In this document: piece by piece, positions 1-64,000 of the stretch
Position numbering within the stretch: position 1 is the stretch's first letter
Layout: each line of letters opens with the position of its first letter
From: Streptomyces sp. SPB162
Lineage (GTDB): Bacteria; Actinomycetota; Actinomycetes; Streptomycetales; Streptomycetaceae
DNA length: 64,000 nucleotides
Assembly: GCF_029504575.1 (NCBI RefSeq)
Contig: NZ_JAQFII010000001.1
Span: 2,454,501 to 2,518,500, forward strand
Direction: 5' to 3'
Notes under the pieces: generated by a model
The model's database searches: none
What the model saw: the letters and a program-made list of their open reading frames with translations, nothing else
What the model was told of the DNA's origin: nothing
Made by a program: the position numbers and the translations under genes

Positions 1-309
1 GCCGGGATCGAGCCGCGCATCAAGACGATCATCGCCACCCAGACCGACGGCCCCGGGGAGTACGCCCTGTGGCGTCTGCACGGCGACGACGGGCGGCTCC
101 TCCTCCAGTTCGACCTGCTCCAGAAGCCGGGCGCGGCGTGGGGCCCCCTCATCGGCGACGTGTCATTCCTCGCCCGGCTGGCCAACCTCCGCACCCATCC
201 GCCCGGCTACTTCTACGTCCACCCGCTGCCAGACGCCCGCGACATCGCCATCCCTTTGCCGTCGAACCCCCGGGGCCTCGCCCCGCGCACGATTGGACCG
301 CTCCAGTGA
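1..309 (+). CDS. Hypothetical protein, 3' part only
   Basis: An open frame runs from the first base of the window to TGA at 307-309, giving about 102 residues with normal Streptomyces codon use (C or G in most third positions). The product contains segments such as YALWRLHGDD and PPGYFYVHPLP and has no motif I recognise. Its stop overlaps the GTG start of the next gene (GTGA), so the two are probably translated together. The neighbours (PP2C, DUF4314, N-6 methylase-like) suggest a gene of an integrative or plasmid-like element. The 5' end lies outside the window. Confidence 0.6.
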   Translation, partial: AGIEPRIKTIIATQTDGPGEYALWRLHGDDGRLLLQFDLLQKPGAAWGPLIGDVSFLARLANLRTHPPGYFYVHPLPDARDIAIPLPSNPRGLAPRTIGPLQ

Positions 310-1379
310 TCGCCACAACCCCCGCGCTGCTCGTCCAGCCCGACGGTCAAGTCGACGAGATCATGCTCGACTCTCACCGGCCCGACCAACTGCGCTGCAT
401 CCGCTTCTACGTCCACGGCGCACGCGCCTACCCGCTCGGCCGCAGAGCCGTCGTCCACGTCGGACAGAACAGGGAGACCGTCAACAACGTCGCCGGGCAA
501 GCATGGATGAGCGTCACCAGCGGAAGCCGCCCGCCCGTCCTGCGTGGGCCCGTTGTCATCACCGGCCCCGCCGACCGCACCGGCGACTTCACCCCGCTGC
601 CCGCGCTGAGCGCCGACGCCGTGCGCCGCGCCGCCGGCCTGCTGTCCGGCACGTTCGCCGTGGCGCCGGACGTGAGCGTGGCGCAGCATCGCGGCGGGCG
701 CGCCCACCAGTGCGACGCCTACGCCGTCAAGCGCGACAAGGGCAGCGGTCGCTGGGCCTTCGCCGTGCTCGATGGCGTCGGCGACACCCCCGAAGCCCGC
801 CGCTTCGCCCAGAAGTTCGCACCGCGCGTCGCCCGCGCCGCAGCCCTGTACTGCGATCCCGCCCGCGCCCTCGCGGCAGCGCGCATCGAGGCCCGCAACG
901 AAAGCCGCTGGGGCTTCGACCCCGCGACCGACCCCAGCGCCGTTGCGGTCGTCGCCGTGGCAGACCACCGCTCGCCGCTCATCCGCTTCGCCTGGTGCGG
1001 CGACGCGCGGGCCTACCGGCTCACCCCGATCGGCACGGCGGTACCGCTCACCCGTGACCACAACTTCGCCGAGGAGCAGCGGTCCCGTGGCCGAACCCCC
1101 GGCCCGTACGACCGGGACTTCATCACCTCCTGCCTGATGCGCGGCTCCATCACGGCAGGGGTGGTCGAGCGGAAGTACGCCCGCCGACTGCTGCTGTGCA
1201 CCGACGGCGTCCACGCCCCGCTGGAGCGGCGTGGGCGCGAAGTCGGCGGCATCCTCGACCTCGCCACCGACGCCAAGGACGCGGCCACGATGTGCGTCGC
1301 CGACGCGCTGAAGGCCGCCGGGCCAGAGGACGTCCCCGACAACGCGACAGCCCTGGTCGTGGACTTCTCCCGCAGCTAG
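306..1379 (+). CDS. PP2C-family protein phosphatase, mobile-element type
   Basis: Product of 357 aa from GTG 306, which overlaps the upstream stop (GTGA). The C-terminal two thirds carries degenerate PP2C landmarks in order: FAVLDGVGD (the metal-binding DGxxD motif), WCGDARAYRL, LLLCTDGVHAPL (the usual SDG replaced by TDG) and DNATALVVDF (DNxT). The metal-binding aspartates are kept, so serine/threonine phosphatase activity is plausible. The N-terminal ~100 residues are unassigned. Such short PP2C proteins are common in actinobacterial ICEs and plasmids; the substrate is unknown. An in-frame extension upstream to 69 is less likely, because it would overlap the preceding gene. Confidence 0.7.
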   Translation: MIATTPALLVQPDGQVDEIMLDSHRPDQLRCIRFYVHGARAYPLGRRAVVHVGQNRETVNNVAGQAWMSVTSGSRPPVLRGPVVITGPADRTGDFTPLPALSADAVRRAAGLLSGTFAVAPDVSVAQHRGGRAHQCDAYAVKRDKGSGRWAFAVLDGVGDTPEARRFAQKFAPRVARAAALYCDPARALAAARIEARNESRWGFDPATDPSAVAVVAVADHRSPLIRFAWCGDARAYRLTPIGTAVPLTRDHNFAEEQRSRGRTPGPYDRDFITSCLMRGSITAGVVERKYARRLLLCTDGVHAPLERRGREVGGILDLATDAKDAATMCVADALKAAGPEDVPDNATALVVDFSRS

Positions 1380-1406
1380 GCCAGCCCTTCCCGACCTGAT
1401 CACGGG

Positions 1407-1441
1407 TGCACCACACTCCGAATGCCCATAGAAAAGAAGCA
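1407..1441 (+). promoter_or_regulatory. Putative promoter with shared upstream motif (copy 1)
   Basis: The 21-base stretch 1421-1441 matches 2961-2981 at 18 of 21 positions, in the same orientation and the same relation to a downstream start codon. It contains TAGAAA at 1429-1434 as a -10 candidate, with TGCACC at 1407-1412, 16 bases upstream, as a weak -35. It lies about 40 bases before the 1479 start. This is inference from repetition and spacing. Confidence 0.4.
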
Positions 1442-1478
1442 TTTGGGTGGTGGGGCGCCCACCCGAACCGGAGGACCC

Positions 1479-1829
1479 ATGCCCGCCCGACCCCCGACAC
1501 CAGTCATCAACACCCCGGAGCACCACTTCGGCGCCATGTTCCTGGTCATCGCCACCCGCCAACCCGACGACGCGACGCTCCGCGCCGCCACGAACCTCAT
1601 CGACAGCGCCGCCACCGCGTGCTGGGCACTGCGGCCCGACGACCTCGCAACGCTCACCCAGCAGCAGTACCGCCAGCTCCTCGACTACACCGCCGCCCCC
1701 CAGGTCCTCGACCTGGCCTTCTACCTCGGCGGCGACAGGAAGCAGATCCGCACCCTCATGGATCACATCGGCCGCGAGATCGCTCATGAACTCCTCATCC
1801 ACTACCCCCCGCTCGAAGTCCAGGGCTGA
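1479..1829 (+). CDS. Hypothetical protein of the integrative element
   Basis: Product of 116 aa. ATG 1479 is chosen because GGAGG lies just before it; the in-frame ATG at 1422 falls inside the putative promoter motif. The protein is soluble, mainly helical by composition, with no signal peptide or membrane segment. Recognisable stretches are HHFGAMFLVIATRQPDD and QQQYRQLLDYTAAPQVLDLAF. I do not recognise a family. It lies between the PP2C gene and the methylase-like gene, 30 bases before the latter, so these two are probably co-transcribed. Confidence 0.6.
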   Translation: MPARPPTPVINTPEHHFGAMFLVIATRQPDDATLRAATNLIDSAATACWALRPDDLATLTQQQYRQLLDYTAAPQVLDLAFYLGGDRKQIRTLMDHIGREIAHELLIHYPPLEVQG

Positions 1830-1859
1830 CCCGACATCCGCTGATCCAGGAGAAACGGC

Positions 1860-2909
1860 ATGAGCCAGCTCGACCTGTTCGCTGACGCGAACACCCCCGA
1901 CGAACCCTCAGCTCCACTCGCCCCCGCTGCGACGCCCCGCAGATACCTCACTGACCTCCCGCCGGCGCTCACACCCGTCACCACTCAGCCCCGATCCAAG
2001 CCGGTTGCGGTCAAGCCGACGCTCGGCCGCTACCGCCCCACGCAAAGGAACCCGCACGAGACCGCCTTCGAGATCGCCGAGGCCGTCAGTTACGCCTGGC
2101 ATCACGCCCAAGGCGGACCGGGCATCGAAGTCCCCATGGGCGTAGGGGCCACGCTCGCTCTGTGGCCCCTGCGCGGCCCTGACGCCTACCTCGCCGCCGA
2201 CTGGTGGCTCAGCCTTGATGACGACCAGCTCCTCACCGCATTCCGTGAATGCTGGGCACGCTGGTGGCTCATGCGCCCGGACCTGATCGACCGAGCCACC
2301 CCGCTGCACAGATGGGTTGAGGACGAGAATCCCGGACCGACGCGCGCCCGCGCCGTCAGGGCAGTGGTCGAGGCCGCTCTCACGAGGGGCCTGCTACACC
2401 TGACCAGCAACGATGACCCGTACTACCGATCCACCACGGACGTGATGGGCGCCCTGTTGGCCATCATGCGCTCGAAGGGGGCCCACGACGCTCTCGCGGA
2501 AGTTCACACGCCGCCAGAGGTCGCCGAGCTGATGGCCCGGATGCTGCTCGACGACAACCTCACGCCGGGGATGAAGTTCGATGAGCCCGCCGGCGGCACC
2601 GGCGGGATGTACCGCGCGGCCGCACAGATCATGCGGGAGAGGAACACCGACCCGCACGGGTTTGGATGGTCGCTGACCGACATTGACGAACTCGCTGCCG
2701 CTGGGGCCGCCGTCAACGCGATCATCTGGGACCTGGGCCCGCACGTCCTGATCGCCTGCGGCGACACCCTGCACGATGGCAACCTGATCGCGAAGGCCGC
2801 CGAGCGGGCACGTGGCGCCTTCGAGCGGCGTGACGAGCTGCATTCCCAGGCAACCTTCCTCGCGGCACTGCAGAAAGTCGAAGCCCTGGTGCGCAAGGTA
2901 GCCGCCTGA
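1860..2909 (+). CDS. N-6 DNA methylase-like protein lacking motif IV
   Basis: Product of 349 aa; ATG 1860 has GGAG upstream. Residues ~225-300 resemble the HsdM-type N-6 adenine methyltransferase fold: a VHTPPEVAELMARML lead-in, the SAM-binding motif I as FDEPAGGTGGM, then a WSLTDIDELA acidic strand. The catalytic (N/D)PP(Y/F) that should follow is absent; the protein continues as ACGDTLHDGNLIAKAAERA and ends in a basic helix. It probably binds SAM or is a degenerate methylase and need not methylate DNA. Similar short proteins occur on actinobacterial conjugative elements. Roles in anti-restriction or regulation are only guesses. Confidence 0.6.
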   Translation: MSQLDLFADANTPDEPSAPLAPAATPRRYLTDLPPALTPVTTQPRSKPVAVKPTLGRYRPTQRNPHETAFEIAEAVSYAWHHAQGGPGIEVPMGVGATLALWPLRGPDAYLAADWWLSLDDDQLLTAFRECWARWWLMRPDLIDRATPLHRWVEDENPGPTRARAVRAVVEAALTRGLLHLTSNDDPYYRSTTDVMGALLAIMRSKGAHDALAEVHTPPEVAELMARMLLDDNLTPGMKFDEPAGGTGGMYRAAAQIMRERNTDPHGFGWSLTDIDELAAAGAAVNAIIWDLGPHVLIACGDTLHDGNLIAKAAERARGAFERRDELHSQATFLAALQKVEALVRKVAA

Positions 2910-2946
2910 CCAGGGCAGACGCCCCCAAAATCTCGCATCGGTGATC

Positions 2947-2982
2947 TTGACCCTGCTCTAAATGCATATAGAATAGAAGCAA
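2947..2982 (+). promoter_or_regulatory. Putative sigma-70-type promoter (copy 2 of shared motif)
   Basis: TTGACC at 2947-2952, a 16-base spacer, then TAGAAT at 2969-2974, close to the vegetative consensus. It starts just after the methylase-like gene and precedes the DUF4314 start at 2996, with AAGGGG as its ribosome-binding site. The motif 2961-2981 repeats that at 1421-1441. Confidence 0.55.
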
Positions 2983-2995
2983 CGAAGGGGTTCCG

Positions 2996-3184
2996 ATGAC
3001 CTACAAGCGAGGCGACCGCATCGCCCTCATCCACACCACCGACCCGCACACCGAACTCACCGAAGGAGACGAAGGGACCGTCCACCGGTACGACCCCAAC
3101 CTCGCCCAGCTCTACGTCACCTGGGACAGCGGCTCCACCCTCTCGATGCTCCTGGACGACGGCGACGAGGTGCGCCCCGCATAG
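2996..3184 (+). CDS. DUF4314-like small protein
   Basis: Product of 62 aa, preceded by GAAGGGG. The sequence GDRIALIHTTDPHTEL, GDEGTV and YVTWDSGSTLSML matches the layout of the small beta-barrel DUF4314 family seen in actinobacterial ICEs and phages: GDR(I)xL, TxDPxT, GTV, WDxGSxL. The function is unknown; size and fold suggest a nucleic-acid- or protein-binding accessory factor. It has its own promoter upstream and a strong hairpin directly downstream, so it may be a single-gene transcript. Confidence 0.7.
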   Translation: MTYKRGDRIALIHTTDPHTELTEGDEGTVHRYDPNLAQLYVTWDSGSTLSMLLDDGDEVRPA

Positions 3185-3191
3185 CCCTCAC

Positions 3192-3217
3192 GGGCCCGCC
3201 CCTCGCCGGGCGGGCCC
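3192..3217. terminator. Hairpin terminator after the DUF4314 gene
   Basis: Perfect 10-bp GC stem (GGGCCCGCCC and its complement) with a 6-base loop, 8 bases after the DUF4314 stop. No U-tract follows, as is common in Streptomyces. Confidence 0.6.
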
Positions 3218-3249
3218 GAGGCCCACCAGCAGACCTCTTGGAGACACGC

Positions 3250-4035
3250 ATGCTCATCACCGACGCCGCAGTCCGAGAAACCGCGGTCACCCTCGTCCAG
3301 AGCCTCGGCGGAGACTGGACTCTCGACCCCGAAGCGCCCGCCGACGGCGCAGCCCACCTCATCTACAGCGATGGACGAGCCATCAGCTTCCGCCCCATCC
3401 TCGGCGGAGCCACCGTCCAGCTCTGGATCACCGGCAACGCTGCGCCCACGCTTCCCGACAGCGCCACCCCCGCCGAATATGCAGCCCACGAGGCGCATAT
3501 GGCCGCGCGCCTCGACGAGGGTCGCCGCTACAACAAGGCGGCCAGCCTCGTCACCGAAGAAGAGGAAGAACCCGCGGTCATCATCCTGCGCACCCTCGAA
3601 GACCTCCTCCCGGCCTTCGAGTACAAACCCCGTTACGTCGGCCACCGGCCGTGGATAGACCTCTTCCACAACGCCCTCGCGGCCGTCACCGCCGAACGCG
3701 ACACCGCGCCGGCCGCCGTCCCCGCCGTTGATGGCAAAGACGTTGCGGAGGTCGAGCCTGAGCCGGTCACCGAAGCCGAGCCGGAGCCCGAGCCCGTCGC
3801 CAAAATCGCGCCCGAAGCGGACACCGAACGGGAGCCGGACGTCGAGGCCGAGCCGGAGCGTACGAGCGAACTGACGACAGCGCCCGAAGCTCAGTCCGAA
3901 GTAGTAGATGCTGCACCCGAACCGCCCCAAGCCGAGAAAGACACCGGCGAAGTCGAGGACCAGCCCAAACCAGCCGTGAGTCCGCGCCCCCGGAAGCGCG
4001 CGCCCAAGCGTCGCCCGAAGGCCAGCACTAACTGA
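3250..4035 (+). CDS. Hypothetical protein with long acidic tail
   Basis: Product of 261 aa; ATG 3250 has GGAG six bases upstream (an upstream in-frame TTG at 3238 has none). Residues ~1-155 look globular (LVQSLGGDWTLDPEAP, ISFRPILGGATVQLWITGN). The rest is a low-complexity Glu/Pro-rich tail with repeated EPEP units, ending in a short basic segment (RPRKRAPKRRPKA). The layout suggests a flexible linker ending in a nucleic-acid-binding tail. No family is recognised. It is typical of accessory genes in actinobacterial mobile elements. Confidence 0.6.
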   Translation: MLITDAAVRETAVTLVQSLGGDWTLDPEAPADGAAHLIYSDGRAISFRPILGGATVQLWITGNAAPTLPDSATPAEYAAHEAHMAARLDEGRRYNKAASLVTEEEEEPAVIILRTLEDLLPAFEYKPRYVGHRPWIDLFHNALAAVTAERDTAPAAVPAVDGKDVAEVEPEPVTEAEPEPEPVAKIAPEADTEREPDVEAEPERTSELTTAPEAQSEVVDAAPEPPQAEKDTGEVEDQPKPAVSPRPRKRAPKRRPKASTN

Positions 4036-4052
4036 CCTGTTCGACTCGACAA

Positions 4053-4075
4053 GGGGCGCGGCCACGCCGCGCCCC
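4053..4075. terminator. Hairpin after the acidic-tail gene
   Basis: Perfect 10-bp stem GGGGCGCGGC with a 3-base loop, 17 bases after the stop at 4035 and just before the next start at 4088. A smaller hairpin of the same kind (46579-46597) precedes the related small gene at 46612. Confidence 0.5.
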
Positions 4076-4197
4076 TACTGGAGAGCCATGAGCAACGACA
4101 CCGGAGCCGTAGCCCGCCACCGCCACTACATCAGTCTCCGAAACGCCGACAGAGAAGTCCTCCGTACGACCTGGTCCATCGGGTACGGGGACCCCGG

Positions 4198-4937
4198 TGT
4201 CCCTTCTCAGCGAAGCGAGTCGTCGTCTCACCCAACCCACCCGCCAACCGAATCTTGGCGGGTCCGGCCCCGAGGGGTGGGCTGGGTCTGGAAGTCCGAG
4301 GCCAGTCCTGGAAGGGACTGAGACTGAGGGCGTCCGGAGCAGCGGAGTACAACTGCTGGCCGGAGCGCGTCTACTCCGGGGGCATCTGCCACGGGTGGAC
4401 GCACGCGATGAGCTCGGGGTGGTACAGCGTGCCCGGTCCGCACTGGAAGTCGAAGCGAGTGAAGTCCCCATCAAAGTCCACGCAGCGGTGGAACTTTGAC
4501 TGGTCGTCCGGGTTAGGGAAGAAGCCCTCCTCCGTGCAGGCAGGAGGTGCAGCGGCAGCCTGCGCGGGGACCGAGTAGGAGAGGCCGGCGAGGGCGAGCA
4601 GCAGAGCGGCTGCGACGCGGCGCGTACGATTCATACCCCTTAAACGATCTTTTCGGCCTCAGGATGTTCGCCGCAACAGGTGATGCGAGTAGCTCACCAG
4701 TCCGAGGGGACCTCCCTGTCCGCAGCAGGCCCTCGGCAGCCCGACGCCCAGCCGCCGGGTCACGAGCCATCAGCTCGACCAGTTCCTTGCCCAGTGCCGT
4801 CGCAGCCAGTGTCACCAAAAGCCGGGACCGTGGTTCTTGTCGTCTCTCATGCCTGAAGAACGACGCCTGACGCGGCACGCAACGCCTCACGCGACTGGGT
4901 TGGGTGAGACGACGACTCGCCTCGTTGAGAAGGGACA
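4198..4937. mobile_element. Transposon-like unit 1 (740 bp, 42-bp inverted ends)
   Basis: The ends 4198-4239 and 4896-4937 are inverted repeats matching at 40 of 42 positions; both start TGTCCCTTCTCA. The unit is flanked by CCCGG on each side (4193-4197 and 4938-4942), a 5-bp target duplication. No transposase is present. The cargo is the small secreted protein gene at 4371-4634 plus about 250 bp on its upstream side with no clear gene; a minus-strand open frame (4513-4965) runs through this part but overlaps the cargo gene. The ends resemble those of the adjacent unit 2. Probably a non-autonomous element moved in trans. Confidence 0.75.
4371..4634 (-). CDS. Small secreted CBM14/peritrophin-A-like protein
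   Basis: Product of 87 aa. Residues 1-28 form a Sec signal peptide: basic MNRTRRV, hydrophobic AAALLLALAGLSYSV, then PAQA-like cleavage. The mature part holds four cysteines spaced like a type-2 chitin-binding domain: CTEEGFFPNPDD, FHRCVDFDG, FDFQCGPGTLYHP, ACVHPW. Such domains bind chitin or other N-acetylglucosamine polymers outside the cell. AAGGGG lies very close to the ATG. The gene is the only recognisable cargo of transposon-like unit 1. Small CBM14 proteins are best known from eukaryotes but also occur in Streptomyces. The binding target is untested. Confidence 0.65.
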   Translation of the reverse strand: MNRTRRVAAALLLALAGLSYSVPAQAAAAPPACTEEGFFPNPDDQSKFHRCVDFDGDFTRFDFQCGPGTLYHPELIACVHPWQMPPE

Positions 4938-5245
4938 CCCGGCTACACCACGCAGTTCGGCACACCGCCGGAACTGTCCCGTCTCACTTGACCTGGTCCC
5001 GATCTCCGTTGATCTGGTCCGATCCGCCTGGGAAAGTCCAGGTCAAGTGAGACGGGCGTTCGTTCGGGTGTTTCGCCGTGTCAGGGAGTAACCCGGGCGC
5101 TTCTTGATCGTTCCACGTGGTGGTCGGCGTACTGGGTCCGGCCTCGGGGCTTGTCCTTTCCCGCGCGGTGGCGCGGTGTGATGGAGAAGTGCCGGATCGG
5201 GTTCCTACGGTGGGCCCCGCGCCGGGGCCGGGGGGATGTTCGAGG

Positions 5246-7069
5246 ATGTGTGGGCTGGTTGGTTATGCCGGGTTCACGGGCCGTGTGCCCCGGGGCACCG
5301 GGGACACCTCGCTGAAGGAGATGACGGAGACCCTGGCATGCCGGGGGCCGGATGCCTCGGCCAGGTGGGCCGAGGACGCGGCGGGGTTGGGGCACACCCG
5401 GCTGGCTACCGTGGACCTGGTCGGGGGCCGGCAGCCGATGGTCCTGGTGCGCGGCGGGCGCACGGTGCTGGCGGTGGCGTTCACCGGTGAGGTCTACAAC
5501 CACGCCCGCCTGCGCGGGGAGCTGACCGCCCTCGGGCACCGGTTCACCACCCGCAGCGACAGCGAGGTCGTGCTGCACGCCGTCGACGCCTGGGGCGAAC
5601 AGGCACCCGCCCGACTGGAGGGCATGTTCGCCTACGCCGCCTGGGAACCGGGCCCGCGACGGCTGACGCTGGCCCGGGACCGGTTCGGGATCAAGCCCCT
5701 GTGCTACACGCGCGTCGGCGACGCGGTGGTGTTCGGCTCCGAACCCAAGGCGGTGCTGGTCCACCCGGCGGTGACCGCGCGACTGGACCTGGACGGCTTG
5801 CGCGAACTGCTGCTGTCCGCCCACCCGATGATCAAGACACCCGGCCGCAGTGCCTTCGCGGGGCTGCACGAAGTCCCGCCCGCAACCGTGGTCACCGCGA
5901 CCCCGCAGGGGATTCGCAGCCACCGCTACTGGTCGCTGACCCCGGTCGAGCACAGCGAGGACCTGCCCGCCACGATCGCGCGCGTCCGGCACCTGCTCGA
6001 AGAGGCCGTCACCGGGCAGATGGCGGCCGACGTGCCGGTGAGCGTCCTGCTGTCCGGGGGACTGGACTCCAGTGCGATCGCCGCTCTGGCCCGCCCGGCG
6101 GCCGGGACCCTGCACACCCTGTCGGTGAACGTGGGCAACCAGGCCAGCGAGGCGGACGCCATGGGACGCGACCCGGACGGCCCCTACGCCGAGATGATGG
6201 TGCGCCACCTGGGCAGCTCCCACCGCCGGGTACTTCTGGGCGCCGACGTACTGGCCGACCCCGCCCACCGCGCCCGGGCCGGCACGCTGCGCGACGCGCT
6301 GACCCTCGGGGACTTCGACACCTCGCTGCTCCAGCTGTACCGCGCGGTTCGCGAGGACTTCCCGGTCACCCTGGCCGGCGACGGAGCCGACGAACTCTTC
6401 GGCGGCTACCGCTGGTTCACCCCCGCGGCCGCGGCAGCAGAATCCTTTCCCTGGGACACCGTGCTGGAACGCGCGGACCTGACCCGGCTGCTCGACCCGG
6501 CCCTGGCCGCCGCCCTGGACCTGCCCGCCCACCGCGCCGAACTCCACCGGGCCGCCTGCGCCGAGATCGAGCACCTGCCAGGAACCACACCCGCCGAGGC
6601 CGCACTGCGACGCGACAGCTACCTCAACCTCACCCGGTTCCTGCCCTGCCTGCTCGACCGCGCCGACCGCCTGAGCATGGGCGTCGGCCTGGAGGTACGC
6701 GTCCCGTTCCTGGACCACCGACTGGTCGAGTACGTCTTCAACACCCCCTGGAAACTCAAGACCTTCGACGGCCGCGAGAAGAGCCTGCTGCGCGCCGCCG
6801 TCACCGACCTGCTCCCCGAACCGGTCCTGACCCGCCGCAAGAGCCCCTACCCGGTCGTCCGCGACCCCGCCTACCGCACCGCCCTGACCCTCCAGGTGGA
6901 GCGCGTCCTGGCACACGCAGGCCCCGCCACCGACCTGTTGGACACCGCCGCCGTCCGCCGCCTGCTGCTGCACCCCCACGGCGCACACCGCTTCCCACGC
7001 GAGGGACTGGAACTCGTCCTGGACCTGGACCAATGGCTGCGCACCCACCGGCCCACCCTCCAGTTCTGA
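5246..7069 (+). CDS. asnB: Asparagine synthase (glutamine-hydrolysing)
   Basis: Product of 607 aa. ATG 5246 is chosen because it places the catalytic cysteine at position 2 (MCGLVGYAG), as in class II glutamine amidotransferases; the open frame extends further upstream. The glutaminase half contains RGPDASARW, RLATVDL and FTGEVYNH. The synthetase half contains the pyrophosphate loop LLSGGLDSSAI at about residue 270, then GDGADELFGGYRWF and RADRLSMGVGLEVRVPFLDH. All expected active-site elements are present, so it should transfer glutamine-derived ammonia to an aspartate or another adenylated carboxylate. Pairing with a thiolase in a transposon-like unit hints at secondary metabolism rather than housekeeping asparagine supply. 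Confidence 0.9.
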   Translation: MCGLVGYAGFTGRVPRGTGDTSLKEMTETLACRGPDASARWAEDAAGLGHTRLATVDLVGGRQPMVLVRGGRTVLAVAFTGEVYNHARLRGELTALGHRFTTRSDSEVVLHAVDAWGEQAPARLEGMFAYAAWEPGPRRLTLARDRFGIKPLCYTRVGDAVVFGSEPKAVLVHPAVTARLDLDGLRELLLSAHPMIKTPGRSAFAGLHEVPPATVVTATPQGIRSHRYWSLTPVEHSEDLPATIARVRHLLEEAVTGQMAADVPVSVLLSGGLDSSAIAALARPAAGTLHTLSVNVGNQASEADAMGRDPDGPYAEMMVRHLGSSHRRVLLGADVLADPAHRARAGTLRDALTLGDFDTSLLQLYRAVREDFPVTLAGDGADELFGGYRWFTPAAAAAESFPWDTVLERADLTRLLDPALAAALDLPAHRAELHRAACAEIEHLPGTTPAEAALRRDSYLNLTRFLPCLLDRADRLSMGVGLEVRVPFLDHRLVEYVFNTPWKLKTFDGREKSLLRAAVTDLLPEPVLTRRKSPYPVVRDPAYRTALTLQVERVLAHAGPATDLLDTAAVRRLLLHPHGAHRFPREGLELVLDLDQWLRTHRPTLQF

Positions 7070-7116
7070 CCACCCGGCCCCCACAACCTCCCCACCGAGA
7101 ACCACAGGAAACCGCC

Positions 7117-8337
7117 ATGCAGCACGCCGTCATCACCTCAGCCGTCCGCACACCCATCGGCCGCGCCCACAAGGGCGTCCTGGCCACCGTCCGCCCCGAC
7201 GACCTGCTCGCAGCCACCGTTGCCGAGGCCCTGGCCCGCACCCCGGGCCTGGAACCGGGCCAGGTGGACGACCTGGTCGTGGGCTGCGCCCTGCCCGGCG
7301 GTGAGCAGGGCTTCAACATCGCCCGGATCGCCGCCGTACTCCTCGGCTGGGACCACGTGCCCGGTGTGACCGTCAACCGCTTCTGCACCTCCTCGCTGCA
7401 GGCCGTCCGCATCGCCGCCCAGGCGGTGCGCTGCGGCGACGCCGACGTCGTGATCGCGGCCGGAGTCGAATCCCAGTCCCGTCTGGCCCAGGGCAGTTCC
7501 GACACCTGGCCCGGCACCGAGAACCCCGCCTTCCACACCGCACGGCAACGCACCATCCGACGCTCGCAGGCCGGCGCCGGGCCCTGGAGCGACCCGCGCA
7601 ACGAGGCCGGGCACCCCGACCCCTACATCCCGGTGGGGCTGGCCGCCGAGAACACCGCCGACCTGTACGGAATCACCCGCGCCGAGATGGACGCCTACGC
7701 CGCACGCTCCCACCACCTCACCCAACAGGCCCTGGACCAGGGCTTCCACTTCGGTGACATCGTCCCGGTCAAGACCCCGGACGGCACCACCGCGACCGCC
7801 GACGACTGCCCGCGCACCGGAGTGACCCAGCAGAGCCTGGCCGCCCTGCCGCCACGGTTCCGACCCGACGGCAGGATCACCGCCGGCAACAGCGCCCCAC
7901 TGTCCGACGGCGCCGCAGCCCTCGTCGTCATGTCCGAGACCTACGCCCGAGCCCACGGCCACACCCCGCTCGCCCGCATCCTGGCCACCGCCGTCAGCGC
8001 GGGCACCCCGGAGACCGAGGGCCCTGCCCCCGTCGCCGCGACCCGCACCGTCCTGAACCGCGCCGGCCTGTCCCTGGCCGACCTCGGCACGGTCGCCGGC
8101 AACGAGCCCTTCGCCGCCCAGATCCTGGCCTACTGCACGGAACTGGGACTGGACCCCGAACTGATGAACCCACACGGAGGCTCGATCGCCCTGGGCGAAC
8201 CCTACGGCGCGGCAGGGGCCCGACTGACCACCACCGCACTGACCACCCTGCGCCAGGACGACCTCGACACCGCCCTGATCAGCATCGTCGCCGCTGGCGG
8301 CCAAGGCATGGCCATGGTCCTGGAACGCACCACGTAA
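7117..8337 (+). CDS. Thiolase-family protein with altered active site
   Basis: Product of 406 aa; ATG 7117 lies 47 bases after asnB, same strand, probably one transcript. The fold and length fit an acetyl-CoA acyltransferase: SAVRTPIGRAHKG at the N-terminus, nucleophile Cys90 in NRFCTSSLQAV, NSAPLSDGAAALVV, and NEPFAAQ for the NEAF motif. Two catalytic residues are changed. The GHP histidine is Glu361 (ALGEPYGAAGAR), and the second cysteine of CxGGGxG is Val391 (SIVAAGGQG). Classical thiolysis or Claisen condensation needs both, so it may do a different acyl transfer or be inactive. The start and reading frame are secure. Confidence 0.8.
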   Translation: MQHAVITSAVRTPIGRAHKGVLATVRPDDLLAATVAEALARTPGLEPGQVDDLVVGCALPGGEQGFNIARIAAVLLGWDHVPGVTVNRFCTSSLQAVRIAAQAVRCGDADVVIAAGVESQSRLAQGSSDTWPGTENPAFHTARQRTIRRSQAGAGPWSDPRNEAGHPDPYIPVGLAAENTADLYGITRAEMDAYAARSHHLTQQALDQGFHFGDIVPVKTPDGTTATADDCPRTGVTQQSLAALPPRFRPDGRITAGNSAPLSDGAAALVVMSETYARAHGHTPLARILATAVSAGTPETEGPAPVAATRTVLNRAGLSLADLGTVAGNEPFAAQILAYCTELGLDPELMNPHGGSIALGEPYGAAGARLTTTALTTLRQDDLDTALISIVAAGGQGMAMVLERTT

Positions 8338-8672
8338 GACCACCACCCCACGCCGGCACACCCGGTACCCGCAAACCTGACTGTGTCACCCGACGAAAAC
8401 ACCCCACCGAACCACATGAATTGAGACGACGAACAGCACCAGCATCCACGGGACCAGATCGTCTGAGACTTCCCCCGACCACGCGTCTCAAATGATCTGG
8501 TCACCGCTGGTCACAGCCCTGACCCCGGGCCAGATCAATTGAGACGGGACAGGAACCCAGCGCCCGTCACGCGGCGACGTCCATAAACAAGATCATTACC
8601 GACGCTCGGTGGCTGCATCGTGGAGCCTGCCTGGCCTGTCCCTGGGAGGGCCCGGACCAACGACGCCGAGAC

Positions 8673-8821
8673 TCAACGCGGCCCTGCGCGACTACGTGGA
8701 CCGGGTCAAGCGGCTGGAGGCCGCTGAGAAGCTGGCTGCCCGCGGGGCCCAGGGTGAGTTCGATCAGGCCGCCGCCGCCCATGACGCTGTTAAGCAGGCC
8801 CGGCGGGCGGCCTTCGAGTGA
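8673..8821 (+). pseudogene. vapB antitoxin relic (5' end missing)
   Basis: From LNAALRDYVDRVKRLEA to the stop it matches the C-terminal two thirds of the VapB at 30387. The N-terminal DNA-binding part (VTQIDLDDEALAEAMR) and the operator are absent. They are replaced at ~8673 by the end of the interrupted gene starting at 4088. Confidence 0.8.
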
Positions 8822-9225
8822 TCTCGTATCTCCTCGACGCCTCGGCGCTGTGGCATCTATTCCGTACCCCAGGGGCGCTGCGACCTTAGGAGGGGCATAT
8901 CGCGACCGGAGTGTTCCGCGTCTGTGAACCCACCCGCACCGAGTTCCTGTTCTCGGCCACCAGTCCGTCCCACCGGGACGAACTGGCCGAGGAACTGGAC
9001 GCGTTGTGCCCGCTCTCAGCGGTGCCGAAGAACGCCTGGCGCTGGGTGGATACCGCCCAGTACAAACTCACCCAGTGAAGCCAGCACCGCTCCGCCGGCC
9101 CGATCGACCTACTGGTCTGCGCAACCGCAGTCCACCACGGCCACACCGTGCTCCACATCGACAACGATTTCGCCACCGTGGCCGGCATCCTCAAGGACGT
9201 GCAACAGCGAGACATCCGCGCCTAA
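8818..9225 (+). pseudogene. vapC toxin relic with two nonsense codons
   Basis: Colinear with the 135-codon vapC at 30617. Trp24 is TAG (8887-8889) and Arg87 is TGA (9076-9078). Most other codons are kept, including Asp7. Loss of the antitoxin N-terminus together with toxin inactivation is what selection would allow. Confidence 0.85.
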
Positions 9226-9294
9226 CACCCATCGGGTTCGTCGTCGCCGACCTGATGGCGGCCGCCCGGCGCCGTACTGGGTGCAGTATCGAAG

Positions 9295-11427
9295 TCACAG
9301 TCCCACATTCGTGAACCTGGACGGCTCTCTGAGCGCAGCCGCCGCACCCTCCAGATCAGCGAGCCGCGCGGCAAGGGTTGCCTCCGCGAGCCGAGCGGGT
9401 AGTGCGGCGCTGAACTTGAGGCCGTTCAGCGCACGTGCATCCACTGCGGGAAGACACAGTTGATCGACAGCTTCTGAAGTGGCTTTTCTCCATTCAGTGG
9501 GCGTCACGTCCTCGCGAAGTCGGATGCAGGTGTCCGTTGGCCTCTGGAGAGGATCGGCGATCGTGGTGAGTGTGGCGGCCAGGGTGGCGTTGGCCCGGTA
9601 GCCGGCCCAGGTCCACCAGCGCACGTTGGTGTCACGCCCGCCCCTGACGATGACGGTCCCCTCCGGGTGGACCATCTCCGAGCTGCTCTCGCGCGCCTGG
9701 GCCAGCGCAGCCGTGGCACGGGCGGTGAGGACCACCGGCGGGTCGGAGCCGAGCAGTACTTCTCTTGCCGCGCGGGTCAGTTCATACGATGCGGTCCGGC
9801 CGGAACCTACTCCTCCCCAACGCGCTTTGCCGCCGCCATCGACCGGTTCGACGAAGCATCGCCGCCGGGACCAGTCGATATACGTCACCTGCCAGTTCCG
9901 TCCTGCAAGGAGCAGCCGCCGAGGACCGGGCACCTCTTCTGTCAGTAGCGCGGGATTGGTCGTGCCGATCTCGGAGCGACCCGACAGCACCGTGAATTCC
10001 GGAGCTGCCGTGAACACTGCGGTGAGATCCATGAAGTGTCGGTATCCGAAGCGGCGTTCGGCTTCGGGACCAATGAAGAGCATCCCCCCGTCACGGTCCA
10101 GGAATCCCTCGTCAATCAGGTGTCGCACGATGGGTTCGGCGGAATTCCCGAAGGGGCCGAGTCCTCCCCACCATTCCTGCCACAGCCGGTCTCCGACTCG
10201 ATGTTCCTGCAAGCAGAGGGCCAGGACTTGTTGCGCGACGATGTGCCGTGGTTCCGGTGGAGCGATCACCGGCTCCACCCAGCCGCGCGACCACAACAGC
10301 AAGAGTGCTGCCGCACCGATCAGTCCGTCCTCGTCGACGGCGAGGAACAGGCAGTTGCGGGTGGAACCCGGCCGCCGGCCGGTACGGCCAAGACGCTGGA
10401 GGAACGAGGCGACAGTTCCAGGCGCGTCGATCTGGATGACGCGGTCCAAGTCACCTACGTCGATGCCCAATTCCAAGGTGCTAGTTGAGACGATGACGCA
10501 GTCACGCGCATCAGCGAAAGCTTCCTCCGCTCGCCGACGTTCATCCACTGAAAGTGATGCGTGAGACAGGAAAGTGGTCACACCCTTGGCGCGCAGGCTC
10601 TCTCCCAGCTTCTCGACCTGTCTGCGTGATTCGCAGAACACGAGCCGCTTCTCGCCGCGGTGGAGGGCTGCAATCACCGTGGCGGCATTCTCCAGGGACC
10701 CTACATAGTCAACCTGAATTTCGCCGGGCGGTGGCAGAACAGGGGATTCTTCGCGAAGGTGCGGAGCGACGACCTGAGCCGGGCGCTGGCCATATCCTGA
10801 ACCTTGTAGCCAGGTGAGCAGCTGATCCGGATTACCTACGGTGGCGGAAAGCCCGATGCGTTGCACAGGCCGCCCAACGACACGCTGCAGTCGCTCGAGC
10901 ACTGCCAGCAAATGCCATCCACGGTCATCCCCGGCGAAGGCGTGCACCTCGTCAACCACGATGGTTCGCAGTCCGGAGAAGAAGGCCCGGTGATCGACGT
11001 TGGTGCTGACGAGCATCGCTTCCAACGATTCCGGCGTGGTCAGCAGTACGTCCGGCCGGTTCCGCAGGATCCGCTTGCGGTGGGGTTGGGACACGTCCCC
11101 ATGCCATAGGGCGGCGGTACGCCCGAGCCAGGAGGTGTACGTCTCCAAACGCGGCAGCAGGTTGTTCAGCAGCGCCTTCAGGGGGCAGACGTACAGCACC
11201 GAGGTACCGGTCCAATTCTCCTGCGCCATCCTCGAAAGCAGTGGGAAGGCTGCTGCCTCAGTTTTCCCACCGGCGGTTGGAGCCAGGAGCACGGCGTCCG
11301 AGCCGTCAAGCAGCGGCTCAATCGCCTCCTCCTGCAGAGGACGCAGCCCAGGCCACCCCAGAGTGTTGACGATGTGATGGACGAGTCCGGGATGCAACCG
11401 ATCCAGCGGCTCGGGGGCGCCCGTCAT
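9295..11427 (-). CDS. brxHI: BREX type 2 helicase BrxHI (Lhr-like)
   Basis: Product of 710 aa, a superfamily 2 DEAD/DEAH helicase. Seen in order: a Q-like lead-in LRPLQEEAIEPLL, motif I APTAGGKTEAA, Ia VCPLKALLNN, motif II DEVHAFAGDDRGW, motif III GLSATVGNP, VFCESRRQVEKL, STSTLELGIDVGD and motif VI QRLGRTGRRPGS. The C-terminal region follows the Lhr pattern. It is the last gene of the pglWXYZ-brxD-brxHI operon; its ATG overlaps the brxD stop (ATGA). In BREX-2 the helicase accompanies the modification and exclusion machinery; its exact step is not settled. The last ~140 bases are duplicated at 31095-31233. Confidence 0.9.
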   Translation of the reverse strand: MTGAPEPLDRLHPGLVHHIVNTLGWPGLRPLQEEAIEPLLDGSDAVLLAPTAGGKTEAAAFPLLSRMAQENWTGTSVLYVCPLKALLNNLLPRLETYTSWLGRTAALWHGDVSQPHRKRILRNRPDVLLTTPESLEAMLVSTNVDHRAFFSGLRTIVVDEVHAFAGDDRGWHLLAVLERLQRVVGRPVQRIGLSATVGNPDQLLTWLQGSGYGQRPAQVVAPHLREESPVLPPPGEIQVDYVGSLENAATVIAALHRGEKRLVFCESRRQVEKLGESLRAKGVTTFLSHASLSVDERRRAEEAFADARDCVIVSTSTLELGIDVGDLDRVIQIDAPGTVASFLQRLGRTGRRPGSTRNCLFLAVDEDGLIGAAALLLLWSRGWVEPVIAPPEPRHIVAQQVLALCLQEHRVGDRLWQEWWGGLGPFGNSAEPIVRHLIDEGFLDRDGGMLFIGPEAERRFGYRHFMDLTAVFTAAPEFTVLSGRSEIGTTNPALLTEEVPGPRRLLLAGRNWQVTYIDWSRRRCFVEPVDGGGKARWGGVGSGRTASYELTRAAREVLLGSDPPVVLTARATAALAQARESSSEMVHPEGTVIVRGGRDTNVRWWTWAGYRANATLAATLTTIADPLQRPTDTCIRLREDVTPTEWRKATSEAVDQLCLPAVDARALNGLKFSAALPARLAEATLAARLADLEGAAAALREPSRFTNVGL

Positions 11428-12752
11428 GGAAGCTCCAGCTCGATCTCGTCGACGCTGTTTGCTGCCGCGTTGCGCTCTACCTCGCTCAGCTCAATGGCGT
11501 TCACTGTCAGCGCGTAGTGCTTGCGAGGGTCAAAATCGTCGAATTCGTCGACCCGGTCCAGTACGTCCGCGACGAGCTTACGCAGGAACAGCCGCGGGGC
11601 GATCCCGACCCGACCGCCGAGCTCGCCTGTCACGGCAGTGGCCAACTCAGCAACGTACGCGTCATCGACCCGCGCGGCGATGCGCTCAGGGTTCTTGGCC
11701 GCGCCCGCGTACAGATCCCTGACCGAACGACCGAGTTCACCAAGGCGCACGAGATCGAAGCCGGTCAGCCGCAGCTGGACCGCCCGCGGTGAATCGAACC
11801 GCGTATCGGTCGAGAAGTCCGTTGCCAGCCGTTGCGCGAGCGGTGGGAGCCGCTGTGCACCCTGCTGCCCGTCATAGAAGGCGGGGGTACCGGTGATCAC
11901 CAGGAAGAGGCCGGGGAAGCGCCCGGCGTCGATCTCGTCGAGAAGCTGACGCAGCGCGTTCAGCCCCTTCTCCCGTACGTCTCCCCTGACCCGTTGAAGG
12001 GTCTCGATCTCGTCCAGGACCACCAGGAGCCCGGGATGCCCGCAATCCTTCAGCACGGTGAGCAACCCTTGCAGGAAGCCAAGCGCGGCAAAGTGGTCCA
12101 GATCTCCCCGCACCCCTGCGGTCCGCCGTGCGGAGGCGGCCACCGATTTCTGCCCACCGAGCCAAGCAATCACGGCCTCGGCGGTCGCCGCGTCCCCTGC
12201 GAGCGTGGCCTTGCGGTAGCCGCGCAGAGCCGCGGAGAACGCTGGGGTGGTCTGGGCGACCGCGCGCAGTCGCTCCTCCATCAGGTTCTCGACCGCTGCC
12301 TCCAAAGCCTCTTCGTCATCAGCCAGTTCCGGATGCGCCTCATCCACCTCCTCCGCAAGGGTGTAGAACCAACCATCAACCACCGAGCGCAGGGCGCTGG
12401 CCGGCTCGGTCGCCGTCGTCAGCCGCTCGGTGAGTCGGCGGTAGACGGTTTCCAGTTTGTGCAGCGGCGTTTCCGTCTCGGAGATTTGGATCTCGGCGGT
12501 GGCGAGCCCGGCGCGCTTGGCCCGTTCGGCAAGCCAGCGGGCGAAGAACGTCTTCCCGGATCCGTACTCGCCGCGGATTGCGTGGAAGGACGCGCCGCCC
12601 GATGCGATCGTGGAGATTCGCTCGTCCAGTGCAGGTGCGAAGCGGTCCAGTCCGACCGCGAACAGGTCGAGCCCAGCCTGCGGCACAGTCCCGCGCCGCA
12701 GCGCGTCGATGACTTCTCGGCGGCGGGCCGCGCTGATCGGTGCGGTGCTCAC
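11424..12752 (-). CDS. brxD: BREX ATP-binding protein BrxD
   Basis: Product of 442 aa, a P-loop ATPase. Walker A is GEYGSGKTFFAR near residue 65; a Walker B-like strand is LLVVLDEIETLQRV. The N-terminus (RREVIDALRRGTVPQAGLDLFAVGLDRF) and the ITGTPAFYDG motif are typical of the BrxD (DUF2791) family. GTG 12752 overlaps the pglZ stop (GTGA), and its own stop overlaps brxHI. BrxD is found with BrxHI in type 2 and related BREX loci and is thought to act as an ATPase partner of the helicase; the mechanism is not established. Confidence 0.9.
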   Translation of the reverse strand: MSTAPISAARRREVIDALRRGTVPQAGLDLFAVGLDRFAPALDERISTIASGGASFHAIRGEYGSGKTFFARWLAERAKRAGLATAEIQISETETPLHKLETVYRRLTERLTTATEPASALRSVVDGWFYTLAEEVDEAHPELADDEEALEAAVENLMEERLRAVAQTTPAFSAALRGYRKATLAGDAATAEAVIAWLGGQKSVAASARRTAGVRGDLDHFAALGFLQGLLTVLKDCGHPGLLVVLDEIETLQRVRGDVREKGLNALRQLLDEIDAGRFPGLFLVITGTPAFYDGQQGAQRLPPLAQRLATDFSTDTRFDSPRAVQLRLTGFDLVRLGELGRSVRDLYAGAAKNPERIAARVDDAYVAELATAVTGELGGRVGIAPRLFLRKLVADVLDRVDEFDDFDPRKHYALTVNAIELSEVERNAAANSVDEIELELP

Positions 12753-15515
12753 ACGCCCTCCTTGGGCAGCTCAAACTGCTCACGCAGCGTCTCTCGGTTG
12801 AGCCGGACTCTGGCCCGGGAATCGATCAGGCTGATGACCTCGTATCCTTCGATGTTCAGCAACCGGGTCAGCACGGTCACGAACCCCTCGGGGCGGGTGT
12901 TCGTACGACCGCCCGAGGCGACGGCTGCCGCGGCGACTGCCGCGAGCGAGAGTGTGCCGCCTGAGGCGTCAAGCGCGTCGATGACGGCGGCCACCACCTT
13001 GCGGTCGGGCACCTTGCGGACGAACTTGCCCTGATGCTCGTAGATCTTGGTGCCGACGATCTGCTGGCCCAGTGTGAGCACGGCCGGCGCGGGCGTCACC
13101 GGCACCTCTACCGCATCGTCAGCGAAGAGCTCGCCCGCCTGTGGCCGTGGCTTCACTTTGGCCTGCGCAGTCTTCTTCACTGTCTTGACTGGTGGGCGTG
13201 CAGGTACGGACGCTGCTGCGTCCGCACCCCACCAAGCAGGCTGCACGGACTCACGCGGCAGCTCACTCCAGCCATCCGGCGCCAGCGCGGCCGAAGGCGC
13301 CAGGACCACCACCGGAACCGTCATTTCCGCGAGCGCCGCGCCACCGTGATAGCCGGCCTTGCGCGGCGTGTAGCGGATCACCTCGGACCACGGCACGATG
13401 ACCCGGCCACCGTTCTCCAGCACCCGTGGCCCAGTCAGCGCGACCTCTCCCTCGCCGGGCAACGCCCCCGTACGCCAGCGAGCCGATTCCACCCCTTCGG
13501 CAGGCAGCGGTCCCACCTCGGCCCCCGTCCGGTCAAGAACATGCCCATGGTCGGACACCAGCACCACGGGACGCCCCTGCCCGCGAGCGGAGTTAAGAAG
13601 TTCGGCAAGGTACTTCACCCGGACCACCGACCAATCGGCGAGAGAACTCTGCTGCCCGTGATCGAGACTCTCGTCAATCGTGTTCAACACGACGCCTACC
13701 ACAGCGTCCGAAGCGATCGCCGCGACCAGTCGCGGGTCGAGCAGCTGCCCTGCCGGTCCGGGGATCTCGCTCTTGTGGAAGAGAACGGCCTCGTGCTGGT
13801 GCTGCTTCCAGAAGGCGGCGAACCCTTCCTTCTCCGCGCTCTGTCCACCCAAGACCGGGCGTCCGCACAGCAAGGTCGCCCGGCTGATCACGGTCACCGA
13901 AGGGATCATCGCGACGGCAGCGGCCCGCCGCCCGTCGCCGGACAGTTCGCTCCACCGCCCCGCCCCGGTCAGCTCCTCGCCGAGCTGGGCCGCGACCGCA
14001 CTGCTCATCCCATCCAGGACAAGCACCAGCGGCGGCCGCTTTTCGGCCAGCTTCAGTGCAACCTTCCGTAGAACGTCCTCAATGGGCAGAGTCTCCTCGG
14101 GCTGTCCGGCTGTGGCGTGCTGAGCCCACGGCTCCAGCCGGCCCGCAAAGGCCTCGTCGAGCAGGGCACGCCGCCGCCGCGCCGCGTCGTGCACCGTGCG
14201 GTAAGCCTGAGCCAGGGCGGGTTCAGCCTCCTCGTCACCCACCCACAGCTGGGCCAGCGCCCGGTCCACCCACCCCCAATCGGCGACATGTGCGCGCACG
14301 GCCTGCCCGACCGAAGACACGACTGGGTCGGGGGCGTCCAGCCAACGGCTCAGCCGCACCGCCATGCGCGCGAGTTCGACCCGCTTCGGGTAGAGAAGAG
14401 CGGCAAGTTGATGCTCTGCCACGTGTTCCCAGGCTGCCTGTGCCGCTTGTGGCCCTTCGGGCAGGGCGTTCGCTAGCCGATGCAACCGCGCCTGGAATCC
14501 GGAAGGAAGAAAGGGGTTCTCTTCCAATGCGGCGGTGAGATGGGCATTGCCTGCCAGCTGGTTAGCCTGGTGGAGCACATCGACCACCCGCTGTCGGGCT
14601 TCCTCGCTCTGTGGTCCTCGCCCCGATGCCTCGCCGATCCAGCGGGTCAGACTGCCTTCCACCGCTCTTGCGTAGGCGCGCAATTCGGAGGGCCTGGATC
14701 CCGACCCGAACACGGATCCCAGTGCCACAGCAGCATCCGGCGACGCCGCGTCATCGGTCATGACTGAGGCCAACACGCCCAGGGCGGTGGCCTCAGTACC
14801 CCGCCCCTGGAGCGCAAGCCGCAGCAGCACAGGGGCTGCCTCTCCCGCGCTCTGTGCCAGCCATTCGGTGATCCCCTGGCGTTCGGCCTCAGACAGCCCG
14901 GCAAGGCGCTCGGGGCCCCCCGGGGTACGGGACCAGGCCAGCAGTGCGTCGACGTCCACCGACACCCCGCCCTCGTAGACGCCCTCGAGTCCGAGCCGCA
15001 CGCCGACTAGGGCACGCATCGCCGCGTCCAGGGTGAGCACGGCCCCGCGTTGTGGCCACCCCCCTTGCGCCGCATCAGGCTCGGCTGCGATCAGGGCAGC
15101 GGGCAGCCATTGCCACGGGTCACGGCGCATCCGCGGATCGAGGTCGGAGGCGCCAAAGAGCTGCTTGACGATATCGACCTCGTCAACGGCGATGATCTGT
15201 GAGCGCACCATCTCGCCCAGCAGGTCGAGGCTGATCTGATCCCCCGGCACATCCGTGGTGACCACGAGCAAGTCTGCCGCCTCAGCGGGCCAGGTGGTCC
15301 TGCCAGGCGTTCGTGAGGCCGAGTACCGACGTGGCGTGGGTGATCCGGACCTTGCGCCGCGCCCCATCACCGGTGGGAACCGTGAACTCCTCAGGCCCAC
15401 CCGCTACGTATTTCCCATGCACCAGGAGTAGTCGACGGCCCCTGGTACGGGCCAAGCGAGTGGTCAGTAGGCCGGTGATGACCCGCTGGTTGAGTTCAGG
15501 CACGAGGGCTCCCAT
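12749..15515 (-). CDS. pglZ: BREX type 2 phosphatase-domain protein PglZ (frameshifted)
   Basis: Intact length would be 921 aa. The 5' end starts at ATG 15515 ([17 protein letters not shown]), overlapping the pglY stop, but meets TGA after ~77 codons. The body continues in the next frame from AEAADLLVVTTDV. One extra base in the G run 15287-15289 (C run on the coding strand) explains this. The C-terminal half has alkaline-phosphatase/PglZ signatures: LVLDGMSSAVAAQLGEEL and VLVSDHGHVLDRTG. PglZ is essential in the S. coelicolor Pgl system and toxic without partners in published work. If the frameshift is real the operon is crippled; a base-calling error is at least as likely. Confidence 0.85.
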
Positions 15516-18500
15516 CAGAGATCGCCGACCGGCAGGCTCGCACTGTCTCCCAGTCCGGTCGGCAACACCTGCCAGTTGATCTCGATCTCGACGTTCGGGT
15601 GAGCTGCCGCATAGTCACGGATCTCGTCCTGCACTGCGCCGAGAGCCCGGGTGAGCGCGTTCTCGAGCACGCTCCCGCCCTCCGCGGCCTTGATCCGCCG
15701 GGAACGACGAGAACTGATCGTCGGTGCGTCGTCCAAGGAGGGCGACCGTCGCTCACCTTGGTTGGTCTGCCCGTCATCCTCGGGACCCGGGACCTTCACG
15801 GGGGGCTCAACGGGGGGCGGGGGCGCGACCGGCGCGACGGTACTCAGCCGCGCCGCCTCATTGATCAGCGCCACGGCTTGGCTGCGTGCCCCACTGAGCA
15901 CCGGTGCCAGCCTGGTATCGAACTCATTCTTCGAAGCGGCGTCTGCAATCTCCGAAAGAAGCCGCACAGACCGGTCGGCGAGGCCGTCCCCGCGCTCGGT
16001 GTACTTTCGTACGCTGTCAATCAGTTCCCAGTCGGTCCCCTCAAGAGCGTCCAACACCTCCTGAGCGGAGGAGATCACCTTGCCCAGTTCGAAGTACGTG
16101 CTCGCGTAGGTCGCCGCAGCAAGGTCGCGGGTGAGGGGTGTCGCCTCTGGCGTCTGCTTGATCCGAGCGAGGAGGTCGGCCGCGTCCCGCACCGACTGCT
16201 CGCGTGCGGTCGGTGACTCGCCGGTGACGCCGAGGGCTGAGCGGTAGCGGAGCAGAGCACGTCGCAACCCGGTGACAGCACTTTCGCGCGCCTCAGCCTT
16301 GCTGCGGACATCCGCTGCCAGCGCGTTGACGTTACGGGCGAACAGCACCGTCGGCACAGTCGTGCCGAACAGCGCCGCAGCCCGCTCGTGCGCCTTGGCG
16401 TACTCCTCCTCGCTCGGCCGCTCCTGTGCTCGCAGTGCCCAGCCGGCACCGATCTGGTCCAGGGACGGCGAGGCGTCAGGCCTGCCGTTGTACACCCAGG
16501 AGCGGTCCGAGAGGAGGGCGTAGGTCGCGATCACCAGGTTGGAAACCAACTTGTCGAGCCCTGTCCAACCCAGCTCGGCGATCCAAGCGCGGATGTCTTC
16601 GACTGCGAAGTCGCCCTTTGCACCGTGCTTGCCCGCCTGCTGGTCGATGTGCCGGCGCCAGTCCGTGGAGACGTTGAGCGGCCCGTCATGCACCTCGCCC
16701 AACTCCAGTGGATGCACGATCCGCGCCACATCGCCCAGATCGCGGCTGTCGACGACGACCCTGCGCGAGCTGTCGTCCATCGCCTTGACGATCCACCCGT
16801 ACACCATCTTGAACTTTGCGGGAGTGACCTGCTTACGGCTCTCCTGACGGTCGAAGTTCGGGTGCTTGGGATACATGGCGTCCAGCAGCCCGTCGGCGAG
16901 CTTCAGCAAGTTGTACTCGAAGGACCCACCGCCCTGGAGCTGAGGGGAGTGCCCCGCGTACAACGCATGGACGTGTTTGCCCTCGGTAACCTGGGCGCCC
17001 AGGTCACTCTCGTTGGCCTTAGCGATTCCGTACGCCTGATGCAGGACCTGCCCCAGCTGCGCGACGAGCGTCTCGCGCTGCGCCTCCAGTTGATGCCGCA
17101 CCCGCACCTGGTCGTCAGAACCCAGATGGGTGGCGAAGTCCTTCAAACGGTCTCGATCCAACAGGTAGTTGATCTTCAGTAGGCGGCCGAGCTGGGTACC
17201 CCGCTGATCGGAGATGAAGGACGGCAACCAGACGAGGGTCGCCGCGTCCGGCTTCTCGCGCTGCAGGCGGTAGACCCGGTTCTCGTCTGCGCTGGGCGTG
17301 CCCTCCTCATCGAAGGGGTAGTCAACAACGCAGCGGATCCGGTCCGGGGTCGACGGCTCGAACTGTGCGTCGGGGAGAATCTGCGGATCGCCCACGTTCT
17401 CGAATACGAACTCCGCAATGCGACGCGTGCCGTGCCAAACGATCTCACGGTCCGCTACGAGCGTACCGTTGTCGACGATCTTCAGCTCTCGCCACAGCCA
17501 CTCCTGTACCCACCGCTTGCGTGCCCCTTGGGTGTCCTTCTCGCCGACGCTGTCCAGGATCGGTTCGACATCCAAATCGGACAAATGCAGCGTGAACACC
17601 GGGTCCAGGTCGTGGCCGTCGCTGCGCAGTTCTCCGGGAAACTGCGCCTGGAGCTCCTGCATTCGCCTGACCACGATCCGGTCCTCCTGACCGATGCGCG
17701 AGCGGATCGAACCGTGATTCAGCGCGTTCAGCCGCGGCCCCGTCAACCGGGCGAGAGCCGGTACCTCGGGTGCGAGGTAGGCGAGCAGCATCGTCTTGAT
17801 GAAGCGTTCGTCAGCCTTGTACTTGGCATCGCCGGCAGACCCATACTTCTCCAGGAGGTGGTCCTTCACCTTCCCGTGGAAGCGAGTCGCGGCCTCCGCC
17901 TCGCTGCGCAACCGGTCGGTGAAGGCCTCGCCCATCCCATCGGCCAAGACGTCCCACAGGTCGCCGAGCGGGATCAGCTCACCCACCTTCATGTCTTCGC
18001 GCCGCTTGTAGAGCATCTGCTGGAGCAGCTTGAGTCCGGTGCGCTCGCGCTGGAGCGCGCCGGAGAGAGCTACCAGCACGTTGAGCAGGACGGGCGAGAC
18101 CGGATAGAGCGCCTTGAAGTCCGCCCAGTCTGCGTGCGTGACGCCGTTGGCGTCGAGCAATACGTCGCGTACCGACTGGTTCGAGGTCTCGATCCGGGCG
18201 AAGGCCGCTTCCAGGGCGGCCTTCGCCGCATCGTCCTTAGGCTTGAGGACACGCTCCTTGATGATCTCCGGAAGGTTACGGTCCTCCAGGCTGATCGGGT
18301 CGATACGTCCCGCCAGATACTTGACCTGCTGTTCGAGATTCTTGGCCTCGGCGCCAACCGCGTCCGAGCCGATCAGCTCGGACAGATCGCGTTGGCGGGA
18401 GATGAAGGAGACGACAGGCAGCGCGCGGCCACCCGTACCCGATTCGATCAGCTTGACCAGCTTGTTGACCTCGTCGTTGACGAAGGTCCGCTCACGCAGA

Positions 18501-19406
18501 TGCGCCTGGAGCCAGAGGATCAGCTCGTCGAGGAAGAGGATCAGTCCGTCGTAGCCCAGCGATCTGGCGTGCCGGCTGACGATGTCCAGGCCGTTCTCCA
18601 GCGGGAGGTAGGCGTCCTTCATGCCAAGTGCCCCGCGGGAGTACGAGGAGTACGGCCCGGACAGCAGCGCGGAAGCCAGCCACTCGCGGACCTTCGGTTC
18701 GGGCGATGCGGCCAGAGCTTGGTCGAGGAGTGGCGGCGTCCAGACCTTCGGAGCCTCCTTGACGTCGAGGTCCTCCAGGTCACCCTCGTCCTCCGCCGCA
18801 GCAGTTTGCCGGGCGGGTGCCTGTTCGTCCTTCGGCAGCGCAGGGTCGCCGAGCCAGCGAACGAACTGCGCATCGTCGGCGAAGAACGCCCGCTGGCGGC
18901 GGGCATCGTCGAACATCGCGTCTGCCCGGTAGACCGGAGGTACAGGCGCATCCGGATGCAACTGCTGCACTGTGCGGACGTACCCACCGAGGATCGCCGA
19001 GTCGAGGTCGGTCGCACCGACCAGGTGGAAGGGGACCATCAGGAATTTGCGGTTCCGCAGCCAGGAGTCGTGATCCGCGATGACCGGCTGGAGCGCAGGC
19101 TTGGCTCGGGCAGCCGGGTCGTTGGAGAGGATCGCGTGCAGCACGGTCATGAAGTGGCTCTTGCCGGAACCGAAGGAACCGTGCAGATAGGCCGCGTTGG
19201 ACGACCCCGCCTGCACCGACACCTCAACGATCTTCAGTGCCCGACGGAGTGCCTGCTCGAGCTGAGGAGTGACCACGTACTCGCGGACCCCGCTCGGCAG
19301 TCTCGTCGAAGCCACCAGACAGTTCGATCTTGAACGAACCAGCCAGAACGTCCTTGGAAAGGTCCAGTACATCCCGGAGGTAGAGCTCGCCGTTGCCGTT
19401 ACTCAT
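15515..19406 (-). CDS. pglY: BREX type 2 ATPase PglY (frameshifted near 5' end)
   Basis: Intact length would be 1296 aa. ATG 19406 ([20 protein letters not shown]) overlaps the pglX stop by 8 bases. After about 37 codons the frame must shift by one base to reach [16 protein letters not shown]. The C run 19288-19291 (GGGG on the coding strand) has one base too many. The body has Walker [14 protein letters not shown] and a Walker B-like [13 protein letters not shown]. It is a large multidomain ATPase required for Pgl/BREX-2 immunity; in S. coelicolor it sits next to pglZ. The length and gene order match the family. Confidence 0.88.
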
Positions 19407-22400
19407 CGTCTTCCACCGTCTCCATCGCGAGCGTTGACTGCGTCTGCACGGCCGTGCCTGCCCCCTTACGCCCCCGGGTCTTCTTCACCGGACGCCAGTC
19501 AGTGAGGGCAGCCGGGGTGAGCTGTGCGTTCGCCAATTCCCCGTCCAGGAAGCTCTGGAACTCCTCGGCGGCAGACTCCTCGCCCCATTCCTCGTCGATA
19601 TCCCCGAACCACTGACGCAGCCACGGCATGAGCTCCGCGATCCCGGCGAGCAGCGGCACGAGCCGCTCGGTCGGCCAGTCCTGCTGTTTGCGGCGCTCGC
19701 TCACGAGGTTCAGCAGGGCAGTCGCCTGGTCACGCTGGTCCCAGCCGGCCCAGCCGAGGAGGAGCGTCGGGTCGGAGTCGGGATTCGCGTCCGGGTAGGA
19801 CACGAAACGCTCCTTGGGCACGTCGAGCTTCCCGCGGTTTGACCAGTAGGACTGCTTGGTGAAATCCGCAGAGGCGTACTTCGGAGGCACGGCAATGTCC
19901 AGGCGCTCCCCCGTACGGTCTTCCTCGCGCTGCTGCTCCCAGACGCTCTCCCACTGTGCGCGCTTGCGCAAGCCAGTGTCCTTGTAGCGATAGGCGGCGA
20001 GGTAGGGGACGTGCTCGGTGTCGACTACGTCTGCCAGGACCAGGGCGAGAGAAAGGTTCGGCTTACCGAGGTGAGTCGCGTAGAGGCGCGCGGCGTTGAG
20101 GATCGCCTCCGCGTCTGGCCGCTTCTCCAGCTCGTCGGCGAGCTGGCCTACGGTGAGAGTGCGGGGCTGCTCGAAGTCGTTGAGGACGTGGTACCAGAAG
20201 GCTTTGTCCTCGCAGCGGTCCAGTAGCCAAGTGCGGAGTGCGACCTTCTCGCGCTTCTCCCAGGGGTCGGCTGCCCAACGCCGCTTGCACTCGGGGCGCT
20301 CGATGAGCGCGAGGTCACGGCGTGCGGAGATGGTGTCAATACGAGCCTGCACGATGTCCCGGTACGAGTCCGGCCAATGGGCCGGGATCTCGGTGACGGG
20401 GGTGGACCCGTGCCGGTTAAACCAAGCGGTCTCCGCCTTACCGGCTGCCTGCTTACGCGCGAGCACGATCTCGAATGCGCGCTCGCCGAGTTTGACCTGA
20501 GGGGGTGTGCTTGGAGAGGGAGCGGTGAGGCGAGTTCTCTCGGCGTCAGTGAGGAGCCCGTAGGCGTGGTAGACCTCCCAGTCCAGCTCCTCCTGAAGCG
20601 CGATCATGCGGTCCCGGGTGCGGGTCCAGGCGGTGTGGGCGGCGTCGAGGCGAGCCCGGGTGGGCGGTTCGTCGGCGGTGCAAACGACGGACGGCTCATG
20701 GGTGGCTAGCTCCTGCGCTAGGGCGTCGAGGGCACAGCCGAGGGGGAGGGGGAGGCGGGCAGGAAGAGGGAACTCCTGAAGCTTGGTGCCGGTGAACTCG
20801 TAGAAATCTTCCCAGGGGACAGAGGTAGTCCGTGCGCCTCGACTATCCACACTGTTGCCCTTGTTGTGGCAGACCTGCTTGAGCCAGAAGCACGCCACCG
20901 ACGAGTTGAGCACCCCAAGCAGCGCCAAGTGATCGTCCTCGGTCGATCCCTCCCTCAACTTAATCACAGGCGCATGGCGGTTAAAGATACTGCCACCGCG
21001 ATCAAGAATGAAGTGATTATGCGTGGCAACGAAAGCGAAGGTAATGGACAATGGAGTCTGATATGGGGACGCCGTGTACTGCATGTACTCCCACCATCGA
21101 AGCCCCGCATCCTCCATATTCCCCTGGAAGGTTCGCCGTTCTGCTAGCAATGCTCGCCAAGGCCACATCTCGATCGCAATTTCGCCATCAGTAACTTCTC
21201 GCACATAAGGAAACCAGATTCCCTGTTCGGGCGAGGAGCACCAGTCCCGATTAGACTCTCCCGACAGAAGGGGTTTGATTCCCGAACGAGGAGCAACTGT
21301 TCGCAACGTCGAACGAAGGGGCCGCATGTAGGCTTCATCCGCGCCAGCGCGGATGCCTCTTCCGATGGGTGGAGAAATTGAATCAAGCATCTTAATTGTT
21401 TTTTGCGTTAGCCTGGCCAGGACTACACTGGCCTGGCCGCCAGAGAGAGACCAAGGGGGATCGACCCATCTTGTGCGTGGCGTGTCCAGGACGGTAACCC
21501 AGTCATCCTCCGTACCCGGCTGGTTGATCCGCTTAGTGATGGACGTCCATACAAGGCCTCTTGAAGGTTCTCTCGGCTGCGAAGGCTCCCCACGAATCCC
21601 TAGGACAGCTCTAACTTGGTCATCCTGAAAAGCTAGCCTGTTCCGACCAATCAAGATAACTGTCGGAGTTCCGTGTCCCGGAATATAGGCCCCAGAGGTG
21701 TCGATGACGTGTGTGAGGTCGACTTTCTGGTGGAACCAGTCGATCAGCTTCCTACCGAACTCTCGCTTCATGAAGGAGTTCGCCGTAATCTGCCCGGCGA
21801 ACCCCGCCGCGCGCTCCGACCCGCTCGCGCGCACCGCGAGCTCGAAAATGCGCTGTGCGAAAGGCACCGATAGCGCATACGTCCCCGCGCATGTGTCGTA
21901 TGCATCCCGGTAATTCTGGTTTTCTTTTTTGTCCTTGACCGTAATGTAGGGCGGGTTGCCGACCACCAAATGGTACGAGCCCTTGCCTAGCAGGTCACAG
22001 TCTTGTACGTACTTGTCGACGTCTTCCGTCCGATACAGAAACTGCTTCGTACTAGAGAAAAGGTCATCGCCCACGACGCCCGCGTCCCGCCCATGCAGCA
22101 GCGAGTCCCCCACTGCGATATTGATCGGGAACTCCCCCAACACATCCAGCCGCCGCTTTTCCGCAGCCTTTAGGACGGCAACGAGCAAACGGAATCGTGC
22201 TACAGCCACTGCAAACGGGTTCTTATCGCAGCCATGTACCGAGGCCAACGCCCGCCGAATCAGGGTCCAGTCGTCCGCAGCCTTGTCCGTATTCCGCCAC
22301 TTCTCCAACAGCCGCTCGAACATCCCCAGCAGGAAGTGACCCGACCCGCACGCCGGGTCGATCGTCCTCAAACCCGCAGGGAGTTCGCGTACAATGCCGT

Positions 22401-23130
22401 GGCCGTCACGGACCTCGACGATTGGCTCGAGGCCGAACTCAGCCACTGCCGGCTCCAGCGTCAGGTCGAGGATGAACTCCTCGACGAATACCGGGGTCTG
22501 GAGCAGCGCATACGTTTTCCGGGCGTGCTCGCTCAGGTCCTGGTACAGGTCTCCGAGGAATCGGGTGTCCAGGTCTTCGTCCACGAACTCGTGGACGATC
22601 TCGCCGTCAGCCCCCACCCGCCTCCAGAACTTCAGGAGCCCGGTCGCCGCCTCGTACGAGGGCTCGATCTCCCACAGGGGGTTGTGCGCACGGTCGAACA
22701 GACCAGCGACCGTTCGGTTGGTCCCGGCAAGATGGTCGAAGGCGGCGATGATCCAGTCGCGGTCGTTCTTCTCCGGGTAGGCCGCGAAGAACGCCGCGTC
22801 GTGGTCCTCCGCGTCCTTAAGACGTTCGCCGACGCCCGCCAGCCACGGCCTGGCGACGAGCTCGTTGTCCTCGCAGAAGCGGACGAAGACGCAGCCCAGG
22901 ACCCACGCCGCCGCGACCTGCGTAACCCGCTCGTCCCTCCACGCCTCGTACGTGGCTGCCGTACGCCCGGCATCGAATGCCTTGGCGTACTCCGCCCTCA
23001 GCTCCTCCCGGTACGCCTCCACCGAGTCGCTGCGCGCTCGCAGGTCGTCTTCCAGGAGCGAGACCTGCTTGCGGAGGTCCCTCAGCAGACCGTCCTTGTT
23101 GCTGCCGCCACCACTACCGCGCGCGCTCAC
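19399..23130 (-). CDS. pglX: BREX type 2 adenine-specific methyltransferase PglX
   Basis: Product of 1243 aa. GTG 23130 is chosen because it overlaps the pglW stop (GTGA) and starts [16 protein letters not shown]; the open frame upstream is only a shadow of pglW. SAM motif I is [12 protein letters not shown] near residue 285 and catalytic motif IV is [11 protein letters not shown], both intact. A coiled region [18 protein letters not shown] precedes them. PglX is the m6A methylase and target-recognition component that separates self from phage DNA. In S. coelicolor a G tract in pglX gives phase variation; I see no long homopolymer here. GC and codon use drop around 20.9-22.1 kb (target-recognition part), suggesting local exchange. 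Confidence 0.93.
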
Positions 23131-26100
23131 TGTGCCAGTCCCTCTCGATGTGCGGCCAAGTCCTTGAGGAAGCCCTCGGTCAGCACCACGCGTTCCGCGT
23201 CGCCGCCGGTCACCTCCACTGTGCGTCCGTCCAGTTCCGGTGTGCCCTGCGCATTGTGGGAAGGAGTGAGGAGCCACAGCCCGTGGGGCCGGCCACCTGG
23301 TTTGCGAGCCTCCCGCTGGAGTCCCACCAGCAGTTCGTGCCCGCCCGCTTCGTAGTAGTGGGCGAGCAGCCCTGCCGTGTGGACGAACAAGACCGTCCCC
23401 GGCTCCCGCCCGGCAGCCTCCGCCAAACGTTCCGCCACCCGGGGCCACACCCGGACCACAAACGACCGCAGCCCGCCCGGCAATGCACCACTCCTGGTGT
23501 AGCGGGTGTCCGCGCCCAGCACCTTGGACCAGTCCGTCCCGTGTTCGGCGGCCAGCGCCTGGAACTCATCCAGGAAGACCCGCCCGAGATTCACCGGCAC
23601 CACCGGGAACGCACGCGCGACCGCCTCCATCACCGATCCACTCTCGTCCCGCAATCGCCTAACGGACACATTAAGTGCGAGGAAACCACCTTCGCGTACA
23701 GCGGAGTTGAGCTTCTCGGTGAGCAGGGCCACCGGATCGCGCCCGGCTCCCGCCCGCGCAGCCTGCGCGCGGGAGGCCGCCGTCACCGTTCCTGTGGAGG
23801 ATGAGTACAGCCAACTGCTGCCGCCGCCCATCGGGGTGACCGGCGCCAACGGCTTGAAACGCTGCTCCGTCGTCTCGTAGGTCAGCGCGAAGCCAGCTTT
23901 CTGCAGCGCGTCCTCGACCTCGACATACGTGGGCTTGCCCAGCGTCATCTCGGGAAAGCGGGAACGCAGCCGCGCCAGCAGCCCGTCCCGGCTGATTCCC
24001 ACTTCGCGGCGCACGCCGGAGGCAGCCTGCGAGATCTGCAGGGCCCGCCACAGCTCCAGCGTCTTGGGGTACAGCTCAAGCCGTGGCGACGCGGCCGCGC
24101 CCGCCGAGGCCGCGGCCGCCAGCGTGACCAACCGGGCGTCCGGCAGCGGGTTCATGTCCTCGGGGGTCGCCACAGCCCTCAGATCACGCAAAGTCACGAC
24201 GCGATCGGGCAGCGGTTCGGTGGCAGCGATCTTGTCGGCCGCGTCACCCAACGCTACGGCGTACGCTGCGAGCTCCTCCGGCGTGGGGTCGTCGGAGCCG
24301 TCCAGTGATGCTAGGGCTACGATCAGCCGTCCTCTGCGCCGCATCTGCGCGAGCCGTGGCTCATGCTCTTCGTCACGGCCGGTGAGTAGCACCTCGGCCG
24401 CGACCGCAGCACGTACGACGGCGAAAGCGGCCGCCTGTGTGCCTTCGTCAGTCTCGCTCTCCGATCCATGAGCTGCAGCGAGTACCCGGGCCAATTCACG
24501 CGCGGTCATCGCACGGCCGGCGCCAGCGACTGCCTCGACGAGCTCATCACGGACAGTGTCCATCCAGCCCGTCTCGGCCCAGACGCCGATAGCCGAGCCA
24601 AGATGTTTCGAGACTGTGTACTCAGAGACCTTGACCCTTTCCGCCACCTGCCGGCTGGTTGGCCAAGTGCCGACCGCCGACGCGCCGTCGAGCCCGAGCC
24701 AGGCCGCGACAACCTGGGGCCGTTTGTTGTCCTTGCGGCCCGCCGGTACCGGATTGAGGAGTGCCGCGAGCCGCTCCACGGTCTGCCGGGACTCGTGCTC
24801 CGCGCCAACAGTGCCACCAGCGGCCGGTTCAACCGGCTTCACTGCCGCAGCAGCCTGCGCAACCTTGGACTTCCTCGGCCTCAGCGCCGCCGTCCACTGT
24901 CGGTGCCGCCGGTTGAGCTCCTTCTTGACGACCGCGCCGATCCCACGTTTGTTCCGGAAGCTGGGCAGAGGCACATCGAGCAACTCGCCAACCGTCACGG
25001 CCCCCAGTTCCTCGGCCACCGCCGCTGCCCGCGCGGTCAAGCCGGCGTCCCTGAGAGTCGTGGTGCACTTCGCTCTGTCCGCGCACAGATCCCGGACGGC
25101 GTCCTCAGACAGCCCCTCGGGGAACTCGCCAACCCCAAGGAGCGAAACGTTGTCCGTGGTCGGCGGCGGCTGAATACGGTCGGCTTCGGCGAAGATCGCC
25201 CGCCAAGCATCCCGCATTTGCCGCAAAGTCTCGAAGCGGCGGTTGACGTCCCGGTGCAGGGCTCGCTCGAAAAATGCCTCAAGTCCCGGCTTCAATACGG
25301 CTACGAAGGCATCGGAAGCGATGAACGGGAGCTCGTCCTCGATCCCGACGTTAGGGTCCTCCTGGCCGGTTCCCCACGCGGGGCGCTCAGCGGCGGCCAT
25401 CTCGTACAGGACGACCGCAGCCGCATACCGCTCCGCGTAGTCGTCATACACGGGCCGCCGTGCATCACCCAAGAATGGGTCCAGGTAGCCGCGGGTGCCC
25501 GCTTTGATGTCCCGATCGGAGGCTGCTGCCAGGGAGAAGTCGAACAGCATCAATTGCTGTTCTCCGTCCTCCCGGACCTTGATCCCGAGGTTATCGGGCT
25601 TGAGATCGCGGTGTCGCATACCCCTGGCTGCAAGATCGTCCAGCGCCGTGAAGAGGTCCTCGCCGCAGGAGGCCAACTCTTCGTATCCCAATGGCCCATG
25701 GCTGCGCAGCCGCTGGGCGAGGGTCTCAGGTCCCGCGTATTCAAGGGCGAGCACAGTCCTGCCGGCGAGGGTGCGCGGGCCCTCGTAGAGTTTGACGATC
25801 CGGCCACTGCTGACCTGCTGTAGAGCTGCGGCCTCGGAGGCCAGGCGCTCGTTCTTCTCAGCGTCCAGAGCTACCTTGAGGACCCGTTCCTCCGCTACCA
25901 GCCGGCCGCGCTCGTCCTCGCTGACGCGGGTCACATACAGGGCACGTGCGGTGGCGCCTGAGCCGAGGACTCGTTCCACGGTCCAGTCGCCGTCGACGGC
26001 CTGGCCAGGAGTGGCATCCAGAGGATCGGCCTCCACCGCGGCGGCCTCGGCGGCACTGGCCTGTTCGGTTTGGTCAAGCCAGGTGAGGAATGCGTCTGCG

Positions 26101-27575
26101 GAGTCGAGGCGCTCGTCGACCGAGGATCGGGTAGCGGCGTACACCAGCTCGTCGAGGCCGGAGTCGACCGCGTCACTGACTGCGTACATGTGCAGTCCGC
26201 CGTCTGCGTGCAGCCGCTCCTTGAGCGCAGTACGGGTTTCGGCGGGCGGCATCCCGGTCAGGATGTGGTGAGCGACCGCACCCAGGCCGAAGACGTCGAG
26301 GTCCACAGGGTCGGGGAAGTCAGCGTCTGTCTCCGGCGCGAGATAGCACTGGGCAGCATCCTCAATGTGCTCCCCCGTGAAGGATGCCTCGCCGAGCGAG
26401 CGCAGGGAGGTGGTGTCGAAGTCGCGAGCGGATGCCTGCCAGTCGATGATCCGCAGGACCGGATTGCTGCCGTTATCGCGCGCAGTGACGTATACCGAGC
26501 GAGCGGCCAGGGCGCGGTGGTAGAGCGAGCGACGGTGGGCGTAGCGAACAGCCTCGGCGAGCTGGCGCACCATGTCACGGCGTACCGCGTCGGGCAGCTT
26601 CGCTCCATGCACCGCCAGGTAGTTGTCAAGGCGAAGATCGCTCTCACGGTGGCGGAAGAGGATTGCCGGCCCGCCCTGGTGCTGGCGGATAGCGACGGCC
26701 TGGGCGATACCGCGGTGGGCGATCCCCTGAAGCACCTGATACTCACGCTCGGCCGCCCGAGTAGCCGAGCGGCGCTTGTCCTCGCTCGCCATCTGCTCGA
26801 CGAGATAGACCCGGACCCGGCCCTCCTCGTGGATCATTTCCTTGCGCTCGGCGAGCCGATCCTCCCAGGTGGGGCCCGCATCCAGGGGGCGGGAGGAAAG
26901 TTTCCAGCCATCGCCGAAGTCGAGGTGGGCGGTGGAGGCCCGCACCCCGATCCTCTTCATCAGCTCGGGCAGGTGCCGGGTGAAGTCCTCGGTAACACGC
27001 GAGCTCTCACGTTCCGGCGGCAGACTCAAGAAGTCGTCCCAGATGCCGGGCAGCCCCGTTACGGCACCATCGCGTCCGTACACGTGGGTACGTTGCACCG
27101 TATCCAGCGCGCTCTGGAGCAGCGGATCGGAGAGGAAGACCGCCGGGTCGATGCGCGGGATGCGCGGAATCCGCAGGTGAAGATCATCGGCGGCCTGCTG
27201 GAGGCGGGACTTGAGCTCCTTGGACTTCAGGTCGGTGAGGTGCAGCGGATTGCGGATCGTACGGATCCGGCCATCAGGAGCGTGAAAGCTCCAGGTATCG
27301 CCGGTATTGACCACCCGACCGGGGTGCCCCTTCAATTCGACCAGGTACAGGCCGCGCGGTACTGCGATGAGAAGATCACACTCGTTGATACGGCCGCTCA
27401 TCGCCGTGAAGGAGAAGGTCGCACACGCGTAGTGGGGGGCGGTGACCGGCATCCGCTGCTTGACGTGATCGAGAGCCGCCTGCTCCCAAGGGAACGGTGA
27501 CGGCCGCGTCTGATACCAGCGTCTCACCTGAGGTGGTCCGGGCCTGGGGGTCGCCTGGCCGGCTGCTGCCGCCAC
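23127..27575 (-). CDS. pglW: BREX type 2 serine/threonine kinase PglW
   Basis: Product of 1482 aa from GTG 27575. An N-terminal NERD-type nuclease-related domain (INECDLLIAVPRGLYLVELKG, ~50-130) comes first. Next is a degenerate kinase-like domain (~260-510) with LYHRALAARSVYV in place of HRDLKxxN and IIDWQ in place of DFG. An apparently active kinase (~540-800) follows, with LGSGATARALYV, VLKVALD, MRHRDLKPDNLGI and LFDFSLA. C-terminal parts include a helix-hairpin-helix-like FRNKRGIGAVVKKEL and an HTH-like VKVSEYTVSKHLG. It is the first gene of the operon; pglX starts inside its stop. In S. coelicolor PglW is a kinase required for defence. Confidence 0.92.
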   Translation of the reverse strand: MAAAAGQATPRPGPPQVRRWYQTRPSPFPWEQAALDHVKQRMPVTAPHYACATFSFTAMSGRINECDLLIAVPRGLYLVELKGHPGRVVNTGDTWSFHAPDGRIRTIRNPLHLTDLKSKELKSRLQQAADDLHLRIPRIPRIDPAVFLSDPLLQSALDTVQRTHVYGRDGAVTGLPGIWDDFLSLPPERESSRVTEDFTRHLPELMKRIGVRASTAHLDFGDGWKLSSRPLDAGPTWEDRLAERKEMIHEEGRVRVYLVEQMASEDKRRSATRAAEREYQVLQGIAHRGIAQAVAIRQHQGGPAILFRHRESDLRLDNYLAVHGAKLPDAVRRDMVRQLAEAVRYAHRRSLYHRALAARSVYVTARDNGSNPVLRIIDWQASARDFDTTSLRSLGEASFTGEHIEDAAQCYLAPETDADFPDPVDLDVFGLGAVAHHILTGMPPAETRTALKERLHADGGLHMYAVSDAVDSGLDELVYAATRSSVDERLDSADAFLTWLDQTEQASAAEAAAVEADPLDATPGQAVDGDWTVERVLGSGATARALYVTRVSEDERGRLVAEERVLKVALDAEKNERLASEAAALQQVSSGRIVKLYEGPRTLAGRTVLALEYAGPETLAQRLRSHGPLGYEELASCGEDLFTALDDLAARGMRHRDLKPDNLGIKVREDGEQQLMLFDFSLAAASDRDIKAGTRGYLDPFLGDARRPVYDDYAERYAAAVVLYEMAAAERPAWGTGQEDPNVGIEDELPFIASDAFVAVLKPGLEAFFERALHRDVNRRFETLRQMRDAWRAIFAEADRIQPPPTTDNVSLLGVGEFPEGLSEDAVRDLCADRAKCTTTLRDAGLTARAAAVAEELGAVTVGELLDVPLPSFRNKRGIGAVVKKELNRRHRQWTAALRPRKSKVAQAAAAVKPVEPAAGGTVGAEHESRQTVERLAALLNPVPAGRKDNKRPQVVAAWLGLDGASAVGTWPTSRQVAERVKVSEYTVSKHLGSAIGVWAETGWMDTVRDELVEAVAGAGRAMTARELARVLAAAHGSESETDEGTQAAAFAVVRAAVAAEVLLTGRDEEHEPRLAQMRRRGRLIVALASLDGSDDPTPEELAAYAVALGDAADKIAATEPLPDRVVTLRDLRAVATPEDMNPLPDARLVTLAAAASAGAAASPRLELYPKTLELWRALQISQAASGVRREVGISRDGLLARLRSRFPEMTLGKPTYVEVEDALQKAGFALTYETTEQRFKPLAPVTPMGGGSSWLYSSSTGTVTAASRAQAARAGAGRDPVALLTEKLNSAVREGGFLALNVSVRRLRDESGSVMEAVARAFPVVPVNLGRVFLDEFQALAAEHGTDWSKVLGADTRYTRSGALPGGLRSFVVRVWPRVAERLAEAAGREPGTVLFVHTAGLLAHYYEAGGHELLVGLQREARKPGGRPHGLWLLTPSHNAQGTPELDGRTVEVTGGDAERVVLTEGFLKDLAAHREGLAQ

Positions 27576-27870
27576 CGCCGTTCACCGCACCTTTCCACTG
27601 CCGGGCTCGCCTGCTCGTCGGCATGATCGATGCCGAGGGAGATGGTATGGGGCGAATCACGGCTTTCTGAAATCGTCAGACTACTGAATGGGACATCCTG
27701 CCAGGTGGGAGGCCACATCGCAGTGAACCGAGGCAAACTCGGACTACCGCCAGGCAGACCCCAGAGAGCTCGTCGCTATCTGGCCATTCTGTGGCCGGTA
27801 TGCCATACGCCGCAGAGGACCCTTCTACGATCATGGGGTACTCAGCGAGCCGCAGGCGGGGGAGACGGAT
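27576..27870. promoter_or_regulatory. Divergent intergenic region upstream of pglW
   Basis: About 295 bases between the pglW start (leftward) and the 27871 gene (rightward). Both promoters must lie here, but I see no convincing -35/-10 pair or long palindrome. Only the GGGGGAG ribosome-binding site before 27871 is clear. Confidence 0.4.
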
Positions 27871-28842
27871 ATGGCCGGGACTGTACGCAAACGAACCGTT
27901 TTCTTCTTCGAGATTGTGGAAGCCCACCGCGGTCAGCCCCGTATGGAACCCCAGCCCTGGAGACGCTTCCTCGACCACGTCGCGGCCTCGGAACCACACG
28001 AGCGCATCGTGCGTAGCGCGGACGACCAACTGGTCGGGATCGTAGATACGACCACCGCGACTGATCACCTGCAGCTCGCCAAGATCACCGGCGAGGTGCC
28101 ACACCAGCTCGACCACAGCAACGGCACCATTGAAGCTCTACAACTTGCGGCCGGCACAGACGTCGTCCACGTGACCACGCTCTGTTTCCTGCCCTACGGC
28201 AACATCATCGGCGCCCTACACGGAGGCTTCTCCGCACCGCGCGTCAGCGCCATCACCAAGTGGCTGAACGGGATCGGCCTCCCCTGCGGCGAGGTTGTAC
28301 TCAAGCCCGTCATTCATGCGCGATCCCGTGAGAAACTCAACCGGATCGAGGCGGTGTCGGAGTTCACCGTGCAGCTCGAAGGCGCCCCGGCAGACACCGT
28401 CAGCGCCCTGGGGGCGCGAGGCGACCTCGCAGACTCGCTGCGAAGTTTCGGGCAGCGTCATCCCGACACCTCCATCACCCTCTCCCTGAAGGTTCCCAGG
28501 CGCGGCGGGCGGCTGAGCAAGCTCCGCAGGAACCGGGCCGCCACCCAACTGCGCAGCGACGTGCTCCAGTTCATCCCCGACCTCGATGAATGGATGGACG
28601 AGTCGGGGGTGGTGCGCTCCGTCAGCGGCCAGGTAGCCATACGCGACCCGCACCGACAGTCCCTTGAGTACGAGCCACTCGACTTCCTGGCCCACCGCAT
28701 CACAGCGCAGTGCGAAGTGCCGGTCGCCTTCACCGACGGTCGTTCGGTGGACCTTCGATACGCCGTCGACGCGATCTTCCGCGCGGCCCGTACACATGAA
28801 AGTGCGCTTCAGGAAGCCTGTCAGTACCGGCCGCTACCCTGA
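27871..28842 (+). CDS. DUF6731-like protein, candidate defence accessory
   Basis: Product of 323 aa; ATG 27871 with GGGGGAG upstream. It begins RKRTVFFFEIVEAH, then carries TLCFLPYGNIIGALHGGFSAPRVSAITKWL, which has the FxPxGxIIG...PRxxxLxxxL layout I associate with DUF6731 and similar phage-defence-linked families. The assignment is from memory and tentative. No membrane segment and no obvious catalytic motif. It lies divergently next to pglW inside the repeat-bracketed BREX unit and 26 bases before a membrane-protein gene, so the two form a small operon. It could be a stand-alone abortive-infection module or a BREX accessory. Confidence 0.5.
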   Translation: MAGTVRKRTVFFFEIVEAHRGQPRMEPQPWRRFLDHVAASEPHERIVRSADDQLVGIVDTTTATDHLQLAKITGEVPHQLDHSNGTIEALQLAAGTDVVHVTTLCFLPYGNIIGALHGGFSAPRVSAITKWLNGIGLPCGEVVLKPVIHARSREKLNRIEAVSEFTVQLEGAPADTVSALGARGDLADSLRSFGQRHPDTSITLSLKVPRRGGRLSKLRRNRAATQLRSDVLQFIPDLDEWMDESGVVRSVSGQVAIRDPHRQSLEYEPLDFLAHRITAQCEVPVAFTDGRSVDLRYAVDAIFRAARTHESALQEACQYRPLP

Positions 28843-28868
28843 ACAGCAGCTCAGGACTGGGGGGCGAC

Positions 28869-29450
28869 ATGCTGGACTGGTTGTGGCGACGATGGGTGGG
28901 CCGACCCGCTGTCGACTGGATCCTCGCGCTGACGGTCACCGGGGGGCAACTGGCGGCTGTGTGGATCACAGGGGGCGGGGATGTCCTGGCCTGGCCCGAT
29001 AAGGACCAGCGCATCGCCGTTTATACGGCAACCGCGACCGTCGCCGCAGTTGTCGGCAGCTTCATCACCGCGGCTGTCACCCTGTACGCCGCATCCACCG
29101 GAGAGCGCATGCGCACGTTGCGCACGCATCCCGTACAGGGGCCGCAATTCCGGCGAAACTGGATGAGCATCCTCAGCGCAACACTGGTGGTCTCAGGGTT
29201 GTGCTTGCTGGCCATCATCCTCGACACGAAACAGCAGGACCCGGGCGGGGCGCACTGGCTGGCCTCGGTGGCTATAGCCCTGGGGGTGGCGCGAGCCACG
29301 CGACTGGTATGGCTGTTTGGCAAAATCATCATCGGCGGCGACATCGATCTCGCGGATGCTGCCCTCACCCCAACGGGGCCACCACCGACGCCGATACCTG
29401 TACCGACGCGGCGGCCAGGCGGCCATGGCGGTGCGGCGGGGAGTAGCTGA
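28869..29450 (+). CDS. Four-helix membrane protein paired with the DUF6731-like gene
   Basis: Product of 193 aa; ATG 28869 with GGGGGGC upstream. Four hydrophobic segments are visible: WILALTVTGGQLAAVWI (~20-40), YTATATVAAVVGSFITAAVT (~57-80), ILSATLVVSGLCLLAIIL (~100-120) and WLASVAIALGVARATRLVWL (~130-155). The tail is Pro/Gly-rich (PTGPPPTPIPVPTRRPGGHGG). No known family. The 26-base gap to the preceding gene implies co-transcription. A cytosolic sensor plus a membrane protein is a recurring abortive-infection layout, which is only an analogy here. Confidence 0.6.
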   Translation: MLDWLWRRWVGRPAVDWILALTVTGGQLAAVWITGGGDVLAWPDKDQRIAVYTATATVAAVVGSFITAAVTLYAASTGERMRTLRTHPVQGPQFRRNWMSILSATLVVSGLCLLAIILDTKQQDPGGAHWLASVAIALGVARATRLVWLFGKIIIGGDIDLADAALTPTGPPPTPIPVPTRRPGGHGGAAGSS

Positions 29451-29459
29451 CGCACTCGC

Positions 29460-29690
29460 CAGGCGACGGGTCTGAGCTTCTACGCGCTGGAAGGGAAATC
29501 CGTCGGTCGTGGGTTCGAGCGCCTACCCCGAGCTGGCGCGACCCCCGGGGAGCGTGGGGTCCTCGTCCACCGGGGACGCGTTCGGGACACAGTCGGGACA
29601 CAAGGATAGGAACAGACCGACAAAGAGCAACAGGGGTCGATATTACTTACCCCATCTGACCAGCAAAAACGTACTGAATGAGCACACATG
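29460..29690 (+). other. Element-end module 1 (possible integrase 3' relic)
   Basis: This stretch aligns in pieces to 45270-45487 and 47385-47592: a GGAAGG(G)AAATCCG stretch, a CCGAGCT(G/T)GCGCGA-like stretch, then GGGACxCAAGGAxAGGAA before the att site. A plus-strand frame with GTQSGHKDRNR looks like the C-terminal tail of a Streptomyces tyrosine integrase, but the catalytic part is missing. Bases 29497-29519 repeat 23 bases of the att core. Confidence 0.5.
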
Positions 29691-29760
29691 ATCAAGGGCC
29701 GCCAAGATCCCCAAAGGACTCATAATCCGTCGGTCGTGGGTTCGAGTCCCACCCGCCCCA
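29691..29760 (+). other. att site 1: 3' half of a CAU-anticodon tRNA
   Basis: The anticodon loop CTCATAA, a perfect T-arm stem (GTGGG/CCCAC around TTCGAGT) and the acceptor strand CCGCCCCA are all present. The matching 5' acceptor GGGGCGG and D arm are absent; instead the shared non-tRNA sequence GGGCCGCCAAGATCC lies on the left. This is the expected form of a right attachment site of an element that integrated into the tRNA gene and carried the tRNA 3' half on its attP. Confidence 0.75.
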
Positions 29761-30340
29761 CAACAGACATGCTCTGACCTGCGGAAACGTTCCTTGTGAG
29801 GTGTTGGAGCGTCAACTCCGGTTCAACGGAACAAATCCGCTGCTCGGGAGTTCGGCTGCAGAGCGGCCGAAGCGACTGGCACCCGCCTGACCTGCCCAGA
29901 TGCTGCGAACCATTGCCGAGGCGAGTCGCCGCGAGGGACTGACAGGCGCCCGGGAACCTAAATTCGGGACACTGGCAGGACGCGGGCATCGGGAACTGCA
30001 GTTCGAGGACATCGGCCGCCGGACCTCGTGCCGCTCCGCGATTTCGGACTGCTTCCGCTCGGCGGCGCACTGTTGGCGCCCCAGAACGATGCCGTGCCAT
30101 TGGGCCTTCTTCGTAGTCTTCGGTCGATGGAAGAGATGAAACGGCCCCAAGAGGAAACGGTCCCCCCTCCCCGAGCTTCGCGACTCCCGCGGACTGGCTG
30201 GAGTCGCCCAACAGGGCCACACACGCCCAGGCTGACCCTGCCGTCGAACTTCCTGGCGCCGATGGTCGCGCCCATGAGGCACCGGGCCCTCGGACCGTCG
30301 ACGACGCGCAGCTTGCCGTTTCCTGGGTCGCCAATGTTGG
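29761..30340. other. Intergenic, no supported gene
   Basis: Between att site 1 and the vapBC operator. Open frames on both strands lack recognisable products and start signals. The last ~80 bases resemble the sequence before the vapBC at 45932. Confidence 0.5.
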
Positions 30341-30365
30341 TGATGTATCGTAGATACATACATCA
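30341..30365. promoter_or_regulatory. vapBC operator
   Basis: Inverted repeat TGATGTAT-N9-ATACATCA, 21 bases before the vapB start. The identical arms and spacing recur at 45886-45910 despite a different 9-base centre, so the arms are under selection. The likely ligand is the VapBC complex, for autorepression. Confidence 0.75.
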
Positions 30366-30386
30366 GCATCAGGGGGATGGTCGGTT

Positions 30387-30620
30387 GTGTCAGTCACCCA
30401 AATTGATCTCGACGACGAGGCGCTGGCAGAGGCCATGCGGTTGATGGGCCTCACGACGAAGAAGGAGACGGTCAACGCGGCCCTACGCGACTACGTGGAC
30501 CGGGTCAAGCGGCTGGAGGCTGCTGAGAAGCTGGTTGCCCGCGGGGCCCAGGGTGAGTTCGATCAGGCCGCCGCCGCCCATGACGCTGTTAAGCAGGCCC
30601 GGCGGGCGGCCTTCGAGTGA
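30387..30620 (+). CDS. vapB: VapB-family antitoxin
   Basis: Product of 77 aa from GTG 30387. The N-terminal VTQIDLDDEALAEAMRLMGLTTKKETVNAALRDY is the ribbon-helix-helix DNA-binding module of actinobacterial VapB proteins. The C-terminal part (EKLVARGAQGEFDQ) should bind and block the toxin. Its stop overlaps the vapC start (GTGA), so toxin and antitoxin are translationally coupled. The operator lies directly upstream. It sits in the right copy of the direct repeat flanking the BREX unit. Confidence 0.9.
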   Translation: MSVTQIDLDDEALAEAMRLMGLTTKKETVNAALRDYVDRVKRLEAAEKLVARGAQGEFDQAAAAHDAVKQARRAAFE

Positions 30621-31024
30621 TCTCGTATCTGCTCGACACCTCGGCGCTGTGGCATCTGTTCCGCACGCCAGGGGCGCTACGCCCCTGGGAGGGACACATC
30701 GCCGCCGGGGTGTTCCGTGTCTGTGAACCCACGCGGACCGAGTTCCTGTACTCGGCCACGAGCCCGTCACACCGGGACGAGCTGGCCGAGGAGCTAGACG
30801 CGCTGTGCCCGCTGTCCGCGGTACCGAAGGGCGCGTGGCGCTGGGTCGACACCGCCCAATACAAACTCACCCAGCGCAGCCAGCACCGCTCCGCCGGCCC
30901 GATCGACCTACTGATCTGCGCAACCGCGGTCCAGCACGGCCACACCGTGCTCCACGTAGACAACGACTTCGCCACCGTGGCCAGCATCCTCAAGGACGTA
31001 CAACAGCGCGACATCCGCACCTAA
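30617..31024 (+). CDS. vapC: VapC-family PIN-domain toxin
   Basis: Product of 135 aa. The PIN acidic residues are in place: Asp7 (LLDTSALW), Glu42 (PTRTEFL), Asp97 (GPIDLLICATA) and Asp115/Asp117 (HVDNDFATVA). These bind the metal for endoribonuclease activity; VapC toxins cleave tRNA or rRNA and stop translation until the antitoxin is renewed. The GTG start overlaps vapB. This copy is intact, unlike the relic at 8818. It may stabilise the element or island against loss. Confidence 0.9.
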   Translation: MISYLLDTSALWHLFRTPGALRPWEGHIAAGVFRVCEPTRTEFLYSATSPSHRDELAEELDALCPLSAVPKGAWRWVDTAQYKLTQRSQHRSAGPIDLLICATAVQHGHTVLHVDNDFATVASILKDVQQRDIRT

Positions 31025-31094
31025 CGCCGACCGAGTTCGTCGTCGCCGACCTGATGGCGGCCCGCCTGCCGCCGTACTGGGTGCAGTATCGAAG

Positions 31095-31233
31095 TCACTG
31101 TCCCGCAGCCATGAACCTGGACGGTTCTCTGAGCGCAGCCGCCGCACCCTTTAGATCCGCGAGCCGTGCAGCAAGGGTGGCCTCCGCGAGCCGGGTTGGC
31201 AGTGCGGCGCTGAACTTGAGACGTTTCAACGCC
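31095..31233 (-). pseudogene. brxHI 3'-end remnant
   Basis: Encodes LKFSAALPTRLAEATLAARL and ALREPSRF, matching the C-terminus of BrxHI (LKFSAALPARLAEATLAARL). The rest of the gene is absent. It marks a second BREX-type unit that lost its body, or the scar of the event that duplicated the flank. Confidence 0.85.
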
Positions 31234-31235
31234 CT

Positions 31236-31403
31236 CTCCTGGAGCAGGGCGTCGAACTCGTCGTCATCAAGGAACTCCTCGGCCACGCCCACATCGGCGT
31301 CGCCGCCGGCGTCTACGCCCACGTCCGACTCCGCCTCCAGCGCCAGGCCATCGCGCGGGCTACCGAGGAGTCCCCGTCTCGACATCCGTCAGTTGCAGCC
31401 TGA
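31236..31403 (+). pseudogene. Tyrosine integrase C-terminal fragment
   Basis: 55 codons beginning LLEQGVELVVIKELLGHAHI and including GVYAHVRLRLQRQA, the box II region with HxxI and the catalytic Tyr, up to TGA. The upstream catalytic core is missing. It starts exactly where the brxHI remnant ends. Confidence 0.75.
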
Positions 31404-31675
31404 CGAACTTCCGGTACCGAGTCGTACACCACAGCATCATGTCGTCTCCGAGTGAAGACAGCACCTCCGCCTCCGCCCGGGCAGGAGCGTCAGCACGGAC
31501 TGCCAGGGCCCGGCCGCGAGTCGGCTGTGCGGCGGGCGCATACCGCAGTCCATTAGTCCCGCCGGGTACGGCGACAACGGCGACGAATCACCGCTTTGTG
31601 CAGCACCCGTCCGCTGACGTTGCCGCCAGCTACTGCCGTCAGACGCTCCCAGCACCATGCAGAGACCCCGCCGGA

Positions 31676-32191
31676 GACAAATCCGACGGCTACTGGATGG
31701 AGAACGTCGCCGTCCACCAGCTCCGCGAGAACACCCACACCCGCTACACCGCCTGCACCCGCCTCTACCTCATTCATGGGCTCGGCCGGAAGAAGCTCGC
31801 CGAGCTCACCACCAAGGACGTCCGCACCTGGCTCGACCAACTCCGCACCACCTGCCAGTGCTGCGCACGCGGCCTCTACACCGCCCGCGACCAGCCGCAG
31901 TGCTGCGCCATCGGAACGTGCTGCTCCAAGCGGCTGTCCCTGCTGACGCTGGCCTACGTGCACTCCGTGCTCAAGTCCGCTTTGGAGCACGCCGCCCGGG
32001 AGGAGGAGATCCCCCGCAACGTCGCCCGCAACGTCCGCATGGGAACCCCGAGGCCCAGCCGCTTCGAACCCCTCACCGCCGATGAGGCGCGCGGGTTCCT
32101 GGCTGCCACCCACGGTCACCGGCTGAGCGCGCTGTTCGAACTCGCCCTGCGCACCGGGCTCCGCAAGGGCGAACTCCTCGGCCTGCGCTGG
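31676..32191 (+). pseudogene. Tyrosine integrase N-terminal and partial catalytic fragment
   Basis: Encodes a SAM-like core-binding domain (HQLRENTHTRYTACTRLYL, LTTKDVRTWLDQLRTTC) with a cysteine-rich insert typical of Streptomyces element integrases, then the start of the catalytic domain ALRTGLRKGELLGLRW with the first active-site Arg. It breaks off at 32191 into unrelated sequence. The 5' end is also uncertain: no good start signal is seen and residues upstream do not look native. Confidence 0.75.
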
Positions 32192-32223
32192 GCGGCGATG
32201 TGTTCCGCCTCCTCCAGCCGGCC

Positions 32224-32703
32224 CTACCGCACCAGCAGCCAGCACATGCAGCCGACTCCGGAGCCAGCCGCGAGCAGGTCCCCGCCCTCCCGGGCGTCCG
32301 TGATGGCGCCGCGAAGGGCCGCGTAGGCGATGTCGTACTGCCTCACCTGTGTGAGGTACGTGCCGGCCAGGCGCAACGCCTCGGCGCGGGCGAGCAGGGC
32401 TTGTCTGTGCTCTTCGCCGCTGTCGTAGTGGGCGACGGCCCGCGCGGCGTCCCGCAACAGGCCGGGCAGTTGGGCGGCGACGCTCTTGTAGCTGTCGGAG
32501 AAGTACAGCACCCGCGCGTCTCGAACCGTTCGAGCGTAGGCGCGCAGGTTCGGTTCCTCACCCACGGCCTGGGCGTCCTGGTCCACGAGCCCCACCGCCG
32601 GGGTGAGCGCGGCGCGAAGCTGGATGAGGTTGAGCCGGTTCGGCTCCTCCGCCCGTCCTGCGGGCTCCGGTGCGTCGGACGTTCCTAGACAGCTCCACCA
32701 CAC
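32224..32703 (-). pseudogene. XRE/TPR-type regulator fragment
   Basis: A 159-codon frame whose central part (LRDAARAVAHYDSGEEHRQ, AGTYLTQVRQYDIAYAALRG) matches the helical repeat region of Streptomyces HTH regulators. The N-terminal HTH is missing, and the C-terminus ends at the junction with the integrase fragment. It is a remnant and not likely to be functional. Confidence 0.55.
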
Positions 32704-32851
32704 CGGAGGTCTTCGCCATGTTCAAGACCCACGACTGTCAACAACGCTCGTGATCAATACACCTAGGGCTGGCGGCGCTCAAGGGTCCGGTTCGAGGTCC
32801 GACGAGGGGAGTTCGCAGGACCGCGAGAGCGCGAGTATTCGCCCGCCACGG

Positions 32852-32880
32852 GAGTGGCCGTTGCCATCCAACGGCCACTC
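32852..32880. terminator. Hairpin in the fragment zone
   Basis: Perfect 12-bp stem GAGTGGCCGTTG with a 5-base loop. No intact gene ends here; it is probably left from a lost gene. Confidence 0.4.
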
Positions 32881-33010
32881 CGCACCAGTGTCGAAGGTCG
32901 CCCTCCTGTGATCTGTCGCTGTAGGTGGATGGCCGACGTCGGCCGTCAGCAGACCTTGTAGTCGACCTCACACCCCAGGCCACACACCACTCGGCCACCC
33001 CGGCAGCAGC

Positions 33011-33142
33011 ATCGGGCACGTAAACATCGGCGTCACCTCCGCCTACGCCCACGTGCGACTCCGCCTCCAGCGGCAAGCCATCGACAAGCTCGGGCACGCT
33101 ATCGAAGGCGGCGATGGGCCCGACGAACTGCAGCCCCCGTAG
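33011..33142 (+). pseudogene. Second integrase C-terminal fragment
   Basis: 43 codons: IGHVNIGVTSAYAHVRLRLQ then RQAIDKLGHAIEGGDGPD and a stop. It corresponds to the end of the same integrase family as 31236-31403 but is a separate, slightly different copy, one residue shorter before the catalytic Tyr. Confidence 0.75.
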
Positions 33143-33176
33143 CAACCTTCGTCTCTTGACGTTGCCGTCAAGCACT

Positions 33177-33216
33177 GCAGGAGTCCCACCCAAACAAACT
33201 CTGGTGGGACTCCTGC
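33177..33216. terminator. Terminator for the toxin-immunity operon
   Basis: Perfect 14-bp stem GCAGGAGTCCCACC with a 12-base loop, 34 bases beyond the stop of the minus-strand immunity gene. Confidence 0.65.
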
Positions 33217-33249
33217 TACTTTCACGGAAATACGAAGCCGAACTCTCAA

Positions 33250-33492
33250 TCACTCGGAGTTAAATTCCAACTCCCGCCTCGCGACATAGCCAGCGAAATC
33301 GCGACGGATCTCAATCACATCTGCAAGCGTCAATTTCACGACTCCGCAGTGTCTGAGCGAGCAATTCCTAGGAGCGGATGCATCGATCAAGGAGATGCCG
33401 ATCACCGTATCCTCGTATGATTCTAGACAGAGAACCGGATGGAATGCGCAATCCTCATAGATGTCTCCGGGCTTGATCACCGGAAATTCCAT
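33250..33492 (-). CDS. Probable immunity protein to the RHS toxin
   Basis: Product of 80 aa from ATG 33492 (GAGGGG about 9 bases upstream; a TTG at 33501 is the alternative). It is small, acidic and soluble: FPVIKPGDIYEDCAFHPVLC, then SLRHCGVVKLTLADVIEIRR. It starts 13 bases after the toxin stop on the same strand and is followed by a terminator, the standard place for a cognate immunity gene. Functional proof would require neutralisation of the toxin tip. The AT content is higher than in the surroundings, as usual for such genes. No family name is recognised. Confidence 0.7.
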   Translation of the reverse strand: MEFPVIKPGDIYEDCAFHPVLCLESYEDTVIGISLIDASAPRNCSLRHCGVVKLTLADVIEIRRDFAGYVARRELEFNSE

Positions 33493-33505
33493 TTGCGCCA
33501 ACCCC

Positions 33506-36500
33506 TCATCTAAGCTTGCCGTTTGGCTTGAAGATTTTGGCCTTGATAAGCACTCCCTGCTCGTTGGCTCTCAGATCCTTCCAGGTTGACACGTACCCAT
33601 GATACGTGCCGCCGCCATGAGAGCGGAACACCACAATCTCACCGGCATCCGCGTCATAGGCGATCCGATGCCCATCGTTCACATTCATCGACCGGTCCAG
33701 CATGGATTGTGGGTTCGACGGCTCCGGAGCCACTTTCCCACCCAACGTGCCACGGGCGTGTTTTGGGTTGGCCTCATAATTCATCTTCGGCCCAAACGGA
33801 ACCTCGCAAGACCAATTGTGTACCAATACCGGAGTCTCGCCCGCGAGTACATAGTACGTGTGGAGCTTGGCGACCGTCAGGTTGTAGCGGTCGGCGGCGC
33901 CAGGAGTCGGCCGGAGGGCGATGATGTTTACGAGATGGGACTTGTCAGTGGTGAGGCTGTGTCCCGGTATGAGCTTCCCTGCTGGGACCCAGGTATGGGT
34001 GCTGGCGTCCCAGAAGGGGTGTTTGGATGTGGTGTGAAGGGTGGCCTGCTTGCCGTCGCCTTCGCCCTTGATGGTGAGGTCGATCAGGTCGTCGTCGTGA
34101 TTGATGAACGTGGCGGTGACGGTGTGCGGGCCTTCGTGTTTACCGGTGTCCGGATCGGCTGCCTCAACCTTGTCACCGACGGTGATGTCACCGATGGGCT
34201 TGGTCTCTCCCCCATCCATGAGGACCGGAGTGTCAGGGGAGAAGCTGCAGCCTCCGGCGGCGCCAGGCTTACCACCATTGACCATCCCCAGAACAAAAGG
34301 TAGTCCTACATTTCCGCAGAGGGTAGTCAGGCAGGGATCTTCCGGAAGGTCCTGAACGTCGTCCCAAAAGTGGTAGAAGTCCCGGATATCAACGCAACCA
34401 TCCTGGGTGATGTCGTATCCGCAGCGAGTTCGGAAGTAGAGCTCGACATTGAGTTCGTAACTCAACTGCTGCTGATATGTTCCATTTCTCTGCATCTGCC
34501 CGATAGACGGGTATTTTGACTGAAATACGGTCAACAGTTTTTTGGGGAGCGGGGGCGCCTCGCCGTGACCGATGTCGGTTATGGTCGTCTGAACGGTTTT
34601 CTTCGGGGGTGTTCCGTCGCTGCCGCAGGGCACGTCTCCGCACATGCCGCCCCCGGTGTCTCCCTGGGTTCCTCCATTGGGACGGGTCCAGCCGTTTCCG
34701 TTGTTGCAGCTGTCGCAGTACAGCCCCGTTGGGTCGCTGCCCGAGACTGGGTTGTTGTTGGCGTAGGTGTAGCCGTTCATCTGTTGGGAGTCGGCGAGGT
34801 CCATGACCGGGTCGACGCTGATGAATCGGCCGAGGGTGGGATCGTATTCGCGGGCGCCGAGGTGCGTGAGGCCGGTATCGGCGTCTTTGGTGCCGCCGAC
34901 AAAGCTTTTGTCACCAGTCCATCCAGTCGGTGCCGTGCCGCGGGGCGCACCGAAGGGGGTGCTCTTGCGGCGGGTGACGGCCTGGGTGGCGGCGTCGATC
35001 TGGGTGGTGGCGGTGCCGTGCGAGTCGGCGAGCAGGAAGGTGATCTTTCCGCCGGTGCGCATGGCGACGGTTTGGCCGGCGAAGTCGTAGTAGCGGGTGC
35101 CGACTTTGGTGCCGTTGGGCTTGAGGAGGAGTTCGTTGCCACCGGGCAGGTACAGGGTGGTGCCGGTGGAGTCCTTGCGGAGCAGTCGTTGGCCGATGGT
35201 GTCGTAGGTGTAGCTGGTGCTGCTGGTGCCCTGGGTGACCTTCGCGAGGTGGTCCTCGGCGTCCCAGGTCAGGTCTTGCTGGGCGCTGGTGCCGGTTTTG
35301 CGGGTCTTGGTGTTACCGGCGGGGTCGTAGGTGTAGGTCTCGACGTCGGTACCGCCGATGCTGACGCCGGGCAGGTTGTGCTTGCCGGCGGCCGGGGTTT
35401 TGTACGTGCGAGTGGCGTCGGTGGCGGGACCGGCAGGGGTCTTGTGCTGGGTTTCGGTGGTGCGGTTTCCGAGCGCGTCGTAGGCGTAGGACGTCCAATA
35501 GGTGTCCGGTCCGCCGACGGTGGCGGAGGAGGTGCCATTGGGGGCGGCCGCGCACTTGTCGGTGGCGGTCCAGGCTTGCGTGATACGACGCAGGGCATCC
35601 ATGGCGAAGCACTGGGTGTCGGTGCTGGCGGTGGCGCCCTGACCACTGGTGGTGCCAGTGGAGGTGATGTTGCCGACTGGGTCGTAGGTGTAATGGGTGG
35701 CGTCGATGCGTGCCGGGGCCAGGTCCCGATCGGTGGTCTGGTCGGTCAGGGCGCCGGTGTGATCGTCGTAGGTGCTCGTGGTGTGGATCTTCTTGCCGAA
35801 GCCGCCGAAGTCCTTGACGGAGGGGCGGCCGTAGGCGTCGTAGACCGTGTTGGAGACCAGTGAGTCGTCGCCGTCTCCCGCGCGCAGGGTGACGGGCAGG
35901 CTCGCGTGGTAGCTGTAGGCGGTGAGGACGTCTTCCTCGGGCAGCCCGCCCAGAGGCGGCTGGGAGGTCGTCTTGAGCTGACCGGTGGGGTAGTACTCGG
36001 CCGACCAGGCATAGGTGTCGGCCAGTCCCTCGGCCCCGGGCACCGACGGGACGGTGACGGTGGACCCGGTCGGCTTGTACAGCTCGTTGTACGCGGTGAT
36101 GGCGCTGGTGTAGGCGGCGGAGCCGACGTAGCGGGTGGACGTAGCGGGCTGGCCGATACCTCCGGTCGCGGTGTCGTAGGTCCAGGCCGACAGGGCGGTG
36201 GTGCCCTGCTTGAGGGTGATTCTGCGGCCGAGCGCGTCGTAGTCGGTGTGCAAGGTGATGCCCCGGGCATCGGTGACGTCGGTGACCCGGTCGCCCTGGT
36301 CGTAGGTGCTGAGCGAGGTGCCCTTGTCCGGGTCGCTGGTTTGGGTCTGTCGTCCGCGAACGTCGTAGGTGTAGGTCCAGGTCGCGTTCGACGCGTCCTT
36401 CACCTGAGCGAGTTGACCGTGGTCGTTGTAGGTGTAGGCGGTGGTCTGCGCCACGGTGCGAGCGGCGTCCGTGTACTGCTTGACGGCACGGGTTCGACCC

Positions 36501-39500
36501 AGGGCATCGACGACCGTCGTAGTGGAGGTTCCGCCCGTCGGCGGCACCACGGTGGTGGTATCTCCGGTGTAGCTGGTGGTCGCGCGCTTGGTTTCGACGC
36601 CGAATCGCCGCGCGATCACCGCTGTGGTGCGTCCCGCGCCGTCGTAGACGGTGTCGGCGGAGGACGGGTATTTCAGTTCCTGTCCGGTGACCAGGGCCGG
36701 TTGGGGACTCCCGGTGGCGAAGTAGGTGCCGGAGGAGCGCCAGGCCAGGCCCCGGGTGTCGTAGAACGTCTCGGTCACCGTGCGTCCGGAGTCGTCCGCA
36801 GCCGGCGCCTGTGTCTGGACCGGACGCATCAGGCCGTCGGATATGGCGTAGGACGTCTGATAGATGTCACCGTTGTGCGTCAGGGCACTGGTGGTGACGA
36901 CGACGGGCCCGGTGTTGCGGACGAGGTAGTCGAATTTGTAGTTCGGCGCTGTGGGGTAGTCACCGGCGGAACGGCCCGGGGCCCAGATCTGGGTCGTGCG
37001 GCCCAGCGGGTCGAAAGTGCTGCTCGTGACCCGTGCGTTGGCATCCGTCATGGAGGTGGGCTGACCGCGCAGCGGGTCGAGCGTGGCAACGGTCTTGTGG
37101 CCGAGCGCGTTGGTGATCACGGTCTGGGTAGCGACTTCACCGGTAGCGGGAAGGTAGCTGGTGGTCATGGTCTTGCCGTAGGCGTCGGTGGCAGCCAAGA
37201 CGCGCCCGTAGACGTCGTAACAGAGCTGATTCGCCGGCGTACCGCAGGTGCTGGGCACGGTGGTGGCGGTGTCGTAGCCATCGCCCTTGCCGTTGATCTG
37301 CTCGGATTTGGCCACGTCACCCTTGGACGGTGCGTCTCCCCATGTAGCCGCGCGGTCGTAGTACGTGCGGACGTCACTGAGCAGGTCTTGGGGCAGTGTC
37401 ACCGGTGTGCCGCAGGTCTTGGCGACCGTCTGGGTGCGGGAGACCTTGTTCAGCAGCCAGGTACTGGTGTTGCGGGCATATGTGGTGGTGGTGCATGACT
37501 CGTCACCGGCAATGGCGCTGTCGCCGGTGGTGGACAGGGTACTGACCATGCCGTACTCGTCGAACTCACGGTGCGAGGAGGTGGCGCGAGTGCCGGCGGC
37601 GACGGTGGTGCGGGTTTGCTCGTCGGCGATACCCGTCCGGTAGGCGACGAGGTCCGGTAGGCCCGGGCGGATCCGTGTCGCGGTGGCCGCCGAGCGCCAG
37701 GGTGTGTTGGAGGTGGCGGCGATGAGTTTGGTGGTGTCGTCGCCGTTGTAGGTGGCGGTCTCACGGACCATGCCGGCGAACTGCTCGCGGTCGGTGACCG
37801 TGGCACCCGAGGAGTCGGCGACGGCCGCGCCGTCGATGCCGCGGAAGTAGCGGGCCTCGCTCAGGGTTTTGGGGTCCTGGTCGGTGCCGGTGCGGGTCTG
37901 GACGCGCCCGTATCCGCGGGCGATGGAGTAGGTGCGGTCCTCGGCCTTGGTGAACTCGTCTGTGGACTTCGCCCAGGCGGCGCCGTCGGGGTATGCGTAG
38001 GTTGTCTCTTTGTCCGGGGTGGTGGCGAGGTTGTCGCCTTCCAGGACCTTGGTGACGACGTAGGAGTTGAACCAGTCCTGCGTGGCCGTGTCGCCCGCGT
38101 GCGCCCATTTCACCGGGTAGCAGCGTGTGGTGTTGGTGGCGTCGGTCGGTGGCAGGCTGGTAACGGTGCAGCCGGGGACGGAGTAGTACACCCCAATGGT
38201 GCCACCGGTCTCCGTGGTGACCTGTGACATCCGCAGCCGGACGTACGGGGCCAGGCCGTCGCCGAGTTTGTCGACCCGGTTGTCGTGCTGCTCACCGCTG
38301 AAGGTCACCGGATCGAGCGGCAGGTTACCGCCGGCCAGGCCGGTGCGGCGGATGGAGCTGAGCCACAGCGGTGTGGAGATGCCGTCCCCTGCCGGCGGGA
38401 AGGTTTGTGCCAGCGCCCAGGAGTCGACGTCCTTGTAGGCGCCGCCGGTCAGGACCTGGGTGGTGATGGTCTTCAGGCGCTTGCGGGACCAGAAGGTCGG
38501 GGAGTACTGGTCCTTGCACTCCGCGCCGTCCTTGCAGTACTGGTCGAACGGTACGTCTTTCCAGTTGTGGGCGTTCGTCTCGTCGAATGTGTCGCAGCCG
38601 GATTCGCAGCGTTCGTCGACGGCGAAGGTGACCTTTCCCATGGCCTTGCCGGAGTAGACGGCATCGTTGCGCAGGCCGTAGTCGATGTGATCCAGGTACC
38701 CGGCACGGTCATAACCGGTCGCCGTTGCCTTGCCGGTAGTCTCCGAAAAGTTGAGACCGTAGTTGTTGGTCTCCTGCTTCCAGTAGTACGCCATCGCGCT
38801 GTTGTGGGGGTCCACGACGTAGTCCAGCTGCCAGCGCCAGGCCTGGTCGCAGTGTGCGGCGGCGAACGAGGCGTTGTAGCACGGTTCACCCGGCTGGTTG
38901 CCGAAGACCGGGACCGTCAGCGTCGAGTTGGTCTCCGGGGTGGTGTGGTCCTTCCAGCCTGGCAGCCGGTTCAGGCCGAAGAAGTACTGGGTGCCGTCAG
39001 TCGAGGTGACTTTCCAGTGCTCGCCATCGTTGTCGCCGTTGCCGGTGACGGTGGTGGCGTTGGTCAGCTTTTCGATCTTATCGCCGGAGTCATCAGCCGC
39101 GTGCCAACCCTTACCCGACTGGTAGACCAACTCGGTGCTCTTACCGCCCAGCGACATCGTGGCGTTGCTGGTGGCGTAGCACAGGTCACCGACCTTGGTG
39201 GTGTTGGTGCCGCCGGCCTGGTCGTCGTTGCAGCTCTTGTAGCGGCGCTCGATGAAGCCCGGCTCGTAAGCCCAGCCGTCACCCAGCCAGCCCGCCTGGC
39301 TGTTGGAGGCAGCGGTCTTGCCATCAACCGCCTGCGAGGAGTAACCCAGTGACACCGAAGGCTGCAAGCTGCCCGGCACTGCGGGCACGCCGATCGGGTA
39401 GGACCAGGTGAACGCTCCGCTGGAGCCACCCTGGCTCCATGACCCGGACGACTGCAGGGAGGTGGCCTTGTAGTCACCCGTAGAACCCGAGGTATCAGCG

Positions 39501-40261
39501 GTCAATCCCAGTACCGTTGCACCGGTCGGCGCGGCCGAGCGCGCGGCGGCCGCGGTCGTCTGCGGTGCGGCGTCGACCTGAGCGGTCAGTGTGCCGGACG
39601 TGGTGTTGTTGCGGGAGTCCACCGGGCGGGTGAGGCGGCATGCGGGTTTGTCCGGCGTGGTGAGCGCGCAGGCTGGCATCTGCACCAAGTGCAGGCGTGC
39701 GGCCCAGTCGCCGCCGTACGCACCACGAAAGGCCGTGTAGTCGACCTGGACCTGGACCGGCCCCGGGGTGGTGGCGTTGTCAGTGCGGGCGACGGACAGC
39801 ATTATGCCGTCGACGCCGGCGGTGCGTGCCGTCGCACGGTCGGCGACGGTGACCTTGATCTTCGTCGGTTCCGCGGAACCTGCGCGAGTGCCGGTTGCGG
39901 CGGGGGCGATCGTGACGGGGAGGGTGCCGGCGCTTTGGGGTGATCGTGCGGCAAGTGACGGGGCAACGGACTTCGTTCGTGCCGGCGCGGGGATGGCCGT
40001 CAGATCTACCTCGCTGCTGCCGGCGGCAGGCCACACCACCTTCGCTGTGGCCTGGTTCGCACGGGCGGCCGCAGCATCCTTGCGTGGCTTGTTGCCGCCG
40101 ATGGCAACTGGCGTGACCGGGACAGCCGCCGGTTTCTTCGGATCCGGGAAGCCGCCCGCAGAGGCATCCTCCGGGGCCGCAATCGAGGCGGCAGGTAGTG
40201 CTGCCATCAACGCGGCGACGGTCAGTGATACCGCCAGTCCGCGTACGCCGAACCTGCCCAT
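33506..40261 (-). CDS. Secreted RHS/YD-repeat polymorphic toxin with HINT domain
   Basis: Product of 2251 aa; ATG 40261 with AAGGGGTGG upstream is preferred to the in-frame start at 40324. The signal peptide is FGVRGLAVSLTVAALMAALPAASIA. A Spv/RHS N-terminal region is followed by many YD repeats (YDxxGR, YTYDPAGN) and the RHS core YDPTLGRFISVDPVMD near residue 1807. A pretoxin HINT domain runs from CSFSPDTPVLMDGG (~2003) to ETPVLVHN (~2148), with the N-terminal Cys and the final His-Asn for self-cleavage. The last ~100 residues (HARGTLGGK, HRIAYDADAGEIVVFRSHGG) are the toxin tip. I cannot assign its activity; a ribonuclease is a guess. Confidence 0.9.
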   Translation of the reverse strand: MGRFGVRGLAVSLTVAALMAALPAASIAAPEDASAGGFPDPKKPAAVPVTPVAIGGNKPRKDAAAARANQATAKVVWPAAGSSEVDLTAIPAPARTKSVAPSLAARSPQSAGTLPVTIAPAATGTRAGSAEPTKIKVTVADRATARTAGVDGIMLSVARTDNATTPGPVQVQVDYTAFRGAYGGDWAARLHLVQMPACALTTPDKPACRLTRPVDSRNNTTSGTLTAQVDAAPQTTAAAARSAAPTGATVLGLTADTSGSTGDYKATSLQSSGSWSQGGSSGAFTWSYPIGVPAVPGSLQPSVSLGYSSQAVDGKTAASNSQAGWLGDGWAYEPGFIERRYKSCNDDQAGGTNTTKVGDLCYATSNATMSLGGKSTELVYQSGKGWHAADDSGDKIEKLTNATTVTGNGDNDGEHWKVTSTDGTQYFFGLNRLPGWKDHTTPETNSTLTVPVFGNQPGEPCYNASFAAAHCDQAWRWQLDYVVDPHNSAMAYYWKQETNNYGLNFSETTGKATATGYDRAGYLDHIDYGLRNDAVYSGKAMGKVTFAVDERCESGCDTFDETNAHNWKDVPFDQYCKDGAECKDQYSPTFWSRKRLKTITTQVLTGGAYKDVDSWALAQTFPPAGDGISTPLWLSSIRRTGLAGGNLPLDPVTFSGEQHDNRVDKLGDGLAPYVRLRMSQVTTETGGTIGVYYSVPGCTVTSLPPTDATNTTRCYPVKWAHAGDTATQDWFNSYVVTKVLEGDNLATTPDKETTYAYPDGAAWAKSTDEFTKAEDRTYSIARGYGRVQTRTGTDQDPKTLSEARYFRGIDGAAVADSSGATVTDREQFAGMVRETATYNGDDTTKLIAATSNTPWRSAATATRIRPGLPDLVAYRTGIADEQTRTTVAAGTRATSSHREFDEYGMVSTLSTTGDSAIAGDESCTTTTYARNTSTWLLNKVSRTQTVAKTCGTPVTLPQDLLSDVRTYYDRAATWGDAPSKGDVAKSEQINGKGDGYDTATTVPSTCGTPANQLCYDVYGRVLAATDAYGKTMTTSYLPATGEVATQTVITNALGHKTVATLDPLRGQPTSMTDANARVTSSTFDPLGRTTQIWAPGRSAGDYPTAPNYKFDYLVRNTGPVVVTTSALTHNGDIYQTSYAISDGLMRPVQTQAPAADDSGRTVTETFYDTRGLAWRSSGTYFATGSPQPALVTGQELKYPSSADTVYDGAGRTTAVIARRFGVETKRATTSYTGDTTTVVPPTGGTSTTTVVDALGRTRAVKQYTDAARTVAQTTAYTYNDHGQLAQVKDASNATWTYTYDVRGRQTQTSDPDKGTSLSTYDQGDRVTDVTDARGITLHTDYDALGRRITLKQGTTALSAWTYDTATGGIGQPATSTRYVGSAAYTSAITAYNELYKPTGSTVTVPSVPGAEGLADTYAWSAEYYPTGQLKTTSQPPLGGLPEEDVLTAYSYHASLPVTLRAGDGDDSLVSNTVYDAYGRPSVKDFGGFGKKIHTTSTYDDHTGALTDQTTDRDLAPARIDATHYTYDPVGNITSTGTTSGQGATASTDTQCFAMDALRRITQAWTATDKCAAAPNGTSSATVGGPDTYWTSYAYDALGNRTTETQHKTPAGPATDATRTYKTPAAGKHNLPGVSIGGTDVETYTYDPAGNTKTRKTGTSAQQDLTWDAEDHLAKVTQGTSSTSYTYDTIGQRLLRKDSTGTTLYLPGGNELLLKPNGTKVGTRYYDFAGQTVAMRTGGKITFLLADSHGTATTQIDAATQAVTRRKSTPFGAPRGTAPTGWTGDKSFVGGTKDADTGLTHLGAREYDPTLGRFISVDPVMDLADSQQMNGYTYANNNPVSGSDPTGLYCDSCNNGNGWTRPNGGTQGDTGGGMCGDVPCGSDGTPPKKTVQTTITDIGHGEAPPLPKKLLTVFQSKYPSIGQMQRNGTYQQQLSYELNVELYFRTRCGYDITQDGCVDIRDFYHFWDDVQDLPEDPCLTTLCGNVGLPFVLGMVNGGKPGAAGGCSFSPDTPVLMDGGETKPIGDITVGDKVEAADPDTGKHEGPHTVTATFINHDDDLIDLTIKGEGDGKQATLHTTSKHPFWDASTHTWVPAGKLIPGHSLTTDKSHLVNIIALRPTPGAADRYNLTVAKLHTYYVLAGETPVLVHNWSCEVPFGPKMNYEANPKHARGTLGGKVAPEPSNPQSMLDRSMNVNDGHRIAYDADAGEIVVFRSHGGGTYHGYVSTWKDLRANEQGVLIKAKIFKPNGKLR

Positions 40262-40626
40262 GCCCCACCCCTTGCACAATTCAAGAATGACCGGCGAAGA
40301 ATAACAGAGAACAGGAATGCCCATTCACATCGACTGGAAGGGCAAGGAAGTGTCCATTGTGTCCGATTTAAAAGAGCTTTACTCTTCCTTTATCTTCTTC
40401 GAGGCATGAATGTCAACCCTCTTCTAGTGCAACCTTCCATGCGAGAGGGCCACTTGGCGGACGCGAGCCTTCCATTTAGTGCGATTTGGTCGTTCTGGAT
40501 GGGCATGGATGCGCAGCACATCTACCTTCGACCGAGGTTCATCCACGGGGTCAGACTAAATGTTTCTCGTTGGCCTGACGGCTATAGAGTCGCCGCAGCA
40601 ATTCATGCCATCAAGGGGACTGTGTA
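40262..40626. promoter_or_regulatory. Divergent promoter region between the two large secreted genes
   Basis: 365 bases, clearly AT-richer than the surroundings around 40355-40410 (TTTAAAAGAG...CTTTATC), which suits promoters in both directions. A 73-codon plus-strand frame (40406-40627) ends in TAATG with the next start, but its codon use is poor and no product is recognised. Confidence 0.45.
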
Positions 40627-43600
40627 ATGTTGATAGCAAGCCAAGGCAGGCCGTCGAGACGTTGGCCTCATTCGCGGGCGGTTGCCCTCGTGGTGGCCGG
40701 CAGCTTCGGACTGACCGGTGCCCTGGTGCCGGTCACGGCAGTTGCCGCGCCGCAGACGGCCGGAGTCGTCGATCCGGTGGCCGCTGGGGCAATCTCTGCA
40801 GAGGATCAGGCGCTGCAGCAGGCGCAGACCACGGGTAAGCAGGTTGAGGTGGTCTCCGCGCGCAGTGAGGAGTCCGATCAGTGGGCGAATCCTGATGGCA
40901 CGTTCTCGACCATCACCCATGGTTCGCCGGTGCGGTTGTGGCGGGACGGTGCGTGGGTGGACACGGATCCGAAGTTGGTGTTCGCGGCCGATGGCCGGGT
41001 GGTGCCGAAGGTGTCGACGGTCGCGGCGATCTTCTCCGGCGGGGGTACGATGCCGCTGGTGTCGACGGTCAAGGACGGTCGCACGCTGAGCCTCTCGTGG
41101 CCGACCGCGCTGCCCAAGCCGACGCTGCTCGACAACATCGCGACCTATCCCGAGGTGCTACCAGGCGTCGACCTTCGGCTCAAGGCCGAAGTCGAAGGCT
41201 TCTCCCAGGTCCTGGTGGTCAAGACGCCCGAGGCCGCGAAGAACCCGGCCCTGGCAACCCTCAACTACAAGATCGACACCACGGGTCTGAGCGTGGCGGC
41301 CGATGCCGCCACCGGCACCGTGACCGCTGTCGACTCCGCAGGGCAGACCCTGTTCAGCAGCCCCGCGGCCACCATGTGGGACTCCACCTCCGTCACCAGC
41401 CAGGCCCCCGCCGCCAAGGGCCTGCGGGCCGCCGCGCAAGCCGAGCCGGCTCCCGGTGATCTCTTCGAGCCGGCACCAGGCGCGAAGGATGCGCTGATGC
41501 CCACCACCGTTGCCGGTGGCACTCTCAACATCACCCCCGACCAGCCGTTGCTCAAGGCCGCTGACACGCAGTACCCGGTCTACATCGACCCGCAGTTCAC
41601 CCGGGCATGGGGCAAACTCAACGACTGGACCCGGATCTACAACCGGTGGCCGAAGAACTCCTACTGGAACGCCAACGACGTCGCCCGTGTCGGCCACGAG
41701 AGCGACACCAACGGCACGTCCGCGTCGTTCTTCGCCATGGAGACCTCCGGCCTCAAGGGTGCCGGTGTGATCGCCTCGACGTTCCGGATCAAGAACACGT
41801 GGTCCTGGTCGTGCACGAAGTCACCGGTGGAGCTGTGGCAGGTCGACGGGATCTCCAAGAACACCACCTGGGAGAACCCGCCCACCAAGAAGGGTGGCAG
41901 CCCGCAGTTCACCGTCACCGCCGCCAAGGGCTGGGGCCCCGGGTGCCCTGCGGACAACCTGGAGTTTGACGCCACCCGTGCGGTGCTGGACGCCTCCGGC
42001 CGTGGGGAGGACGTCACCTTGGGCCTGTACGCGCCGAGCCTGACCGACACCTTCCAGTGGAAGAAGTTCGACCCCAAGACCGCGACCTTGGAAACGAAGT
42101 ACAACCACCCGCCCAAGTTGCCTACCAAGCTCGACACCAACCCGCACCGCCCATGCACGGGCGGTGATCCCATCGGTAATACCCGTATCAGCCTGCTCGC
42201 GTACGTCGATGACGAGGACGCCGGTAACCTCACCACCACCTTCCAGCTCTTCGCCGCCGGCGCCAGCACCCCCCTGGCGACGAACACCAAGTCCGCCCTC
42301 AAGCACAACACCGTCACCTGGAGCGTCCCGGATACCACCTTGGTCAGCGGCTCCTACGAGTGGCAGGTGAAGAGCACCGACCAGCAAGGCGCCTCCTCAC
42401 CCTGGACAGCCAAATGCAAGTTCACCGTCAAACGAGAGCGTCCGGCGAGCCCTCCCACCATGTCCTCCACCGAATTTCCCAACGGTGACGCCGGCTGGGA
42501 CTACAACACCACCCACCAGGCCCGAACTCCCGGTTCCCTGACGTTGGGCGCCAGCGGGGTGACGGACGTGAAGGAGTACAACTGGTGGACCGACTGGGAG
42601 CCGCAGGTACGCCAGGAACACGTCGCCCCCGGCGCTGACGCCACAAATCTGAGCTTCACACCACCCAACTACGGGCCCCACCTCATCTACGCGTTCAGCC
42701 TCGACGGAGCCGGCAACCGCTCCGACACCGCCACCTACCTCTTCTACGCCAACGCCAGTCCCGACGGCAAGGACAGCCCCAACGACCTCAACGGCGACGG
42801 CAAGAACGACATCTGGAGCGCCGACGGCAACGGCACACTGCTGTCCTCCTTCGGCCAGGGCAACGGCCAGTTCTCCAACACCGTCTCCAGCGGCCGCACC
42901 TTCGCCGCCGACAGCCAGGTGGCCTCCCGCGGTGACTGGGGCACAGACGGCTACAACGACCTCATCAGCCTCGAACCCGACCAGAACAGCGCCTTGTCAC
43001 CCAAGCCGAAGGTCCTGTGGCTGACACCCAACAGCGGACTGGGCGTGGCCACCGAAGAGGGGGTCGACGGCGGGCGCCAGCAACTCACCTTTTCCTCCAA
43101 ATCCGAAGCCAACAGCCACTGGGCCAAGGCCGATCAGATCGCCACCCCTGGCGACATCACGGCGGATCTCCGTTCCGACCTGCTGGTCAAGGAATCCGGT
43201 GTCCTATGGGCCTACACCGGAAGCACCGGATCCCTCAAGAAGTCCCCGGTCGCGCTCGGCAGCGCCGACTGGAACGGTTACACCGTCATCACCCCTGGCG
43301 ACGTCAACGGCGACAACCTCCCCGACCTGTTGGTGCGCAAGGACGACAACGGCGACATCCTGGCGATCTACGGCACCGCCCTCAACGACGGGCAGGTCTA
43401 CGCCACGCCGCACCTGGACACCGCCAGTTGGAGTGTCAGCAAGGCCAAACTCCTCATCAAGGCTCTGGCCACCAAGGACGCCTACCCGCTGATCAGTTCC
43501 TCCGGCGACACCAACGGCGACGGCGTCACCGACCTGTGGGCACGCAAGGCCGGCAAAGACGGCGGGTCCCTGGACACCTGGCCCGGCACACCCAGCGCCC

Positions 43601-45156
43601 CCGGTGGAAAAATCCTGGACTCCTTCGGCACCGTCACCGTCATCGACGGCGTCACCGGCGGCGTCCGCCTACCCGCCGGCACCACCCTCAACAACGGCCA
43701 GTCCCTCAGCGCCCACTCCTCCAAGCTCGCCCTGAACGACGGCGTCCTGACCATCAGCACCGGCACCAACCCGGCCAGGACCATCTGGTCGGCCGGCAAA
43801 CCCGGCCACCCCGACGCCAAGGCCCTGGTCGACAGCGACGGCAACCTCGCCATCTGCGCCCCCGCCGCAACCATCGCGGAGCGCAACGACTGCCAGAACG
43901 ACACCACCGGCGCCGCGGGCAAACGCCTGTGGTCCACCCACGTCCAAGGCCCCACCACCGCCAACCCCAACACCCCCACCCCCACCCTCAACGGCTACGC
44001 CCTCCTGCAGAACCGCGGCGCCCTGGCCCTCTACAACGCCAAAAGCCAGTCCCTGTGGTCCAGCGGCACCAACGTCCGCCACGACTACAACAGTGACGGC
44101 CGCAGCGACATGGGCGCCCTGTACAGCCACCCCGACGGCAGCTACGAGCTGTACTCCTTCAACGCCAACGCCGACGGCACCTTCGCCGCCCCCTTCAAGG
44201 GCTACACCGCACCCGCCGGCAGCGCCTGGGCAGCCAACATGAAGTACGCCACCGGCGACTACAACGGCGACGGCATCAGCGACGTCGCCATCCTCTACGG
44301 CTACAGCAACGGCAGCGTGCGGCTGTTCACCGCCACCGGCAGAGCCGACGGCACCTTCACCACCCCCGCCGCCTCCTGGTCCCGACCCGCCGGCAGCTGG
44401 TGGTTCAGCCAGATGTATCTGCAATCCGGCGACTTCAACGGCGACGGACGCGACGACCTCGCCGTCTGGTACGACTACACCGACGGCCACGACACCCTGT
44501 TCACCTTCACCGCCACCCCCGCCGGCGGCTTCAACGAACCATTCCCCTCCTGGACCACCTCCGCCGGCAACTGGGAAGTCAAGCAAGCAAAGTTCGCCAT
44601 CGGCGACTACAACGGCGACGGACGCGACGACCTCGCCGTCTTCTACGGCTACGGCGACATGAACACCGTCAAACTCCACACCTTCCTCGCCAACCCCACC
44701 GGCGGCTTCGACTACACCGCCACCTCCTGGACCAGCACCGTCTGGGGATCGTGGAACCAGGCCCACATCCAAGCCGGTGACTTCAACGGGGACGGCACCG
44801 ATGACATCGCCGCCTGGTACGACTACTCCGACGGCCACGACAGCCTCAACACCTTCGTCAGCCTCGGCACCACCACCGGTACCTTCCAGGCCCCCTACTC
44901 CGCCTGGTCCAGCGCAGCGGGCAACTTCTACTACGCGTCCATGCCCCAAATGGTCGCCGGCGACTACAACGGCGACGGACGCGACGACCTGGGCGTGATG
45001 TACGCCTACGGCACCGGCTACTCCCGCATGCTCACCTGGACCGCCAAAAGCGACAACAGCGGCACCTTCAACGCCATGACCCCCAGCACCTGGACCTCCA
45101 CCCCCACCGGCACCTGGACCAACAACGACGTCCACTTCTTCAACACCCACAGCTAG
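40627..45156 (+). CDS. Secreted FG-GAP repeat protein with bulb-lectin-like domain
   Basis: Product of 1509 aa; ATG 40627 with AAGGGGA upstream. A long Sec signal (basic RPSRRWPHSRAVALVVAGSF, then VTAVAAPQ) is followed by a region like the N-terminal part of RHS proteins (LWRDGAWVDTDPKLVF, LFSSPAATMWD). Then come Ca2+-binding DxNGDGxxD loops of FG-GAP/VCBS type (~715-990). A B-lectin-like block (~1010-1150: SLSAHSSKLALNDGVL, YALLQNRGALALYN) is followed by five more FG-GAP units (DFNGDGRDDLAVWYDY, DYNGDGRDDLAVFYGY). It is extracellular and probably binds carbohydrate. Divergent to the RHS toxin; possibly its surface partner. Confidence 0.85.
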   Translation: MLIASQGRPSRRWPHSRAVALVVAGSFGLTGALVPVTAVAAPQTAGVVDPVAAGAISAEDQALQQAQTTGKQVEVVSARSEESDQWANPDGTFSTITHGSPVRLWRDGAWVDTDPKLVFAADGRVVPKVSTVAAIFSGGGTMPLVSTVKDGRTLSLSWPTALPKPTLLDNIATYPEVLPGVDLRLKAEVEGFSQVLVVKTPEAAKNPALATLNYKIDTTGLSVAADAATGTVTAVDSAGQTLFSSPAATMWDSTSVTSQAPAAKGLRAAAQAEPAPGDLFEPAPGAKDALMPTTVAGGTLNITPDQPLLKAADTQYPVYIDPQFTRAWGKLNDWTRIYNRWPKNSYWNANDVARVGHESDTNGTSASFFAMETSGLKGAGVIASTFRIKNTWSWSCTKSPVELWQVDGISKNTTWENPPTKKGGSPQFTVTAAKGWGPGCPADNLEFDATRAVLDASGRGEDVTLGLYAPSLTDTFQWKKFDPKTATLETKYNHPPKLPTKLDTNPHRPCTGGDPIGNTRISLLAYVDDEDAGNLTTTFQLFAAGASTPLATNTKSALKHNTVTWSVPDTTLVSGSYEWQVKSTDQQGASSPWTAKCKFTVKRERPASPPTMSSTEFPNGDAGWDYNTTHQARTPGSLTLGASGVTDVKEYNWWTDWEPQVRQEHVAPGADATNLSFTPPNYGPHLIYAFSLDGAGNRSDTATYLFYANASPDGKDSPNDLNGDGKNDIWSADGNGTLLSSFGQGNGQFSNTVSSGRTFAADSQVASRGDWGTDGYNDLISLEPDQNSALSPKPKVLWLTPNSGLGVATEEGVDGGRQQLTFSSKSEANSHWAKADQIATPGDITADLRSDLLVKESGVLWAYTGSTGSLKKSPVALGSADWNGYTVITPGDVNGDNLPDLLVRKDDNGDILAIYGTALNDGQVYATPHLDTASWSVSKAKLLIKALATKDAYPLISSSGDTNGDGVTDLWARKAGKDGGSLDTWPGTPSAPGGKILDSFGTVTVIDGVTGGVRLPAGTTLNNGQSLSAHSSKLALNDGVLTISTGTNPARTIWSAGKPGHPDAKALVDSDGNLAICAPAATIAERNDCQNDTTGAAGKRLWSTHVQGPTTANPNTPTPTLNGYALLQNRGALALYNAKSQSLWSSGTNVRHDYNSDGRSDMGALYSHPDGSYELYSFNANADGTFAAPFKGYTAPAGSAWAANMKYATGDYNGDGISDVAILYGYSNGSVRLFTATGRADGTFTTPAASWSRPAGSWWFSQMYLQSGDFNGDGRDDLAVWYDYTDGHDTLFTFTATPAGGFNEPFPSWTTSAGNWEVKQAKFAIGDYNGDGRDDLAVFYGYGDMNTVKLHTFLANPTGGFDYTATSWTSTVWGSWNQAHIQAGDFNGDGTDDIAAWYDYSDGHDSLNTFVSLGTTTGTFQAPYSAWSSAAGNFYYASMPQMVAGDYNGDGRDDLGVMYAYGTGYSRMLTWTAKSDNSGTFNAMTPSTWTSTPTGTWTNNDVHFFNTHS

Positions 45157-45173
45157 CCACTAACCGCAGCAAC

Positions 45174-45219
45174 AGGTCCTGGTGGGCAACCGGAAAGCAC
45201 TGGTGGCCCACCAGGACCT
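45174..45219. terminator. Terminator after the FG-GAP gene
   Basis: Perfect 14-bp stem AGGTCCTGGTGGGC with an 18-base loop, 18 bases after the stop codon. Confidence 0.65.
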
Positions 45220-45224
45220 CCCTT

Positions 45225-45487
45225 CCATCTCGACCACCGCTTGGCCACGAGGCTCCCCCCAGCAACCGGGGCGGAGCCTCTGCGCATTGGAAGGACAATC
45301 CGCTGCGGGCGGGCTCCAGACCCCGTCCCGAGCTTGCGCGATCGGCCCCGCGTAGGCCGTGCCCAACAAAGCGGGACGCATTCGGGACGCGGGCGGGACG
45401 CAAGGACAGGAAGAGACAGGCAAAGGCCGGATAGGGGCGACATGGACCACTGCATCTGGCCTGCGGAAACGTCAAGAATCGGCACGC
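45225..45487 (+). other. Element-end module 2 (possible integrase 3' relic)
   Basis: Begins with a GAGGCTCC...GGAGCCTC hairpin, then CTCTGCGCATTGGAAGGA..ATCCGCTGCGGG and GGGACGCAAGGACAGGAAGA, parallel to the modules before att sites 1 and 3. No intact gene. Confidence 0.5.
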
Positions 45488-45560
45488 ATGATCAAGGGCC
45501 GCCAAGATCCCCAAAGGACTCATAATCCGTCGGTCATGGGTTCGAGTCCCACCCGCCCCA
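45488..45560 (+). other. att site 2: 3' half of a CAU-anticodon tRNA
   Basis: Same 68-base core as att sites 1 and 3, with one change in the T stem (GGTCATGGG for GGTCGTGGG), so this copy could not form a perfect T arm. The sequence to the right (CCCTGGCCTG-TGGAGCAGA) is shared with att site 3 but not with site 1. Confidence 0.75.
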
Positions 45561-45885
45561 CCCTGGCCTGCTGGAGCAGAACGTTCTGACCAGTAACTTT
45601 GCTGGCAGAGCGATTGGCTTGGGGATCCTGGCGGCCCTCTTGGATCATGGCTTCATGATCATGGGGACACATTGGGGACGCCGATATCCGACCTGGTCGG
45701 ACATGAGTCGAATGGCCTGAAATACGGTTCGGGCAAGGCAGACTGCAACTGACTCATCAAGGCCAAACTCCCCCTGGCTTACCCGCGTCGAACGCCCCGT
45801 CGGTCCGATGGTCGCGCCATGAATCACTGGGCCCATCGCCATTGACGACGGGGGACGTCCCGTTTTTCGAGGCCCCCAATGTTGG
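45561..45885. other. Intergenic, no supported gene
   Basis: Between att site 2 and the vapBC operator. No supported frame; the last ~60 bases resemble those upstream of the 30387 vapB. Confidence 0.45.
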
Positions 45886-45910
45886 TGATGTATCGTAAGT
45901 GCATACATCA
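45886..45910. promoter_or_regulatory. vapBC operator (element C)
   Basis: TGATGTAT-N9-ATACATCA, arms identical to 30341-30365, spacer diverged. Confidence 0.75.
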
Positions 45911-45931
45911 ACATCAGGGAGATGGTGGGCT

Positions 45932-46165
45932 GTGTCGGTCACCCAGATTGATCTCGACGACGAGGCGCTGGCCGAGGCCATGCGGTTGATGGGCGTCACG
46001 ACGAAGAAGGAGACGGTCAACGCGGCACTGCGCGACTACGTGGACCGGGTCAAGCGACTGGAGGCCGCCGAAAAGCTGGCCGCGCGGGGGGCGCGTGGTG
46101 AGTTCGAGCAAGCTGCTGCCGCACAGGACGCCGTCAAGCAGGCCCGGCGGGCGGCCTTCGAGTGA
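45932..46165 (+). CDS. vapB: VapB-family antitoxin (element C)
   Basis: Product of 77 aa. GTG 45932 is chosen by alignment with the other copy; an upstream in-frame GTG at 45899 would place the operator inside the gene. Ribbon-helix-helix N-terminus VTQIDLDDEALAEAMRLMGV as in the 30387 copy. The C-terminal half differs at several positions (ARGARGEFEQAAAAQDAV), where toxin specificity lies. The stop overlaps vapC (GTGA). Confidence 0.9.
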   Translation: MSVTQIDLDDEALAEAMRLMGVTTKKETVNAALRDYVDRVKRLEAAEKLAARGARGEFEQAAAAQDAVKQARRAAFE

Positions 46166-46569
46166 TCTCCTATCTCCTCGACACCTCTGCGTTGTGGCAT
46201 CTGTTCCGCACCCCGGGGGCGCTGCGCCCCTGGGAGGGGCACATTGCCGCCGGGGTGTTCCGCGTCTGTGAACCCACGCGGACTGAGTTCCTGTACTCGG
46301 CCACGAGCCCGTCCCACCGGGACGAACTGGCCGAGGAACTGGACGCGTTGTGCCCACTCTCGGCTGTACCGAAGAACGGTTGGCGCTGGGTGGACACTGC
46401 CCAGTACAAACTCACCCAGCGCAGCCGGCACCGCTCCGCCGGCCCGATCGACCTACTGGTCTGCGCAACCGCGGTCCACCACGGCCACACCGTGCTCCAT
46501 GTGGACAACGACTTCGCCACCGTGGCCGGCATCCTCAAAGACCTACAACAGCGCGACATCCGCGCCTGA
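46162..46569 (+). CDS. vapC: VapC-family PIN-domain toxin (element C)
   Basis: Product of 135 aa with all PIN acidic residues at the same positions as the 30617 copy (Asp7, Glu42, Asp97, Asp115, Asp117). It differs at scattered sites: NGWRW for GAWRW, RSRHRS for RSQHRS, VHHGHT for VQHGHT. Followed by an 8-bp hairpin. Two intact, closely related vapBC pairs in one island may cross-neutralise, which would affect their value as stabilisers. Confidence 0.9.
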   Translation: MISYLLDTSALWHLFRTPGALRPWEGHIAAGVFRVCEPTRTEFLYSATSPSHRDELAEELDALCPLSAVPKNGWRWVDTAQYKLTQRSRHRSAGPIDLLVCATAVHHGHTVLHVDNDFATVAGILKDLQQRDIRA

Positions 46570-46578
46570 CACCAACCC

Positions 46579-46597
46579 GGCGCGGCGACGCCGCGCC
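46579..46597. terminator. Hairpin after vapC
   Basis: 8-bp GC stem GGCGCGGC with a 3-base loop, 10 bases after the stop. Confidence 0.45.
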
Positions 46598-46611
46598 ACT
46601 ACCAGGGTGTC

Positions 46612-46707
46612 ATGAGCAAGGACACCGGAGCCGTAGCCCGTCAGAGCCGCTACACCAAACTCCGGAAGGCCGACAGGGAAGCCCCGAAGTTTGCCGTCAG
46701 GGCTTGA
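46612..46707 (+). CDS. 31-codon relative of the interrupted 4088 gene
   Basis: MSKDTGAVARQSRYTKLRKADREAP then a stop. The first 23 residues match the start of the 4088 gene (MSNDTGAVARHRHYISLRNADRE) at 16 positions. It ends shortly after, so it is probably a truncated remnant and not a functional peptide. A GC hairpin precedes both copies. Confidence 0.4.
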   Translation: MSKDTGAVARQSRYTKLRKADREAPKFAVRA

Positions 46708-46789
46708 GGACTCTCTGCGTACGACCAGATCAGCTTCTGCTTCCATGGGAGCTACGCCCGTGGAGAATGGAGCCGACACGGGGGGACCG

Positions 46790-47182
46790 ATGGGCATCTG
46801 GTTAGTTTTTGCCGTCTTCTTTGGTCTGCTGGGCTTGAGCCCGGCCAGTAAGGCGAGGGGGGTTCGTGACCTCATAACTCACGGCGAGCGTGCGCCCGGC
46901 GTGTGCGACTACGTCACTTGGGACGAAGGTAACGCCTCCGCCTGGTGTTCGTTCTCCACTCCGGACGGCAGGAGACGACGGTTTGAGGTCACGGGGTACG
47001 GTGCACCAAGGTTCGAGGCCGGCGACGGAGTAGAGGTCGCCTACTGGAAGGGCAGTCCGCGCAGCGCCGTGGTGGTGGAGGACGAGAAGAACTACACCCG
47101 CGTTCATCGTTTCGCCGCGATCGCATGCTTCGGGCTGGCCAGTGTCTTCGGGCTGGCCGCAGTTCTGGTCGCGGTGCTCTAA
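46790..47182 (+). CDS. DUF3592-like small membrane protein
   Basis: Product of 130 aa. ATG 46790 is preferred over upstream in-frame starts because GGGGGA lies just before it. Two membrane segments (IWLVFAVFFGLLGLSP at the start, FAAIACFGLASVFGLAAVLVAVL at the end) flank a small beta-rich domain with WCSFSTPDGRRRRFEV and VEVAYWKGSPRSAVV, the DUF3592 layout. Function unknown. It is the only clear cargo of element C besides vapBC. Confidence 0.6.
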   Translation: MGIWLVFAVFFGLLGLSPASKARGVRDLITHGERAPGVCDYVTWDEGNASAWCSFSTPDGRRRRFEVTGYGAPRFEAGDGVEVAYWKGSPRSAVVVEDEKNYTRVHRFAAIACFGLASVFGLAAVLVAVL

Positions 47183-47592
47183 TACCGCGCCTGTGAAGCT
47201 TCCCTTCGACCGGCACGAGGCGGGGCTCCGACGGTGGGTTCATCCTGTGCACGGCACGTCGACGGAGCAGGCAGCCTCGCAGTGCCACGCCGCTCACCCT
47301 GGAATAGGCAGGCCAGCCGGGTAGGCTCGCGACACGACGTCTGGCCTGCATGAATGGCCACAGAGGCTCCGCTCCGGTTCAGGGGCGGAGCCTCTGCGCG
47401 TTGGAAGGGAAATCCGCTGCGGGGAAGTTCGACTACCCGCTCCGAGCTGTCGCGATCGTCCCCGGACCACTCCGCCCGTCCCCGAGGGGACTCATTGGGG
47501 ACGCAAGGATAGGAACAGACTGACAAAGGCGACAGAGCATCAGCACGCGACATGCACTCTGAGCTGGGAAAACATCCAAACTTAGCGTAATG
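47183..47592 (+). other. Element-end module 3 with hairpin (possible integrase 3' relic)
   Basis: Contains an 11-bp stem AGAGGCTCCGC (47362-47395), then CTCTGCGCGTTGGAAGGGAA and GGGACGCAAGGATAGGAACA, as in the other two modules. No intact gene. Confidence 0.5.
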
Positions 47593-47660
47593 CAAGGGCC
47601 GCCAAGATCCCCAAAGGACTCATAATCCGTCGGTCGTGGGTTCGAGTCCCACCCGCCCCA
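47593..47660 (+). other. att site 3: island-core junction
   Basis: Third copy of the core, identical to site 1 over the tRNA part. The genes to its right look like ordinary chromosome, so this is the likely outer right boundary of the island. The intact tRNA gene should lie to the left of the window. Confidence 0.7.
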
Positions 47661-47969
47661 CCCTGGCCTGTTGGAGCAGAAACGTTCTGACCGCCTGGCC
47701 GCCCGAACGTCCGGCTGTTTGGCCTGCTACCGCCTCACCGCCCGTCCGGCGGCCGGAATGCTCGCCGCGGCGGAGCAGGTACGGAAGCGGCCCCGTGCGA
47801 AGCCCCGCCCCGCTACGCCCCACCCCGCCCCGCTACGCCCGCATCCGGCGCCCTGCCGCGGTGACCCTGCGGCCCGGGCGCGGCCGAATTTGCTGCAAGA
47901 TCAGCTGAGGCGCACTACGGTCAACGGGGCGACTGGTACGCCTGGTTACGGTCACAAACGGGGGAAAGT
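47661..47969. other. Intergenic region before the core gene block
   Basis: About 310 bases. Contains a short tandem CCCCGCCCCGCTACGCCC-type repeat (~47800-47840) and probably the promoter for 47970, which I cannot place. Confidence 0.4.
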
Positions 47970-49139
47970 ATGGGCGAGTTCTCGGGCATAGATCCGGACA
48001 CACTCAACGGGATGATCAGTTCTCTGGAGAAGGACTCGAACACGCTGGTGACGATGGCCGCGTCCATCAAGGGGAGGTTCGCCCGGTACGGGATCGAGCA
48101 GACGGCCCTGAACGAGCTGATCCTGCTGGGCAACTGGGCACAGGACCAGCTCTCCGGCCTCCGGCGCCGACGCGACCTCGCCAAGATCATGGAGCACGAC
48201 AAGACCGGCCTGGTCCAGATATCCGACGCGGTGCTTGCCCTGCTCGACGAGACGGGCGGCCACCCGGAACATCCCATCTGGGAGTTGCAGGGGCAGCCCG
48301 GCGTCCCGACGGTCACGGACTTCTACACGGCGAAGGCGATGATCGCCGCGGGCGTCGACCCCACGACGTGGGATCCGTCGAAGGGCCTGGGACCGAACGA
48401 CGAGAACGTCCAGAAGGTCTACGCCTGGTACGCACGCATGTGGCAGCAGAATCCGAATCTGCAGTGGGCCGGGATGGCCAAGCTCGCCGGCGGAACGGTC
48501 TACGCGGGCATGCAGGACCTCGATGTGGTGATCAACCACCACGACGAGGCCGGACTCCTGTCCCCCTTCATGGGCCTGGGCGTCGACGAAGCGAAGTGGT
48601 TCAACAACAAGTTCCTCGAGATGCAGAAGCAGATCTTCCTGGACATGGGAGCCCAGCACGCCGCGTACCTCGACGGCGGAATGGACGCCATCAACGCCCT
48701 GAAGCAGGCGGGCCAGATCGACGCACGGTCCGTCGACGCTTGGCAGGGCATCGACTCGGGAGACCCGCAGCGGATAGCCGACGGAAACAAGTCTCTGCTC
48801 ATGCGCGAACAGAAGAAGATCCTGCCACCGTACTATTCGGAGGTCTACCACCACGATGGCCCGGTCGGCTACCTCTTCGCATCGGAGTTGGACAACATGA
48901 CGTCGTCCCCCATTCCGGGAAGCAAGAGCTTCAAGTCGTACTCGCACGGATTCGTCGGCTACCCGTTCAACCAGGTCACCAACACGGACGACCGCTGGGA
49001 TTGGATCAGCGGCGACATGCTGCCCGCCTACCAGCGTCTGCTCCGCGACGACCCCGGCGAGGCCAAACGCCTCATCGCCCTGCCGCTGGCCCAGCGTGCC
49101 AAGGAGTTCCGCCGCATCACCCTTGAGAGCGAGGGCTGA
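47970..49139 (+). CDS. Hypothetical protein with WXG100-like N-terminal region
   Basis: Product of 389 aa; ATG 47970 with GGGGGAAAG upstream. The first ~75 residues (IDPDTLNGMISSLEKDSNTL, IKGRFARYGIEQTALNELIL) form a helical pair like the N-terminal regions of Streptomyces type VII secretion-associated proteins. The rest (YYSEVYHHDGPVGYLFASEL, DDRWDWISGDMLPAYQRLLR) is globular and unassigned. No signal peptide. It is followed 6 bases later by a lipoprotein gene, so the two are co-transcribed. A T7SS substrate or toxin-like role is inference. Confidence 0.6.
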   Translation: MGEFSGIDPDTLNGMISSLEKDSNTLVTMAASIKGRFARYGIEQTALNELILLGNWAQDQLSGLRRRRDLAKIMEHDKTGLVQISDAVLALLDETGGHPEHPIWELQGQPGVPTVTDFYTAKAMIAAGVDPTTWDPSKGLGPNDENVQKVYAWYARMWQQNPNLQWAGMAKLAGGTVYAGMQDLDVVINHHDEAGLLSPFMGLGVDEAKWFNNKFLEMQKQIFLDMGAQHAAYLDGGMDAINALKQAGQIDARSVDAWQGIDSGDPQRIADGNKSLLMREQKKILPPYYSEVYHHDGPVGYLFASELDNMTSSPIPGSKSFKSYSHGFVGYPFNQVTNTDDRWDWISGDMLPAYQRLLRDDPGEAKRLIALPLAQRAKEFRRITLESEG

Positions 49140-49145
49140 TCCACC

Positions 49146-49712
49146 GTGTTGCGACCCATCCGTCACCTGCCCGTCCTGGCGGCCCTTTCCATCCTTTTGC
49201 TGGGATCCGCCTGCAATACCTCGGAGGAGTCCGGTTCCATGAGTTCCGTGAAGTGGGATCTGAGCAAGAGCCACACCAAGTCGGATGTGAACTGGTCGGG
49301 CAAGAGCAAGAGCACATGGGAGATCCCGGAAACCGAATACGACATCACGCTGCAGGGCGGAGTGCATCTGACGGGGAAGCACATGCTGCGCCTCGACGCG
49401 GATTCGGACACCGGACGCATCAACTCCATCGACATCATCTATCCGAATATGAGCACGGACGACGTGTACGGGGCGGCCAAGGCGCTGGCCGCGGAACTGA
49501 AGATGCCCACGACCAATCTGGAACGGTGGTACCAGCAGCGCACCGGTGGCCGCGCCGCCGGCCACGAGGAAATCAACTCCACCACGGGAATGTCCGCCGC
49601 CGAGCACTCGCCGGGCGCACCGGCCCTCGACGCCTCGCTGCTCTACTCCTTCGACCATGAGAAGCCGACCTTCATCGACCTCTCCATCTACTGGTCCAAG
49701 TCGGAGGGCTGA
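49146..49712 (+). CDS. Putative lipoprotein
   Basis: Product of 188 aa from GTG 49146, 6 bases after the previous stop. The lipobox LLLGSAC at residues ~17-23 follows a hydrophobic stretch (LPVLAALSIL), so the mature protein is likely lipid-anchored at Cys23. The mature part is soluble with regularly spaced KSK/Trp residues (KSHTKSDVNWSGKSKSTWEI). No family is recognised. Translational coupling suggests it partners with the upstream 389-aa protein at the cell surface. Confidence 0.7.
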   Translation: MLRPIRHLPVLAALSILLLGSACNTSEESGSMSSVKWDLSKSHTKSDVNWSGKSKSTWEIPETEYDITLQGGVHLTGKHMLRLDADSDTGRINSIDIIYPNMSTDDVYGAAKALAAELKMPTTNLERWYQQRTGGRAAGHEEINSTTGMSAAEHSPGAPALDASLLYSFDHEKPTFIDLSIYWSKSEG

Positions 49713-49866
49713 GGGCCACAACGATCCGGCCGGCGAATCACGGGAGGACCAGGCTGAGTTGAGTGCTCCGATCGAGACGGGCGAGGTCCGTCTGTCCGTG
49801 CTCCGGGCGCACGGGTAGCGTTGGACCCTTGTGTTCTGTCCGCGCACCGCTCGGGGGATTTACCTC

Positions 49867-50269
49867 GTGACCCGCGCCACTCGTTCCACGGCCGCCGCCC
49901 TCACCTGGCCACGGCGCTCGCCCTGACCGCTCCGTAGTCCGTCTACGGAGACCACGACCGCTACTCCCGTGGCGCTCCACCTGGATCCCGGAACCCCGGA
50001 TGCGGCGCAGTTTCCGCTTCGGGCGACTGCCCCATCGACGCAAGTGGAAATATCGGTACGGCCTACACCGTGGGATCCCCTGGAAATCCGTCCTGCGGTG
50101 TCCTGTATCAGCGCATGACCCAGCCGGGAGCCACTCTTCCGATCAATGCGTCCATCACGTGGCGCATCGAATGGAAGGGCAGCGACGGGGTCGGCGGAAA
50201 ACTGCCGGATGGCACGCTCAAGACGCGAAGAACGTCCAGGTGCGGGAGATCCAGACCATCGTGCGCTGA
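49867..50269 (+). pseudogene. Decayed secreted-protein gene
   Basis: Starting at GTG 49867 ([12 protein letters not shown]), pieces in successive frames read like one secreted Streptomyces protein: [19 protein letters not shown], then [19 protein letters not shown], then [13 protein letters not shown] and a stop. At least two frameshifts and a stop separate them. The family is not named. Confidence 0.5.
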
Positions 50270-50302
50270 CCGGACGGCCGTTGACCAAACGGCCCACCGA
50301 TA

Positions 50303-51692
<1,390 letters not shown>

Positions 51693-51700
51693 CGCCCTCA

Positions 51701-51718
51701 GTGTGTCGCACGACACAC
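51701..51718. promoter_or_regulatory. Inverted repeat upstream of hrdA
   Basis: GTGTGTCG-CA-CGACACAC, perfect 8-bp arms, just before the proposed hrdA start. It could be an operator or a leader hairpin; no known regulator site is recognised. Confidence 0.35.
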
Positions 51719-51825
51719 CCCCGCTACGAGGGGCGTGCGGTGGATTTTTCGGGCCAATGTCACGGAGGGCGTTCGTTCCGTCACCGGATCGGAACCCGGC
51801 CCGCGGGCCGCCGCCCCGAAGCACC

Positions 51826-52082
51826 TCCAGCGTGAGCTGGGGGGAACTCCCAGCCCTTGGCTCGGCGGCACCTCCCAGCGTTAGCTGGGGGGAACTCCCA
51901 GCCTTGGCTCGGGGGCACCTCCCAGCGTTAGCTCGGGGGCACCTCCCGGCGTTAGCTCGGCGGCACCTCCCAGCGCTAGCTCGGGGGCACCCCCAGCCTC
52001 AGCTCGGCGGCACCTCCCAGCCTCAGCTCGGCGGCACCTCCCAGCGTTAGCTTGGGGGCACCTCCCAGCGTTAGCTGGGGGA
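51826..52082. repeat. Tandem array of ~24-bp units between hrdA and dnaG
   Basis: About eleven imperfect units of the form CAGCGTTAGCTCGGGGGCAC-CTCC, ending one base before the dnaG stop codon. Each unit contains the near-palindrome CCAGCGTTAGCTGGGG, so adjacent units can fold into stacked hairpins. It may end dnaG transcription. Confidence 0.75.
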
Positions 52083-52083
52083 A

Positions 52084-54039
52084 TTACAGCGCCGCCGTGC
52101 CCTGTTCTCGCAGCCGCTGGCCGTACTGCTGCAGCGCCCACAGCTCGCTCTGGACGGCGCCGATCTCCTCCGCGCCCGCTCGCGGGCCGAGCCGGGTGAG
52201 ATTGGCGCGGACTTCGCCGATACGCCGCTCGACGGCCTGCAGCCGGACGGCGACGAGCTGCATGCCCGCGTAGACCTCGTCGGGGGCCCGCCGGGTGTGG
52301 GTGGCCTCGACGGCCAGCTCGGTGACGAGGCCCCGGACGGTGTCGTCCGGGGCGACCTCGCGGACGCGGGCGAGGTATCCGTCGTCCGCCTTCTCGGTGC
52401 CGCCGGCTTCGGCGATGGCGCGCCGGACGGTGGCGTAGGGCGGGGCGGTGAACTCGTCCTCGCCGTAGGCGTCGAAGGCCGGGGAGACCAGGTGCGGGTG
52501 CTGGAGGGCGAGCTTGAGCAGTTCGCGCTCCACCCGGTGGGCGGGGCTGCGCAGGTCCAGCCGCGGCCCGCGCGGCGGCTGCGGGCGGCCCGCGCCCTGA
52601 CCGGACGCACCGGAAGGGCCGGAACCCTGACCGCGACCTGGGCCCTGCCCCTGCCCTTGCCCCTGCTGGCGGTCGCGGCGCGGGTCCTGGCCGCCGCGCT
52701 GGCCGCGGTCGCGGGCCCAGCGGGCGAGCTGGGAGACCCGGCGGACGACGAACTGCTCGTCCAGGATGCCGAGCTTGGAGGCGAGCGACACCGCGTACTC
52801 GTGCTGGATGGAACCGTCCTTGATCCCGGCGACGATCGGTGCGGCTTCCTCCAGCGCGGCGGCGCGGCCCTCGGCGGTGTCGGTGTTGTGCCGGGCGACG
52901 GCGCTGTGGATGGCGAACTCGAAGAGCGGCGAGGAGTTCTCGACGAGGTTGCGCACGGCCGCGTCACCGTCGGCGAGCCGCAGCTCGCAGGGGTCCATAC
53001 CGCCGGGGCTGATCGCGATGGAGGTGCGGGCGGCGAACTTCTGGTCGTCCTCGAAGGCGCGCAGCGCGGCCCGCTGGCCGGCCGCGTCGCCGTCGAAGGT
53101 GAAGACGACGTGCGAGCTGGAGTTGTCCATCAGCAGCCGGCGGAGGATCTTGATGTGGTCCTCGGCGAAGGCGGTGCCGCAGGTGGCGATGGCGGTCGTG
53201 ACGCCCGCGAGATGGCAGGCCATGACGTCGGTGTACCCCTCGACGACGACGGCCTTGCCGGTCTTGGCGATCTCCTTCTTGGCGAGGTCGATGCCGTACA
53301 GGACATGGGACTTCTTATAGAGCGGCGTCTCGGGGGTGTTCAGGTACTTGGGCCCGTTGTCGTCCTCGCGGAGCTTGCGGGCGCCGAAGCCGATCACGTC
53401 TCCGGTGATGTCGCGGATCGGCCAGATCAGCCGGCCGCGGAAGCGGTCGATCGCCCCTCGGCGGCCCTCGCTGGCGAGCCCGGACGTGAGGAGCTCCTTG
53501 TCCGTGAAGCCCTTGCCGCGCAGGAAGCGGATCAGATGGTCCCAGCCGGCGGGCGCGTAGCCGACGCCGAAGTGCTCGGCGGCGGCCTGGTCGAAGCCGC
53601 GCTCGCGGAGGAACGTACGGCCGATCTCGGCCTCGGGGCTGCCGAGCTGCTCGACGAAGAACTGCGCGGCGATCTTGTGCGCCTCGATGAGGCGGATCTT
53701 CTCGCCCTGCTGGCGGCCCGGGTTGTACCCGCCCTCGTCGTACCGCAGCACGATGCCGGTCTTGGCGGCCAGCCGCTCGACGGCCTCGGAGAAGGAGAGG
53801 TGGTCGAGCTTCATGACGAAGTCGAGCGTGTCGCCGCCCTCTTGGCAGCCGAAGCAGTAGAAGAGCCCCTTCGAAGGGCTCACCTGGAACGACGGGGACT
53901 TTTCGTCATGAAAGGGGCAGAGCCCCTTGAGGTTTCCCCCGCCCGCGCTCTTGAGCTGCAGGTACTCCGAGATGACGGCGTCGATCGGGACCGCGTCCCG
54001 GACCGCCTTGACGTCCTCATCCTTGATCCTGCCTGCCAC
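52084..54039 (-). CDS. dnaG: DNA primase
   Basis: Product of 651 aa. Zinc-binding domain: LCPFHDEKSPSFQVSPSKG...YCFGCQEGGDTLDF (Cys/His zinc ligands, ~40-65). Catalytic TOPRIM region: VVVEGYTDVMACHLAG (~265) and VFTFDGDAAGQRAALRAF (~310). The RNA polymerase-like motif is GFGARKLREDDNGPKYLNTP. A Gly/Gln-rich linker (GQGQGQGPGRGQGSG, ~455-480) precedes the helicase-binding C-terminal domain. It makes RNA primers at the replication fork. Start ATG 54039 fits the usual MAGRIKDEDV beginning. The hrdA-like gene follows on the same strand, as in the sigma-primase pairing known from other bacteria. Confidence 0.96.
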   Translation of the reverse strand: MAGRIKDEDVKAVRDAVPIDAVISEYLQLKSAGGGNLKGLCPFHDEKSPSFQVSPSKGLFYCFGCQEGGDTLDFVMKLDHLSFSEAVERLAAKTGIVLRYDEGGYNPGRQQGEKIRLIEAHKIAAQFFVEQLGSPEAEIGRTFLRERGFDQAAAEHFGVGYAPAGWDHLIRFLRGKGFTDKELLTSGLASEGRRGAIDRFRGRLIWPIRDITGDVIGFGARKLREDDNGPKYLNTPETPLYKKSHVLYGIDLAKKEIAKTGKAVVVEGYTDVMACHLAGVTTAIATCGTAFAEDHIKILRRLLMDNSSSHVVFTFDGDAAGQRAALRAFEDDQKFAARTSIAISPGGMDPCELRLADGDAAVRNLVENSSPLFEFAIHSAVARHNTDTAEGRAAALEEAAPIVAGIKDGSIQHEYAVSLASKLGILDEQFVVRRVSQLARWARDRGQRGGQDPRRDRQQGQGQGQGPGRGQGSGPSGASGQGAGRPQPPRGPRLDLRSPAHRVERELLKLALQHPHLVSPAFDAYGEDEFTAPPYATVRRAIAEAGGTEKADDGYLARVREVAPDDTVRGLVTELAVEATHTRRAPDEVYAGMQLVAVRLQAVERRIGEVRANLTRLGPRAGAEEIGAVQSELWALQQYGQRLREQGTAAL

Positions 54040-54159
54040 CCGTGAAGTCTAAGGCCCAGGTGCGACAGACCCTTGACCTCCGCCGCGACCACCCACTAGC
54101 TTCCCCAATTGTTAAGAATCTTTACTAATGCGGTTCGGCACCGACGGAGAGGTGGGCGC

Positions 54160-56070
54160 ATGCCCCACAAGCACAGTCGACGACGCGGACTCGGCCTGGC
54201 GGCAGGTGCGACCACGGCCACCGCCGCCGTCGTCGCGGCCCTGCTCAGTGGCGGCGCGGGTACCGCGGACGCCGCCACCACCGGGCAGGTCAGGGTCAAC
54301 CAGGTCGGCTACGAGGGCAGCAGCGCCAAGGAGGCGTTTCTGCTGGCGAAGGGTGCCGTCTCGGGCGCGACCTGGAAGCTGCTCGACAGCGACGGCGCGA
54401 CCGCCGCCTCCGGGAAGACCGGCACCAGCGCGGGCAGCTGGAACACCGCCTACCCGGCCGTCTACCTGATCGACTTCAGCTCCGTGAAGACCGCGGGCAG
54501 CTACCACCTGGTGGTCAGCGGCGCGGCCACCGGCGCCTCGCCCACCTTCACCATCGGCAGCGCGAAGGACGTCTTCGGCAAGCCCGCCGCCGACGCCACC
54601 ACCTTCTTCCAGGCCCAGCGCGACGGCCGCGACGTCATCCCCGGATCGCTGAAGCGCCAGCCGTCCCACCTCAACGACACGCACGCGGCCGTCTACGACT
54701 GGCCGAAGTTCACCAGCGCCGACGGCGACACCATCGCGAAGGCCCCCACCAAGCTCGGCGGCACCGTGGACGCCGAGGGCGGCTGGTTCGACGCGGGCGA
54801 CTACCTGAAGTTCACCGAGACCACGAGCTACGCCGCCGCCACGCTGCAGATCGCGGCCCGCGAGACCGGCGCCTCCCCCACGTCCGCGCTCGGCGCCGAG
54901 GCGCAGCACGGCCTGGACTGGCTCGACAAGATGTGGGACGGCGACACCAAGACCCTCTACATCCAGGTCGGACTCGGATCCGGCACCGACAACGGCAGCG
55001 TCGTCGGAGACCACGACACCTGGCGGCTGCCGCAGAAAGACGACGCCGACACCGCCAACCCGTTCCTGCGCAACCGCCCGGTGTTCCGGGCCGGCGCCCC
55101 CGGCTCCCAGCTCAGCCCCAACCAGGCGGGCCGGCTCGCCGCCGACTTCGCGCTCGGCGCGCAGCGCTACGCCGCCTCGGACCCTGCCAAGGCCAAGGGG
55201 TACCTGGCGGCGGCGGCGCAGGTCTACGCCCTCGCGAACACCCACCCCGGCAAGCTCGTCACGACCGTCCCGTACGCGTACTACCCCGAGGAGAGCTGGC
55301 AGGACGACCTGGCGTTCGGCGGCGCCGAGCTGGCGCTGGCCGCGCAGAAGCTGGGCGACTCCCGCGCCGCCGGCTGGCTCCAGCAGTCGGCCACCTGGGC
55401 GAAGGCGTACGGCACGACCGGTGACACGCTCAACATGTACGACACCAGCGCGCTGGCGTACATCGACCTGGCGCGCGCCATCAAGGCCGCGGGGAACCCG
55501 TCCGGCCTGCCGGTCTCGTACGACACGCTGGTCGCGAACGTCAAGGCGCAGATCGCCTCGGGGCAGACCCGCGCCGCCAAGGACCCGTTCCACGCCGGCG
55601 CCGTCTACAACGACTTCGACGCCGACTCGCACACCCTCGGCCTCGCGGCCACCGCGCGCCTGTACAAGGGTCTGACCGGCGACACGTCCGTCGACCGGTT
55701 CGCCGTCCAGCAGCTCGACTGGCTGCTCGGCGCCAACGCCTGGGGCACGTCCTTCATGGTCGGCTCGGGCAGCACGTACCCCAAGTGCACCGCGGGCCAG
55801 CTCGGTAACCTCGCCGGGAGCCTGGACGGCAAGGGGGCGGTGGACACCGGCGCCATCGTCAACGGGCCCAACGGGACCGCGCAGTTCGCCGACGGGCTGG
55901 GCGACTACCTGGACGACATGCGCAAGTGCCCGGCCGGCGGCGCGGATCCGTTCGGTTCCTTCACCGGCCACGGAAGTCGCTATGTCGACGACGTCCGGTC
56001 CTGGCAGAGTTCCGAGCCGGCGCTCGACATGGACGCCTCCGGGCTGCTGGCCTTCTACCTGTCGAGCTGA
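54160..56070 (+). CDS. Secreted glycoside hydrolase family 9 (endoglucanase-like)
   Basis: Product of 636 aa from ATG 54160 (GAGAGG upstream); an earlier in-frame start has no such site. The signal peptide is RRRGLGLAAGATTATAAVVA ending near ADA-ATTG. Residues ~40-130 form the Ig-like cellulase N-terminal domain (VRVNQVGYEG). The GH9 catalytic domain shows GGWFDAGDYLKFT (catalytic Asp pair) and HGLDWLDKMWDG early, and WLLGANAWGTSFMVG and DFDADSHTLGLAATARLY late. The usual final Glu-containing motif appears as SEPALDMDASGLLAF. It should cut beta-1,4-glucans outside the cell. No carbohydrate-binding module follows. Confidence 0.88.
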   Translation: MPHKHSRRRGLGLAAGATTATAAVVAALLSGGAGTADAATTGQVRVNQVGYEGSSAKEAFLLAKGAVSGATWKLLDSDGATAASGKTGTSAGSWNTAYPAVYLIDFSSVKTAGSYHLVVSGAATGASPTFTIGSAKDVFGKPAADATTFFQAQRDGRDVIPGSLKRQPSHLNDTHAAVYDWPKFTSADGDTIAKAPTKLGGTVDAEGGWFDAGDYLKFTETTSYAAATLQIAARETGASPTSALGAEAQHGLDWLDKMWDGDTKTLYIQVGLGSGTDNGSVVGDHDTWRLPQKDDADTANPFLRNRPVFRAGAPGSQLSPNQAGRLAADFALGAQRYAASDPAKAKGYLAAAAQVYALANTHPGKLVTTVPYAYYPEESWQDDLAFGGAELALAAQKLGDSRAAGWLQQSATWAKAYGTTGDTLNMYDTSALAYIDLARAIKAAGNPSGLPVSYDTLVANVKAQIASGQTRAAKDPFHAGAVYNDFDADSHTLGLAATARLYKGLTGDTSVDRFAVQQLDWLLGANAWGTSFMVGSGSTYPKCTAGQLGNLAGSLDGKGAVDTGAIVNGPNGTAQFADGLGDYLDDMRKCPAGGADPFGSFTGHGSRYVDDVRSWQSSEPALDMDASGLLAFYLSS

Positions 56071-56090
56071 TCCGGGCGACCGGGCACGAC

Positions 56091-56132
56091 CGGCCGCCTG
56101 ATCACGAGCGGGTCCTCGTGATCAGGCGGCCG
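56091..56132. terminator. Bidirectional terminator between convergent genes
   Basis: Perfect 18-bp stem CGGCCGCCTGATCACGAG with a 6-base loop, between the GH9 gene and the convergent GNAT gene, whose stop lies in the right arm. Confidence 0.75.
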
Positions 56133-56566
56133 ACGTCTTGATCAAGAAGATGAAGTGCGGTCCGCTCGGCTCGACGATGAACTCCTCGCCCGTCGCGGTG
56201 AACCCGAGGTGTTCGTAGAAGCCCTGGGCGGACGTACGGCCGTTGCACCACACCAGCTCGGCGCCGCGGACCGTGGCCTCGGCGAGCCCCGGCCCGCAGG
56301 ACGGCGGCGCCGTACCCCGCACCGCGCACCTCGGGGCCGCTGCCCATGCCGCGGAACCGGTAGGCGGCGACGTCCTCGCCGGGCAGCGTGTCAGGGAAGA
56401 ACGTGACGCACGCCTGGACCGCGCCCTCGTCGTCGTAGGCCGCGACGTGGAAGGTGGACTCCCGCGAGTCCTCCGGGTAGATCGCGGTCTCGCGGGGCAA
56501 GCCGGTGCGCAGCACCGCCCAGCGCAGCTCGAAGATCTCCTCGACGGGTACGACGGCCGTCCGCAT
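56122..56566 (-). CDS. GNAT-family N-acetyltransferase (frameshifted)
   Basis: ATG 56566 (MRTAVVPVEEIFELRWAVLR). The first half contains YDDEGAVQACVTFFPDTLPG and RGMGSGPEVRGAGYGAAVL, the acetyl-CoA-binding R/QxxGxG/A region. The second half (LAEATVRGAELVWCNGRTSA, GFYEHLGFTATGEEFIVEP) is in the next frame. The C run 56287-56290 has one extra base. Intact length would be ~147 aa, normal for GNAT. Substrate unknown. Confidence 0.75.
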
Positions 56567-56596
56567 GGCGTGTTCCTCCGCTGGTCTGTCCTTCGG

Positions 56597-57859
56597 TCAA
56601 TCCACGAAGGAGGCTAGCGGCACGGTGGGATCGGAGAGCCGGTCGGGGTCCACACCGCGGCCGGAGCGGATCAGCTGCTGGATCGGGTCGGTGACGTCCC
56701 AGACGTTGACGTTCATACCGGCGAGCACGCGTCCCTCGCTGAGCCAGAACGCGATGAACTCGCGCTTGCCGATGTCACCCCGGCACACCACCTGGTCGTA
56801 GCTGCCCGGCGCGGCATGGCCGGAGAACTCCATGCCCAGGTCGTACTGGTCGGAGAAGAAGTACGGGACCCGGTCGTAGCTGACGTCCCGGCCGAGCATG
56901 GCGCGGGCGGCGGCCGGGCCGCTGTTGAGGGCGTTCGCCCAGTGCTCGACGCGCAGCCGGCCGCCCGAGAGCGGGTGCTCGATGTTGGCGACGTCGCCGG
57001 CCGCGTAGATGTGCGGGTCCGAGGTGCGCAGCGACGCGTCCACCGCGATGCCGCCGCCCGCCGACCGCTCGGCCAGGGTCAGCCCGGCGGCCTCGGCGAG
57101 CGCGGTGCGCGGGGCGGCGCCGATCGCGGCCAGCACGTCGTGGGCGGGGTGCTCCTCGCCGTCGTCGGTGAGGGCGGCCAGCACCATGCCGTCGTGGCCG
57201 GTGATCTCGGCGAGCTTCGCACCGAAGTGGAACCGGACGCCGTGCTCGCGGTGCAGATCGGCGAAGACCCCGCCGAGCTCGGGACCGAGCACCGAGTACA
57301 GCGGTGTCGGCTCGGGCTCCACGATGGTGACCTCGGCGCCGTAGCCGCGCGCGGCGGCGGCGACCTCCAGGCCGATCCAGCCCGCGCCGGCGATGACGAG
57401 GTGGCCGTTCTCGCGGCCGAGCGAGGTCAGCACGTGCTTGAGGCGCTCCGCGTGCGACAGCCGTCGCAGGTGGTGGACGCCGGCCAGCTCGGTGCCGGGG
57501 ATGTCCAGCCGGCGCGGCTCGGCGCCGGTGGCGAGCAGCAGCTTGTCGTACGGGAGGACGGTGCCGTCCCCAAGCCGCACGGTCTTCGCCGCGGGGTCGA
57601 GGTGCACGACGGGCTGGCCCAGGTGCAGCTCGATGTCGTGCTCGGCGTACCAGGCCGTCTGCTGGACAAAGACCGAGTCGCGTTCCGCGCTGCCGATCAG
57701 AAAGCCCTTGGACAGGGGTGGCCGCTCGTACGGGTGCTCGCGTTCGTCGCCGATCAGGATCACCCGCCCGGTGAAGCCCTCCGACCGGAGGGTCTCCGCC
57801 GCCTTGGCGCCGGCCAGTCCCGCTCCGACGATGACGATGGTCTGGTCTGCGTCCACCAC
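56597..57859 (-). CDS. FAD-dependent pyridine nucleotide oxidoreductase (ferredoxin-reductase-like)
   Basis: Product of ~420 aa; GTG near 57859 preferred (GGGGAGG upstream). The N-terminal FAD Rossmann motif is IVIVGAGLAGAKAAETLRSEG. A second Rossmann (NAD(P)H) motif is HLVIAGAGWIGLEVAAAARG. FAD-binding IYAAGDVANIEHPL is near residue 290. The pattern fits reductases that pass electrons to ferredoxin in oxygenase or P450 systems. No ferredoxin or oxygenase gene is adjacent, so the partner is unknown. Confidence 0.88.
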   Translation of the reverse strand: MVDADQTIVIVGAGLAGAKAAETLRSEGFTGRVILIGDEREHPYERPPLSKGFLIGSAERDSVFVQQTAWYAEHDIELHLGQPVVHLDPAAKTVRLGDGTVLPYDKLLLATGAEPRRLDIPGTELAGVHHLRRLSHAERLKHVLTSLGRENGHLVIAGAGWIGLEVAAAARGYGAEVTIVEPEPTPLYSVLGPELGGVFADLHREHGVRFHFGAKLAEITGHDGMVLAALTDDGEEHPAHDVLAAIGAAPRTALAEAAGLTLAERSAGGGIAVDASLRTSDPHIYAAGDVANIEHPLSGGRLRVEHWANALNSGPAAARAMLGRDVSYDRVPYFFSDQYDLGMEFSGHAAPGSYDQVVCRGDIGKREFIAFWLSEGRVLAGMNVNVWDVTDPIQQLIRSGRGVDPDRLSDPTVPLASFVD

Positions 57860-57904
57860 TGTGCGCCTCCCCAACAGATGCCGTACCTGCGAGCGTCCCT
57901 TACG

Positions 57905-58363
57905 TCACGCCTGGCGGGAAGAGCGCCGCGCCGAGTCGACAAAGCGCCCCTCGTATGCCTCGCGCGCCCGCAGTACATCGGACAGGTGCTCCCTGGCCCA
58001 GTCGCAAGTGGCCGCGATCGGACCGAAAAGAGTACGTCCGAGGTCGGTCAGCTCGTACTCGACGCGGGGCGGGTTCTCGTCGTACGCGGTGCGGGTGACG
58101 ATGCCGTCGCGCTCCAGGGCGCGCAGGGATTCGGTGAGCACCTTCGGGGTGATGGCGTGCAGCGGAACCCTGAGTTCGGAGAAGCGGCGCGGGCCGTCCT
58201 CCAGACACATCATGATCATCCCGGCCCACTTGTCGCCGACCCGGAAGGGGGTGGCGCGACTGGGGCACTCCGGGGCGAACATGTCGCGTCGCAGGGGCGG
58301 GAGGGGGGTGGGCTGCCCGGACGTCTGCGCGTCCTGCGCGGTGTGCACGGTCTCGGTGGTCAC
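57905..58363 (-). CDS. HxlR-family transcriptional regulator
   Basis: Product of 152 aa from GTG 58363. The winged-helix core reads VGDKWAGMIMMCLEDGPRRF, SELRVPLHAITPKVLTESLR and YELTDLGRTLFGPI, diagnostic of HxlR. A cysteine in the N-terminal FAPECPSRATPF could be a redox or electrophile sensor, as in several HxlR members. It is divergent from the adjacent NAD(P)-binding protein gene (86 bases between starts), its most likely target; this pairing is very common in Streptomyces. Confidence 0.88.
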   Translation of the reverse strand: MTTETVHTAQDAQTSGQPTPLPPLRRDMFAPECPSRATPFRVGDKWAGMIMMCLEDGPRRFSELRVPLHAITPKVLTESLRALERDGIVTRTAYDENPPRVEYELTDLGRTLFGPIAATCDWAREHLSDVLRAREAYEGRFVDSARRSSRQA

Positions 58364-58448
58364 CCGTCCCAGCGTAGAGCCGGTTTCGTTGCGGTAACCG
58401 GCAAGTCGGCGGTTACGGTCCCCGCAGTCGAACAACGGGGAGGCCGTT

Positions 58449-59009
58449 ATGAGCAGGATCGCGGTATTCGGTGCGGGTGGGCGGTTGGGGCGTCTGGTGG
58501 TGGCGCAGGCGGTCGGCCGCGGGCACCGGGTGACGGCCGTGGTGCGGGATCCGGCGAAGTACGCGGACCTGGCCGGGGCCGGGGTGACGCTTGTCGCCGG
58601 TGACGTCACGGACCCGGACGGCGTGGCGGCGGTCGCCGCGGACCACGACGTGGTCGTCGGCTCCGTCTACACACCGCTGACGCCCGCGGACCAGCTGTAC
58701 CCGGCGGCGGCGCGGGCGCTCCTCACGGGGGTGGGAGCGACGCGCCTGCTGGTGGTCGGTGTGGTCTCGACGCGGGAGGCCGCGCCGGGGGTGATGCTGC
58801 TGGACACTCCCGGCTTCCCGGCGGAGGGCCGGGAGTTCTCACTGGCGCGGGCGGCTGAGCTGGAACTGCTGCGCGGCGCCGGGCCGGAGATCGACTGGCT
58901 GCTGCTGATGCCGCCGATGGAGATCGACCGCGAACGGCTGGCCGTGGAGATCCTCGACGAGATCGAGACGCCGAAACACCACCGCACGGCGGTCCCGGCG
59001 GGCGGCTGA
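58449..59009 (+). CDS. NAD(P)-binding NmrA-like reductase, internally shortened
   Basis: Product of 186 aa; ATG 58449. The N-terminal Rossmann motif VFGAGGRLGRLVVAQAVGRG is intact, with VAGDVTDPDGV and RLLVVGVVSTRE following. After LLLMPPMEI the sequence jumps to DRERLAVEILDEIETPKHHR, whereas relatives have about 25-30 residues of substrate-side fold between these points. This suggests an in-frame deletion. Divergent from the HxlR gene. Confidence 0.8.
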   Translation: MSRIAVFGAGGRLGRLVVAQAVGRGHRVTAVVRDPAKYADLAGAGVTLVAGDVTDPDGVAAVAADHDVVVGSVYTPLTPADQLYPAAARALLTGVGATRLLVVGVVSTREAAPGVMLLDTPGFPAEGREFSLARAAELELLRGAGPEIDWLLLMPPMEIDRERLAVEILDEIETPKHHRTAVPAGG

Positions 59010-59859
59010 GCGGGGGGCTCGCTCTTCGCAGTGCGGGGGTGCGGGGGTGCGGGGGTGCGGGGGCAGGTGAGCGGGGGCGGGTCTTCGCACTGCGGGGGTG
59101 CGGGGGCAGGTGAGCGGGGGCGGGTCTTCGCACCGCGGGGGTGCGGGGGCGGGAGTACCGGCAGATGCGGAGCGGTGCGTCTGCGGCGCTGCGCACCTTG
59201 ACCGCGCGGAGGGGGGAGGGCCCTGGCGCTGCGCGCCCGGCAGGGGACGGCACCGCTGCGCGGCCCGAGAGGCGCAGTGAATTCCGGTCCGCTGCGCTCC
59301 CCTTGCCCGGTGGTCGGGTGGGTGAGGCGGATGGGGCGGCGCGGGTCAGTTGGTGCGGCAGTGCGGGTGGCGCCCATCGGCTCCGGCGAGTGGATCACTT
59401 CGGGCGGCCGGAGCATCGCTCAAGCGAGTTCTGACCGACCTAAGTGATCCACATCCCCGCAGAAAGCGCCCCATCAACACCACGAGTCACACCCAGCCCC
59501 ACCCGACCCGCATTCCGGCAACAAGAGCGGACCAAACCTCGCTTCCCCTGCGACCACCCTCCGCAGGAGACCCGCGCACCGCACCCCCCAGCAAGGGCAG
59601 CGCAGCGAACCCATGTCACTCCAGGACTCCCCCTCCGCACGGCACCCCCGGCGCCACACCACCCGCCCACCCGGCAAGGGCAGCGCAGCGGACCGCAGTC
59701 CCTTCGCCCGGACCGCGCAGCGGGGTCGACCCCTGCCAGGCGCGCAGCGCCAGGGCCCTCCCCCTCCGCGCGGTCAAGGCGCGCAGCGCCGCAGACGCAC
59801 CACTGCGCACCGCCCGAACCTCAGCCCCCCGCTCCGCACTCCCCACCCCCCGCCGTGCC
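59010..59859. repeat. Repeat-rich intergenic region with large inverted repeat
   Basis: 59030-59155 is a tandem GTGCGGGG array with a repeated ~55-bp higher unit. Arms ~59174-59335 and ~59640-59801 are an imperfect inverted repeat (best block GGTGCGTCTGCGGCGCTGCG). At the centre GTGGATCACTT (59390-59400) pairs with 59442-59452. No supported gene on either strand. Confidence 0.7.
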
Positions 59860-61194
59860 TCACACCAGCCGGGCGGAACGGCCCGTCGTCAGGCGTGCGT
59901 GCAGCGCCGTGGCCGTCGCGTCGGTGAGCGACGCGATCTGGTCGACGACGGCGCGCAGCCGCGCGCTGTCGTCATCCGCCTCGTCGAAGATGCCGCGGAA
60001 CTGCGGGTCCAGGCCCTCGGGGGCGCGGGCCAGCAGCGCTTCGGCCAGCTCCGCGATGAGGATGCGCTGCTCGGCGCGGCGGCGTTCCTGCGCGGCGCGC
60101 TGCATGACGTACCGGTCGGCGACCGCCTTGAGGACGGCGCACTCCAGGCGCTGTTCGCGTGGCACGACCAGCTCGGCGCGGTACCGGGTGAGCCGCCCGG
60201 TGCCGTACGCCTCGCGGGTGGCGCGCTCTGCGGCCAGGCAGAACCGGCCGATGAGCTGCGAGGTGGCGTCCTTCAACCGGGCCTGGGAGATGGCCGAGCC
60301 GTCATAGCCGTGCGGCCACCACGGCTGCTCCAGGAGCCGGTCGAGGGCCTCGGCCAGCTCGTCGGGGCTGGAGTCGGCCGCGTACCGCTCCCCCGCGCAG
60401 TCGAAGATGTCCGCCCGCTCGGCGTCCGCGAGCAGCAGATTCGGGTCGAGGTGGCCGGCGTGCAGGCCGTCCTCCACGTCGTGCACCGAGTACGCGACGT
60501 CGTCGGCCCAGTCCATGACCTGCGCCTCGAAGCACTGCCGGTCCTGCGGGGCGCCGGCCCGCAGCCAGTCGAAGACCGGCAGATCGTCCTCGTAGGCCCC
60601 GAACTTGGGGCTGTCGCGGTTCGTGGGGTGGCCGCCGCGCGGCCACGGGTACTTCGTGGCGGCGTCCAGGGCGGCGCGGGTGAGGTTCAGGCCGACGCTC
60701 ACCATCGTGCCGTCCGCGTCCCGCCGGAAACGCTTCGGCTCGATCCGGGTCAGCAGTCGCAGCGACTGCGCGTTGCCCTCGAAGCCGCCGCACGCCTCGG
60801 CGACCTCGGCCAGCACCTGCTCGCCGTTGTGCCCGAAGGGCGGGTGGCCGAGGTCGTGCGCCAGGCACGCCGTCTCGATGAGGTCGGGGTCGCTGCCGAG
60901 CGCGGCGCCCAGCTCCCGCCCCACCTGCGCGCACTCCAGCGAGTGCGTCAGGCGGGTGCGCGGGCTGGTGTTCATCAGGGCCGAATCCGGGTCGACCACC
61001 TGGGTCTTGCCCGCCAGCCGGCGCAGCGCGGCCGAGTGCAGCACCCGCGCCCGGTCGCGCTGGAACGCCGTGCGGCCCGGCCGCTTGTCGGGCTCGATCA
61101 CATAGCGGTCGGTGTCGGCGTCCCCGTACGGCCCCCACCGCTCGTACGGCCCGAGGTGCGCGGCCGCCGCGTCGGTCCGGTAGTTCGCTTCCAT
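59860..61194 (-). CDS. dgt: Deoxyguanosinetriphosphate triphosphohydrolase-like protein
   Basis: Product of 444 aa; ATG 61194 ([15 protein letters not shown]) is preferred over a longer upstream frame. HD-domain metal ligands are visible: [18 protein letters not shown] (His), [17 protein letters not shown] (His-Asp plus the HPPFGH signature of dGTPases) and [17 protein letters not shown] (Asp). It hydrolyses dNTPs to nucleosides and triphosphate. Actinobacterial homologues are often annotated as dGTPase-like with relaxed specificity. Starts are typical and the length is normal. Confidence 0.92.
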
Positions 61195-61267
61195 GCCTGT
61201 GACCGTAACGCTCCGCTGTGACAGACGCGCCATCGGTCCTGCGACCCCGTGCGGGGTTCGTACCGGG

Positions 61268-62233
61268 TCACGCGCTGGCGAGATGGAGTGGCGCGGGCCG
61301 GCCGGCGGCGGCCAGGGCCTGGTCGTAGCGGTGCAGCACCAGGCGGGCCATGGCGCTGTGCGCGCCCAGCGGCGCCGCCGCGATCCACGGCGCCCCGGCG
61401 GAGGTCTGGGTGGCGAACCGGCCGGGGGCGGTGAAGTACGAGCTGACCGCGACCCGGTGGCCGCGCGCGGCCAGCGCACCGGCCGCCTCCGCGACCGAGG
61501 GCCCGGCGCCGGAGGCGTAGGCGGGCAGTACGGGGGCGCCGCCCAGCCTTCGGCTGAGGAGTTCGGCGGTGCGGGCGGTGTCGGCGGGCCACTCGGGGTC
61601 GCGGGAGCCGGCCGCCGCCAGCACGACGCCCGCGCGCCGCGCGCCCTTGCGCCAGCCGGCCTCGGTGAGGCGCACGTGCAGCGTCTCGGCGAGCAAGGGG
61701 TGCGGGCCGAGCGGCGCCGCGGTCAGTCCGCGCAGGTGCGGGGCTCGGGCCAGCGCCTGCGGTATGTCCTGCTTGACGTGGTAGCCGTGGCCGAGCAGCA
61801 GCGGTACGAGCACCACGTCGCCGTGCAGCGCCGCGAGCGTGTCGTCGAGCAGCGGCTCGTTCAGCTCGATGTGCCCGAGGTGGACGGGCAGGCCGGGGCG
61901 CAGCGTCCGGACCCGGTCGAGGAGCGCGCGCACGGTGCGCCGAGCCTCGGGGTCGCGGCTGCCGTGCGCCACGGCGACCAGTGCGGGACGGCGCGGGGCC
62001 GCGGTGAGGGTGACGCGGGCGAGCTGGTTGCTGAGCTGCGCGGTGATCCGGTTCATGAGCTGCGCCGTACTGTCGAAGCTGGTGGACGGGCTGGAGCCAC
62101 CGGACGGGCTGGAGCCGTCCGACGGGCTGGAGCCGTCCGACGGGCTGGAGCCGTCCGACGGGCTGGAGCCGTCCGGGCCGGCGGGGCGGCCGGACTCCGG
62201 GTGCGGTTGCGGGTGCGCTGTCGACGCCGTCAT
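61268..62233 (-). CDS. Sirohydrochlorin chelatase-like protein (CbiX type)
   Basis: Product of 321 aa; ATG 62233 ([15 protein letters not shown]). After a disordered N-terminus with a five-fold SSPSDG-type repeat come two CbiX-like halves: [20 protein letters not shown] with the metal-binding His, [20 protein letters not shown] (second His), then [20 protein letters not shown] as the degenerate second half. It inserts Fe2+ or Co2+ into sirohydrochlorin; with a nitrate-reductase-like gene nearby, siroheme supply for nitrite reductase is the natural role. Confidence 0.85.
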
Positions 62234-62308
62234 GGACCGAGCGTGCGGGGCGCAGGTTGCGCCCGCGTTGCCCGGCGATGACAAGTTTTTACCTCCCCCT
62301 CACGGTCG

Positions 62309-62761
62309 TCAGGACCGCCTGTGAGGCCGCTGGGCGCGGACCCAGTCGCCGCCGGGTATGACCTGCCCCGAGGCCCGCAGGGCCGCCGCCGGCTCCTCCC
62401 CCGCGAGGTACACCCAGGCGTCGCACGGCCGGCCGTCGCAGACCACGCGCAGCGCCGACCGCTCGTACAGGTTCCCGCGCGCGCCCGGAACGTGCTCCTC
62501 CAGGCGGTCGAGATCGGCGAGGACGCGCTCGTAGTGGCCGGGAAGGACGTGCAGCAGCTCGCCGTGCACGCCGCCGGTGACCGCGTCGTCAGGACCGGCG
62601 ACCGCGTACGGGTAGCCGGGCCCCTCATACAGCAGCACCCCCGGCAGCACGGCGGGCCGCGGGGGCGCGGTACGGCCCGCCACCAGGACGTGGTTGGCCT
62701 GGCCGGGACGGAGCGTCCCGTAGACGAAGAACGGCAGGCGGGGCCGGGGAGGCGGGGTCAC
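62309..62761 (-). CDS. Gamma-glutamylcyclotransferase-like protein
   Basis: Product of 150 aa from GTG 62761. The family signature PFFVYGTLRPGQANH (substrate-binding YGxLR) is at the N-terminus. VTGGVHGELLHVLPGHYERV and LADLDRLEEHVPG carry the region of the catalytic Glu. Homologues (GGCT/AIG2-like) convert gamma-glutamyl amines to 5-oxoproline. The substrate here is unknown. Confidence 0.85.
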   Translation of the reverse strand: MTPPPRPRLPFFVYGTLRPGQANHVLVAGRTAPPRPAVLPGVLLYEGPGYPYAVAGPDDAVTGGVHGELLHVLPGHYERVLADLDRLEEHVPGARGNLYERSALRVVCDGRPCDAWVYLAGEEPAAALRASGQVIPGGDWVRAQRPHRRS

Positions 62762-62873
62762 GGCGGCGGTCCTCTCGTCGTCGGGGCGCGGCTGCGTCCA
62801 TCGTGTCCGGAACCGTACCGGCGCCGTACGCGTCGATCCGGACGACGGGGGTCGATCAACGAGGGGGCGCCGC

Positions 62874-63611
62874 ATGAAGCCGGGCCGGATACGCGCGGCG
62901 GTGCCCGCCGTGCTGCGCGGATGGCGTGGATTGCGCGTGCTGCGGGGGTTGCGGCCGCCGCGGACCCGGCGCGGCCGTCGGCTGCTCGTGCAGGCCGTGA
63001 TGGCCTGCTGCGTTCTGGCGCTGCTGCCCGCGACCTGGCTGCAGGCCTCGGCGGACGGTCGGGTGCGCGCGGTCGCGGACGTACCGGCGGAGCCGGTGGC
63101 GGTGGTGTTCGGCGCGGGGCTGGACGACGGGAAGCCGTCGCCGTACCTCGCGCACCGGCTGGACGCGGGCGCCGAGCTGTACCGGACGCACAAGGTGCGG
63201 GCGATCCTGGTGACCGGCGACAACAGCCGCACCGACTACGACGAGCCGGGCGCGATGCTCGGCTATCTGGCGAAGCAGGGCGTGCCCGCGTCGAAGGTCG
63301 TGCTGGACTACGCCGGCTTCGACACCTGGGACTCCTGCAGCCGCGCCAAGCGGATCTTCGGGGTGGACCGGGCGATCCTCGTCAGCCAGGGCTTCCACAT
63401 CCGGCGGGCTCTGGCGCTGTGCGACGCCGCGGGCGTCCAGGGGTACGGCGTCGGCGTCGACGAGCCGCACGACGTGACGTGGTTCTACGGCGGCGGGCGC
63501 GAGCTCGTCGCGGCGGTCAAGGCGGCGCTGGACGTGGTGGTCGAGCCCGACCCCGTCTTCCTCGGGCCCAAGGAGCAGGGCGTGACGCGGGCCCTCGCGG
63601 AAACGCCCTGA
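62874..63611 (+). CDS. SanA/YdcF-family (DUF218) membrane protein
   Basis: Product of 245 aa; ATG 62874 with GAGGGGG upstream. An Arg-rich cytosolic start (RPPRTRRGRR) precedes one membrane segment (LLVQAVMACCVLALLPATWL). The DUF218 domain reads AVVFGAGLDDGKPSPYLAHR, AILVTGDNSRTDYDEPGAML, DTWDSCSRAKRIFGVDRAIL and LVSQGFHIRRALALC. E. coli SanA affects envelope barrier function; the biochemical role is not settled. Confidence 0.88.
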   Translation: MKPGRIRAAVPAVLRGWRGLRVLRGLRPPRTRRGRRLLVQAVMACCVLALLPATWLQASADGRVRAVADVPAEPVAVVFGAGLDDGKPSPYLAHRLDAGAELYRTHKVRAILVTGDNSRTDYDEPGAMLGYLAKQGVPASKVVLDYAGFDTWDSCSRAKRIFGVDRAILVSQGFHIRRALALCDAAGVQGYGVGVDEPHDVTWFYGGGRELVAAVKAALDVVVEPDPVFLGPKEQGVTRALAETP

Positions 63612-63726
63612 CCAGCGCGCCGACCGGCGTCCTCACACCCGCCCCCGCGGCGCGCTGAGGTGCACGTACCGGCCGTGTAACCGCGTCGCGTACGGGGGTG
63701 AAACACGTACGGCGCAGGCTGGGCGC

Positions 63727-64000
63727 ATGAGCCCGAGCACCGTTGACACGCACTGTCCCTACTGCGCCCTGCAGTGCGGCATGGGACTGGTGGCGCTGCC
63801 CACGGGCGGCGTCGAGGTCGTCGAGCGGACGGCGTTCCCGGTGAACCGGGGCGCGCTGTGCGGCAAGGGGCGCACCGCGCCCGAGGTGCTGGCGCGTGGC
63901 GCGCGGCTGACCGGGCCGCTGGTCCGCGGTGCGAGCGGCGCGCTGGAGCCGGCCGGCTGGGACGAGGCGCTCGACCGCGTCGCCGAGGGTCTGCTGCGGA
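63727..64000 (+). CDS. Molybdopterin oxidoreductase, probable assimilatory nitrate reductase (5' part)
   Basis: ATG 63727; 91 codons to the window end. The N-terminal 4Fe-4S motif THCPYCALQCGMGL with the later GALCGKGR cysteine is that of bis-MGD molybdoenzymes of the nitrate reductase/formate dehydrogenase group. WDEALDRVAEGLL opens the molybdopterin domain. The nearby siroheme-type chelatase favours the nitrate-assimilation role. Truncated by the window edge. Confidence 0.8.
   Translation, partial: MSPSTVDTHCPYCALQCGMGLVALPTGGVEVVERTAFPVNRGALCGKGRTAPEVLARGARLTGPLVRGASGALEPAGWDEALDRVAEGLLR

Follow-up and report, generated by a model that had tools for sequence, protein, structure and literature searches.

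The window analyzed here, 64,000 nucleotides of the Streptomyces sp. SPB162 genome (contig NZ_JAQFII010000001.1, positions 2,454,501 to 2,518,500), contains two genes lying between asymmetric arrays of short end sites (Table 1). The outermost sites form 22-bp inverted arms that, on rereading, are identical at 20 of 22 positions, as the original prediction had reported, and the inverted repeat stretches to 26 nt at 88% identity. Exact copies of TGTCCCGTCTCA occur just twice in the window, both as the arms of the element; when one mismatch was allowed there were four matches, compared with a mean of 0.43 in shuffled sequence, and none of 100 shuffles reached four. The two remaining one-mismatch copies, at 4198 and 4937 (TGTCCCTTCTCA), are the termini of a second element. 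A third end-like site in the genome (C1:3577280, two mismatches) showed no partner in its surroundings, which consist of other genes, and we set it aside. The GGAAC duplication claimed for both flanks is exact, and the further motif copies claimed inside each end lie at +21 (direct) and +63 (inverted) at the left end and 51 bp (inverted), 81 bp (direct), and 118 bp (direct) inward at the right end.

Table 1. Positions of features at the locus (window coordinates)
Feature	Coordinates	Strand	Basis
740-bp mini-element with a different Tn7-like end type, 37 bp away from 4975 and presumed to be the landing mark	4198..4937	.	End repeats and target-site duplication
87-aa protein with CBM_14 domain, cargo of the 740-bp neighbor	4371..4634	-	PF01607, 6e-9
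Target-site duplication GGAAC, left copy	4970..4974	.	Read directly; exact duplication
Terminal 22-bp site, TnsA-side (R) end	4975..4996	+	End type by alignment with 16 other elements
Second end site, in direct orientation, 21 bp further in	4996..5017	+	Site family D5, alignment
Third end site, in inverted orientation, matching the terminal site perfectly over 19 nt	5038..5059	-	
Cargo gene 1, amidotransferase of AsnB type; closest solved relative, TsnB9 (7YLZ)	5246..7069	+	
Cargo gene 2, thiolase-fold protein, catalytic His replaced by Glu (GEP), second Cys by Val	7117..8337	+	
Innermost site, TniQ-side (L) end, 118 bp in	8412..8433	-	Site family D13, alignment
Subterminal direct site, L end, 81 bp in	8449..8470	-	
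Subterminal inverted site, L end, 51 bp in	8479..8500	+	
Terminal 22-bp site, TniQ-side (L) end	8530..8551	-	
Target-site duplication GGAAC, right copy	8552..8556	.	

As predicted, no transposase gene was found among the listed open reading frames of the element; the Pfam scan covered the two long sense frames and assigned them to Asn_synthase/GATase (amidotransferase) and Thiolase_N/C (thiolase). The first product aligned over its full length with TsnB9 (467 bits, versus 120 bits for E. coli AsnB), which is described, in excerpts of three reports, as the hydroxyamidotransferase of trichostatin biosynthesis (PMC13418202, PMC13284220, PMC11957118). It differs from the TsnB9 system in being paired with a noncanonical thiolase, and a gene for a TsnB6/7-type amidooxygenase, as in the trichostatin system, is not among the two cargo genes. 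Judged from its residues, the second product departs from canonical thiolases in being without the catalytic His (GHP) and without the second Cys; GEP and Val were present in all eight cassettes compared. The asnB-thiolase segment would be a mobile pair of genes with a link to the making of amides or hydroxamates in natural products.

The pair was also found without the element ends in seven other genomes (those whose match spans both genes), and a search for inverted ends around these seven pairs returned just lone, weak end-like matches with 4 to 5 mismatches. Because the pair exists without these ends in those genomes, the cargo was probably captured by the transposon. In the three of these genomes reaching furthest, homology has its edges at 5056 to 5084 and at 8331 to 8372, limits suggesting that a chromosomal pair was captured between ends of ~80 to 110 and 180 to 220 bp. 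The original prediction had named asnB-thiolase pairs lacking the ends as one of two kinds of evidence against itself; their occurrence shows that the two genes are also present outside the transposon and leaves the ends and duplication here standing. They would also suit the idea that the ends flank an ordinary chromosomal operon by chance, but the duplication is exact and both ends align with those of 16 other elements (95 to 130 bp taken), and we find this explanation scarcely credible.

Elements with the same ends in other genomes

In Actinacidiphila oryziradicis and other genomes, complete elements encoding TnsA, TnsB, TnsC, and TniQ lie between the same two asymmetric ends. Three of these, L039 (6177 bp, exact target-site duplication absent), L117 (6602 bp, duplication CCTGG), and L139 (6220 bp, duplication ACGGC), contain all four genes. 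TnsA of L039 scored 277 bits on model NF033179 (cut-off, 110), and complete elements with window-type ends also encode TnsB, TniB/TnsC, and TniQ. The window element contains two cargo genes only, with tnsB and its companions tnsA, tnsC, and tniQ absent, and for this reason we class it as a nonautonomous relative of Tn7-like transposons and not as a full member.

The original prediction had placed the element with the IS21 family, citing TG/CA termini and repeated subterminal sites. Both features are present, but they are not diagnostic of IS21, since Tn7-like elements have them too. The top fold match of the TniQ region, IstA of IS21 (E value, 0.04; TM score, 0.13), points weakly the same way, in a poor model with a mean pLDDT of 47.5. 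Against an IS21 derivative, elements with the same ends carry TnsA, TnsB, TnsC, and TniQ, and their TnsB scored 20 bits on the IS21 model NF033546 (cut-off, 160); it scored 64 bits on the IS481 model (cut-off, 224). IstA and IstB are absent from the element, and we rejected IS21 membership, which we now consider very improbable.

Many short transposase-less elements have these ends around other cargo, as the original prediction had suggested might be found, and several are flanked by 5-bp duplications. Cargo kinds include asnB-thiolase, SDR plus LysR-like, methyltransferase-like, and lipoprotein-like genes, among others. A 1,723-bp transposase-less element occurs at three sites in genome G143, two of them with different duplications. 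Adjacent identical 5-mers were present in 19 of 259 opposed end pairs, and ten control offsets gave a total of 3 (0.25 expected per offset). Within the 19, L049 and L121 represent one contig, and we do not claim membership in the family for L041 8095, L046, L049, and L050. The ends, the duplication, and these relatives support the claim of a transposase-less transposon with two-gene cargo. Its end arrays are those of the complete elements, whose Tns proteins would bind the ends, move the element by cut-and-paste, and leave the 5-bp duplication. As to the claim of a cassette moved in trans, the two-gene cassette stands, and movement in trans is a likely inference because the genome carrying the window contains no close TnsB (best match, 33% over ~170 aa; genome 91% complete).

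The search for empty sites that the original prediction had proposed gave none, either among the matches listed (394 family genomes) or in six fetched loci. In those loci, right-flank homology begins at 8668, 117 bp past the element, and the two flanks were joined in none of the six. The region of the window is island-like, with BREX genes and repeated blocks.

Spacing to the termini of neighboring transposons

The neighbor at the R end is a 740-bp mini-element with 42-nt end repeats (95% identity) and its own duplication, CCCGG, at 4193 to 4197 and 4938 to 4942. Its terminus faces the R end of the window element across a gap of 37 bp. This spacing recurs: a facing Tn7-like terminus lies 27 to 38 bp outside 23 of 56 R ends, a number that includes the poor match L163 and the L147 junction scored from both sides, compared with 2 of 47 L ends and 449 of 50,000 random windows. 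These counts exclude pattern matches whose bases 13 to 24 were unlike the end family of the window element, 1 of 57 at R ends and 3 of 50 at L ends. By the motif used, 33 of the 56 R ends have no facing terminus; four R ends lie 38 to 40 bp from a different shared sequence. In a fresh sample, with the distance fixed beforehand, 7 of 24 R ends (29%) had a facing terminus, a weaker result than the 19 of 38 in the earlier sample; the 24 are 26 ends minus L220 and L238, which had been included previously and are both without the motif. Among elements bearing a target-site duplication, the fraction was 6 of 12.

Of the 23 facing ends, 17 start with TGTC. Bases 13 to 24 of the facing ends, which lie outside the search motif, show an identity of 0.49, and identity across the gap is 0.29 (background, 0.28). 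The neighbor is complete, with its own duplication, at three junctions (the window, L043, and L135). When 1.4 to 8.6 kb was searched, a partner end was found at 3 of 19 junctions, one poor candidate at L166, and none at 15; target arrays are the termini of duplication-bearing elements in 3 of the 19. In two genomes (L251 and L253), one target-type terminus bounds 12.8 kb of 98% identity, and the sequences beyond it are unrelated. A tblastn search at 1e-3, covering 7 of the 8 loci of target-type ends, detected no homologues of the L039 Tns proteins. Facing termini are often R-like themselves, with a second site 20 to 21 bp in.

We consider it probable that 4975 to 8551 is a nonautonomous Tn7-like transposon that has captured cargo and whose kind is often directed to other Tn7-like ends. 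The spacing and orientation statistics suggest that insertion would often be aimed at a point ~32 bp beyond the terminus of a second Tn7-like transposon, with the TnsA-side end first; in the window, the landing mark would be the CBM14 mini-element. Alternatively, the same nonautonomous element may have no homing to ends, with assorted Tn7-like elements accumulating at shared safe sites or in mobile islands, which would bring their ends close together. Tn7 elements are known to stack at attachment sites, and the island-like setting of the window would fit such accumulation. It would not predict a sharp peak at 28 to 35 bp confined to a single end (23 of 56 versus 2 of 47); a shared attachment site would require a conserved gap, whereas the gap is unconserved; and, read by eye, the L041 element lies inside another terminus. 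We regard accumulation of this kind as unlikely, though still of some weight. The order of events could also be reversed, with the neighbor arriving second and targeting the R end, or with two families targeting each other, and the R-like character of facing termini does make the arrangement partly symmetric. Against this, all 9 of the 9 target-type ends recovered in a search of their own stood alone, the nearest 100 bp being free of any other end, a count that omits two from loci fetched for window-type ends, which have one nearby, whereas R ends are often paired; the interruption of another terminus by L041 also argues against it. This order of events seems to us improbable, but worth keeping in mind.

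A possible role for TniQ in the choice of target

If insertion is indeed directed to ends, the target reader would likely be TniQ, a weakly supported link, perhaps acting through a two-part helix-turn-helix region. Five complete elements (L116, L117, L122, L134, and L139) share one TniQ. The strict landing motif is present at L116; L122 has a CGAA-type core, L117 and L139 have a bare TGTC at 32 to 33 bp, and L134 has nothing. None of 204 fold matches of the TniQ region reached an E value of 0.001, blastp of the region against TnsB gave nothing, and a sequence search against PDB gave 0 matches. The fullest reading is that an actinobacterial Tn7-like family homes to other Tn7-like termini via a transposase-type end-binding region of TniQ, docking head-to-head ~32 bp away, with one helper serving a pool of one- and two-gene mini-transposons. 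Because only one of the five complete same-TniQ elements passed the strict landing test, we grade this reading lower, as a tentative proposal about which our doubts slightly outweigh our confidence. If true, a selector that reads the ends of other transposons would be a new targeting mode and would help explain the clustering of mobile elements; mobile genes would gather as transposon-beside-transposon clusters, leaving host genes unharmed.

Comparison with known systems

Clade 2 Tn7-like transposons are described in an excerpt of Benler et al. (2021) as mostly from Actinobacteria and not experimentally characterized (PMC8649781). As presented there, that large cargo survey starts from TnsB and required it beside another Tn7 gene, so that transposase-less elements fall outside it by design and go uncounted (PMC8649781). 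In our analysis, such elements bring genes of metabolism and regulation to several Streptomycetaceae genomes. The window element resembles Tn7-like transposons in its 5-bp duplication, in its asymmetric arrays of ~22-bp end sites, close-set at one end and predicted to bind TnsB, in the TnsA, TnsB, TniB-type TnsC, and TniQ of complete elements with the same ends, and perhaps in presenting one defined end, R, to the target, with 33 of 56 R ends showing nothing by the motif. It differs in having no tns genes and in an apparent target that is the end of another transposon and not a host gene.

Gene-carrying nonautonomous elements are known as tIS, PATEs, and MITEs, and these too are transposase-less, with paired ends, passenger genes, and a helper expected in trans. 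To our knowledge they have been described around IS elements, whereas the window ends are Tn7-like, with several sites. Transposase-less derivatives of Tn5053/Tn402 that are moved in trans are known in the form of class 1 integrons. The Tn5053/Tn402 "res site hunters" are described, in an excerpt of a published account, as Tn7-like elements sent by TniQ into the DNA of another transposon (PMC11406308), and landing of this kind would be the likeness to the family studied here. Tn5053/Tn402 elements are without TnsA and rely on a resolvase with its resolution sites, whereas the window-type family has TnsA (L039) and its mark would be a terminal end array.

Ends and cargo of the window element

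The inverted ends proposed in the original prediction were borne out (20 of 22 positions match, beyond chance), as were the GGAAC duplication on either flank and the end-motif copies inside both ends. Alignment of 17 elements revealed two distinct ends with repeated TCTCA...GATCTGG sites, one on the TnsA side (R end) and one on the TniQ side (L end); the left end of the window element is of the R type and the right end is of the L type. Tn7 is described as making a 5-bp duplication and as having end sites that are packed at one end and spaced at the other (PMC11406308).

The window element, its surroundings, and related elements in fetched loci (L-numbers). TSD, 5-bp target-site duplication.
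Feature	Location	Contents	Size	TSD
Window element	window 4975-8551	2 genes	3,577 bp	GGAAC (4970-4974, 8552-8556)
Cargo gene 1	window element	AsnB-type amidotransferase	607 aa	
Cargo gene 2	window element	thiolase-fold protein	406 aa	
Neighbour	window 4198-4937	CBM14 gene; 42-nt ends at 95%	740 bp	CCCGG
Genes close to the element, interpreted by us as type 2 BREX (Pgl) defence	window 9295-27575	PADLOC matches BrxHI, BrxD, PglZ, BrxC/PglY, PglX, PglW		
Three-copy block (86-90% identity)	window 8668-9432 (first gene without its start), 30465-31232, 46010-46593	reads like a candidate vapBC toxin-antitoxin pair		
Sole TnsB-like match, window genome	G000:C1:2323657-2324151	33% identity	320-aa frame	
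Tn7-like remnant	L141 4840-7212	fragments of tniQ and tnsA region; amid them, a gene of candidate aminoglycoside phosphotransferase fold		
Element	L041	199-aa orphan		CGAAC
Element	L137	217-aa protein		GCGGT
Element	L140	methyltransferase-like protein, under family cut-offs		CGGGC
Element	L164	263-aa protein		CTGGC
Element	L166, L167	305-aa lipoprotein-like protein	1,723 bp	ACGAG (L166), GCCAG (L167)
Element	L136	SDR and LysR-like		4/5 match
Elements	L043, L044, L152, L159	gene-free	214-237 bp	

Both cargo genes are adjacent in 7 other genomes of 394 (DNA identity, 80 to 89%). None of the ends described here was found around those 7 pairs, and occurrence of asnB-thiolase without them is what the original prediction had named as speaking against its reading; it means that the pair also exists outside the transposon, and the ends and duplication of the window element still stand. 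The surroundings of the 7 pairs are unrelated, save for one side common to two. Homology to the three furthest-reaching pairs has its edges at 5056-5084 and 8331-8372, within the end arrays, and the left edge for the remaining four lies at 5214-5243. Since homology stops inside the end arrays, the pair was likely captured between transposon ends, to judge from these alignments. The amidotransferase is closest to 7YLZ (467 bits, versus 120 for E. coli AsnB), described as TsnB9, the hydroxyamidotransferase of trichostatin synthesis (PMC13418202, PMC13284220, PMC11957118). In all 8 cassettes compared, the thiolase-fold protein keeps the nucleophilic Cys, but Glu replaces the catalytic His and Val the second Cys; with these two replacements it is probably not an ordinary thiolase. 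We infer that the pair may act in amide or hydroxamate formation or transfer on a carboxylic acid.

Complete and helperless relatives

A near-match to the end is present in 9 of 35 genomes of the genus, the window genome counted, and the family scan placed ends with at most one mismatch in 56 of 394 genomes. In Actinacidiphila oryziradicis, one such end pair (L039) encloses 6,177 bp encoding TnsA, TnsB, TniB/TnsC, and TniQ. This TnsA matches NF033179 at 277 bits, with Pfam TnsA_N under the cut-off; the TnsB is barely above the cut-off for Mu-transpos_C and under it for rve and HTH_32. Similar elements with exact 5-bp duplications occur at L117 (a Streptosporangiaceae metagenome bin) and at L139, where tnsB has one stop. 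A TnsB relative at 1e-20 is encoded in 14 of 18 selected end-bearing genomes (3 at 83 to 100% identity and the rest at 26 to 63%). A close TnsB relative was sought in the window genome, and none was found.

The original prediction had called for a search for the same ends around other cargo, and multiple TSD-bearing elements of this kind were found. An adjacent 5-bp duplication is present in 19 of 259 opposed end pairs (window, L039-L058, and L116-L173), with ten control offsets together giving 3 matches; 2 of the 19 pairs are one contig, and L041 8095, L046, L049, and L050 are not claimed as members. The 1,723-bp element lies at 3 sites in one genome (G143), the L165 and L166 copies being 100% identical and L166 and L167 99.8%. 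No duplication was found at the L165 copy. The similarity of L166 and L167 continues 74 bp beyond the element on the R side and in both includes the facing terminus, that is, another Tn7-like end opposite the R end. The window element is probably a non-autonomous Tn7-like transposon with captured cargo, from a family often landing near other Tn7-like ends.

Probable landing beside other transposon ends

The neighbour, a presumed landing mark, has its end 37 bp from the left end of the window element. The landing pattern was first spotted in flanking sequences and tested afterwards, using the motif TGTCC[CT]GTCTCA (at most 3 mismatches, starting 27 to 38 bp outside the end and pointing away). 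It accompanied 19/38 R ends, 3/46 L ends, and 156/20,000 random windows in the first test. In a further sample covering the genus to which G064 belongs (353 genomes), with motif and distance already set, 7 of 24 previously unused ends carried it. In a larger set of loci, not fully independent of one another, the motif was found at 23/56 R ends versus 2/47 L ends (Fisher p 7e-6) versus 449/50,000 random windows; 17 of the 23 positives start with TGTC, L163 matches poorly, and the L147 junction is counted twice, once per side. Six of 12 TSD-bearing elements passed. Sequence identity is at background level in the gap and above background in the facing terminus. Of 19 junctions, 3 (window, L043, and L135) have as neighbour a whole element flanked by a duplication of its own, and in most others no partner end was found within the locus sequence searched. 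By eye, the L041 element lies inside another terminus. The R ends of L118, L119, L214, and L231 lie 38 to 40 bp from another common sequence, CCGATATATCGTTGAG, perhaps a host regulator site and a different attachment site.

An independent search found one common target type in 8 of 394 genomes. The 9 target-type ends in those loci all lack a second end within 100 bp, and two further ones, in loci fetched for window-family ends, both have an end nearby. We take the window element family as the homing partner; since facing ends are frequently R-like too, the two families targeting each other is a less likely alternative. L254 is a 670-bp target-type element with a duplication. Starting at the outermost base of the terminus and running inward, L251 and L253 have 12.8 kb in common at 98%, whereas their outsides are unrelated, a pattern that fits a mobile element. 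The 7 target-type loci searched yielded no Tns homologue. The termini at L248-L254 (G120, G393, G343, G209, G143, G118, and G077) are 88 to 98% alike over their first 43 to 49 bp in six loci, and they are solitary, with differing sequence behind except in L251/L253.

A TniQ of ~377 aa is common to five complete elements (L116, L117, L122, L134, and L139; 53 to 72% identity to L116). The strict landing motif is present at L116 only. Of the other four, L122 has a core of the CGAA type, L117 and L139 have just TGTC, 32 to 33 bp away, and L134 has nothing. In L118 and L119, with R ends 39 to 40 bp from CCGATATATCGTTGAG, likeness to this TniQ is confined to ~65 residues near its start. Such confinement fits a TniQ whose start is kept and whose remainder would read the landing target. 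The structure model of TniQ is of low quality overall and best at residues 101 to 210, which form two three-helix units. Foldseek ranks IstA in complex with IS21 donor DNA first (E 0.04, probability 0.96, TM just 0.13) and a paired domain second; weak matches to transposase helix-turn-helix models came from the excised region only. We conjecture that TniQ acquired an end-binding domain from elsewhere. As no more than one of the five elements with this TniQ passed strictly, we lowered our confidence in the best explanation and in the end-homing case, and we offer only tentatively a Tn7-like family that homes to other transposons' termini via a putative end-binding region of TniQ, with one helper for many mini-transposons.

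Comparison with described systems

Benler et al. (2021; PMC8649781) required TnsB adjoining another Tn7 gene for inclusion, stated that an Actinobacteria-dominated clade was uncharacterized, and listed acetyl-CoA acetyltransferase as cargo. Open-access titles and abstract openings yielded neither transposase-less, gene-carrying Tn7-like elements of actinomycetes nor end-homing. The landing rule, if confirmed, would be surprising. Transposons that hunt other transposons are described in the Tn5053 family, with TniQ aimed at resolution sites (PMC11406308).
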